Virus record (IMG/VR): IMGVR_UViG_3300025840_000116 | Span: 1-34,270 of that record | Reading direction: 5' to 3' (one strand) | Length of the DNA: 34,270 bases | DNA from: a virus | Shown: positions 1-34,270 of the stretch, one piece after another | Position numbering within the stretch: position 1 is the first letter of the stretch | Layout: every line of letters begins with the position of its first letter | Translations under genes and position numbers: made by a program | The notes under the pieces: model-generated | Database searches by the model: none | What the model was told of the DNA's origin: nothing | The model's input: only the letters and a program-made list of their open reading frames with translations

Positions 1-308
1 GTTTTCATTTTGAAACCACTAACAAGTGCATCAAACCACTGATCTAAACCAGTGTCATCATCAAAATAGTAACCATTCAAAATTTTGAATACTTCTTCTA
101 AGTTGCTGTCTTCAAAGTGAGCAACTTCACATACTTGGCTGTAATGATTGAACATCTCACCTTTGAAACCTTCTGCACCTTTGTGCATCACGGCCATGTG
201 TGCCGCATACTCTGGATACTTGGCTTCACCACCTGAATGACCATTGTCATTAGAATTAACAAAGTCTGTTACTTCGTCACTTAACTTGATTTGAAATACT
301 TTATACAT
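1..308 (-). CDS. Hypothetical protein, 3' end cut by window edge
   Basis: An open frame starts at ATG 306-308 and runs for 102 codons to the window edge without a stop, so the C-terminus is missing. A good ribosome site (GGTAGGAG, about 6 bases upstream) and a sigma70-type promoter at 342-370 support the start. The protein begins MYKVFQIKLSDEVTDFVNS and is acidic and soluble, with no signal peptide or membrane segment. I do not recognise a catalytic motif. It resembles in style the short conserved proteins of marine T4-like phages, but I cannot assign a function. Confidence 0.85.
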   Translation of the reverse strand, partial: MYKVFQIKLSDEVTDFVNSNDNGHSGGEAKYPEYAAHMAVMHKGAEGFKGEMFNHYSQVCEVAHFEDSNLEEVFKILNGYYFDDDTGLDQWFDALVSGFKMK

Positions 309-341
309 AAAAACTCCTACCTTTTTACAAATTATGCATAT

Positions 342-370
342 ATTATACTAAATTTTGTGGGTATGGTCAA
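342..370 (-). promoter_or_regulatory. Sigma70-type early promoter
   Basis: Read on the minus strand: -35 TTGACC (365-370), 17-base spacer, -10 TATAAT (342-347). The -35 is preceded by AGG, giving the AGGTTGAC block shared with four other promoters in the window. Predicted start near 335, leaving a leader of about 27 bases with a ribosome site before the gene at 308. Confidence 0.85.
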
Positions 371-407
371 CCTATTTCCGTAAAAATTGTATGATTTTCG
401 CACAAAT

Positions 408-415
408 GATAAATA
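408..415 (+). promoter_or_regulatory. T4-late-like promoter GATAAATA
   Basis: GATAAATA followed by C, the same nonamer found in front of virion genes on the other strand. It faces right, toward the 43-codon gene at 526, and predicts a start near 421 and a leader of about 105 bases. It sits back to back with the early promoter at 342-370. Confidence 0.6.
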
Positions 416-419
416 CATT

Positions 420-459
420 TGTAACATAATTGTAACATAGAGTTTGATAGTCTGTAACA
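420..459 (+). repeat. Three phased TGTAACA direct repeats
   Basis: TGTAACA occurs at 420-426, 431-437 and 453-459, so the starts are 11 and 22 bases apart (one and two helical turns). They lie immediately downstream of the late promoter, in the predicted leader of the 43-codon gene. They could be an operator or an RNA-binding site; nothing in the sequence decides which. Confidence 0.5.
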
Positions 460-486
460 GAGCCCATTAGGGATGAAGTTATTGCA

Positions 487-506
487 AACCTACTAGCAGT
501 TAGGTT
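487..506 (+). promoter_or_regulatory. Leader hairpin before the 43-codon gene
   Basis: AACCTA (487-492) pairs with TAGGTT (501-506) around an 8-base loop. It lies about 9 bases upstream of the AGGAG ribosome site of the gene at 526. It has no T-run, so it is not a terminator; a role in mRNA stability or translation is possible. Confidence 0.4.
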
Positions 507-525
507 ATTACAAAAGGAGAATACT

Positions 526-657
526 ATGGCGAATCCATTAGGAATAGTAGCCAGGTTCACTAATCAAACGATTGGCACGGCATCTGACTACTTTAAAAAA
601 TTCGACTCATTAATGAAAACTGGTACTATGGAAAACATATTACATCAAGTTTATTAA
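526..657 (+). CDS. 43-residue protein of unknown function, plus strand
   Basis: ATG 526-528 to TAA 655-657. It has a very strong ribosome site (AAAAGGAG, 6 bases before ATG) within a start context that matches the late virion genes (GGAGAATACTATG). A late-type promoter (408-415) lies upstream and a perfect terminator hairpin (671-699) directly downstream, so it is a self-contained monocistronic unit against the direction of its neighbours. The protein begins MANPLGIVARFTNQ, ends ENILHQVY, and contains a basic/aromatic middle (DYFKKFDSLMK) that could form a helix. No membrane segment or known motif. The control signals suggest a late, abundant product; function unknown. Confidence 0.75.
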   Translation: MANPLGIVARFTNQTIGTASDYFKKFDSLMKTGTMENILHQVY

Positions 658-670
658 ATTCGAGTCACTA

Positions 671-699
671 AAAAAGGGTCCTCGTGGACCCTTTTTTTT
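671..699. terminator. Bidirectional Rho-independent terminator
   Basis: GGGTCC (676-681), loop TCGT, GGACCC (686-691), with an A-run before and eight T after, so it works on either strand. It separates the plus-strand gene ending at 657 from the convergent minus-strand gene ending at 717. Confidence 0.9.
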
Positions 700-716
700 C
701 TATACAGAACCTGTAC

Positions 717-929
717 TTACTTTTCGTTAACGAATGCGTAAAGGTCTTTGGCAGTATTGATTACTTCCTCAGGTGAGATATCGATGATAGGTGCTGTTTT
801 GCCTTGTCTATCGTTATCGCTCATTGCATGAAAGGAATTGGTGACTTGTTCTCTGTTATTTTCTAACAGTCCCATCGCCATACCTAGAATATCGGTTCGT
901 AGTTCGAACCCACTTTTACTATTTGACAT
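717..929 (-). CDS. Hypothetical protein, 70 residues
   Basis: ATG 927-929, ribosome site AAGGAG about 7 bases upstream, stop at 717. The protein starts MSNSKSGFELRTDILGMAMG and ends EEVINTAKDLYAFVNEK; it looks like two amphipathic helices joined by a polar linker. No catalytic motif. It ends at the shared terminator 671-699, so it is the last gene of a minus-strand transcript that probably comes from the operon to its right, or from a local promoter in 930-979 that I cannot define. The style is that of small conserved proteins in marine T4-like phages; function unknown. Confidence 0.85.
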   Translation of the reverse strand: MSNSKSGFELRTDILGMAMGLLENNREQVTNSFHAMSDNDRQGKTAPIIDISPEEVINTAKDLYAFVNEK

Positions 930-979
930 AATTTTCTCCTTGTGTGTCAGTGTGTTTGTACGTTATTGTACATTAATAT

Positions 980-1396
980 TTACTCAGAAGAATCGTCGAT
1001 ATTGAGATTTTTTGGTTTGCGGAGACCTTGTAACCATTTCTCCAAGTTCTGCCCTTTTAGTTTAAGTATAATAGAATCCTTTTCGCTAAACAACACTAAC
1101 TTTTTATTGTCTACAAAGTAAGGCCATTGCATAGTTTGATCTAGTTTAACTACTGCTTTGTTTGACAGTTTAAAGTTGTCTAGTTTAAAGTTATAGCAAG
1201 TAAAACTCTTTTCCATAAGTGTTAAACCATACTTAGTAAGCCTAACTCCAATAACCTTATTACCTCTAATCCTATGATTTTTAAAAAACAAAGGCATTAT
1301 GTCAAGTACAGAATACTGACTAATGTCTAATTCTTGTTTGATTTTATCTACTATTTTATATTGTAAACTATTTTGAATTGCCATTTTTGACTTCAT
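980..1396 (-). CDS. Hypothetical protein, about 138 residues
   Basis: A basic, soluble protein rich in Lys, Leu and Asn, with alternating hydrophobic stretches and an acidic tail (NIDDSSE). Three starts are possible: GTG 1402, ATG 1396 or ATG 1384. All overlap the end of the upstream gene (stop at 1368), which suggests translational coupling; none has a strong ribosome site, and I chose the first ATG. No motif recognised. The region around VIGVRLTKYGLTLMEK and the paired Phe/Tyr segments suggest a compact fold, but this is impression only. Confidence 0.8.
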   Translation of the reverse strand: MKSKMAIQNSLQYKIVDKIKQELDISQYSVLDIMPLFFKNHRIRGNKVIGVRLTKYGLTLMEKSFTCYNFKLDNFKLSNKAVVKLDQTMQWPYFVDNKKLVLFSEKDSIILKLKGQNLEKWLQGLRKPKNLNIDDSSE

Positions 1397-1682
1397 CTTC
1401 ACTTACTATAGGTCCACTTTCTAATTTAACTACACAAAATTCTTCTGTGTTAAATTGTCTATTAAGCCTTTCTGCTAAGTTAAATGCATGTCCAGGATTA
1501 GAAAAACTAGTTTTCTTATACTTTGGTCCAGGGTAATCTAAGTAAGAATGCATTGTTCTTAGATTAATTGGTGAACCTTGAAAGAACACACTAAAAACAT
1601 TTCCAGCCGCTAGTACCTGCTCAGTTTTATAATTTGTAGTGTCGTGATGCTCTAAAATTACTTTTGGTTTTGGTCTACTCAT
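1368..1682 (-). CDS. Hypothetical protein, 104 residues
   Basis: ATG 1680-1682 with ribosome site CAGGAGA upstream, and a late-like GATAAATA box at 1701-1708. The protein begins MSRPKPKVILEHHDTTNY and has a C-terminal part (AFNLAERLNRQFNTEEFCVVKL) that resembles the helix-plus-strand of many small conserved phage proteins. No catalytic residues can be named. It overlaps the next gene downstream by 17 to 35 bases depending on that gene's start. Confidence 0.85.
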   Translation of the reverse strand: MSRPKPKVILEHHDTTNYKTEQVLAAGNVFSVFFQGSPINLRTMHSYLDYPGPKYKKTSFSNPGHAFNLAERLNRQFNTEEFCVVKLESGPIVSEDEVKNGNSK

Positions 1683-1700
1683 GTATGTCTCCTGTACTTT

Positions 1701-1708
1701 TATTTATC
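1701..1708 (-). promoter_or_regulatory. Late-like promoter box GATAAATA
   Basis: Minus-strand GATAAATAA lies 19 bases upstream of the ATG at 1682, a spacing like that of the other late promoters (start near 1695, leader about 13 bases with AGGAG). It would allow the last three minus-strand genes to be expressed late. The ninth base is A rather than the usual C, so confidence is moderate. Confidence 0.5.
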
Positions 1709-1730
1709 AAAAATACAGTTAAAACATACT

Positions 1731-1961
1731 TTAACTAATTAAATTTGATGTCAGAAGATGCTGGAAACCGCCTATTCTTTCTCCGTCTACAAATATTTGT
1801 GGTACAGTATTAACGTTTTCTCCACAACTTTCATAAAATTGTGTGCGTTTATCATTGTCATCTAGTACTGTTTCTTTGAATTCATAGCCATTAAGTTCTA
1901 ATACTTGTTTAGCCATTGTGCTATAAGGACATGTTGTTTTTGTGTAAATATCAATTTTCAT
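1731..1961 (-). CDS. Glutaredoxin with CPYS active site
   Basis: A 76-residue thioredoxin-fold protein starting at ATG 1959-1961, MKIDIYTKTTCPYSTMAKQ. The frame is open upstream but this Met begins the canonical first strand, and the ATG overlaps the previous stop by 11 bases. Family signs: CPYS active site (residues 11-14), TVPQIFVDG with the cis-Pro, and the GG glutathione-binding turn (IGGFQHL). Glutaredoxins reduce disulfides with glutathione and, in T4-like phages, supply electrons to ribonucleotide reductase. The second active-site Cys is Ser here, so the protein is monothiol-like and may favour glutathionylated substrates. No ribonucleotide reductase is in the window. Confidence 0.9.
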   Translation of the reverse strand: MKIDIYTKTTCPYSTMAKQVLELNGYEFKETVLDDNDKRTQFYESCGENVNTVPQIFVDGERIGGFQHLLTSNLIS

Positions 1962-2253
1962 CTTGTTTAAGCATATACCATACAAATTTAGCATGATCCT
2001 CTTTGGTTTTAAAACTAACATAGGCTCTGTCGTCTTTGTGTGGTTCAGTCACATACGGTACAGTACGTTTAAACCACCAACCATAACCATTTAGTATGTT
2101 ATTCTCGCACCATTGCAAGTGTCCATGCCCAATGCCGTAACTTGGCATTTGGTAATTGTATTTATACTTGGCATTGTACTGGCCTATTTCAAATCCAGAC
2201 TTTCCGTGTTGCTCAGTCAATGTATAACCTTTAAAATTTGCCACCGTCAGCAT
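1951..2253 (-). CDS. Hypothetical protein, 100 residues
   Basis: ATG 2251-2253, stop at 1951, sharing 11 bases with the glutaredoxin start. The protein is rich in Tyr, Trp and Gly in its middle (YKYNYQMPSYGIGHGHLQW) and ends with AYVSFKTKEDHAKFVWYMLK, a strand-helix that looks like the end of a small alpha/beta fold. No catalytic motif. The start overlaps the preceding small gene (stop at 2231) by 23 bases. Function unknown. Confidence 0.85.
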   Translation of the reverse strand: MLTVANFKGYTLTEQHGKSGFEIGQYNAKYKYNYQMPSYGIGHGHLQWCENNILNGYGWWFKRTVPYVTEPHKDDRAYVSFKTKEDHAKFVWYMLKQDEN

Positions 2254-2401
2254 CTAATGTTAAACTTTTCTTCGGCTTTATTTCGTCTACTTTAGATACA
2301 TCATTTAATGCTTCTAGTAAATCACTGATATCTAATGTTACTTGAGTACTTCCAATAGACTTATAGTATTTGAGATTTTCAATCAGAGTATTTAATTTCA
2401 T
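2231..2401 (-). CDS. Small hypothetical protein, 56 residues
   Basis: ATG 2399-2401 to TAA 2231-2233. It fills the only gap between two tightly packed genes and overlaps both: 23 bases into the upstream gene and 23 bases with the downstream gene. A purine-rich AAGAGA precedes the ATG. The protein is MKLNTLIENLKYYKSIGSTQ followed by a helical acidic middle (ISDLLEALNDVSK) and a basic tail (DEIKPKKS). No known motif. Packing, ribosome site and amino-acid composition support a real gene. Confidence 0.7.
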   Translation of the reverse strand: MKLNTLIENLKYYKSIGSTQVTLDISDLLEALNDVSKVDEIKPKKSLTLDADGGKF

Positions 2402-2900
2402 TTCTCTTGATCTTATTAAGTTCTTTGAGTCTGAATCTTAACTCGTCTTTGGTATTGAATGGTCCTTCATAACCATATTGAAATAATGTACTTGCTTTAG
2501 GACAGTAACCATGTTTCCAACCTTTCTCAAAGTTAATAGCATACCAACCTGCGGCATACAATACATCACTGTTTGCTGTTTTACTGAATAATGGAATATC
2601 TCTAGTATACTCAGGGTGATCAGGTGATATAAGTTCTGGCGATGGAAACGGTATTTCAAATCCAGCAATAAACATCTTATCTGGTTGTATTGCACTTTCA
2701 ACAGTTTTCTGTTGAAACACTCTAGCACCAAAGTATTTTTCTACTGCTTTATCACTTTTAAATTTTTCTTTGATATCACTGGCGAGATATTCGTAATCAC
2801 CTTGTATATTTTGATACAATACACCTACGTTTCCGCGGTGCTGATCTATTACTAACCAACTAGCATCATCTACCTTTTTAATTGTTGCTTTCTTATTCAT
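2379..2900 (-). CDS. Conserved phage hypothetical protein, 173 residues
   Basis: Start ATG 2898-2900 with ribosome site AAGGAGA; a GTG just upstream (2903) is less likely. Residues 1-60 look like an alpha/beta domain (WLVIDQHRGNVGVLYQN), and the C-terminal half carries a conserved-looking aromatic block (LYAAGWYAINFEKGWKHGYC). I have the impression that this block recurs in marine T4-like phages, but I cannot assign a function. It overlaps the upstream gene by 8 bases and the next gene by 23, so it is part of the same operon as RNase H. Confidence 0.85.
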   Translation of the reverse strand: MNKKATIKKVDDASWLVIDQHRGNVGVLYQNIQGDYEYLASDIKEKFKSDKAVEKYFGARVFQQKTVESAIQPDKMFIAGFEIPFPSPELISPDHPEYTRDIPLFSKTANSDVLYAAGWYAINFEKGWKHGYCPKASTLFQYGYEGPFNTKDELRFRLKELNKIKRNEIKYSD

Positions 2901-3075
2901 CACATTCTCCTTCTTTAATCAACTCTCGTTGTCTTGTTATCCGTCCTGTTCTTTTATTTGTAGTTGAAGTACACTGGAATACTGTTTTACCTTTATCAGG
3001 TGATTCAAATGTAATTAACTTCTCTTCTGGTCCGTACTTAATGGCATCCCATATCTTTCTTATTGTTTCTGACAT
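2893..3075 (-). CDS. Small hypothetical protein, 60 residues
   Basis: ATG 3073-3075, lying inside the 3' end of the RNase H gene (overlap 16 bases) and overlapping the next gene by 8. The protein starts MSETIRKIWDAIKYGPEEK and has a small beta-like middle (LITFESPDKGKTVFQCTS) and a very basic stretch (TNKRTGRITRQRE), which could bind nucleic acid. No clear ribosome site, so translation is probably coupled to RNase H. Function unknown. Confidence 0.75.
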   Translation of the reverse strand: MSETIRKIWDAIKYGPEEKLITFESPDKGKTVFQCTSTTNKRTGRITRQRELIKEGECDE

Positions 3076-4052
3076 GCGTTAAGTATTTCTCCAAATTCTG
3101 TTGCGGCATCTGTAAGTTTAGGCATATTCCATTTGTTACAAAACTTCATAAAATGAATACCTACGTTTGCTACTTTTTCTTTATCTGCTGATTCTACAAA
3201 TACTTCTTTGATAGCAGTTTTAATCTCATCTGGTTGTTGTGTAAGATCAATAAGTATCTTATTGCGTTCATAGTCATCAATTACTCTGTGCTCTTCTTCA
3301 TTGTGATCTACCCATCGTTGTAACATAAAGTTATTGTAATCAAACCCACCGCGATCCATATCAGCAAATGCTTCTAACATACCTGTTTTGTTCTTACTGC
3401 CTTTCTTTCTAGCACCTGGAAATGCACTAAATATATTATCTGATGTATCGCCTCTTACACACTTTTCAAACAGTAACCATTTAGGATCTGGTACTGCTTT
3501 AGGCTCTTGTGTCTTTTTATCAATAGCACGTTTCATAGTCTTTGCTTCGTATATGCCATCTATCTTTACTATTTGATCTGTTACACCATTATACTGACTA
3601 ATGTTATTGCTTATAAGTTGATAAAAGTCACTGTCTGTGCTAACAATAATATGTTCGTCATTTGGGTGTTCTTGTGTCCACATTGCAATTAAGTCATCTG
3701 CTTCTGATTCTGGTTGTCTTAATACAGTACAATTAGTTTTAGTTTTTAAGTATTCAATAAAGTGTTCGTATGCTTCAAAGAATATTTCGTCTTCTTCTTG
3801 TTGATTAGGAGACCTTTGATCCATAGTAACCTTTCTATTCTTCTTATAAGGCTCATAGAAGTCTTTACGCCAACTTCTGCCTTCTAAGCAAAATACAACA
3901 TGATCACCGTCAAACTCTCTCCACACTTTCTTAACACTATTAAACATAATGTGCATTGCCATACCAACTTTCATATCAATGTCGCTTGTACGAGCAGTTA
4001 CATGCTTTGCTCTAAAAAACATGTTAAGTGTGTCAACTAAGATATATTTCAT
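3060..4052 (-). CDS. rnh: T4-type RNase H (5'-3' exonuclease, FEN family)
   Basis: A 330-residue FEN-family nuclease resembling T4 RNase H (305 residues), which removes RNA primers from lagging-strand fragments. Visible motifs: D7 in ILVDTLN; SWRKDFYEPYKKNR (60-73), matching the T4 WRRDF...YKKNR block; the acidic cluster ESEADD (115-120); STDSDF (138-143); and RGDTSDN (200-206) with D202 and D205. These are the metal-binding carboxylates of the family. The start overlaps the upstream stop as TAATG. It sits in the operon driven from 7462, with folE and queE, rather than beside the polymerase. An insertion around 165-190 relative to T4 is visible. Identification is secure; which substrates it prefers is family inference. 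Confidence 0.92.
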   Translation of the reverse strand: MKYILVDTLNMFFRAKHVTARTSDIDMKVGMAMHIMFNSVKKVWREFDGDHVVFCLEGRSWRKDFYEPYKKNRKVTMDQRSPNQQEEDEIFFEAYEHFIEYLKTKTNCTVLRQPESEADDLIAMWTQEHPNDEHIIVSTDSDFYQLISNNISQYNGVTDQIVKIDGIYEAKTMKRAIDKKTQEPKAVPDPKWLLFEKCVRGDTSDNIFSAFPGARKKGSKNKTGMLEAFADMDRGGFDYNNFMLQRWVDHNEEEHRVIDDYERNKILIDLTQQPDEIKTAIKEVFVESADKEKVANVGIHFMKFCNKWNMPKLTDAATEFGEILNACQKQ

Positions 4053-4459
4053 TATTTCTTCGCTTCTTTGTCTTCGTCTCTTACTGTTATAACATCAGCA
4101 CCTGGTACGGCTTGTTCCATACCAAAGTCCATATCAGCCATTTCTTGTTGTAGTATAGTTCTGCATAAATCGTTAAACCAACTGTTTACAATGTCGTCAT
4201 CGCTTTTACCAGTGTATCCGTTTGTTTGTAACATTGTAACAAATTGCTCGTTAAAGTCAAGTTCAACAAAGCCTTTTTTAGGATTAATTGGATCGACATC
4301 CATTTGTAATACGTTTACATATGGTTTATCGTCAATTGTTGCTAGTTCTTTTTCTAACTCGCCACCTGTAAGGTCACGATTTGCAATAGCAATACGCCTA
4401 TCCTTTTCACTCTTGAACCATAACTTAGGGTCCATCATATCTTTAAATTTATTCGCCAT
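4052..4459 (-). CDS. Hypothetical protein, 135 residues
   Basis: ATG 4457-4459 with AAAGGAGA, a ribosome site that lies within the end of the upstream zinc-ribbon gene; it ends with TAATG overlap into RNase H. The protein starts MANKFKDMMDPKLWFKSEKD, has a conserved-looking centre (VELDFNEQFVTMLQTNGYTG) and helical segment (DIVNSWFNDLCRTILQQEMA), and ends in a charged tail (RDEDKEAKK). No known motif. Tight coupling to RNase H hints at a replication-related role, but that is context only. Confidence 0.85.
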   Translation of the reverse strand: MANKFKDMMDPKLWFKSEKDRRIAIANRDLTGGELEKELATIDDKPYVNVLQMDVDPINPKKGFVELDFNEQFVTMLQTNGYTGKSDDDIVNSWFNDLCRTILQQEMADMDFGMEQAVPGADVITVRDEDKEAKK

Positions 4460-4592
4460 CTTCTTTCTCCTTTAATTGTTGGTGGTATGTTAGGCTACAA
4501 CTAGCACCACAGAATATTTTAGTTTTATCAGCAGTATGATATTTTATATCTAAAAAGTTTACTATCTCACTGCAAATAAAACACTGATACAT
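4449..4592 (-). CDS. Zinc-ribbon microprotein, 47 residues
   Basis: ATG 4590-4592 to TAA 4449-4451, with ribosome site AGAGGAA about 8 bases upstream. The protein has CxxC near the start (MYQCFICSE) and a second Cys pair FCGASC at residues 30-35, spaced like a small treble-clef or zinc-ribbon knuckle. It overlaps the next gene by 11 bases, and its own 3' end provides that gene's AAGGAG site, so the two are coupled. Such small zinc-binding proteins in T4-like phages often bind nucleic acid or proteins; which applies here is unknown. Confidence 0.75.
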   Translation of the reverse strand: MYQCFICSEIVNFLDIKYHTADKTKIFCGASCSLTYHQQLKEKEDGE

Positions 4593-4597
4593 AAATA

Positions 4598-5011
4598 TTA
4601 TTCCTCTACAGCCAAGTACATGCTTTTAATTGTACAAGGATATTTTCCTCTATTTGGCCAGCCTAAAGGTGTAATTTTATCTCCCTTACCAATAAAAGTA
4701 GTAGTTCCTACCCATGAATTGAATTGCAAGGCCGAAGCATACTTTATGTCCCAGCATCTATTGTAAAATCCTACATCTATTTTTTTGTTATTTGCAAATC
4801 TTAGAGTTAGTATATTTTCCTCATCATTGTATTCCCAACCTCTAACTCTTGTGTAATTAAATGTGTTAATTTCTAAAGCATCTTTAGTAACAGGAATACC
4901 GTGCTCAGTATATCCTATAACTGTGTCATCTGCAAATGCCCATGCTACCCATAAAGGTAATGTGACTATAATTGTAAATTTAATAATATGTTTGTGAAAA
5001 AACTCTTCCAT
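4598..5011 (-). CDS. Secreted or periplasmic protein, 137 residues
   Basis: ATG 5009-5011 with TAGGAA upstream. Residues 9-28 form a signal peptide (basic start, hydrophobic IIKFTIIVTLPLWVAWAFA, likely cleavage after AFA). The mature part has two Cys (RCWDIKY and YPCTIKS), probably a disulfide, and reads as beta-rich. The block ASALQFNSW...FIGKGDKITPLGWPNRG resembles the DUF6491 type of small periplasmic proteins of marine proteobacteria; I treat that as tentative. It sits between queE and the zinc-ribbon gene in an otherwise cytoplasmic operon. It may alter the host envelope during infection. Confidence 0.85.
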   Translation of the reverse strand: MEEFFHKHIIKFTIIVTLPLWVAWAFADDTVIGYTEHGIPVTKDALEINTFNYTRVRGWEYNDEENILTLRFANNKKIDVGFYNRCWDIKYASALQFNSWVGTTTFIGKGDKITPLGWPNRGKYPCTIKSMYLAVEE

Positions 5012-5012
5012 T

Positions 5013-5903
5013 CTATTTTCCTATTGCGTTACCGTATATGTGTACGTGAACTCTGCTTGTATAATTGTAGCCACGTTGTATGGCTTCGTCGGCTATACTT
5101 GCCTCTGTTTGTACTAGGCCTTCAAAGGTGCCGCCAACTCCCATAATCCATACAGGGAAGTCGCAACCGGCATCTCTAAATGCTTTAGTGTGTTCTTCTA
5201 CTTCTCTCCAACTTTCATCTGTGCCATTTACCACATACTTCAATTGACCATGTGGACTTACTTCAGCATATCTGCCTATTACTTCTGGCTTGATTGCTTT
5301 CTTGTTCTTCTCACCAGCAGTACTCCACAGTTTAGGACTTAAACTCCAGTACCATTCAGAACCATTAGCCCATGCTGGATATTCACGTTGTATGTATTCA
5401 GCAAACTCGTCTGTAATAGGCTTTGTGCCATTTGTTTCCACAGTAACATTCATAGGTTGATTGTTTCTGCGTTTAAATTCTTCTATAACTTGCATCATAC
5501 CAGGCTGTGTGTTTTTAAGCATTGGCTCGCCGCCTGTAAAGACCATGTGTGCGTTTTGTTGTGTAACTGGGTGTACAAACTTACCATGCGGTAGTAGTGC
5601 TGTAAGTTCGTCTACAGCCTCGTCTACAGTCTTATCAGTAATCAAATGCTTATATTTCTTGCTCCAAGTATAACTGCTGTCACAACCTTTTTCAAACACA
5701 GGCAAATCAAATACATTAGTAATGTCTGTGATATCTAACTTCTCATATGGTAAATCATATGTGCTAGGATCAGTAGGATCGCTTTGACCAAAACCATTAC
5801 ATTGTAAATTGCATAGGAAGAATCTCATCCACAGACTAGGGATACCTACATACTGGCCTTCCCCTTGTGCTGAATAAAATGTTTCGCTATACTTTAATGT
5901 CAT
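5013..5903 (-). CDS. queE: QueE-like 7-carboxy-7-deazaguanine synthase
   Basis: A 296-residue radical-SAM enzyme of the QueE type, which converts 6-carboxytetrahydropterin to 7-carboxy-7-deazaguanine (CDG) in the preQ0 pathway. The N-terminus has the QueE signature YSAQGEGQYVGIPSLWMRF. The cluster Cys are unusual: C31 and C35 are spaced normally, but the third, C74 in GCDSSYTW (QueE usually has WCDT), comes after a 38-residue gap. Downstream are HMVFTGGEP (SAM-binding GGEP), VTVETNGT and WYWSLSPKL, all QueE-like. The start forms a TAATG overlap with folE, so the two are co-translated. Function as CDG synthase is strongly supported by context; the Cys loop is discussed in the findings. Confidence 0.92.
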   Translation of the reverse strand: MTLKYSETFYSAQGEGQYVGIPSLWMRFFLCNLQCNGFGQSDPTDPSTYDLPYEKLDITDITNVFDLPVFEKGCDSSYTWSKKYKHLITDKTVDEAVDELTALLPHGKFVHPVTQQNAHMVFTGGEPMLKNTQPGMMQVIEEFKRRNNQPMNVTVETNGTKPITDEFAEYIQREYPAWANGSEWYWSLSPKLWSTAGEKNKKAIKPEVIGRYAEVSPHGQLKYVVNGTDESWREVEEHTKAFRDAGCDFPVWIMGVGGTFEGLVQTEASIADEAIQRGYNYTSRVHVHIYGNAIGK

Positions 5904-6592
5904 TACTTATCGCAAGAATATTGTTGTTGTAATTTGATGTTGTCCATAAACTCTTTCTTTGTACCTGCGTCATCTTTGAACGCACCTTTAAGAACAGTTG
6001 TTTGTGTAAGACTGCTATGTGCCTTAACACCTCTGTTCTCTACACAACCGTGTGTGGCTTGTACATAAACACCTAAGTGATCGGCACCAGTTGCCTTTTG
6101 TATTTCTCTAACAATGTCGTTAGCAAGTTCTTCTTGTAGTGTACCTCTACTCGCACACCATTGTGCGATTCTTGTGTACTTGCTTAATCCAATTAGTTTG
6201 TCTGCGGCAATAATACCAATGTATGCTACACCTCTAACAATCTGGTGATGATGTGAACACATACTTGTAAGTTCACTACGCACAACCAACATGCCTTCGT
6301 ATCTATCTTCGCTGTCATTAGGGAAAGCAGTAGCGGCTGGTATAGTTTCATACCTACCACTCATTAGTTCGTTGATATACATCTTAGCAAGGCGTCTGCC
6401 TGTACCGTTGCTGTTAGGATCGTTCTCAGTATCAATAACAAGACCTTGCAAGACATCTTCAAACTTAACTGCAAGTTCGTCAATCAGTTGTTCTTTCTCA
6501 CCTTCTTTAATATGTGCTGAGATATTATCTCCTGCCCAAAACCTATCGCCGGCTTCCTGTAGCCTTTGTTTAATTGTATCACTAACTGCCAT
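5903..6592 (-). CDS. folE: GTP cyclohydrolase I
   Basis: A 229-residue FolE, which opens GTP to give 7,8-dihydroneopterin triphosphate, the first step toward both folate and 7-deazaguanines. The zinc ligands are visible: C112 and H115 in SMCSHHHQ, and C183 in THGCVENRG. Also present are GLSKYTRIAQWCASRGTLQE (135-154) and a normal family C-terminus (KAHSSLTQT). Ribosome site AAGGAG precedes ATG 6590-6592. It overlaps the coiled-coil gene upstream by 11 bases and queE downstream by 1. A cluster of folE, queE and (elsewhere) queD and dpdA in one phage points to DNA modification rather than folate supply. Confidence 0.96.
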   Translation of the reverse strand: MAVSDTIKQRLQEAGDRFWAGDNISAHIKEGEKEQLIDELAVKFEDVLQGLVIDTENDPNSNGTGRRLAKMYINELMSGRYETIPAATAFPNDSEDRYEGMLVVRSELTSMCSHHHQIVRGVAYIGIIAADKLIGLSKYTRIAQWCASRGTLQEELANDIVREIQKATGADHLGVYVQATHGCVENRGVKAHSSLTQTTVLKGAFKDDAGTKKEFMDNIKLQQQYSCDK

Positions 6593-6782
6593 CTTCTAAC
6601 TCCTTAATTTGTTCCTTCAGTTCTTCAATTTCTCTTTTAAGATTAAGTTTTTCAATCTTTTCGTTTGCTAATGCTGTATCATCCATATGATGATCGTAAT
6701 CATCAGCAATTTTTTTATCTAACTCTCTGTGTCTTGTTTCTAAGACTTTAAGATGATTGCTCAGGCTTTTTAATGTACTCAT
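6582..6782 (-). CDS. DUF465/SlyX-like coiled-coil protein
   Basis: A 66-residue, almost entirely helical, highly charged protein. The pattern HLKVLETRHRELDKKIADDY, then KIEKLNLKREIEELKEQIK, matches the short DUF465 (YdcH-like) proteins: H-x-x-LD-x-x-I followed by a KL-x-LKxEI helix. Members are small bacterial proteins of unknown role, also found in phages. ATG 6780-6782 lies inside the previous gene (35-base overlap). Confidence 0.8.
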   Translation of the reverse strand: MSTLKSLSNHLKVLETRHRELDKKIADDYDHHMDDTALANEKIEKLNLKREIEELKEQIKELEDGS

Positions 6783-6942
6783 TGTCGTCCCTCAAAATTC
6801 CATTTTCCCAATTCTCTGCTACGTCTTGTGCATAGTGAATTGATTTATCTCTAACATCAATCTTACCAAATGCATTACCGTTCTTTAACAGATGTACTAT
6901 ATAACCAGTACCATCAATGTTTACTATTTCTGCTGTTCTCAT
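6748..6942 (-). CDS. Hypothetical protein, 64 residues
   Basis: Start chosen at ATG 6940-6942, which overlaps the stop of the phosphoribosyltransferase gene as ATGA and has GGAG upstream; in-frame GTG codons 6 and 9 bases earlier are less likely. The protein begins MRTAEIVNIDGTGYIVHLLK, a small beta-hairpin-like start, then an amphipathic helix (SIHYAQDVAENWENGIL). No known motif. Confidence 0.8.
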   Translation of the reverse strand: MRTAEIVNIDGTGYIVHLLKNGNAFGKIDVRDKSIHYAQDVAENWENGILRDDNEYIKKPEQSS

Positions 6943-7427
6943 CTCCACCACTCCTCATACGGAAACACTATCCAACGTTCTTGATCTGGTAATACATTAT
7001 TAGCAGTAAATTCAACGTTATTAAAACTACTAGATTCTTTATCAAACAATGTAGAAAACATAATATCTTGATGTGCATGTTGCATCATGTTGCTATTATC
7101 TGCTACATAGTTTCTGATAACATTGTCAATACCTTGTAGTGTTGTTCCTGTATCATTAATATCATCTACGACTAAAACACGTTTATCATTGTATTTAGAT
7201 AAAATGTGTCTTAATGTCTCTGAATCTTCGATTGCTCCGTCTCTTGTTTGCCATCTGAATGCTTCGAATGGCACTTCGAAGTAATGACTCATCATTACTC
7301 CAAACGGATATGCTCCTCTACCGGGACCAATAATAACTTCAGGCTTGTAACTTTCGTGTGCCATTTCTCGCACAATAATTCTACAATCTCTGTTTAAATC
7401 GTCCCAACTATAATATAGTTTTTCCAT
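6939..7427 (-). CDS. Purine-type phosphoribosyltransferase
   Basis: A 162-residue type I PRTase. The PRPP loop VLVVDDINDTGTTL (84-97) has the two Asp (D88, D89) and GTT that bind PRPP. An upstream loop IIGPGRGAYPFG (32-43) supplies the diphosphate-binding PPi loop, and the C-terminal WIVFPYEEWW is like the end of hypoxanthine/xanthine PRTases (Gpt/Hpt type). It would join a purine base to PRPP. It is the first gene of the folE-queE operon; whether it acts on normal purines or on a deazapurine is unknown. The sigma70 -10 box (7434-7439) lies 6 bases upstream of the ATG and there is no ribosome site, so its mRNA may be leaderless. Confidence 0.88.
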   Translation of the reverse strand: MEKLYYSWDDLNRDCRIIVREMAHESYKPEVIIGPGRGAYPFGVMMSHYFEVPFEAFRWQTRDGAIEDSETLRHILSKYNDKRVLVVDDINDTGTTLQGIDNVIRNYVADNSNMMQHAHQDIMFSTLFDKESSSFNNVEFTANNVLPDQERWIVFPYEEWWR

Positions 7428-7433
7428 GCTTTT

Positions 7434-7462
7434 ATTATACCACTTTTTCTGGTTGAAGTCAA
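7434..7462 (-). promoter_or_regulatory. Sigma70-type early promoter, leaderless arrangement
   Basis: Minus strand: AGG then TTGACT (7457-7462), 17-base spacer, TATAAT (7434-7439). The -10 is followed by 6 bases (AAAAGC) and then ATG 7425-7427, so the usual start 7 bases after the -10 would be the A of ATG. The -35 nearly touches the stop codon of the upstream gene (7464). Confidence 0.88.
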
Positions 7463-7463
7463 C

Positions 7464-8036
7464 CTATCTTTCAAAATCATTTTCTAATAGGATAAATTCT
7501 ACTTTATCAAAATCATTTAAGTTAATTTTAGCGGCTTCTTCAACTATGTTTCTCTTAGTAAACTCTAAAAACAATTTAAGTTCTTTATAGAAACCAGCAT
7601 CTAATACAGGATTTAACACATCGCTATCTCCTGATATATTATATGTTTCGTCAAGTAACTTATTGCTTAGTTTTAAAACAACACCAAATGTCATTTTAAG
7701 ACCGTCTGCCAGCATATCATCAAAGTCAGTTAGTTTCTTATATTTAAAAATATATCTGTTTAACATTCTTAAGTAAAATTCTGCAGATATCTCGTCAAGT
7801 TGCACTGATATTTTATCAGTATCAAATTCAACTGCTTTAAACACAGATAAATGACTTTGGTCAAAATCTACGTTATTGCAAAAGAAATGTATAACATCTA
7901 TTATTTCCTTGTCGGTTATAGGAAATTTCTTTTTAATTAAATTTAACTCATCGCCTTTACCGATCGCACCCACAACTGCCATAACTGGGGTGCCTGTTCT
8001 ATTAATAACATTTACAGATTTACGTTTTCCTATCAT
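7464..8036 (-). CDS. Hypothetical protein, 190 residues
   Basis: ATG 8034-8036 overlaps the stop of the epimerase gene as ATGA. The protein starts MIGKRKSVNVINRTGTPVMA with a short hydrophobic turn (AVVGAIGKG), then is mostly helical and acidic, with long Leu/Ile/Lys-rich segments (FYKELKLFLEFTKRNIVEEA). No catalytic motif or membrane segment. It is the last gene of the transcript starting at 13360. Function unknown. Confidence 0.85.
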   Translation of the reverse strand: MIGKRKSVNVINRTGTPVMAVVGAIGKGDELNLIKKKFPITDKEIIDVIHFFCNNVDFDQSHLSVFKAVEFDTDKISVQLDEISAEFYLRMLNRYIFKYKKLTDFDDMLADGLKMTFGVVLKLSNKLLDETYNISGDSDVLNPVLDAGFYKELKLFLEFTKRNIVEEAAKINLNDFDKVEFILLENDFER

Positions 8037-9028
8037 TTATTCTTAATAACCTTATTTTTATTGTCTACCCAAAACTTAGAATGTGCAAACATATCATCTA
8101 ATGAATATGTTGGTTCCCAATCTAATAATGTTTTGGCTTTAGAAATATCTCCACATAAGTACGATGGGTCTCCTGCTCTTCTAGGACCTACTTCATATTT
8201 TAAACTTTTTCCAACAACGTTTTGTGCTGAAATTATTAAATCATGAATACTAAATCCTGTACCAGAGCCTAAGTTTACAATACCACTTTCACCGTCATTG
8301 CTTAAATGCTCTACTGCTTTTAGTTTAGCATTTGCTATGTCTTGTATATGACAGTAATCTCTAATGCAAGTACCGTCTTTAGTATCGTAATCATCGCCAC
8401 AAATATTAAATACCTCGTCATTTGTAATTTTATCAATAATGATAGGCATTACATGAGTTGCTGGTTCTTGTGTATAACCATTTTTACCTTCTGGGTCTGC
8501 ACCAGCGGCATTAAAATATCTTGTACTGATATAATTTAACCCGTATGCTTTGCTGTAATCTTCTAACATAAGTTCTGTCATGTACTTACTCATTGCATAC
8601 GGACTCATTGGCATTGGTGTAAGAGTCTCAGCAAATGGTTCTCTGCTTTCTCTTTCACCATACACACTACTAGAACCGCTAAAGATAAAGTTCTTAACTC
8701 CTGCTTTAACACACATATCTAGTAATGTTTGAGTACCTGACACATTATTTTTATAATACTTGCCAGGATCAATTATACTATCAGGAACAACATGGCTTGC
8801 CGCTAAATGAATAACCGCTTGTGGTTTCATCATTTCTAATATGCCTGCCGTAGTTGTAGCCTGAAATTCATGTGGAAATAAAGTAGCACCTTCTGGTAAT
8901 GCCCACTTCCTACTCGTATTGGAATCTATAACAATTACGTCATATCCATTGTTAGCAAAAGTTTTACTTACCTGTGCACCAATAAAACCAAGACCACCTG
9001 TAATAACAACTGTTGGTTTATCACTCAT
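8033..9028 (-). CDS. galE: UDP-glucose 4-epimerase-like protein (GalE family)
   Basis: A 331-residue extended short-chain dehydrogenase/reductase. NAD-binding G11-x2-G14-x2-G17 in ITGGLGFIGAQ; catalytic Ser in SGSSSVYG (117-124) and the pair Y144-x3-K148 in SPYAMSKY; RYFNAAGADPEG and the C-terminal GSGTGFSIHDL and RRAGDPSYL blocks are all GalE hallmarks. It would interconvert UDP-Glc and UDP-Gal (or the N-acetyl forms). It lies in the accessory operon with a glycosyltransferase and two sulfotransferase-like genes, which suggests supply of sugars for glycan decoration. The exact sugar cannot be read from sequence. Confidence 0.92.
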   Translation of the reverse strand: MSDKPTVVITGGLGFIGAQVSKTFANNGYDVIVIDSNTSRKWALPEGATLFPHEFQATTTAGILEMMKPQAVIHLAASHVVPDSIIDPGKYYKNNVSGTQTLLDMCVKAGVKNFIFSGSSSVYGERESREPFAETLTPMPMSPYAMSKYMTELMLEDYSKAYGLNYISTRYFNAAGADPEGKNGYTQEPATHVMPIIIDKITNDEVFNICGDDYDTKDGTCIRDYCHIQDIANAKLKAVEHLSNDGESGIVNLGSGTGFSIHDLIISAQNVVGKSLKYEVGPRRAGDPSYLCGDISKAKTLLDWEPTYSLDDMFAHSKFWVDNKNKVIKNK

Positions 9029-9185
9029 CTTTATTTTCCTCCTTTGGATCTAGTAATCCTCCCCAATCTTCTACCTCATCAACAACATCTGTTAAAGATC
9101 CTGCTGGTTTGGAGTTAGTAGGTTGAATTACTGTTTCCTTGTTTCCTCTCTTTTCAGTGAAAGGAATACGTTTAATGTTAGGCAT
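9021..9185 (-). CDS. Small hypothetical protein, 54 residues
   Basis: The frame is open to 9209, but ATG 9183-9185 is the better start: it overlaps the end of the previous gene (stop at 9178) and gives MPNIKRIPFTEKRGNKE. The rest is polar and acidic (DVVDEVEDWGGLLDPKEENKD), likely unstructured with a short linear motif around EDWGGLLD. It overlaps the epimerase start by 8 bases. Function unknown. Confidence 0.75.
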   Translation of the reverse strand: MPNIKRIPFTEKRGNKETVIQPTNSKPAGSLTDVVDEVEDWGGLLDPKEENKDE

Positions 9186-9360
9186 TATTTTTTGCGTCTT
9201 GAATCTCACCTCTTCTAACTTTCGCTAGTTTAGTAATTTCCATTAATGCCTTCCTTGCTCTTGTTGCCGATGCTTTTACGCCTTGGCCTTCTTTAAATTT
9301 TTCGTTTTCACTTACATACTCTTCAAAGAGTGCTTTGATTTTTAAATGTGTCTCTGTCAT
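9178..9360 (-). CDS. Histone Hc1-like small basic protein
   Basis: A 60-residue helical protein starting at ATG 9358-9360 with ribosome site TAGGAGA. The segment VKASATRARKALMEITKLAK followed by VRRGEIQ resembles the conserved part of bacterial histone H1-like Hc1 proteins (basic helix with RxRKALxxxxKLAK..R). Those proteins bind DNA without sequence preference. It could compact or coat phage or host DNA. Because it is short, homology is suggestive rather than secure. Confidence 0.8.
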   Translation of the reverse strand: MTETHLKIKALFEEYVSENEKFKEGQGVKASATRARKALMEITKLAKVRRGEIQDAKNNA

Positions 9361-9369
9361 AATTATCTC

Positions 9370-9960
9370 CTATATGTTTTTAAATTGTACAGATTTAATT
9401 AAATCGTAATCGGCTCTATATGCCTGCCTAACTACTGATTCATTAACGTTATTAACAATATCTATTGATTGCATCAAACGTTTTGTTGCGTCAATGTTGA
9501 AACCATATTCATCATTGATTTGATTATAAATATTTTTGTTATAATAAAAATAATCTATGATAGGATTGGCATTATATTTTTTTATAATGTCAAACATATC
9601 AATTAAGAAACTTTTTTGTGGCTTAAAATGTGCATCGTTAGATTCTAAATAAAATCCTTCATCACTAAAATTAAAAGTAACATAGTTTGTCTGAGGTTCT
9701 ACTTCTCTCCAACCTAAATACATATTAACAGTACTGATAAATCTTTCTATTGGATCTCTTAATATCACAATAAACCTACTTGGGCATTTTTCTTCTTCCC
9801 ATAATGTAATTCTAGTCCAGTCGTTGTTTGTTTTTTCAAAATCTCTAATTACACTTGTAGCACATTTAGGTACTAACAAGAATGCAATGTCCTCTTTTTT
9901 GTTGTATACACAATCACCTGGCATACAATTTGTATATTTGTTATCAATTGATGTTTCCAT
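9370..9960 (-). CDS. Sulfotransferase-like protein (copy B)
   Basis: A 196-residue protein with both PAPS-binding elements of sulfotransferases: the 5' phosphosulfate loop LLVPKCATSVIRDF (28-41, K32 and S36) and the 3' phosphate motif RFIVILRDPIERFIS (62-76, R68 and S76). These enzymes move sulfate from PAPS to sugars or other acceptors. It is about a third shorter than typical carbohydrate sulfotransferases but keeps both motifs. It is a paralogue of the gene directly upstream: both share the RDPxERFIS(A/T)VNMYL block and a SNDAHF block about 35 residues later. It overlaps that gene by 17 bases. Base composition looks more AT-rich than neighbours. Confidence 0.85.
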   Translation of the reverse strand: METSIDNKYTNCMPGDCVYNKKEDIAFLLVPKCATSVIRDFEKTNNDWTRITLWEEEKCPSRFIVILRDPIERFISTVNMYLGWREVEPQTNYVTFNFSDEGFYLESNDAHFKPQKSFLIDMFDIIKKYNANPIIDYFYYNKNIYNQINDEYGFNIDATKRLMQSIDIVNNVNESVVRQAYRADYDLIKSVQFKNI

Positions 9961-10519
9961 TGTCTACCTTATTAACAAACTTAACAGAATCAATTAACTC
10001 ATAATCTTTTACATAGACATCTTTGATAATGTCAATGTCAACACTTTTTATTATTTTACTAAATCGATTTATGTAATTTTGCTCCATATTTAAATCATAA
10101 AAATCATTTAAATCATTGATTATATTATTGTTTAGCCAAAAGAAATCAATTTTACTTTTATCTAAACCCTCAATAAAAGTATTTTGCGAAAAAAAGTGGG
10201 CATCGTTGCTTTTAAATATACTATATTTGTTATCCTCTTTTCTAATATCTACATAATTAGATGTAATCGTTCTAGGGTGCAAATACATATTTACAGCACT
10301 TATAAATCGTTCTACTGGATCTCTTAATATTACACAAAATTTATCTATAGTAAAATCTTTTAAAATTATTTCGGTTTTATTAGTAATTGGTTTTAATGCA
10401 CGTTTTATTGACGAAGAAGCATTTTTTGGTAAATGTAAAATACCAAGATTATTTCTTTCTATATAAGCACCGCTGTATAGCGGATGTATAGAACCATTAA
10501 TACCAATTACACTATTCAT
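9944..10519 (-). CDS. Sulfotransferase-like protein (copy A)
   Basis: A 191-residue paralogue of the next gene. The 5' loop is ILHLPKNASSSIKRAL (27-42, K32, S35-S37) and the 3' motif is FCVILRDPVERFISAVNMYL (61-80, R66 and S74). SNDAHFFSQNTFI follows. The start ATG 10517-10519 overlaps the QueD-like stop as ATGA, so it is translated after it. Very AT-rich with many Asn, Ile and Lys. The acceptor is unknown; host lipopolysaccharide, a virion glycan or a small molecule are all possible. Confidence 0.85.
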   Translation of the reverse strand: MNSVIGINGSIHPLYSGAYIERNNLGILHLPKNASSSIKRALKPITNKTEIILKDFTIDKFCVILRDPVERFISAVNMYLHPRTITSNYVDIRKEDNKYSIFKSNDAHFFSQNTFIEGLDKSKIDFFWLNNNIINDLNDFYDLNMEQNYINRFSKIIKSVDIDIIKDVYVKDYELIDSVKFVNKVDNGNIN

Positions 10520-10953
10520 TTCAACAAATTATCAAATACATCGTCTATTGCGTCTGTATCTCCAAAGTATGGACCATCCACATCTTCTAATGGATACTCC
10601 ATTTCGCAACCGTTTTCATTATCTTCGGCTACTGAAATCTTTATGTAACGACCAGGATATTTGTCCTGTATCGTTTCTGCTAAGTCATCTGCTATCATTT
10701 CGCATGACTTAAAATCAAGTTGAAGAATAGCATCTCTATACTGATTCTCCAACCATCTCTTAAATTGTATGAATTCAATGTCTCTGTCATCATGAAACAC
10801 CTCAATCCACACTTTAAAGTGGAATGTGTGTCTATGAGGATAACCTAGAAAACTAACGTCATACTCGTCGCCAGTTGCTAGATTAGGATCTTCTAATGCC
10901 GCAGGATACTTATGTATACCTTCTTTACTAAATGTTACCCAAATACTTCTCAT
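10516..10953 (-). CDS. queD: QueD-like 6-pyruvoyl/6-carboxytetrahydropterin synthase homologue
   Basis: A 145-residue T-fold protein. GIHKYPA (12-18) and PHRHTFHFKVWIEV (39-52) hold the three His expected to bind zinc (H14, H40, H42); FIQFKRWLE matches the family DF-x-x-LK block; SCEMIADDLAETI and ISVAEDNENGCEMEY match the later family motifs including the substrate-binding Glu. The catalytic Cys that QueD places about 4 residues before the HxH is absent. QueD makes 6-carboxytetrahydropterin, the substrate of QueE, so the gene links folE and queE. Ribosome site AAGGAG precedes ATG 10951-10953. Family assignment is good; activity is uncertain because of the missing Cys. Confidence 0.8.
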   Translation of the reverse strand: MRSIWVTFSKEGIHKYPAALEDPNLATGDEYDVSFLGYPHRHTFHFKVWIEVFHDDRDIEFIQFKRWLENQYRDAILQLDFKSCEMIADDLAETIQDKYPGRYIKISVAEDNENGCEMEYPLEDVDGPYFGDTDAIDDVFDNLLK

Positions 10954-10963
10954 ACAATACTCC

Positions 10964-11161
10964 TTATACTATATTTGTTGCCTGTGGTCCTTTCGCACCT
11001 TGCTCAACATCAAATGTTACTTCTTGGTTCTCTGATAGAGATTTATATCCCTCACCTTGTATTGCTGTATGATGTGCAAACACATCTTTACTGCCATCGT
11101 CTGGTGTGATAAATCCAAAACCTTTGCTGGTATCAAACCATTTTACTTTTCCTGTCGCCAT
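10964..11161 (-). CDS. Cold-shock domain protein (CspA family)
   Basis: A 65-residue, full-length cold-shock protein: [20 protein letters not shown] carries RNP1 (KGFGFI) and DVFAHHTAI carries RNP2 (VFAHH). Such proteins bind single-stranded RNA or DNA and melt structure. Ribosome site GAGGAA precedes ATG 11159-11161. It lies between the outer-membrane gene and queD. Csp proteins occur in several marine phages, where they may aid translation of structured mRNA. Confidence 0.95.
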
Positions 11162-11174
11162 TCTTTCTTCCTCG

Positions 11175-11270
11175 TTATGAAGTATTACCTTCGTTGTTTA
11201 ATTCTAAAGGTACTTCCTTCAAAACTACATGTCCAATTGGACTATGTTCTTTAATTAATATTATTACCAC
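11175..11270 (-). CDS. Possible 31-residue small protein
   Basis: A GTG at 11268-11270 overlaps the end of the outer-membrane gene and opens a frame to TAA 11175-11177: about 31 codons ([20 protein letters not shown] and then ELNNEGNTS). AGG sits about 6 bases upstream. It would fill the 102-base gap between two genes. The short length and GTG start make it tentative; otherwise the gap holds no other feature. Confidence 0.3.
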
Positions 11271-11926
11271 TTAACACCTATTGTAACACTTAATACATTA
11301 TTGTTAACCGGGTCTTCAGTGTATGTATTACTAAATCCCAGCGACACTTTATCATTTAAACTGTAATTGATTGCTGTTTCATTACGCAAATATGTATCTG
11401 TTCCAGTTTCATTAAGTAGTTTGTTGGTAATATTTAAACTGTCATTTAGTTTATAAAATATCCATAAACTATTTCTAAGTATTGCTTCGTCCACTTCATC
11501 AGTAGTTAAGTATGCAACTGACGTTTCGTGACTTATTTTCCAATTGTCATTTCTAAAAACTTTTATACCAAGGCCACCACCAGTTACTATTCTATCTCCA
11601 GATGCTCTTAATTTATCACTGTCATAACTTGTTACACTGAATGCATAATACTTAGATGTGATGTCTTTATTTGCTTTACCAATTATGCTAAACTTATCCA
11701 TTTTAACTACATCTTCTTGTTCTTTGTAAACATAGTCAGTTTCAACTACATAGTCAATAATAGGATTATCCCACTCGTGATCTACACTGAATTTTAATGT
11801 AGTTGTATCACTATTAATCTGTGTCCAACCAAACTTGGCATTGCCTGTTGCATTTGCTGGTAACGTTATCAGCAATAATCCTATTGCTAAAATAAAAAAT
11901 AATACAGCCTTTTTAATGTTACTCAT
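11264..11926 (-). CDS. Outer-membrane beta-barrel protein, DUF481-like
   Basis: A 220-residue protein with a signal peptide (residues 5-27, AVLFFILAIGLLLITLPANA, cleavage after ANA) and a mature part made of alternating beta strands with aromatic ends. The C-terminal [10 protein letters not shown] ends in a Trp, the sorting signal of Gram-negative outer-membrane barrels. The pattern of short strands (LKFSVDHEW, YYAFSVTSYD, SVAYLTTDEV, NETAINYSL, VSLGFSNTY) fits DUF481 (YdiY-like) proteins. It follows a one-span membrane protein with which it overlaps by 4 bases. Likely inserted in the host outer membrane during infection. Confidence 0.85.
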   Translation of the reverse strand: MSNIKKAVLFFILAIGLLLITLPANATGNAKFGWTQINSDTTTLKFSVDHEWDNPIIDYVVETDYVYKEQEDVVKMDKFSIIGKANKDITSKYYAFSVTSYDSDKLRASGDRIVTGGGLGIKVFRNDNWKISHETSVAYLTTDEVDEAILRNSLWIFYKLNDSLNITNKLLNETGTDTYLRNETAINYSLNDKVSLGFSNTYTEDPVNNNVLSVTIGVKW

Positions 11927-12123
11927 TGTGAATCCCTTCTTAATACTTCTTGTCTAGTAGTACCCATTTCTTTTAATTTTTCATCTATATCAAAGTCATA
12001 ATATTCGCCAGTATACTTTCTTAGAATACTTCTTTCACTTAACATAACACTACTAATCCAACAGCCATATGCCATGAAGCAAAGAAATACTATACCAAAT
12101 GCTATCTGGATAATCTCAATCAT
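11923..12123 (-). CDS. Single-span membrane protein, 66 residues
   Basis: One hydrophobic helix at residues 5-28 (IQIAFGIVFLCFMAYGCWIS), followed by a charged tail (SERSILRKYTGEYYDFDIDE). Its ATG overlaps the end of the glycosyltransferase gene (stop at 12116) by 8 bases, and it overlaps the outer-membrane gene start. Likely inner-membrane, with the tail on the cytoplasmic side by the positive-inside rule. Function unknown. Confidence 0.8.
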   Translation of the reverse strand: MIEIIQIAFGIVFLCFMAYGCWISSVMLSERSILRKYTGEYYDFDIDEKLKEMGTTRQEVLRRDSQ

Positions 12124-13339
12124 ATTTTGCCTTTGCTACTTGTCTTCTGTAATGCTGTCTGTCTCTTTGTTGCTCTAGACCTAAACCAGATATTACTTTA
12201 AGTGTTCTTTCTATTGTACCATTTTGATAATCGCTTATCTTACCTAAACTATATTCGCTTAGGTTATCTGTATTAATATCATCAAACATATTAGACAGTT
12301 TACTAATACAGTCTTCCATGCTCCAAGGAACGTACAAGTGTCTGCCATTGTTAGCAAACACTTCTGGGAAACTTCTATATGCTGGATATAATGTAAGTGT
12401 ACCTAATGTATCTGCTTCGCTTACTGTATTGCTTACCCAGTCTTGCAAGGCACAATTAAATAATACTTGACTGTCTGCTAGTAAGTTATAGTAATCGTTT
12501 TTCTTTAAGCCTGTGTAGATCTTAAAGTTAGCAGTATTGCCTGCTTGTAATTCTAATGCTCTATCAACATACTCTTGATCTGAACTTTTTAGTTCTGGGT
12601 GTCCACAAAATATAGCAAACTCAACTTCAGGATCTATTTTGTAATAGGCTTCTGCTAAGTCCATATAAAAGTGTGGTTGCTTCTCATCATCCCAACGTGC
12701 CGCAAAACCAACTCTCTTTGTTCTTTCTTTCAATGGCTTAGGATTAGGAACCCGCTCTTGTACTTCGCTTTTACCAAACGGCAAACCTGTTACATATATA
12801 GGCTTTTTAAATCCTGCTGTTCTTAAGTGTGCAACAAATTCTTCACTTGCTACACATATACCTGTAACAAATTCATCTACCATTTGCTCGTATCTACGCA
12901 TCCAATCAAACATGCCTTCTCTAATAAGGAAGTCATCTGGGTCTGTTGTTTGTGCTAAGAATCTTAAGAATACTTTAGGTCTGTATTCAGGTGGAGATTG
13001 ATCCATTATGTAAGGCAAACATTCTAAGCCTGGTGTAAACATATCTTCATAAAAGATAACATCATCGCTAGTAATTTCACCGTTCTTCATTTTCTGTACT
13101 AAGTTCATTGTTTGACTTAGACTGTAATAACTTCTACCATGTGCGTCTAACACACTACCTGTAACGATTGCTTTGCTGTTATCTAATTCTTCGCCTTCGA
13201 TAATTTCATAATCAATGCCATGCTCTTTAAAAACACGCTCGTTCCATTCTTGTAATTGTAATGTATACCTTGCTTCATAAGACTCTAGTCCCATGTAGAA
13301 CAGTTTACGCATGTTTATATCATAAACTCCATCACTCAT
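12116..13339 (-). CDS. GT-B glycosyltransferase (family 1-like)
   Basis: A 407-residue glycosyltransferase. The C-terminal half reads as the nucleotide-sugar domain of GT-B enzymes: VGFAARWDDEKQPHFYMDLA starts it, FAIFCGHPEL and FKIYTGLKKNDYYNLLADSQ follow, and NTVSEADTLGTLTLYPAYRS with FPEVF supplies the donor-binding E-x7 motif region. The N-terminal half (MRKLFYMGLESYEARYTLQL) is the acceptor domain. The first ATG has GGAGA upstream and a 17-spaced sigma70 promoter (13360-13388). The acceptor could be DNA (as for T4 glucosyltransferases), a virion protein or host surface; the sequence does not decide. It heads the operon that also codes for galE and queD. Confidence 0.85.
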   Translation of the reverse strand: MSDGVYDINMRKLFYMGLESYEARYTLQLQEWNERVFKEHGIDYEIIEGEELDNSKAIVTGSVLDAHGRSYYSLSQTMNLVQKMKNGEITSDDVIFYEDMFTPGLECLPYIMDQSPPEYRPKVFLRFLAQTTDPDDFLIREGMFDWMRRYEQMVDEFVTGICVASEEFVAHLRTAGFKKPIYVTGLPFGKSEVQERVPNPKPLKERTKRVGFAARWDDEKQPHFYMDLAEAYYKIDPEVEFAIFCGHPELKSSDQEYVDRALELQAGNTANFKIYTGLKKNDYYNLLADSQVLFNCALQDWVSNTVSEADTLGTLTLYPAYRSFPEVFANNGRHLYVPWSMEDCISKLSNMFDDINTDNLSEYSLGKISDYQNGTIERTLKVISGLGLEQQRDRQHYRRQVAKAKYD

Positions 13340-13359
13340 ATAGATTCTCCATAATGTTA

Positions 13360-13388
13360 ATTATATCATATTTTGTGGCCAATGTCAA
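13360..13388 (-). promoter_or_regulatory. Sigma70-type early promoter
   Basis: Minus strand: AGG then TTGACA (13383-13388), 17-base spacer, TATAAT (13360-13365), an almost perfect consensus. Predicted start near 13353, with a leader of only about 14 bases that holds GGAG before ATG 13339. It starts the glycosyltransferase-to-epimerase operon. Confidence 0.9.
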
Positions 13389-13390
13389 CC

Positions 13391-13918
13391 TCAATCTATC
13401 ACCTCGTCTTTGGTATATTTGGTCCAGTCTGTGAAAGCCTTCCTGTCTTGTAGTTCATGTAAACTATGACACCACACTCCTGGATTAGTTGCTTTAAAGT
13501 CTTTGTCATCTAGTTTGAGTGTCGCATTGTAATTGAATTGATTAATGTAAGGCAACTTAACACTTATCATTGGTATAAATGTACTATACTCAGTCCAACC
13601 ACATTCTAATACTTGTTCTGCTAAAGTTACATCAAAGTCTAGTGTAATCCAAATATCATCTTTTAAAAGACTTGTAACTAGTTTGTCCCACCCCTGCCAA
13701 TCTTTTTCAGTTGGTGGATTAAAACTTTGGTTAGCACCTAGATAAATGTGCGGACAACCGCTATTAAGTGCCCTAGCAAGTATTTCCTCTTTTGGTTGAT
13801 ACCCAACTACAAACAAAGTCTTTTGACTATAAGCAGGCGTATGCTCTACTTCAGTGCCTATAAAAAACTTTGTATCCTCGTGACCTTCTCTATTCATTAG
13901 TAACTCGTATAACCCCAC
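13391..13918 (-). CDS. Conserved phage protein of unknown function, 175 residues
   Basis: A soluble alpha/beta protein. Notable blocks: NREGHEDTKFFIGTEVEHTP, KTLFVVGYQPKEEIL, CPHIYLGANQSF, IWITLDFDVT, FIPMISVKLPYI and NPGVWCHSLHELQD. The mix of strands ending in Asp/Glu/His looks enzymatic, but I cannot name the fold. Two starts are possible: GTG 13918, or ATG 13895-13897, which forms a TAATG overlap with the previous stop. It lies downstream of dpdA in the same transcript, so a link to DNA modification is possible. Confidence 0.85.
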   Translation of the reverse strand: MGLYELLMNREGHEDTKFFIGTEVEHTPAYSQKTLFVVGYQPKEEILARALNSGCPHIYLGANQSFNPPTEKDWQGWDKLVTSLLKDDIWITLDFDVTLAEQVLECGWTEYSTFIPMISVKLPYINQFNYNATLKLDDKDFKATNPGVWCHSLHELQDRKAFTDWTKYTKDEVID

Positions 13919-14091
13919 TTAATTAATTGATCTTGATAATCTGCACCTTCATCAATGTTTACAACTTTAGTAGGTGTAGTTTTACCATCTTTAGTCTCTA
14001 GTATTTCCATTTCAGCACCATTCTCTAGTATATGAAATTGTACATCATGTCCTTCGTATGTGTATGTGCCACTGTATGCTTTATTCGCCAT
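13897..14091 (-). CDS. Small hypothetical protein, 64 residues
   Basis: ATG 14089-14091 overlaps the end of dpdA by 11 bases. The protein is MANKAYSGTYTYEGHDVQFH then EILETKDGKTTPTKVVNI and a helix (YQDQLIKWGYTSY): likely a small beta-sheet with a C-terminal helix. No known motif. Confidence 0.8.
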   Translation of the reverse strand: MANKAYSGTYTYEGHDVQFHILENGAEMEILETKDGKTTPTKVVNIDEGADYQDQLIKWGYTSY

Positions 14092-15622
14092 CGAAATCTG
14101 CCCTCATTATGTCTTCTTGCATATCTGCTTCACTGTCACCTGACTCGTATTCGTCAGTTTCAAATAAAGCACCAAATGTAGATTGTTCCGCACTACCATC
14201 TGAGAAACTAATCTCTTTTAAAAACTCTTTGTTATCTTCTAACATTTGCCTTGCATTTGTGTTATTAGGATCTAACACTTCTTCTGCAAAACTATCAAAC
14301 ATTAAAATAGTACCAGGTACATAAGGTGAAGTTTCATTGCTTACACTACTACCTTTTACCTTCTTCCAGTTCTTCCAATGTGTAGGTGTTCTATATTTTT
14401 CCATATCAGCAAGTCTATTTGCTTCTTGCGTTGCTGTAATATGATTATAAACACTATGACCCATGTAAAGAGCATAACTTAGTGTGTCCCAACTAGTTGT
14501 GCATTCTTTACCATTCCTGTTTGTATCTCCATGTCCTAAAACACAGATATCACCAACAGTTAGTCTACTCATTATAGGGGAATGTGCAAAAGGCATAGGC
14601 ATCTTTGATCCTTTCATGTCTTTGTTATCGAATGCTCTATCCATAAAGTATCCAAATCGCTTGGCTCTGTACTCATTATGTGTGTAAGTCTGGCCATATG
14701 CTGTATTAACAAAAGGCGATGCCGCATCAAATGAAAGTGTTATATTAGGATTGTCGTGCTTTCTCAACTGTCTTTGGATACTAGTGAGGTGACATGCCCA
14801 ATTAAGGCGTCCAGTACCTAAGAAGTGTATCCAATCCTTGCCTTCAAGTAAACCGTCTTCTCTAAGATCCAACAATCTACTTAGCACACTATACATGTGC
14901 TTCATATTGATACCAGCGAATGCGTAACCCTCTAAGGTTCTATTCTCATCACCGTATGCTTCTTGCACAAAACTTTTATTGGAAAAATGCTTTACTGCAT
15001 CATACCATATTTTGCTATTCTCTTCGTTACTACCACTTAACACATTTAAAAACTTAGTAGCACCTGGTGTTCTGTTCCTCATAAAATAGTCTAAATTAAG
15101 TAGACTGATATCTAGTGTGTCTTGAAATTCTGTAAGTCCTGTCCTTTCGCTTAGTTTACCAACTGCCGCAAAAGCAGGAACATCTAATGTCATACTCCAG
15201 TCTGCTGTATGCTCTAACCATGTAAGTATCTTATTACAAAATGCTGTTCTTACAGGATCATTAGGATCTTTAGCATTGCTCCAGTCCATTTTAATAACAC
15301 CTGTGGCAAGTTGGAAACCACCTGAGTCTCCTAGTATCATAGTTTTACTACGATCTCTACCTTGTATCATTGGCTCACGTTCATCGCTTTTAACAGGATC
15401 TAAGTGAGCATGTCCACCTGAGTAAAGACCCCATGGGTAATGATAATAACTGTTCTCAGGATCAAGGAAGTTCATACCTTGTGTGCCTTTTTCAAAGCCT
15501 TCAGGGCATCTCCATTCACTTGGATTAGCATCCATTTTCTGTAATTGCGTTACATAGAACCCACTAATGGCGGGCAGGTAAACTGCCCAATCCTGGTGCT
15601 TCTTTCCTAAATCTTCTGTCAT
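14081..15622 (-). CDS. dpdA: DpdA-type DNA guanine transglycosylase
   Basis: A 513-residue TGT-fold protein. The first active-site block ILGDSGGFQLATG (96-108, D99) matches the TGT (S)DSGGFQ motif; WSMTLDVPAFA (142-152) and LSFDAASPF (296-304, D299) match the second Asp region that forms the covalent bond with the nucleic acid. Such phage TGTs (DpdA) replace guanine in DNA by a 7-deazaguanine. Length and the insertions between motifs fit DpdA rather than bacterial tRNA-TGT (about 375 residues). I did not see the four zinc ligands of bacterial TGT. An acidic tail (residues 470-513) is extra. It follows the clamp gene by 2 bases, in the operon of the DNA polymerase. The other pathway genes (folE, queE, queD) are in two other operons. 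Confidence 0.88.
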   Translation of the reverse strand: MTEDLGKKHQDWAVYLPAISGFYVTQLQKMDANPSEWRCPEGFEKGTQGMNFLDPENSYYHYPWGLYSGGHAHLDPVKSDEREPMIQGRDRSKTMILGDSGGFQLATGVIKMDWSNAKDPNDPVRTAFCNKILTWLEHTADWSMTLDVPAFAAVGKLSERTGLTEFQDTLDISLLNLDYFMRNRTPGATKFLNVLSGSNEENSKIWYDAVKHFSNKSFVQEAYGDENRTLEGYAFAGINMKHMYSVLSRLLDLREDGLLEGKDWIHFLGTGRLNWACHLTSIQRQLRKHDNPNITLSFDAASPFVNTAYGQTYTHNEYRAKRFGYFMDRAFDNKDMKGSKMPMPFAHSPIMSRLTVGDICVLGHGDTNRNGKECTTSWDTLSYALYMGHSVYNHITATQEANRLADMEKYRTPTHWKNWKKVKGSSVSNETSPYVPGTILMFDSFAEEVLDPNNTNARQMLEDNKEFLKEISFSDGSAEQSTFGALFETDEYESGDSEADMQEDIMRADFDGE

Positions 15623-15624
15623 GT

Positions 15625-16368
15625 TTAACTCTTAGCAGGTAATATATATTTGTATTCGCCTAAGCCACTGTCAATCACAATTTGCATTGCTCCTGCGTTA
15701 GCAAAACTAACAGTACAATTTGCACTATCGCTTAGTCTTAGAATACTTAATGCTTTGTCTATTTCCCATTTCCAGTTGCCAGACAGTTCGCCTTCGACAT
15801 TATTATTAATAGGAAGTTTACCTTTATCACCGGCACCTTCACCAATGCTAAAATATAAAGCACCATCTTCTGTACTTGGAGAAAACACTGGTTCAAAGCC
15901 ACCTAACACACCATTGAAGTAACCTAAGTCTTTTAAGTTCTTCTGTGACGGTGTAATAGTAACGTCCCATGGTATCTCTTTCATTGTAACAGATTTTAGT
16001 TGCTGATTAATAACATCTGCTAACATAAATCTATAACTACCTGTGTGTCCTTCTGCACTTGTGAAACTAATCTGTACAGGAATATCGTCTCCATTCCTGC
16101 TTTGTGTTTCTACATTTACAGTAGAACCTTCATCTACAAATCCTGGAAACTTTAAGTATCCATCTAGTACACTCATTCTACTAAGACCTACTGTTTGGTC
16201 TACAAAGTCTGCTACAGGATTGTGTAGTTTACCTTGCAGGATAACAGTTTTGTCTGCATCCATGGCCTCTATAGTTGTACTTTCAGCAGTACCACTAATT
16301 TTAACCTGTTCAATAAAGCCTAAGGCGTGGGTGTGCCTTAGAATGTCTTTAAATATATCTTTTATCAT
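15625..16368 (-). CDS. 45: Probable sliding clamp (gp45-like)
   Basis: A 247-residue protein, close to T4 gp45 (228). It has two similar beta-rich halves: strands such as STTIEAMDADKTVILQGKL and TVNVETQ...VQISF in the first, and CTVSFANAGAMQIVIDSG with the end strand EYKYILPAK in the second. The latter resembles the last strand of clamps (YVVALEA in gp45). It sits right after the polymerase gene, as clamp genes often do in T4-like phages, and has ribosome site AGAGGTG. The clamp holds the polymerase on DNA and is a late-transcription activator in T4. No single decisive motif exists, so this is a fold-and-context call; another DNA-associated beta protein is possible. Confidence 0.6.
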   Translation of the reverse strand: MIKDIFKDILRHTHALGFIEQVKISGTAESTTIEAMDADKTVILQGKLHNPVADFVDQTVGLSRMSVLDGYLKFPGFVDEGSTVNVETQSRNGDDIPVQISFTSAEGHTGSYRFMLADVINQQLKSVTMKEIPWDVTITPSQKNLKDLGYFNGVLGGFEPVFSPSTEDGALYFSIGEGAGDKGKLPINNNVEGELSGNWKWEIDKALSILRLSDSANCTVSFANAGAMQIVIDSGLGEYKYILPAKS

Positions 16369-16398
16369 ATGTTGTCACCTCTTACATTAAAGTTATTA

Positions 16399-16456
16399 TT
16401 TAGGCCTTTACACCTAAAAAGTTTATAAATCCTGGCCGTTTGATACCTAACGACCA
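16399..16456 (-). promoter_or_regulatory. Two hairpins between polymerase and clamp genes
   Basis: In the 90-base gap after the polymerase stop: a first stem of 8 pairs, one a G-U (16433-16440 with 16449-16456, 8-base loop 16441-16448), and a second stem of 6 pairs (16399-16404 with 16413-16418, 8-base loop). Neither is followed by a T-run, so they are not ordinary terminators. They could affect mRNA processing or bind a protein, like the T4 gp43 operator, which however lies upstream of gene 43. Confidence 0.45.
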
Positions 16457-16458
16457 AG

Positions 16459-19164
16459 TTAATCATTAAAATTAAATAAACTATGGAATGTATTGCTGGT
16501 ATCTGTTGCTGACAAATCCCATTTAAGTACATTCAATAAGTTTTCTACTTTCTTATCAACAACTGCTTCTTCCATTGAATCTTCATCAAAGGGTAGTTGT
16601 TTAAACCATTCTGGTATATGCATTTCATCTGTTGGATATGCAATACTAGTATATCCCATAGCATTACTTTTAAGCCTGCATACAATAACTTTCATACCAT
16701 CTGTTATTTGCATACTGTATTGATCGCTATTTGCTTTTAGCATATTATTCCAATTAATACTTGCTCTAACATGCCCGGGGATCATTATTTTCTTTTCGTC
16801 TTTGAGTTTTTCTAACTTGTATAAACTAGCACTTTTGTTCATACTAAATGCTTTATTATATGCTTCTGTGTAGTATGTTAAGTTGTTTACACGTTTTGGC
16901 ATACCTTTACGCCAAGGGTCCATTGCTTTAAACTCTTTCTTAAACTCTCTAACATTTGCTAAAACCTTTGTTTCACCATCGCCATTTAGTGTTTGCCCTA
17001 ATATGTCTGATAAAAAGTCTTGCACAAACTCTGGAGTATCTGACCTCTTAAGGTCTAACCCCATTACTTTAAGTTTACCACCTTCGGGTTGATACCCTTC
17101 TAAATCTAATACATTAATAGCATATCTTTTCTTTGTAATAAAGATGCCGGCTCTACCAACTACTTCTCTGCCGGCTTTAAGTATATTACCTTGGCTAGTT
17201 GAAATGTTAAATGAATTTTTTGCAAATAAAGGGAAAGAATCACTAACGGTATCTGATATAGTATCATATAATTTAATTGCACTATCCATGTCTAATTCAA
17301 TGTCTTGCTTTTTACTAATCTCATGAGCACTAAAATACACTGAGTCAGTATCACCATATACTATTGTATCTCCAGTATGATCATACTCGCCTGTGAGCAT
17401 TTTGTTTGTCTCTGCTCCCATGTGTCTAGTGATTGCACGACCAGTAAGTGTAGTACTTTGACCTATCCTGTGGTCAAAGAACCTACTACCTGGATTACAA
17501 ATAGCACCATATGTACTGTTAAGTAGAATCTTTCTGACTAACTGTCGCTTATCCCAAAATGCTATGTCTTCTGGCGTTGTTGCTTTTTTCTTTTTAGCCT
17601 GTAACTCTTGTCTTTCTGCATACCATCTCTCCAATAGTCCTGGTATAATACCTTGTACATCTGTTCTGTATATAGTACCATTTGCACTAATGCACCAAGG
17701 CTCATCACTGTTAAACAGCATGTTATATACATCAGCACCTTTGACACTAACTTCTCTTTTATCTTCTAAATCTAATATAAGTGGCTTATCAATATCTTTA
17801 GCCATTACCATTTCATATTCATTTGTACCGAACTTACCTGCCCAGGCATCTGCAAATGACTTCTTCTCAATTTGCATTTTTTCTGTAATTTCTTTGTCTG
17901 TGTACTCTTGTCTTAGTTGCCCAACAATAGTTTCAGGAGCCATATTCAGTGCTCTAATAACACTTGGATACAGACTGTTTATATCCATTGATCCTATCCA
18001 TTCATGCATACCTTTCTTAGGAAATGCCACATAGGCACCTGCAACTGTATTCCCCCATGGATTCTCAGAATCTTTGTTTCGCTTTCTATCTGGTATAACC
18101 ATACCGCGTCTGTGTGCTTCATTGATAATAGCAGAGTCAATTGTTTGTACCGCTCCCATTGTTACTGGAAGTAATACTGTATTCTGATGAGCAATCTCAC
18201 TAGCAAGACTAATAAATTGTAACTTGTCGTCTAACTTTTTAAGTAGCATTGTGTCTTGAATATTGTATTCTAAAAACAATTCAAAGTCATGATTGTAAAG
18301 TCTATCAAGCGAACCATCATATACAACCTTCTTTTCACCTACTTCCATTTCGCCAATGTAGTCTAGTCTATAACTATGGCGTTCTTCGTAGTTGTATTTT
18401 CTATACAGTTGCATATAGTCTAAATGCACACGACCTACTAGATCATATGTTTGTGTTTCTCTACCGTGATTGATGTATTCTCTTTTAACAATATTCTTAT
18501 CAAGTAAACACAGACGCCTTGTTTCGCTTTTACCTAGTACTTTGATAATTCTGTTTACGGTATAAGGAATATCATAACCTTCACTGTTCCAACCACTTAG
18601 TATATCAGCATCATCAATGAGGCTAAGGAAAGCATCTAACATTGCTTTCTCGCCACCAAATAGTATTGTATCGCCTACATTATCTGCAATCTTTTGTGCT
18701 TGTTCCCAATTAAGTGTTTTAGGTGGAACTGCTAAACATACTATTTTATCCATCCAGTCTAAGTAAACACTGATACTAGTGATAGGCATAAATGCATCTT
18801 CAGGAGAACTATAACCTCTTTCAGGGTCAAAGTCTACCTCAATATCAAAAAAGCATTTGTGTAAGTCTGGTGCATCAACACCCAAGTAATGATCTGCTAA
18901 TACTCTATTAACAGGCTTTAGGTCGCTTTCGTATGTTTGTTTGTTTTGATATAGTGCTACATTGCGTTTAAAGTCTTTCCAGTTGTTTGCTGTAATCTTG
19001 CTAACTGGGTCACCGAATACACTATGCTGTTTGCCTTTTGGATCATCTACATAAAAGTAGTACCGCATAGGGTGATCAATGATCTTACGTTCGCCTTCTT
19101 TTGTTCGCTCGACTACTCTTACTATGCCTTTGTTCTGTTCAAAAACTGCGTCAACGTAACTCAT
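16459..19164 (-). CDS. 43: DNA polymerase, family B (T4 gp43)
   Basis: A complete 901-residue polymerase (T4 gp43 is 898). Exonuclease motif I is FFDIEVD (D107, E109). Polymerase motif A is SMDINSLYPSVIR, motif B is RKILLNSTYGAICN (compare T4 KILINSLYGALGN), and motif C is VYGDTDSVYF. KKRYAIN follows, and the thumb region is present. It replicates the phage genome with proofreading. ATG 19162-19164 overlaps the stop of the upstream small gene by 14 bases. The transcript starts at a leaderless-type promoter (19418-19445) and carries the clamp and dpdA after it. Confidence 0.98.
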   Translation of the reverse strand: MSYVDAVFEQNKGIVRVVERTKEGERKIIDHPMRYYFYVDDPKGKQHSVFGDPVSKITANNWKDFKRNVALYQNKQTYESDLKPVNRVLADHYLGVDAPDLHKCFFDIEVDFDPERGYSSPEDAFMPITSISVYLDWMDKIVCLAVPPKTLNWEQAQKIADNVGDTILFGGEKAMLDAFLSLIDDADILSGWNSEGYDIPYTVNRIIKVLGKSETRRLCLLDKNIVKREYINHGRETQTYDLVGRVHLDYMQLYRKYNYEERHSYRLDYIGEMEVGEKKVVYDGSLDRLYNHDFELFLEYNIQDTMLLKKLDDKLQFISLASEIAHQNTVLLPVTMGAVQTIDSAIINEAHRRGMVIPDRKRNKDSENPWGNTVAGAYVAFPKKGMHEWIGSMDINSLYPSVIRALNMAPETIVGQLRQEYTDKEITEKMQIEKKSFADAWAGKFGTNEYEMVMAKDIDKPLILDLEDKREVSVKGADVYNMLFNSDEPWCISANGTIYRTDVQGIIPGLLERWYAERQELQAKKKKATTPEDIAFWDKRQLVRKILLNSTYGAICNPGSRFFDHRIGQSTTLTGRAITRHMGAETNKMLTGEYDHTGDTIVYGDTDSVYFSAHEISKKQDIELDMDSAIKLYDTISDTVSDSFPLFAKNSFNISTSQGNILKAGREVVGRAGIFITKKRYAINVLDLEGYQPEGGKLKVMGLDLKRSDTPEFVQDFLSDILGQTLNGDGETKVLANVREFKKEFKAMDPWRKGMPKRVNNLTYYTEAYNKAFSMNKSASLYKLEKLKDEKKIMIPGHVRASINWNNMLKANSDQYSMQITDGMKVIVCRLKSNAMGYTSIAYPTDEMHIPEWFKQLPFDEDSMEEAVVDKKVENLLNVLKWDLSATDTSNTFHSLFNFND

Positions 19165-19411
19165 TTAATTTGTCCGAATATTTTAACATAAATTTATATT
19201 TGCTTGCCTCTGTTATAAACTTTGCATATACTTTTGCAACTGGTTTATAACTGCTTTCAAAGTCTACTTCTTTAGAAAAGGTTGCTTCTTCACCAAATGC
19301 AAAGAAAGGAATCATTGTGTCATGCAACCTATCTTCAAAGATGTGCTCATAATCAGCATCATCTGTCCATTGCATGTCAAATAAATATACCTTTTCTATA
19401 GTCAGACTCAT
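19151..19411 (-). CDS. Hypothetical protein, 86 residues
   Basis: ATG 19409-19411 sits 6 bases after a TATACT -10 box, with no ribosome site, so a leaderless start is likely. The protein begins MSLTIEKVYLFDMQWTDDAD and ends KYSDKLNELR; acidic first half, basic second half. It is the first gene of the polymerase operon and overlaps gene 43 by 14 bases. No motif; a small regulator or polymerase partner is possible. Confidence 0.8.
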   Translation of the reverse strand: MSLTIEKVYLFDMQWTDDADYEHIFEDRLHDTMIPFFAFGEEATFSKEVDFESSYKPVAKVYAKFITEASKYKFMLKYSDKLNELR

Positions 19412-19417
19412 ATTAGT

Positions 19418-19445
19418 AGTATAACAGATAGAACTATATTGTCAA
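19418..19445 (-). promoter_or_regulatory. Sigma70-type early promoter, leaderless arrangement
   Basis: Minus strand: AGG then TTGACA (19440-19445), 16-base spacer, TATACT (19418-19423), then 6 bases and ATG at 19411. It would drive the replication operon (19151, 43, clamp, dpdA, 13897, 13391). Confidence 0.82.
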
Positions 19446-19471
19446 CCTGTTTTTAGTTTATTGGTCCTGTT

Positions 19472-19738
19472 TTATAAGTGGTCTTTACCAACTGCGGCTA
19501 GAATAGTTTCTAGTGCATCAAACTTATCTGTTTCATCGGTAAATGATGCCTTATGAGCAACTTTAACTGCTTTCATAAGGACTGCTGGTTTAATATCCAT
19601 TTCTTCTGCTATTGCCTTAACGGTTTCTCTTAAACCAACTTGGAGTGATTCTACTTCATAAAGGACTTGGTCTCCTTCCTGAACTAGTTTTTTAAGTCTT
19701 GCGACTTCTTCTTGATTGAATGTTTTGTTGAACGCCAT
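19472..19738 (-). CDS. dsbA: Probable DsbA-like late-transcription regulator
   Basis: An 88-residue helical protein, the length of T4 DsbA (89), a double-stranded DNA-binding protein that binds near late promoters. The central LRETVKAIAEEMDIKPAVLM with a preceding helix fits the pattern of that family: a small helical domain with a short turn (MDIKP) between two helices. It has its own sigma70 promoter (19775-19803). No T4-type gp33 or gp55 is in the window. The call rests on length, fold and pattern, so another small DNA-binding protein is possible. Confidence 0.6.
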   Translation of the reverse strand: MAFNKTFNQEEVARLKKLVQEGDQVLYEVESLQVGLRETVKAIAEEMDIKPAVLMKAVKVAHKASFTDETDKFDALETILAAVGKDHL

Positions 19739-19774
19739 ATAAATCCTGTGTGTATGTTAATAATTATCTAAAGT

Positions 19775-19803
19775 ATTATACTAGAAATAAGTAATGTGGT
19801 CAA
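19775..19803 (-). promoter_or_regulatory. Sigma70-type early promoter
   Basis: Minus strand: TTGACC (19798-19803), 17-base spacer, TATAAT (19775-19780); start near 19768, leader about 30 bases before ATG 19738. Unlike five others it lacks AGG before the -35. Its -35 adjoins the inverted repeat AGTACT (19803-19808 and 19816-19821). Confidence 0.88.
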
Positions 19804-19806
19804 GTA

Positions 19807-20112
19807 CTAATATTCAGTACTGGCCTCAAAGTCCCAATCAGGTACATCTAATTCCTCTGCAAGAATTTTCGCAATCTGCGTACCTTCTTCTGCACTAATG
19901 TCATCTTGTGTTAATACCTCATATACTTGAACATCATCTGATTCATAGTGGACAACTTCTGCTTTTACTTTGTTGCCACTGCCATCAAATGATGAAAATA
20001 CTTTGGTTGGAACAACACTTTGTACTATGTCAAAGAAGTCTACAATATCATCACGTGATATTTCATCCTCTACGACTATTCTTACAAAATGTTTTCTTAC
20101 CTTATCTACCAT
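19807..20112 (-). CDS. Hypothetical protein, 101 residues
   Basis: ATG 20110-20112, 5 bases after the end of the membrane-protein gene. The protein is very acidic, MVDKVRKHFVRIVVEDEISR and then an alpha/beta pattern ending DVPDWDFEASTEY. No catalytic motif. Its position in the late unit after the membrane protein suggests a late role. Function unknown. Confidence 0.8.
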   Translation of the reverse strand: MVDKVRKHFVRIVVEDEISRDDIVDFFDIVQSVVPTKVFSSFDGSGNKVKAEVVHYESDDVQVYEVLTQDDISAEEGTQIAKILAEELDVPDWDFEASTEY

Positions 20113-20117
20113 AGTAA

Positions 20118-20444
20118 TTACTTACCTTTACTAAATGCTTGAGCACCAAAGAAGGCGGCAACAATACCTGCTACTGCTACAAAGTATGTAGCGGCCATGT
20201 CACCTAGTATTTCACTTGCTTGATTTAAGCCAGCCAATACTGCTATTACTACTGCAAAAGGATATAACAACATACCACTTAGTGCAAACCAAGCCATGCT
20301 ACGTTGAGCATCTCTCATTGCATCTAAATCTTCCAGTTCTTTTCTTTTGAACTCTAGGTACATTTGCTCTTCTGCTTTTGAAACCTTTCCATCTCCATTT
20401 GTATCAGCCGGATGATGTATTGCTGTATTACTTTCGTCTGCCAT
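20118..20444 (-). CDS. EF-hand two-span membrane protein, holin candidate
   Basis: A 108-residue protein with a complete calcium-binding EF loop at residues 14-25 (DTNGDGKVSKAE, with D14, N16, D18 and E25 in the right places), a charged helix (EFKRKELEDLDAMRDAQRS), then two membrane helices (about 50-72 and 85-104). Ribosome site TAGGAGA. Size, two spans and its place in a late unit fit a holin, which opens the inner membrane for lysozyme. The EF hand would make it calcium-responsive. The lysozyme gene is 13 kb away. Holin activity is inferred, not shown. Confidence 0.8.
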   Translation of the reverse strand: MADESNTAIHHPADTNGDGKVSKAEEQMYLEFKRKELEDLDAMRDAQRSMAWFALSGMLLYPFAVVIAVLAGLNQASEILGDMAATYFVAVAGIVAAFFGAQAFSKGK

Positions 20445-20457
20445 TTATGTTCTCCTA

Positions 20458-22539
20458 CTAACTTATGACTGCTCTGTCTGTTACTCTTCTCCAGTTAGTG
20501 CCATCACTAAATGCCATTACTGGACCCCCTGTGTCATTGGTTACATAAATCATATGCCCAATGTATGCAGATGCATCAGGTACTGATAGTACTGCATATC
20601 GTGGAAACTCAACTGGTCCTCCACTTGTTTCAACTACACCGTAATCACTATTTACTAATGCTACAACGGTATCAGTTAATAAACCGTAGTCGATTGTGTT
20701 TGTTGTTGAACTAGTAATCAATCCGTAATCGCTTACTGTTTCAAATATAGGCGATGATACAATACTTGCATCAACTTCACCGAATGTTAAATTGCCAGTA
20801 AGTTTCGCATCTATGGCACTATTTGCTCTAGCATCAGTGTAGTAAAGATTAGTTGAACCTTCTTTGATATCATCTGAATCTTGTGTTGCTAATACAGAAG
20901 TAACTCTAGCATCAGTGTAGTATAAATTTGTTGAACCTTCTGATAAATCGTCTGAATTGTTATCATCTAAATCAACTTTTACTCCACTTTCTGATTTTGT
21001 ATCTTTGGCTAATGCTTTTTGCTCAAACTTACCGCCTGCTCCTTTTCTCAAAACAACTTTGTCGTTGCCTGTTCCTAATTCAATTTCATCTACAACAAGT
21101 TTTCTTTTAATACTGGTGTTTGCACTATCTGAGAAATCTATTTCATTATCTGATGTCACACTAATTGCTGTTGTGCCTATATTGATAGTACTACCACTTA
21201 GGTATAAATCATTAAATCTGTTTGAACTTGTTCCTAAATCGTAAACTTCGTTTGCTGTGGGAACAATATTACCTGTTATGCTTACATCTTTTACACTGAA
21301 TGTGGTTCCTTGTTTTCTTGTAACCAATACCATGTCATTAGCAGTATATCCTGTATCAACACTGGATTGCTCACTGTTTACAACTGTATTCACAGTTACA
21401 TTGTCTTTTTGTGAACTGGCTCTTGGAATAACTTCCATATCAATTGTAACAGACCCATAAATTGTGCCTAATGTTTTGAATGCAAAAATAAATCCTGCTG
21501 TGGTTGTTTCTTTGGTCCACAGTTGAGGATCTATATATCTACCACCATTGTATTCTTCATCATAGGTTATAGTCCAGTCAAGGTCTGGTAATGTGTTACT
21601 TCTCAATGCGGCATTAAAATAAACTGTGTGAGTTTCACCAGCATTTTGAGCCGTCATACGACCAACCACTTGATAGTTCTGGCTGGCACCACTTGGTATA
21701 ATTGTTACTACTTTTTGATATTCACCATTACTAAAGTAACTACCATTTGAAGCACCAGTGTATCTCTGGTTAAACTTCATTATGTTTGAATTTTGGAATT
21801 CAACAGTATTGTATGTTGCTGTTCCTGTGATGCTTAAATCTGTAAATTCATTTGAGAATGTTAAGCCACCACTGCCATCAGTTTGTAAAAACTGTCCAGC
21901 AGTACCATCTGATGTTGGCATAGTGTAAGAGCCGTTTACAATTAGTGTGTTTGCTCTAACAACATTAGGTGCTCCATTGGGTGCTATACTTCCTGTTACA
22001 TTACCACTTAGGTTACCAACAAAAGCACCAGCACTAAATGTTTGACCATTAACTGTCCATTCGCCTTCATCTTCGTCCCAACGAAGGTACACATTACTTT
22101 CGTTACCTCTGTTTACTAATATTCCTGCGTTAGCAGTTGCGGGTTGGTTGGAAGGAAGGTCGCTGTTTAAAACTATTTCATTGTCAGCAATATTGAGAGT
22201 TTCTGTATTGATTATAGATTGAGTACCGTTTACAATTAAATTACCTGTTATGGTAACATCATTTGTAAACGTATTATCTGTATCGACTCTGGCAAAACTT
22301 GTACTATTGATACCATCTAGTGTATCAGCATCGCCTACAGTTAGTTTGCTCCATGCTACAGAACCTTCACTTACCGTTGCAATTTTTATTAGTGTATTGC
22401 TTGAATCGAACCAAAGATCACCTGTCGAGATATTATTGACGTCACTGGGTGCGTCAGATGTCCCGTACAGTCTAGAACCGCGTTTGCCTATTCTAAAACT
22501 GCTTTGCGAGGTACCTTTGGCATTCATTATGATTGCCAT
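20458..22539 (-). CDS. Fibre-like virion protein, 693 residues
   Basis: A repetitive, Thr/Ser/Asn-rich beta protein with no catalytic motif. Residues 97-165 contain the module VTITGNLIVNGTQSIINTE to YLRWDEDEGEW, also found in the 590-residue fibre at 25454. Near the C-terminus it has two copies of EGSTNLYYTDAR, a repeat common in phage tail fibres. A late promoter (22626-22633) lies 80 bases upstream and AGGAG-like TTGGAGA precedes the ATG. Likely a tail fibre or related virion decoration; the exact position in the particle cannot be read. Confidence 0.85.
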   Translation of the reverse strand: MAIIMNAKGTSQSSFRIGKRGSRLYGTSDAPSDVNNISTGDLWFDSSNTLIKIATVSEGSVAWSKLTVGDADTLDGINSTSFARVDTDNTFTNDVTITGNLIVNGTQSIINTETLNIADNEIVLNSDLPSNQPATANAGILVNRGNESNVYLRWDEDEGEWTVNGQTFSAGAFVGNLSGNVTGSIAPNGAPNVVRANTLIVNGSYTMPTSDGTAGQFLQTDGSGGLTFSNEFTDLSITGTATYNTVEFQNSNIMKFNQRYTGASNGSYFSNGEYQKVVTIIPSGASQNYQVVGRMTAQNAGETHTVYFNAALRSNTLPDLDWTITYDEEYNGGRYIDPQLWTKETTTAGFIFAFKTLGTIYGSVTIDMEVIPRASSQKDNVTVNTVVNSEQSSVDTGYTANDMVLVTRKQGTTFSVKDVSITGNIVPTANEVYDLGTSSNRFNDLYLSGSTINIGTTAISVTSDNEIDFSDSANTSIKRKLVVDEIELGTGNDKVVLRKGAGGKFEQKALAKDTKSESGVKVDLDDNNSDDLSEGSTNLYYTDARVTSVLATQDSDDIKEGSTNLYYTDARANSAIDAKLTGNLTFGEVDASIVSSPIFETVSDYGLITSSTTNTIDYGLLTDTVVALVNSDYGVVETSGGPVEFPRYAVLSVPDASAYIGHMIYVTNDTGGPVMAFSDGTNWRRVTDRAVIS

Positions 22540-22567
22540 TCGTTACTGCTCTCCAATATGTACTTGT

Positions 22568-22601
22568 CTAGCATTCTGCTAGTCTACATGTAAACATGTA
22601 G
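22568..22601 (-). repeat. Two inverted repeats in the divergent region
   Basis: CTAGCA/TGCTAG (22568-22573 and 22577-22582, 3-base loop) and CTACATGT/ACATGTAG (22584-22591 and 22594-22601, 2-base spacer). Both lie in the predicted 5' leader of the fibre gene at 22539, between the late promoter and the ATG. A shorter TCCTA-T-TAGGA element follows at 22606-22616. In RNA they would form stacked hairpins. Confidence 0.6.
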
Positions 22602-22625
22602 TCAAATCCTATTAGGACTTAACTA

Positions 22626-22633
22626 TATTTATC
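22626..22633 (-). promoter_or_regulatory. T4-late-like promoter GATAAATA
   Basis: Minus-strand GATAAATAT; start near 22620 and a leader of about 80 bases to ATG 22539. It is back to back with the plus-strand late box at 22639-22646, six bases apart, forming a divergent late promoter pair. Confidence 0.7.
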
Positions 22634-22638
22634 TTTTT

Positions 22639-22646
22639 TATAAATA
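22639..22646 (+). promoter_or_regulatory. T4-late promoter TATAAATA, leaderless arrangement
   Basis: Perfect T4 late box. By the T4 rule the box covers -13 to -6, so +1 is base 22652, the A of the ATG of the dioxygenase-like gene. There is no ribosome site between box and ATG. Confidence 0.75.
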
Positions 22647-22651
22647 TATGT

Positions 22652-23320
22652 ATGAGTACAGAATATACTAAATGGACTGTAGATAGGATACTTGATACAG
22701 CACCAATAGAAACAGACAAACTACATGTAATGGATGTTGATAACTTTATGCATCCAGATTTGTACGCACAGGTACAAAATTGCATACCATGGAATAATTG
22801 GCAAAACGAAGAATTACCAGGCAGACACGGCTATCATATTAGTCCAGATGAATCGCAAGAAGCATTACAAATAGCCACAGAATATGTATATAATAACCAA
22901 GAGGTTTTAGATGCAATAGGTAATGTTATGAATATGTCAAGTAATGTAAACATTAATCAACCTTTTATGTGGATGGACACAAACAAAAATTCTGTTCATG
23001 ATGTGCATGTAGACCACCCTTCCTATTATTATACAGTTCAGCATTCATTAGCAGACAACGATGAATTTGCACATACTGGTACAATGTTTTGGGAGGTTGA
23101 TTGTGCGTATGATCGGGCAATCGATGAAGGTCTAGATCCAACTTTTGGAGAAGACAGTACATTAGTACGAATGGGGCACCAAATGCCTTACATACCTAAT
23201 AGGGCATATATACTACCAAGAAGCAGTAAAGGTTGGCATAGTTGTCCGGACCTAACAGTAGAGCCAGATACTATGCAAAGGGTTATGGTTTATTTAATTG
23301 CTACTCTTAGGAAAACTTAA
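22652..23320 (+). CDS. Fe(II)/2-oxoglutarate dioxygenase-like protein
   Basis: A 222-residue protein with the double-stranded beta-helix motif set: H119-x-D121 in DVHVDHPSYYY, distal H196 in SKGWHSCPD, and R210 in TMQRVMVYLI for the 2-oxoglutarate carboxylate. The strand pattern GTMFWEVD and NRAYILPRSSKG fits. Such enzymes hydroxylate proteins, nucleic acids or small molecules; phage homologues are common and mostly unassigned. It is one of only two plus-strand genes and is under its own late promoter, so it probably acts at assembly time. Its 3' end overlaps the convergent gene by 14 bases. The start has no ribosome site, consistent with a leaderless mRNA. Confidence 0.85.
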   Translation: MSTEYTKWTVDRILDTAPIETDKLHVMDVDNFMHPDLYAQVQNCIPWNNWQNEELPGRHGYHISPDESQEALQIATEYVYNNQEVLDAIGNVMNMSSNVNINQPFMWMDTNKNSVHDVHVDHPSYYYTVQHSLADNDEFAHTGTMFWEVDCAYDRAIDEGLDPTFGEDSTLVRMGHQMPYIPNRAYILPRSSKGWHSCPDLTVEPDTMQRVMVYLIATLRKT

Positions 23321-24050
23321 CTCTATTCAAGTAAGTTTCTTTACCACGTGACATCTTGCCTTGTGTATGATCTTTAACATACCCTGTAAGTGATACACTA
23401 TCGCCTACCTCAGGGCCGTTAGTAGATGAAAAGAATTTTACAATATTGTGATCACCTTCTTTGGCAACATACAAGTAACTGTTACTTCTCCATATAAATT
23501 TCTTGTGAAGTATTTCAAGATTAAATGTTTCACGATCATGTAACGTTCCGACATACCGACTGTGTTGTGCAAGTTCTTTTTCCATTTTATTAAATGCACG
23601 TTGTTTCTGCCCATTTTCATAAACACTAGGCAAACTAGCAATAATACCAATATCTTTATATTGCACAAACTCTTTGTTAATAAGACCAAGTATGGTTCTT
23701 TCAAAGTCACTGATATCTCTTTTAATTGCTTTAAGACTTAGACCTTTGAAGTATTTAATCATGTGAGCAACATTGTCACTATCAGAATCAATAACTTCGA
23801 CATCTTTATAATATTTAGATAAAGTGCTTTTAATACTATTTGTTTTAAATTTCTCAATACCTAGATGGTTATTGATTATAAAAAGGTTAGGTAGTTTTAT
23901 TTGAACATCATCTGCATCAGATTCAATGTTAGCATCTTTTTTGATGTAACCACCATTAACTCTGTTTACTGCTACTGACAATGAAAGAAGATCAGTAAGA
24001 CTATACTGATCCTCAAACCATTTACCTGTTTTTGCTTTTTGTATATTCAT
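23307..24050 (-). CDS. Hypothetical protein with OB-like C-terminal domain, 247 residues
   Basis: ATG 24048-24050 in a TAATG overlap. The N-terminal part is helical and basic (SLKAIKRDISDFERTIL), and the last 45 residues (VGDSVSLTGYVKDHTQGKMS and RGKETYLNRVKF) look like an OB-type beta barrel strand set, a pattern seen in proteins that bind single-stranded nucleic acid. No catalytic residues stand out. It converges on the dioxygenase gene with a 14-base overlap and no visible terminator between them. Function unknown. Confidence 0.85.
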   Translation of the reverse strand: MNIQKAKTGKWFEDQYSLTDLLSLSVAVNRVNGGYIKKDANIESDADDVQIKLPNLFIINNHLGIEKFKTNSIKSTLSKYYKDVEVIDSDSDNVAHMIKYFKGLSLKAIKRDISDFERTILGLINKEFVQYKDIGIIASLPSVYENGQKQRAFNKMEKELAQHSRYVGTLHDRETFNLEILHKKFIWRSNSYLYVAKEGDHNIVKFFSSTNGPEVGDSVSLTGYVKDHTQGKMSRGKETYLNRVKFS

Positions 24051-24307
24051 TAAGCGGCCTCTATCATTGAAAGTGGAACACTATATGAACGACCTCGCAT
24101 ATCTACAATGGCCTTCTTAACATTCACTTTGGTAATAATACCAGGTGTGCGTTTTGTTTTTTGAACAACAAATACATTGTCACCAACACTTAGACTTGCT
24201 TTAGCATTAAGTGTTTTAACAGAATTAGTAAATGCACTTAGTTCGTTAAGTTCTGACAAACTAAAGTTACCGTTTTTGATTTCTTGTTTAATTGCTAAAA
24301 GTTCCAT
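24050..24307 (-). CDS. Small KOW/SH3-like protein, 85 residues
   Basis: An N-terminal helix (ELLAIKQEIKNGNFSLSELN) then a beta domain VGDNVFVVQKTKRTPGIITK VNVKKAIVDM, which reads like a KOW/SH3-type barrel that can bind RNA or ribosomal proteins. TAATG overlaps at both ends show coupled translation with its neighbours. Function unknown; the fold call is by pattern. Confidence 0.82.
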   Translation of the reverse strand: MELLAIKQEIKNGNFSLSELNELSAFTNSVKTLNAKASLSVGDNVFVVQKTKRTPGIITKVNVKKAIVDMRGRSYSVPLSMIEAA

Positions 24308-24687
24308 TACACATTCCTCACTAAATTTTTATCATTGCCATGTTCGATAATGTTACCTTGCTTATCTCTACCAGGAGATGTTGTAGCATGTATAATGCTG
24401 TCAAAATCTCTAATATCAATACCAGTTCTGTTAAGAACACTATCAATTACTCTGTCTCTCATCACTTTCATGTGAGGGACATTTATACTTACAGGGTATT
24501 CTGAACCTTCTGGATGATCAATGTTCTCTTCATGACCATACCACATTTCTTCTAAACTAGTTAGTTGGATATTTACTGACTTGCCGTCATCTTCGTTGGC
24601 ATTATAGCAAGTAAAAGAACCAATATGATATCCAGGTATGGAAACAATTTTGTCCTTGCTTTGATTTGTTGTATTTAAGTTTTGCAT
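24307..24687 (-). CDS. Hypothetical protein, 126 residues
   Basis: ATG 24685-24687, ribosome site AGGAGG; promoter 24728-24756 about 40 bases upstream. Acidic, beta-rich start (KIVSIPGYHIGSFTCYNANE), then a helix-containing part (MKVMRDRVIDSVLNRTGIDI). It starts a three-gene operon (24307, 24050, 23307). No motif recognised. Confidence 0.83.
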   Translation of the reverse strand: MQNLNTTNQSKDKIVSIPGYHIGSFTCYNANEDDGKSVNIQLTSLEEMWYGHEENIDHPEGSEYPVSINVPHMKVMRDRVIDSVLNRTGIDIRDFDSIIHATTSPGRDKQGNIIEHGNDKNLVRNV

Positions 24688-24727
24688 AAAGACCTCCTAC
24701 CGTCTGTGTTTGCTAAATTATGTATAT

Positions 24728-24756
24728 ATTATAGCAAATTATAGGGTCGAGGTCAA
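24728..24756 (-). promoter_or_regulatory. Sigma70-type early promoter
   Basis: Minus strand: AGG then TTGACC (24751-24756), 17-base spacer, TATAAT (24728-24733). A second TATAAT lies within the spacer. The -35 directly follows the stop of the phosphatase-like gene (24753), whose last codons overlap it. Confidence 0.88.
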
Positions 24757-25349
24757 CCTTTATCTACAATTAAATTGTATATTTCTTCCCAAGTTTTGCA
24801 CACATTTGCAGTACCATCATAGTGCATATTGTGTCCATGCTCAACTAAGATACCTTTTAGACCGGCATCAATACCCCAATCTACGTTCTGTGGTTTGTCT
24901 TCTATCCAGTATGCTCCTGGATACTTTTTACCAAATTCTAACAGTATTTGGTCTTTGTCTGCGCCTGTGTCTAAACAAATAACTTCTTTAAAACAGTCAT
25001 CACCAAACAGTTTATTTAAGTTCTTAGTTCTAAGTTCTTGTGCGTAAGGGTCTAAACTCAAACTTGTAATTGCTACAAATTGATATTGATGTTGCTCGTG
25101 TAACTTCTTAACAAAGTATTGAGCATCACGAAGTGGAGGAAGGAATCCTATTGCCGCACTTTCATTAAAGTTTTTAATTACTTGATCACCAGTAGAGTCG
25201 TTTCTTAGATCAAACTTTTCTCTAATGCTGTAATGTAACCTGTGATTTTCTACTGGAAAGTGTCCTCTGTGTTCCATCCAATTATGGAATGCAAACTCCC
25301 AGTCCAATACTACGCCATCGCAATCTGTTAATATAATTTTATTTTTCAT
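24753..25349 (-). CDS. HAD-superfamily phosphatase (5'-nucleotidase-like)
   Basis: A 198-residue HAD hydrolase starting at MKNKIILTDCDGVVLDWEFA. The first motif DxD (D9 and D11) with GVVLDW is that of NT5C-type nucleotidases and small-molecule phosphatases; VAITSLS gives motif II (Thr/Ser) and YWIEDKPQNVDWG motif IV. An ATG five codons earlier (25362-25364) is in frame and has an AGAGG site, but the promoter at 25356-25384 puts the RNA start after it, at or beside the inner ATG 25347-25349, which is why I chose the inner start. Phage members may remove phosphate from nucleotides; the substrate is unknown. Its 3' end overlaps the next promoter. Confidence 0.85.
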   Translation of the reverse strand: MKNKIILTDCDGVVLDWEFAFHNWMEHRGHFPVENHRLHYSIREKFDLRNDSTGDQVIKNFNESAAIGFLPPLRDAQYFVKKLHEQHQYQFVAITSLSLDPYAQELRTKNLNKLFGDDCFKEVICLDTGADKDQILLEFGKKYPGAYWIEDKPQNVDWGIDAGLKGILVEHGHNMHYDGTANVCKTWEEIYNLIVDKG

Positions 25350-25355
25350 ACATGT

Positions 25356-25384
25356 ATTATACATTCTTTTATCCTCTGTGTCAA
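25356..25384 (-). promoter_or_regulatory. Sigma70-type early promoter, leaderless arrangement
   Basis: Minus strand: TTGACA (25379-25384), 17-base spacer, TATAAT (25356-25361), then 6 bases and ATG at 25349. It lies 7 bases downstream of the late-operon terminator. Confidence 0.85.
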
Positions 25385-25390
25385 GTCAAA

Positions 25391-25416
25391 AGAAAAGCGA
25401 CCGAAGTCGCTTTTCT
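25391..25416 (-). terminator. Strong Rho-independent terminator with UUCG loop
   Basis: An 11-pair perfect stem (25391-25401 with 25406-25416) and, on the minus strand, a C(UUCG)G tetraloop, followed by TTTTGACTTGAC. It ends the late block (gene ending at 25454) just before the phosphatase promoter. Confidence 0.92.
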
Positions 25417-25453
25417 AAGTTGTTTTTGATTAGCCTAAACTATTCAAATGATA

Positions 25454-27226
25454 TTATACATATTTGTATTCAACAACACCTGTTACAACACCACCAGTTG
25501 GTGTAGCCGCTGTAGATCCGTCTGCTTGTACAAACGCAACTTCAACTGCCGCATTCTTGGTTAGTGAACTTGCAAAAGGTAAGTCAACAACATAAGTTCC
25601 AACAGCGATATCGTTAGTAGTTGCCGCCGCTAGTGTATTACCAGCACCTGCATTATCTTTAACTAACATACCGTCTACTGAGCCACCTGCTAATAATGTA
25701 GTAACATTTAGAATAACTCTACTTGCGTAATAAGTTCTTCCTGCAACGTTAGGTACTGTACCTATATCAAAAGTTGAATCACTGCTGTTTGCTGTGAAAC
25801 TTGCTCTTAATGTAAGGCCATCACCACCGTTATTTTCTACATAGTCAACAACTGCCGCTGAAGTTGGAATAGTAGTATCGTTATCGTTACTGCCAATTCC
25901 ATCTGCTTCGTCAACAAACTTAGTGATTGCAATGCTTTCACCACTGTCAGTTAATGTACCAAATGATACAATTCCTGATGCTGTGACATTTACTAATCCA
26001 GTAGCACTACCTGAACTGATAGAAGCAGTTCCGTCTGTTAATGTACCTGCTTGTACTTGACCACTAAATGTACCTGCTGTCATACCAGTAAGTGTAGTAT
26101 CCATCGCAAAAGTAACGTCATCTGCTGAGTTACTTGAAGTAATGTTTAATCCACCTAATAGTTTAAGTTTGTCACTTGCTAATGCTACAACGTTATCTGC
26201 CGCATCATCTGACTGAATAGTTAATGATGTTGTGATACTTGCTGTACCTGCCGCTGTAATTCTACCTTGTTGATCAACTGTAAAAGTTGGTACTGTAGAA
26301 GCGTCACCATATGAACCTGGAGTTACTGCTGTGTCATCAAGATCAACACTAATTGTTTGTCCTGATGCTGTAGTAGTAATACCTGTGTCACCTGAAATAG
26401 TAATAGACTGAGTGTCTAAATCTACTGTTCCAGTTCCACTGTCACCTGCTATACCTAAGTCATCGTCTCTGTCTAAGCCATCGACGTATGCTTTCATATT
26501 AGTATTTGCAGTATTAACGTAGGTTAACATGTTACTATTTGCTGTTGTAATTGCTGTATTTAGTGTTGATACTTCACCATCAACAAAAGCCTTAATACTT
26601 TGTTGTGTTGCTAGTTTAGTAGCACTATCTGAAGCCATATTGTCTTCATCAGCAATATCTGTTATTGTTACTGTACCATCTGATAAAGATCCAAACTGTA
26701 CTGTGCCTGAGCCAGTAATGTCTGTACCATCAATCGCCGCCGCTTGAAAGTCTGCCGCTGTGATAGTTAATGCACCAGTACTAGAACCTGTGAAGGTTCC
26801 TGTTCCTGCTACAACTTTATCTTCTGATTCGTCCCATCCAATGAATACGTTATTGCTGTCACCACGTTCGATAATTAAACCGACATCGTTTGATGGTGTA
26901 CCAGTTGTACCCGTTGCTAGTTCTAGCAATGAGTCAGCAATAGTTGTGTTCGTTGAAGAAACAGTGGTTGTAGAACCGTTAACAGTTAAGTCACCAGTGA
27001 TGGTGGCATCGCCGTTAATGGAAATACTTGTTGATGTGATGTCATTCGAAAGCAAACTTCCTTGTACGTCTACGTTGGCGGCTCTAATAGCCTTCAGTGT
27101 TGACCCGTCTGATCCAGTAAATTCGTAACGATCACTCGCACTCACCCACTTAAATCTTCCGCCACCTTTACCAAGTTGAACGTCATTGGAAATACCTTTT
27201 AGACCAAAATTCTTTACATCTGCCAT
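25454..27226 (-). CDS. Fibre-like virion protein, 590 residues
   Basis: A Thr/Ser/Asp-rich beta-repeat protein. Residues 75-143 hold the module ATITGDLTVNGSTTTVSSTN to NVFIGWDESEDK, shared with the fibre at 20458. It starts MADVKNFGLKGISNDVQLGK. The C-terminal ends VVEYKYV. Start context GGAGAATACAAAATG, late promoter 27324-27331 about 100 bases upstream, terminator directly downstream. Likely a trimeric fibre or baseplate-attached virion protein; receptor binding is possible but not shown. Confidence 0.85.
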   Translation of the reverse strand: MADVKNFGLKGISNDVQLGKGGGRFKWVSASDRYEFTGSDGSTLKAIRAANVDVQGSLLSNDITSTSISINGDATITGDLTVNGSTTTVSSTNTTIADSLLELATGTTGTPSNDVGLIIERGDSNNVFIGWDESEDKVVAGTGTFTGSSTGALTITAADFQAAAIDGTDITGSGTVQFGSLSDGTVTITDIADEDNMASDSATKLATQQSIKAFVDGEVSTLNTAITTANSNMLTYVNTANTNMKAYVDGLDRDDDLGIAGDSGTGTVDLDTQSITISGDTGITTTASGQTISVDLDDTAVTPGSYGDASTVPTFTVDQQGRITAAGTASITTSLTIQSDDAADNVVALASDKLKLLGGLNITSSNSADDVTFAMDTTLTGMTAGTFSGQVQAGTLTDGTASISSGSATGLVNVTASGIVSFGTLTDSGESIAITKFVDEADGIGSNDNDTTIPTSAAVVDYVENNGGDGLTLRASFTANSSDSTFDIGTVPNVAGRTYYASRVILNVTTLLAGGSVDGMLVKDNAGAGNTLAAATTNDIAVGTYVVDLPFASSLTKNAAVEVAFVQADGSTAATPTGGVVTGVVEYKYV

Positions 27227-27323
27227 TTTGTATTCTCCCTGAGAGTTTTTTGAGGGTATTCATATCCCCCTTTCAATTTTTACATTGTTCCGGAATAATG
27301 TGTACTGATGTGTTTTGTAATAG

Positions 27324-27331
27324 TATTTATC
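27324..27331 (-). promoter_or_regulatory. T4-late-like promoter GATAAATA
   Basis: Minus-strand GATAAATAC; start near 27318, leader about 90 bases. A second, weaker CATAAATA lies at 27342-27349 inside the loop of the hairpin at 27332-27356. Confidence 0.75.
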
Positions 27332-27356
27332 TTACAGCCAATATTTATGGCTGTAA
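27332..27356 (-). repeat. Nine-pair inverted repeat abutting late promoter
   Basis: TTACAGCCA (27332-27340) and TGGCTGTAA (27348-27356) with a 7-base loop. On the minus strand it lies directly upstream of the late box. No T-run follows, so it is not a classic terminator. Confidence 0.7.
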
Positions 27357-27383
27357 ATACTCTATTAATTTATGTGCTTTTTT

Positions 27384-29396
27384 TTAAACGTATGTGACTT
27401 TTACAGTAGCATTACCGGCTGTTGCACCGTAATGATTGATTCTGAAGTTTACTTCTAATTCATCTGTATTAGAAGAAGGCCATACATATTCTGGATTTGT
27501 TATGTATCCACCTGCTGAGCCAGGATCATTGTCGTCCTGTCCATGTAGGAAATCTGTATCTACTGTGGTACCAACTTCCATTGTGGTTTCTTGTGAACCA
27601 CCTGTAAATGCTGTGTGTACTTCTACACTAACACTTTGTATTTTACCACCGGGTGATACATTACCTAAGTCATAATTTGTACTGTTACCAAATCCTCCTA
27701 TAGGTGCTGTTACATTGTATGTGAGCGTCTGTGCGTCGGTATTAGCACTATCCTGATCACTTACCTTAGTCCAGGCACTACCATCCCATAAATACAATGC
27801 CCATTCACCTACACCGTTATCAATAACGTATGCTTGGTCACCTGTTGTAGGTGATAATGAATTTCTTGAACTTATATCTGAAACAACTGTAACACTAGCA
27901 CTTCTAATACCTTGTTCAACATTCATTGCTAATGGAAACATACCATTGTGTACACTGAATATACCTGCATTGTTTTCAAAATTACCTGTGCTATCAAATA
28001 TATCAATTGGGCCACCATCTGTCCTAGTAAGTTTTAATTTGCTACCTGTACTTGCTGATGTAAATGAAGGCAGTCCTGACACATTACTTGAACCCACATA
28101 AGGATTACCATTGCTGTCATTGGTATTAGCAAAAATGTTTATAGCATTACCGTTTGCTTCACTCAGTGTTAATTCACTACTAGTAAATGTAGCAGTCAAA
28201 TTAGGAATACTTGCGGCATTTATATCTGTTGCCATGTCTTCTGGAATAGCAACTGCTATACCGTAAGCGGCCTGCCCTGCGGCATTAGTAGTAAAGTTTA
28301 CTGTTGTATTACCACTACCGCCATTAAAAATAGCACTAAAGGTTGTATAACCGCCAACTAGTCCGTATGCTGTTCCACTAGCACTCGAAGTCACAGTTGT
28401 TGGTGCTGGTGATTCACTTGCTACTATACTTGTTCCACTTAGTCCATTAATTTGGCTAACAGTTTCTGCTAATGTACTACTAAATCCTGCACCATTAAAT
28501 GTATGACTGACACCATTAAATTTAACTACTGTACCGTCTGGTACTGTTGGATTGATTGCTGTACCAATTGTGCTTGTTTCTACAGCATTAGCAATCTTTA
28601 AGAACATTATTTTACCTGTATCGGATGTAGTTAAATCTCCATCCGTATCTGCGTAAATAAAGTCTCCTGCTGAACCAGGTATTGCTGGTACAAAGTCTAT
28701 AATTCTATTGTTAGGTGATACCATAAACGCATCTGGACCCGGTCCGCTTTCAACTACAACACCAAAACTCTTACTAACAAGAGCGGCATTAGCCTTAACA
28801 AATGAACCGGTATCACTAACAGCAATAACATCACCTATAGAAAAACCATGTGCTGTCTTTTCTAGTAAGTAATTTAATTGTGGGTTTAAGTATTGAAATC
28901 TGCTATTAACGTTAGCATAGAAGTCTGAACTAACTATGCCACTTGGTAGTGGATCTAACATTGGATGTCCACTTTCGTTTAATGTGAATATAACACAACT
29001 ACCAGTATTAAATATACCGTTACCTGTATTACTTTTAAATGTGTTATAACGTGCAACATCTTCTACTTCGCATGTAACACTTGTAGAACTTTTAGAAGTT
29101 ACTGAAATAATTTTAAGACATTGTCCAGATGTTGCTCCTGCTATCCAGTCGCCGACAGTAACATCAAGTCCGTTAAACTCTCTGTCTTTTCTTGTTAAGT
29201 GAGAACCATGTGCTTGTGATGTAACAGTAAATGTAATAGTCCATTGATAATTTTTTGGTGATGAACCACCTGAGTACCATCTGTCTGCTGAGCCATTTGC
29301 GTGTGCCCATAGTGTCTTACCAGTAATACTTGTTACATTAACACCTAAAACTTTGTTGGGTACATTGAGTTCTATTTGACTAGTCTTATAAGACAT
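27384..29396 (-). CDS. Virion fibre or adhesin-like protein, 670 residues
   Basis: A beta-rich, Ser/Thr/Gly/Asn-rich protein with no enzyme motif. It starts MSYKTSQIELNVPNKVLGVN and contains an early domain with many aromatic residues (ADRWYSGGSSPKNYQW) and later short repeats of the fibre type (NFTTNAAGQAAYGIAVAIPE). It is 4 bases from the collagen-like gene, with which it is co-transcribed, and has GGAG in a GGAGTAATACTATG start context. Position and composition fit a tail fibre or its neighbour; exact role unknown. Confidence 0.83.
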   Translation of the reverse strand: MSYKTSQIELNVPNKVLGVNVTSITGKTLWAHANGSADRWYSGGSSPKNYQWTITFTVTSQAHGSHLTRKDREFNGLDVTVGDWIAGATSGQCLKIISVTSKSSTSVTCEVEDVARYNTFKSNTGNGIFNTGSCVIFTLNESGHPMLDPLPSGIVSSDFYANVNSRFQYLNPQLNYLLEKTAHGFSIGDVIAVSDTGSFVKANAALVSKSFGVVVESGPGPDAFMVSPNNRIIDFVPAIPGSAGDFIYADTDGDLTTSDTGKIMFLKIANAVETSTIGTAINPTVPDGTVVKFNGVSHTFNGAGFSSTLAETVSQINGLSGTSIVASESPAPTTVTSSASGTAYGLVGGYTTFSAIFNGGSGNTTVNFTTNAAGQAAYGIAVAIPEDMATDINAASIPNLTATFTSSELTLSEANGNAINIFANTNDSNGNPYVGSSNVSGLPSFTSASTGSKLKLTRTDGGPIDIFDSTGNFENNAGIFSVHNGMFPLAMNVEQGIRSASVTVVSDISSRNSLSPTTGDQAYVIDNGVGEWALYLWDGSAWTKVSDQDSANTDAQTLTYNVTAPIGGFGNSTNYDLGNVSPGGKIQSVSVEVHTAFTGGSQETTMEVGTTVDTDFLHGQDDNDPGSAGGYITNPEYVWPSSNTDELEVNFRINHYGATAGNATVKVTYV

Positions 29397-29400
29397 AGTA

Positions 29401-32400
29401 TTACTCCGCCATCACAAACGTTATCCAAGCATGGGTGCTTGTTCCAAACGATCTACTTGCTCCTGTAATGGCTTCTGATACTTTTAAGTCAACATTAGCA
29501 TCTGTAGAGAAACTACCAAATGCTGTTGGTGATCCGCTACTTCCACCACCGTCTACAGTTCTAGTAGTCCAGTCTCCGCTTACTGCGTTCATGCTATACT
29601 TGTTTGAAGCATACTGATAACCATGAGCCATAATTGCTACTGGCGGATAATCAAATCCTGTGAATTGAACTTCTAATTCAGCACCTGCGGCACTTGTAAT
29701 TGTTGTAGCATTAATGCCTGCTGTGACATTTGATATACTTGTTAATTCGCCTGATGTGTTATAATTTAATTTTAATCTTTCGTATGTGTTACCACGTGTT
29801 ACTGCGCCGCCACCGCCACCGCTAATTGTAATTGTTTTAGTTGCGCCTGATCCAGATGCAACAACACCCGAACCTACAAAATTAAGAGTTGAAGCCGCTG
29901 TTGCTAATGATGAACCTTCGTCTTGTACAGTAATAGCACTACCACTACCTGCTGGTCCTGTTGGTCCAGTTGCACCTGCTGGTCCTGTTGGACCTGCTAC
30001 TGTACTTGCTTCACCTTTTTGTCCTTTATCACCTGCTGGTCCTTGTGCACCATCTGATCCTGTAGAACCATCTGCACCTGCTGAACCCTGTGGTCCAGTA
30101 TCACCTTTTTGTCCTTTATCACCTGTGGGTCCTGTTGGGCCACCTAATTCACCTTTGTCGCCCTTACTTCCTGTTGGACCAGTACCACCTACATTTCCTT
30201 GAGGTCCTGTTGGTCCAGTTGCTCCAACTGTTCCTTGTGGTCCTACCTCACCCTTAGTACCCTGTCCACCTTGTGGTCCAGTAGCACCTTGAGGTCCTAA
30301 TTCTCCTTTTTGTCCTTTTGCACCATCATTACCAGCATCACCCTGTGGGCCTTGTGGTCCTGTGGCACCTTTGTCTCCAGTGGCTCCTTGTGGTCCTGTT
30401 GGTCCTGCTACTGTACTATCAGCACCAGTATCTCCTTTGTCTCCTTGTGGACCTGCTGGTCCAGTTACACCAACTTCGCCTTTTGCTCCTGCTGGACCTT
30501 GTGGTCCTGCTACTGTACTATCAGCACCAGTATCTCCTTTGTCTCCTTGTGGTCCTGCTGGTCCAGTTGGACCTGCTACACTACTATCAGCACCAGTGGC
30601 TCCTTGTTGTCCTTTATCACCTTGAGGTCCTGTTGGTCCTTGTGGTCCTGTTGGTCCAGTTGCGCCTTGTGGTCCAGTTACACCAACTTCGCCTTTTGCT
30701 CCATCGCTACCTACATTTCCTTGTGGTCCAATTTCGCCTTTTGCTCCATCGCTACCTGCTGGTCCAGTTGCACCAGTTGGGCCTGTAGCACCTGTATTGC
30801 CTTGAGCACCTTTATCTCCAGTATTACCAGCAACACCTTGTGCTCCTTGGTCACCCTTTTGACCTGCGGCTCCATCTGCTCCTGCTGGACCAGTATTACC
30901 TATAGTACCTTGTGGTCCAGTGGCTCCTGTTGCGCCAGCCTCTCCTACTTCACCTTTTTGTCCTTTTGCTCCGTCACTACCTGCTGGACCAGTTGCTCCA
31001 GTATCGCCTTTAACGCCTGCGCCACCGCCCCCAGTAGCATCGATTGTAATTGTTTGTGCATTGCTATCTGCTGATATTGTTGCATTAGCACCTGCTATAA
31101 ATGTTAATTGGTCTGCGGCTACATTTGCTACTACACTATTGCCACCTTGTACACTAACAGTTTTAAATGCTTCGCTGACACTACCGCCACCGCCACCTGA
31201 ACCTGTGTTATTAATTGTAATAGTATCAGTACTTGCATCAGCAGTAATTGAAATGCCACTACCTGCCGCAATGTTTAATGTATCTTGATTGTTTTCTGCA
31301 ATAATTAAATCTTGACCAGCAACACTGATATTTTTAAATATACCGTCATTTAATTGAGTATTATTAATTGTTACTGTATCGCCAGTGACTACTGTTGTTA
31401 TTCCTGTGCCACCAACAATATTAAATGTATCGTCTTTGGCACTAGCATCTGTAGAACCTGAATCGCCTGTAAAACTCTTATAATATCTTAATGCAGATAC
31501 ATTAGAACTAATTGCTGTATTAACTTCTGCTTTAGTATACTTGTCAATGCTACTGTCGTTTAGTGTAGCATCTATTGTAATTGTATCTGTACCTGGGTTA
31601 GCAGTAAAACTTACATTACTACCGCTAACTAAATTAAGTGTATCGTTATTATTGTCTGCAATAAGAAGAGTGCCATCTGCACTAACGTTTTTAAATACAC
31701 CTGTGATAGCATCTGTTTTTGAAATCTGTATAGTATTGTTAGCAGTATATTGATTTATACCAATACCTGTTCCACCTTCAAATCTAATTGCGTGGGTGGC
31801 ACTTGCGGCACTGATTGTGTTTGCTGAACCAACACTAGTAACTGTGCTTATAGCATTTTGTAATTGTGCTGATGCAATATTGGCATCAACTTCTGCTTTG
31901 CTGTAAACACCTAAATTTGTTCTTGCTGTTGCGGCATTTGGTAAGTCACTTAAATTATTTGTTTTAATAACTGCGTTGGCTAATGTTGCCGCTGTAATAA
32001 TAGTTGAGCCATCTTCTAATCTAATGGCCGCATCTGCTGTTCCTCTAAATCTGTTTGCAAATATATTTAAATATTTGTAATTGCTGTTTCCAATGTCATA
32101 TGACATTGTGGTATCTGGTGCACTTGTGGCACTCTTAGGAATATAATTTGCTAAGTTGGCACTAAGTTGACTTGCACTTATACCACCTGTATTTAGAGTA
32201 GTCCAACTAACTGCACCTGAACCATTGGTTACAAGTACTTGCCCGTTTGTACCATCTGAAGTCGGTAATGTAAATACATTTGCAACTGTTAAACTTCTGT
32301 TTTGGTTTATCTTTAATGCAGGTGTTGTGCTACTTGCACTACCTACATAAAATACAGTACTGTTTGCACTTCTAACTTCTATATGTCCATCACTGCTTTT

Positions 32401-32916
32401 TGTTTGTAATAATAAACTATGTTGTGAACTAAGTTCTACATCTGCGGCATCGTTTGAACTAATAACAAATCTTGTTTTAGAATCAAATCCTGCACTTTGA
32501 CTGTGTGTAGGATAGTTTGCGTTATTTAATACACCTGCGTATGCTGTGATATTAGCATTATCACCAAAGTTTCTACCTGAGAAGATATTTGTATTGCCAT
32601 TCACATTGTGAATGCTTAATGGTGTTGGTAGTGTATATGCTGTTGAGGAAACAGTAATAACGTTTGCAGATTCAGTTACAGTAGTTGCACCTGAGCCTTG
32701 TATCTTTTTAAAGTTTAATTGTGAACCGTCTTTTGCTGAGAATAAGCCTATTCCAGAAGCACCTACATTGCTACCACCTGTAACGGCGGCGTTTGCATCT
32801 GCAGAAACACTATCTTGTGCTACAAAAATTCCTTGCGTAGAATCGTAAACTAGGATCTGATTATCGGTGATCCCGTCTATATTAAAAGTTAAATTATCTC
32901 CTGTTACATTTGGCAT
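29401..32916 (-). CDS. Collagen-like tail-fibre protein, 1171 residues
   Basis: The largest gene. Residues 1-630 are beta modules with recurring blocks such as [20 protein letters not shown]...TITINNTG (about four variants) and the classic fibre repeat [20 protein letters not shown]. Residues about 634-990 (29945-31017) are nearly continuous Gly-X-Y triplets ([15 protein letters not shown]), broken by four copies of an STVA/SSVA four-residue insertion. Residues 991-1171 are a globular C-terminal domain ([18 protein letters not shown] to [10 protein letters not shown]), likely the tip. Late promoter 32948-32955. Collagen-like stalks form triple helices and trimeric fibres. Many Y-position lysines (GxKGE) are visible. 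Confidence 0.92.
29945..31017 (-). repeat. Gly-X-Y collagen-coding tract with internal DNA repeats
   Basis: About 357 codons of Gly-X-Y. Within it a 50-base identical segment occurs at 30401-30450 and 30503-30552, exactly 102 bases (34 codons) apart, coding for the same GADSTVAGP break and flanking triplets. This is the sort of repeat that grows and shrinks by recombination. Apparent plus-strand reading frames here are complement artefacts. Confidence 0.85.
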
Positions 32917-32947
32917 AGTATTCCTATTCTAATTTGCAATTATAATG

Positions 32948-32955
32948 TATTTATC
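32948..32955 (-). promoter_or_regulatory. T4-late-like promoter GATAAATA
   Basis: Minus-strand GATAAATAC, 31 bases upstream of ATG 32916, with AGGA and the ATACTATG start context in the leader. It drives the collagen-like fibre and the gene after it. Confidence 0.85.
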
Positions 32956-32967
32956 AACAAAGTTGAT

Positions 32968-33327
32968 TTAATTGCTTAATAAAATTTGTGAGATACTACC
33001 GTATGATAAGTCATATGTACTGCCATCGCCGACTCCTGCTCTATCAAGAACGGCTCTTAGGTATACATAGTTACCTTTGAATGTGTGAATTTCTGTGCCT
33101 GTGGTTGCAGATGTCTTTTCAATTAACTTAATATCACCCCAATCGGCTGATCCTGGTGTTAATGATAGTGTACCTTGTAGTTTAATCTTACCTACAAAAG
33201 CATTTAATTTTACACTAACGGAATGAATACCGTCCGTGTAACCGAAATAACTGTCTGCTTTGATATTGTTGCCAGTTAAATCCATATTATCACTGGAGTT
33301 TCCTAGCATTTCTAATGTTCTTCTCAT
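32968..33327 (-). CDS. Small virion-like protein, 119 residues
   Basis: ATG 33325-33327 with GAGG about 8 bases upstream; an in-frame TTG at 33339 is less likely. The protein is MRRTLEMLGNSSDNMDLTGN, then beta strands (VSVKLNAFVGKIKLQGTLSL, GNYVYLRAVLDRAG) and a tail ISQILLSN. Its own late promoter (33343-33350) fits a virion component. The strand pattern LQGTLSL...YLRAVLD resembles small beta-sandwich proteins found next to phage fibres. Function unknown. Confidence 0.8.
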   Translation of the reverse strand: MRRTLEMLGNSSDNMDLTGNNIKADSYFGYTDGIHSVSVKLNAFVGKIKLQGTLSLTPGSADWGDIKLIEKTSATTGTEIHTFKGNYVYLRAVLDRAGVGDGSTYDLSYGSISQILLSN

Positions 33328-33342
33328 AAGTAGCCTCAATTG

Positions 33343-33350
33343 TATTTATC
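33343..33350 (-). promoter_or_regulatory. T4-late-like promoter GATAAATA
   Basis: Minus-strand GATAAATAC, start near 33337 and a leader of about 10 bases to ATG 33327. Confidence 0.8.
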
Positions 33351-33376
33351 TCAATAAGGCTGTTATGAGAATGTTG

Positions 33377-33850
33377 CTAAACTTGTTCTAATCTTTCCAT
33401 TAAACGTTCAGCACGGTTAGTAACTTGTTTATGCCATCTACTATCTCTACCTTCTACTGCGGCAGTTTTCCAATCGCCTTCTACGATTGCGGCATGCATT
33501 TTTTTAAACTTACTAAGTCTTGTTCTGCCCATATTGAACATCATATTAACCAAGATTTGCTGGACTTCGTCTGGTAAGTCTCCAAATACCCCTTCTTCGT
33601 ATAGCAACTCACACTCAGATATTGCTGTGTCGAGGTCTCTTTCAAAACATTCTTTAACACGTTCTTCTGATACTGGTGTGCCAACCTCCGCTCCATGCTC
33701 TGGATCGGTGTCGAGGACCAAATGGCCCACTCCGAAAGTCGGGTATCCCAAGTGGTCGAGGTAGACTTCATTGACTACTCCTTCATCTATTTTGAGTTGC
33801 TCAAATACAGCATCTCTATCTAACTTTGTGTCTCTTCCAAATAATCCCAT
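33377..33850 (-). CDS. T4-type lysozyme (GH24 endolysin)
   Basis: A 157-residue lysozyme that cuts peptidoglycan. The catalytic set is visible: E23 in KIDEGVV, D32 in YLDHLG and T38 in GYPTFGVGHL, the same spacing as T4 E11, D20 and T26. Conserved later blocks include VQQILVNMMFNMGRTRLSKF and the C-terminal helix. N-terminal MGLFGRDTKLDR replaces the T4 start; no signal peptide, so it needs a holin, or it acts as a virion-associated enzyme. Start overlaps the upstream stop as TAATG; late box at 33893-33900. Confidence 0.96.
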   Translation of the reverse strand: MGLFGRDTKLDRDAVFEQLKIDEGVVNEVYLDHLGYPTFGVGHLVLDTDPEHGAEVGTPVSEERVKECFERDLDTAISECELLYEEGVFGDLPDEVQQILVNMMFNMGRTRLSKFKKMHAAIVEGDWKTAAVEGRDSRWHKQVTNRAERLMERLEQV

Positions 33851-34270
33851 TATAATTCCTCTGTTGTGATTTGTTCTAATTCACTTAGTATGTATTTATA
33901 AATTTCTTCATGACCTGCTTCATTAGGATGGTCATCACCATTACCCTCTACTAGATGACCACTAGCAGTTAATTCTGGATCGCCTATAATATTACACAAG
34001 GGTTTTGCAAAATATGGAGTAATGTGTTCATACTGTGGAATACATTTTTCACTCATTGCCATTAACAGTAACTTTATACCTTTTGCTTTACATAAACTTT
34101 TTAAGTTATTACATAGTCCTAATATATGCATGTCTCTGTCTGCAGAACTTGAAAGCATTTGGTCGTTGTAAATTCTTAGTTTATGATAATACTTGTCCTC
34201 AATTGTTTGACTTTCGTCATTTAGGTATGTAAAATCTTTTTGCAGTTTGAACCCTTCTCCTTCTATAATA
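33850..34270 (-). CDS. SGNH/GDSL-hydrolase-like protein, 5' end beyond window
   Basis: The frame is open from stop 33850-33852 to the right edge, so the N-terminus is missing; about 139 codons are visible. The C-terminal block GDDHPNEAGHEEIYKYI carries the D-x-x-H pair of the SGNH catalytic triad (block V, DxxHP then GH), preceded by GIKLLLMAMSEKCIP, a strand and oxyanion-type region. These enzymes cleave esters on sugars and lipids. Its place next to lysozyme in a late block suggests a cell-wall or capsule esterase; a virion role is possible. Confidence 0.8.
   Translation of the reverse strand, partial: IIEGEGFKLQKDFTYLNDESQTIEDKYYHKLRIYNDQMLSSSADRDMHILGLCNNLKSLCKAKGIKLLLMAMSEKCIPQYEHITPYFAKPLCNIIGDPELTASGHLVEGNGDDHPNEAGHEEIYKYILSELEQITTEEL
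33893..33900 (-). promoter_or_regulatory. T4-late-like promoter TATAAATA
   Basis: Minus-strand TATAAATAC inside the 3' part of the hydrolase gene, about 43 bases before the lysozyme ATG 33850. It would let lysozyme be expressed late independently. Confidence 0.65.

Follow-up and report, generated by a model that had tools for sequence, protein, structure and literature searches.

Layout of the Deazaguanine Genes

The window, that is, the whole stretch of 34,270 bases that was analysed, carries on its minus strand the genes for DpdA, a 175-aa protein (h175), a GT4-like glycosyltransferase (GT), a T-fold protein, GalE, a phosphoribosyltransferase, FolE and QueE, as listed in Table 1, while a DNA polymerase gene adjoins that of DpdA. 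Open reading frames were present at all four positions given in the preliminary description for folE, queE, a queD-like gene and dpdA. Its proposal of a 7-deazaguanine DNA-modification pathway stood as regards the pathway itself and QueC, which is mostly missing in relatives too, but not as regards the gene named queD. The division into three operons was misleading, since the genes from DpdA to QueE share the minus strand and are recurrent neighbours in related viruses.

Table 1. Position and assignment of the module genes in the window.
Feature	Position	Strand	Basis
DpdA, TGT-fold guanine transglycosylase, long family, 513 aa	14081..15622	(-)	AF2 fold, Foldseek, VIA, D99/D299
h175, conserved protein, common neighbour of DpdA and GT	13391..13918	(-)	recurrence in GT loci
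GT4-like glycosyltransferase, 407 aa (putative)	12116..13339	(-)	weak Pfam match, homology, invariant residues, linkage
Cys-less QueD-fold (T-fold) paralogue	10516..10953	(-)	AF2, Foldseek, VIA, missing Cys
GalE-type UDP-sugar 4-epimerase	8033..9028	(-)	NCBIfam galE
Phosphoribosyltransferase	6939..7427	(-)	Pfam Pribosyltran
FolE, GTP cyclohydrolase I	5903..6592	(-)	Pfam, metal-ligand residues
QueE, 7-carboxy-7-deazaguanine synthase (radical SAM)	5013..5903	(-)	PHROG 2076, cluster Cys

The T-fold gene and DpdA are common, each scan of one viral collection having yielded at least 580 to 595 confirmed relatives of one or the other, in overlapping sets. Three scans provided 240 T-fold loci, and 195 were left once those whose frames end in the same 90 residues had been collapsed. 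The alignments A5, A6, A7 and A8 consist of the window sequence together with 78 of 79, 59 of 70, 28 of 29 and 26 of 40 listed representatives, respectively.

DpdA, FolE and QueE

No Pfam, NCBIfam or PHROG family matched the predicted DpdA at E 0.01, nor did any PDB sequence at E 1. Searches of PDB sequences with DpdA and the T-fold protein, as single sequences or profiles, returned nothing significant (2dj6, a PTPS, at E 0.11), and comparison of folds was therefore needed. The AF2 model of DpdA is confident (pLDDT 90.8, pTM 0.90) and its best solved matches are tRNA-guanine transglycosylases (TGT), which bears out the assignment as a TGT-fold protein. The top Foldseek match was the TGT 1s38 (1.3e-4), and six of the seven matches at E <= 0.001 were TGT, the remaining one being a designed enzyme; TM values by query for the TGT were 0.36-0.41. 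By VIA, TGT accounted for 50 of 50 among the matches listed (Z 17.6-18.9, rmsd 4.4-5.1). D99 in DSGGFQ and D299 in SFDAASP are invariant across 60 sequences; we take them to be the two active-site Asp of TGT, matched by motif and not by residue-level superposition. The CxCxxC motif, the zinc motif of tRNA-specific TGT enzymes, is missing from the DpdA sequence. With tblastn at 1e-5, 13 phage records were matched by DpdA, and 9g and nt-1 (DpdA1/DpdA2) were not among them. A second, short family of the phiST gp042 type had no Pfam match above the cut-off; its motif and neighbourhood suggest that it is DpdA-like.

FolE and QueE were both confirmed as first described. The former matched Pfam GTP_cyclohydroI at 3.7e-37, and its Cys and His metal-ligand residues (CSHH and HGC) are conserved in 141-143 of 144 aligned proteins. 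The latter matched PHROG 2076, "QueE-like", at 9.8e-52; cluster residues Cys31/35/74 are retained in 75 of 76 aligned proteins, and T123-G124-G125 and E156 in all 76.

The T-Fold Protein Is Not QueD

The gene initially called queD-like does have the QueD/PTPS fold. Its AF2 model (pLDDT 89.4) matched the QueD structure 4ntk with a Foldseek E of 2e-5 and PTPS/QueD structures with VIA Z of 12-13, including Z 12.3 and rmsd 2.4 over 109 residues; dihydroneopterin aldolase, QueF, uricase and GTP cyclohydrolase also appear in the match lists. However, no Cys precedes the HxH/HxY metal motif in any of the 195 relatives, the position being matched by motif, in contrast to all six aligned phage QueD-type proteins, in which the catalytic Cys is present. 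Since hhalign against QueD aligned the C-terminal part only (probability 91), H14/H40/H42 as metal ligands and L36 as the Cys position were also assigned by motif. A separate PTPS/QueD-type match was found in 11 of the 11 isolate genomes that bear the T-fold gene, 10 of them above the cut-off, and this together with the missing Cys led to rejection of QueD identity. Canonical PTPS was absent in 22 close environmental relatives, all possibly fragments, where one match below the cut-off overlaps the T-fold gene, and in seven of the 16 large environmental records, likewise possibly fragments. The T-fold gene itself occurs in all 16 large records, 11 of which were retrieved via DpdA only. The paralogue retains what are likely the zinc and base-anchoring residues of QueD, without the catalytic Cys.

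A Glycosyltransferase Linked to the T-Fold Gene

In 155 of the 195 non-redundant environmental loci, a GT of the window family is found no more than 5-6 kb from the T-fold gene. The two genes are co-stranded in all 155, and the gap between them is at most 500 bases in 96 (median 280). No GT was found in the 31 T-fold loci with a short DpdA-like gene, while it is missing from only 8 of 139 long-DpdA loci, 3 of which have room for it. These co-occurrence counts are inflated by lineage because the loci share descent and because a clamp-like gene, p247, gives the same group contrast (115/155 GT loci vs 0/31 short-DpdA loci); Fisher values, which assume independence among related loci, are thus not true significance levels. 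In each of five of the 11 isolate genomes the GT profile gave a single match, next to the T-fold gene; the remaining six had no match, and the profile passed over an unrelated 447-aa GT of BUCT-ZZ01. Two DpdA families, which BLASTP from the window protein does not join, are accompanied by the GT.

The window GT reached 19.1 bits against Pfam Glycos_transf_1, below the cut-off of 26.4; its homologues in X1 (45.5) and BUCT-ZZ01 (26.5) exceeded it, and those in ACP17 and PA5oct remained below. R207, K212 and E300 are invariant across 29 sequences and are presumably the catalytic Arg, Lys and Glu of GT4 enzymes, roles assigned by motif only. The nearest PDB sequences to the profile are polysaccharide-type glycosyltransferases (E 0.004-0.02).

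Phage-wide, tblastn with the GT matched 8 of 50,697 records, a search that is not exhaustive in that the divergent members of PA5oct and Phosso were missed. ACP17 is represented twice among the eight; the match figures of Ep032 and the PhiXhv records are identical, and these count here as one lineage. QueE was present in all five distinct phages tested among these matches; four Xanthomonas phage records are counted as having it, PhiXhv-15 and -16 not having been checked singly. In PhiXhv-12, Gat-QueC, a PIG-L sugar deacetylase, the GT and a MocA-type oxidoreductase stand in a row. The earlier placing of the T-fold gene among surface-chemistry genes was misleading in this respect, as the GT is linked to it in relatives and, on gene linkage, belongs to the deazaguanine module and not to surface genes.

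Among the other neighbours, h175 occurs in 116 of 155 GT loci and in none of the 31 short-DpdA loci, and also in ACP17 and PA5oct, being not adjacent in the latter; it had no match in Pfam, NCBIfam, PHROG families or PDB sequences. GalE exceeded the NCBIfam galE cut-off (322.3 against 262.3 bits), and matches that may include related epimerases were obtained in 62 of 155 GT loci and 0 of 31 short-DpdA loci; supply of a sugar donor to the module is a possible role. The phosphoribosyltransferase (Pfam Pribosyltran, 3.3e-13) is matched in 53 of the 155 GT loci and in 10 of the 31 short-DpdA loci, an annotated XGPRT adjoins QueE in BUCT-ZZ01, and the enzyme possibly salvages guanine freed by DpdA. 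In the window, the stretch separating GalE from the T-fold gene holds sulfotransferase-like genes with weak Pfam matches.

Distribution of QueC

As the preliminary description had observed, no QueC is encoded in the window, PF06508 having no match in the 34,270-base record; this is uninformative on the whole genome because the record is a linear fragment. QueC is also absent from the complete genomes of PA5oct and Phosso, both of which possess FolE, PTPS, QueE, the T-fold gene and DpdA. PF06508 matched two of the 11 isolate genomes with the T-fold gene, D479 and X1. The D479 protein is QueC-like with a zinc motif, while the X1 match fell below the cut-off, appeared NAD-synthase-like by eye and was rejected; such a protein with a zinc motif is thus missing in 10 of 11 isolates. 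In close environmental records, 5 of 25 were matched, 3 above the cut-off. As QueC these too were rejected, the three of the five matching sequences that were inspected, all but L026 and L027, looking like one NAD-synthase-like family; a scanned one scored 1.4e-43 for Pfam NAD_synthase vs 1.4e-4 for QueC. Among large environmental records, 5 of 16 were matched, again 3 above the cut-off, and inspection by eye showed that G028, G040 and G041 encode short proteins combining a zinc motif with a loop of the SGGxDS type, the other matches having no zinc motif. A purpose-built QueC profile found no match across the 195 locus stretches.

Of the two options initially offered, QueC elsewhere or insertion of 7-carboxy-7-deazaguanine (CDG) itself, a phage devoid of QueC fits the family better, because PF06508 matches are few and often NAD-synthase-like, although this does not hold for every member. 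CDG itself as the end product looks incomplete, because the T-fold paralogue and the GT travel with DpdA.

Proposed Pathway and Alternatives

The gene set probably replaces guanine in the virus's own DNA with a 7-deazaguanine base, independently of QueC, and the GT travelling with it suggests that the inserted base is decorated with sugar. CDG would be produced by FolE and QueE together with a canonical QueD, which is expected elsewhere in the phage or provided by the host. The T-fold paralogue would then act on CDG or a neighbouring intermediate, the preferred guess being decarboxylation to 7-deazaguanine, after which the long DpdA would swap guanine in phage DNA for the CDG-derived base. Finally, the GT4-like enzyme would attach a sugar, and the resulting bulky base would be expected to hinder restriction enzymes. 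Candidates for the inserted base are CDG, its decarboxylation product 7-deazaguanine and, in phages like PhiXhv, a Gat-QueC product; should C7 be left unsubstituted by the T-fold enzyme, the sugar might even be carbon-linked. Protein families, folds, conserved residues, linkage and the frequent lack of QueC are established by the analysis, and all reactions past CDG, DNA as the substrate and deazaguanine as the site of the sugar are inferred. Against the proposal stand the Pfam score of the window GT below the cut-off, the canonical PTPS missing from the 22 close relatives and 7 of the 16 large records, the QueC-like proteins of D479 and some 3 large records, the Gat-QueC of PhiXhv-12 and the 8 long-DpdA loci devoid of GT. 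A probability of 0.48, just under even, is given to the complete sequence of CDG formation, T-fold alteration, DpdA insertion and glycosylation in DNA.

An unsugared base, either dCDG or dDG after T-fold decarboxylation, might instead be final, the GT serving something else. Phages with dCDG and dDG reportedly exist (Cui 2023), and the T-fold gene occurs without the GT in 31 of 31 short-DpdA loci and 6 of 11 isolates. CDG had already been suggested for the QueC-less phage Bipper in Hutinet 2019 (PMC6884629). The tight linkage of the GT to long DpdA families and the T-fold gene, and its position inside the Gat-QueC cluster of PhiXhv-12, weigh against this outcome, which is considered unlikely. 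Still less probable is the contribution of QueC by the host or by a gene beyond the fragment, with preQ0 or a derivative inserted. The window being a fragment, the QueC-like proteins of D479 and of some 3 of the 16 large records, and the host participation discussed as possible in PMC6884629 would allow it; however, complete PA5oct and Phosso have no QueC, 10 of 11 isolates are devoid of a QueC-like protein, and no role would remain for the conserved QueD-fold enzyme that lacks the Cys.

Alternatively, as the preliminary description supposed, the GT and GalE might have a surface or glycoconjugate function and be placed next to the pathway for other reasons. The sulfotransferase-like genes and the polysaccharide-type PDB sequences nearest to the GT profile (E 0.004-0.02) are in keeping with it, but five isolate genomes, carrying two DpdA families between them, have the GT next to the T-fold gene, and each distinct phage tested among its matches in the 50,697 records is a deazaguanine phage, so that such an arrangement is very improbable. 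That the transglycosylase acts on tRNA is suggested by its fold, which is that of tRNA-guanine transglycosylases; the missing CxCxxC and the adjoining DNA polymerase gene speak against it, as do the phage DpdA enzymes assayed elsewhere, which work on DNA (PMC6884629), and it is hardly to be expected.

Relation to Known Systems and Implications

Phage 7-deazaguanine DNA modification has been described, in Hutinet 2019 (PMC6884629), as a FolE-QueD-QueE-QueC-DpdA system. The window resembles it in FolE, QueE and a TGT-like DpdA, from which exchange of a DNA base is expected; it differs in that most relatives are without QueC and have the Cys-less T-fold paralogue with its linked GT, and in that the DpdA of 9g and nt-1 is not joined to its own by tblastn at 1e-5. 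Phages described by Cui in 2023 reportedly contain dCDG or dDG, the products expected when QueC is missing, and are said to encode DpdL, a predicted CDG decarboxylase, which we presume the T-fold gene may be; to our knowledge that system has no glycosyltransferase step. Mannosyl- and galactosyl-queuosine occur in animal tRNA, and they likewise are glycosylated 7-deazaguanines formed after base exchange, but in tRNA and not DNA. In phage T4, hydroxymethylcytosine is glucosylated by alpha-GT and beta-GT (PMC13216743), a phage glycosyltransferase thus placing sugar on a modified DNA base after replication, although the T4 base is a pyrimidine.

Deazaguanine DNA made without QueC was foreseen as early as 2019. 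No account of glycosylated 7-deazaguanine DNA was found in the literature searched, a partial search in which absence weighs little. A widespread and undescribed hypermodification, in which 7-deazaguanine inserted by DpdA is glycosylated by a dedicated GT4-like enzyme as the DNA counterpart of glycosyl-queuosine, is put forward tentatively, at somewhat less than even odds. The module can be tested in cultured relatives bearing the GT, namely the Sinorhizobium phage Phosso, the Synechococcus phage BUCT-ZZ01 and PA5oct/Paride, Paride being a phage of PAO1, with Cellulophaga phiST, which has no GT, as a contrast. If the proposal is true, sugars would join 7-deazaguanine chemistry in DNA, the T-fold paralogue and the GT, both of them phage protein families as yet unannotated, would gain a role, and it would be explained how many phages may manage without QueC.

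Identity of the pathway genes

The window takes in the complete IMG/VR entry, which is listed as a linear fragment and measures 34,270 bases, and all four pathway genes of the preliminary description (folE, queE, the queD-like gene and dpdA) were confirmed as open reading frames at their coordinates. FolE and QueE were clear in family searches (Pfam, NCBIfam, PHROGs), with the FolE metal residues and QueE cluster residues kept across the collected relatives. In the window QueE, 38 residues separate the second and third cluster cysteines (C35 and C74), the usual spacing (CxxxCxxC) being far tighter. Searches with the 513-residue DpdA candidate found no match at E 0.01 in the same three family collections and none at E 1 among PDB sequences. 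Its model, obtained from 60 aligned sequences, was confident (pLDDT 90.8, pTM 0.90), and the best solved-structure matches were tRNA-guanine transglycosylases, namely six of the seven Foldseek hits that reach E <= 0.001 (1.3e-4 for the top one) and 50 of 50 among the VIA matches listed (Z 17.6-18.9). D99 (DSGGFQ) and D299 (SFDAASP) were invariant in the alignment. Short proteins of 259-290 residues, encoded close after the T-fold gene in several relatives, look like a small DpdA-type family by motif (DNGAG/DNSxF, TDS/WDTSS).

Coordinates of the features discussed (in the window, QueE, FolE, T-fold gene, GT and DpdA are on the minus strand; L numbers are records of relatives)
Record	Positions	Feature
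Window	5013-5903	QueE
Window	5903-6592	FolE
Window	9370-9960; 9944-10519	Adjacent sulfotransferase-like pair directly beside the T-fold gene (Sulfotransfer_2 under cut-off)
Window	10516-10953	T-fold gene
Window	12116-13339	GT
Window	14081-15622	DpdA
Window	29401-32916	1171-aa protein, long collagen-like G-x-y repeats; probably tail-fibre type
L028	982-1971	NAD-synthase-like
L029	895-1902	NAD-synthase-like
L030	898-1881	NAD-synthase-like
L104	20795-21574	Short DpdA-like
L108	8215-9366	C-terminal T-fold domain in longer annotated protein (383 aa)
L109	9417-10289	Short DpdA-like
L110	9686-10543	Short DpdA-like
L112	8395-9276	C-terminal T-fold domain in longer annotated protein (293 aa)
L112	9749-10543	Short DpdA-like
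L557 (PhiXhv-12)	280-8707	GT cluster, also including a GNAT protein and three proteins without assigned function

The queD-like gene (the T-fold gene of the table) proved not to be QueD. Its model (pLDDT 89.4) is nearest to QueD/PTPS structures (Foldseek 4ntk, E 2e-5; VIA Z 12-13), and H14, H40, H42 and E110 are invariant in an alignment of 79 sequences, but the Cys present four residues ahead of the HxH/HxY motif in six aligned phage QueD-type proteins is missing throughout the set of 195 non-redundant environmental relatives, 190 of which have Leu instead. An additional PTPS-family match was found in all 11 isolate records searched (10 over cut-off, D479 weak); in PA5oct, two annotated QueD-like genes lie near FolE, about 54 kb away from the T-fold gene. 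Weighing the other way, canonical PTPS was present in only 9 of 16 large environmental records and in none of 22 close environmental fragments.

The preliminary description was right that the window lacks QueC, a PF06508 search of the fragment being without match; the complete genomes of PA5oct and Phosso gave none either. Five of 25 close relatives did have matches, NAD-synthase-like wherever checked; such a gene (Pfam 1.4e-43 in L028) might serve NAD replenishment. In the set of 11 T-fold-bearing isolates, D479 encodes a QueC-like protein bearing the zinc motif, while the X1 match is under cut-off and NAD-synthase-like. Five of the 16 large records matched, three over cut-off (G026, G040, G041); inspection by eye shows short proteins that combine an SGGxDS-type loop with a zinc motif in G028, G040 and G041, whereas the remaining matches have no zinc motif. 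Vibrio phage 2.275.O has a clear QueC (PF06508) and a DpdA match spanning 43% of the query; a search there for the T-fold gene found none. QueC is absent from the system mostly, not always.

Linkage of the glycosyltransferase

The GT4-like glycosyltransferase (GT) had been taken as a surface gene. Its homologues adjoin or lie near the T-fold gene in five isolate phages (PA5oct, Phosso, ACP17, X1, BUCT-ZZ01). In the last three, DpdA belongs to a second family, which BLASTP did not link to the window DpdA. Three scans with the T-fold alignment gave 240 loci among the matches listed, reduced to 195 non-redundant. Long DpdA and GT occurred together in 126, the second DpdA family and GT in five, and GT with none of three DpdA profiles in the stretch in 24; 31 carried a short DpdA-like gene, never with GT beside it, eight a long or second DpdA without GT (fewer than 900 bases of contig stretch remaining in five), and one neither gene. 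GT and T-fold gene share a strand in 155 of 155 loci, with a median gap of 280 bases. GT was present in 19 of the 25 closest records, within the stretches examined, and the T-fold gene in all 16 large records, 11 of them retrieved via DpdA alone. Rhizobium phage RHph_I1_18 has FolE, QueE, PTPS and T-fold genes, and the GT profile and two DpdA profiles (DPDA, DPDB) had no match in its genome pieces.

One frequent order is p247 (a sliding clamp by Phosso annotation), DpdA, h175, T-fold, GT, GalE and FolE, joined by PRTase and QueE in stretches that extend far enough; the window departs from it, GT preceding the T-fold gene. GalE matched in 62 of 155 GT loci and h175 in 116, against none of the 31 short-DpdA loci. 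Since p247 repeats this contrast (115 versus 0), it is partly due to lineage. Sulfotransferase-like genes occurred in 11 of 25 close records versus 7 of 155 GT loci (9944 gene).

With tblastn, the window GT matched eight of 50,697 phage records (BUCT-ZZ01, ACP17 twice, X1, Ep032, PhiXhv-12, PhiXhv-15, PhiXhv-16), compared with 187 for the window QueE. A QueE accompanies GT in BUCT-ZZ01, ACP17, X1, Ep032 and PhiXhv-12. In PhiXhv-12 a Gat-QueC fusion (QueC 2.3e-49 plus GATase) is followed by a PIG-L-type deacetylase, GT (profile E 4.8e-31) and a MocA-type oxidoreductase; DpdA and T-fold profiles had no match in this stretch. That the same GT family accompanies a different deazaguanine route argues that GT acts on a deazaguanine product.

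Proposed mechanism

Phage deazaguanine DNA, protective against restriction enzymes, is already known, and CDG (7-carboxy-7-deazaguanine), the QueC substrate, has been suggested as the base in a phage lacking only QueC (PMC6884629). The accessible text on Paride, a PA5oct relative, reports no DNA modification (PMC10761892). No account of glycosylated 7-deazaguanine DNA was found in the literature searched; its novelty is provisional, because that coverage omits the main recent papers.

Production of CDG by FolE, QueD and QueE is established (PMC13329287). The T-fold enzyme keeps the likely metal and base-anchoring residues and therefore probably binds a pterin or CDG. Decarboxylation of CDG by this enzyme is a guess, prompted by a predicted CDG decarboxylase that Cui in 2023 reportedly described together with dDG and dCDG. 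DpdA would then exchange the base in DNA, GT would add a sugar after the exchange, and PRTase may recycle the guanine that DpdA releases. GalE is a hint that some viruses use a galacto-configured donor, and PIG-L that PhiXhv uses a GlcNAc-derived sugar; the PhiXhv-12 cluster possibly leads to a still more elaborate deazaguanine.
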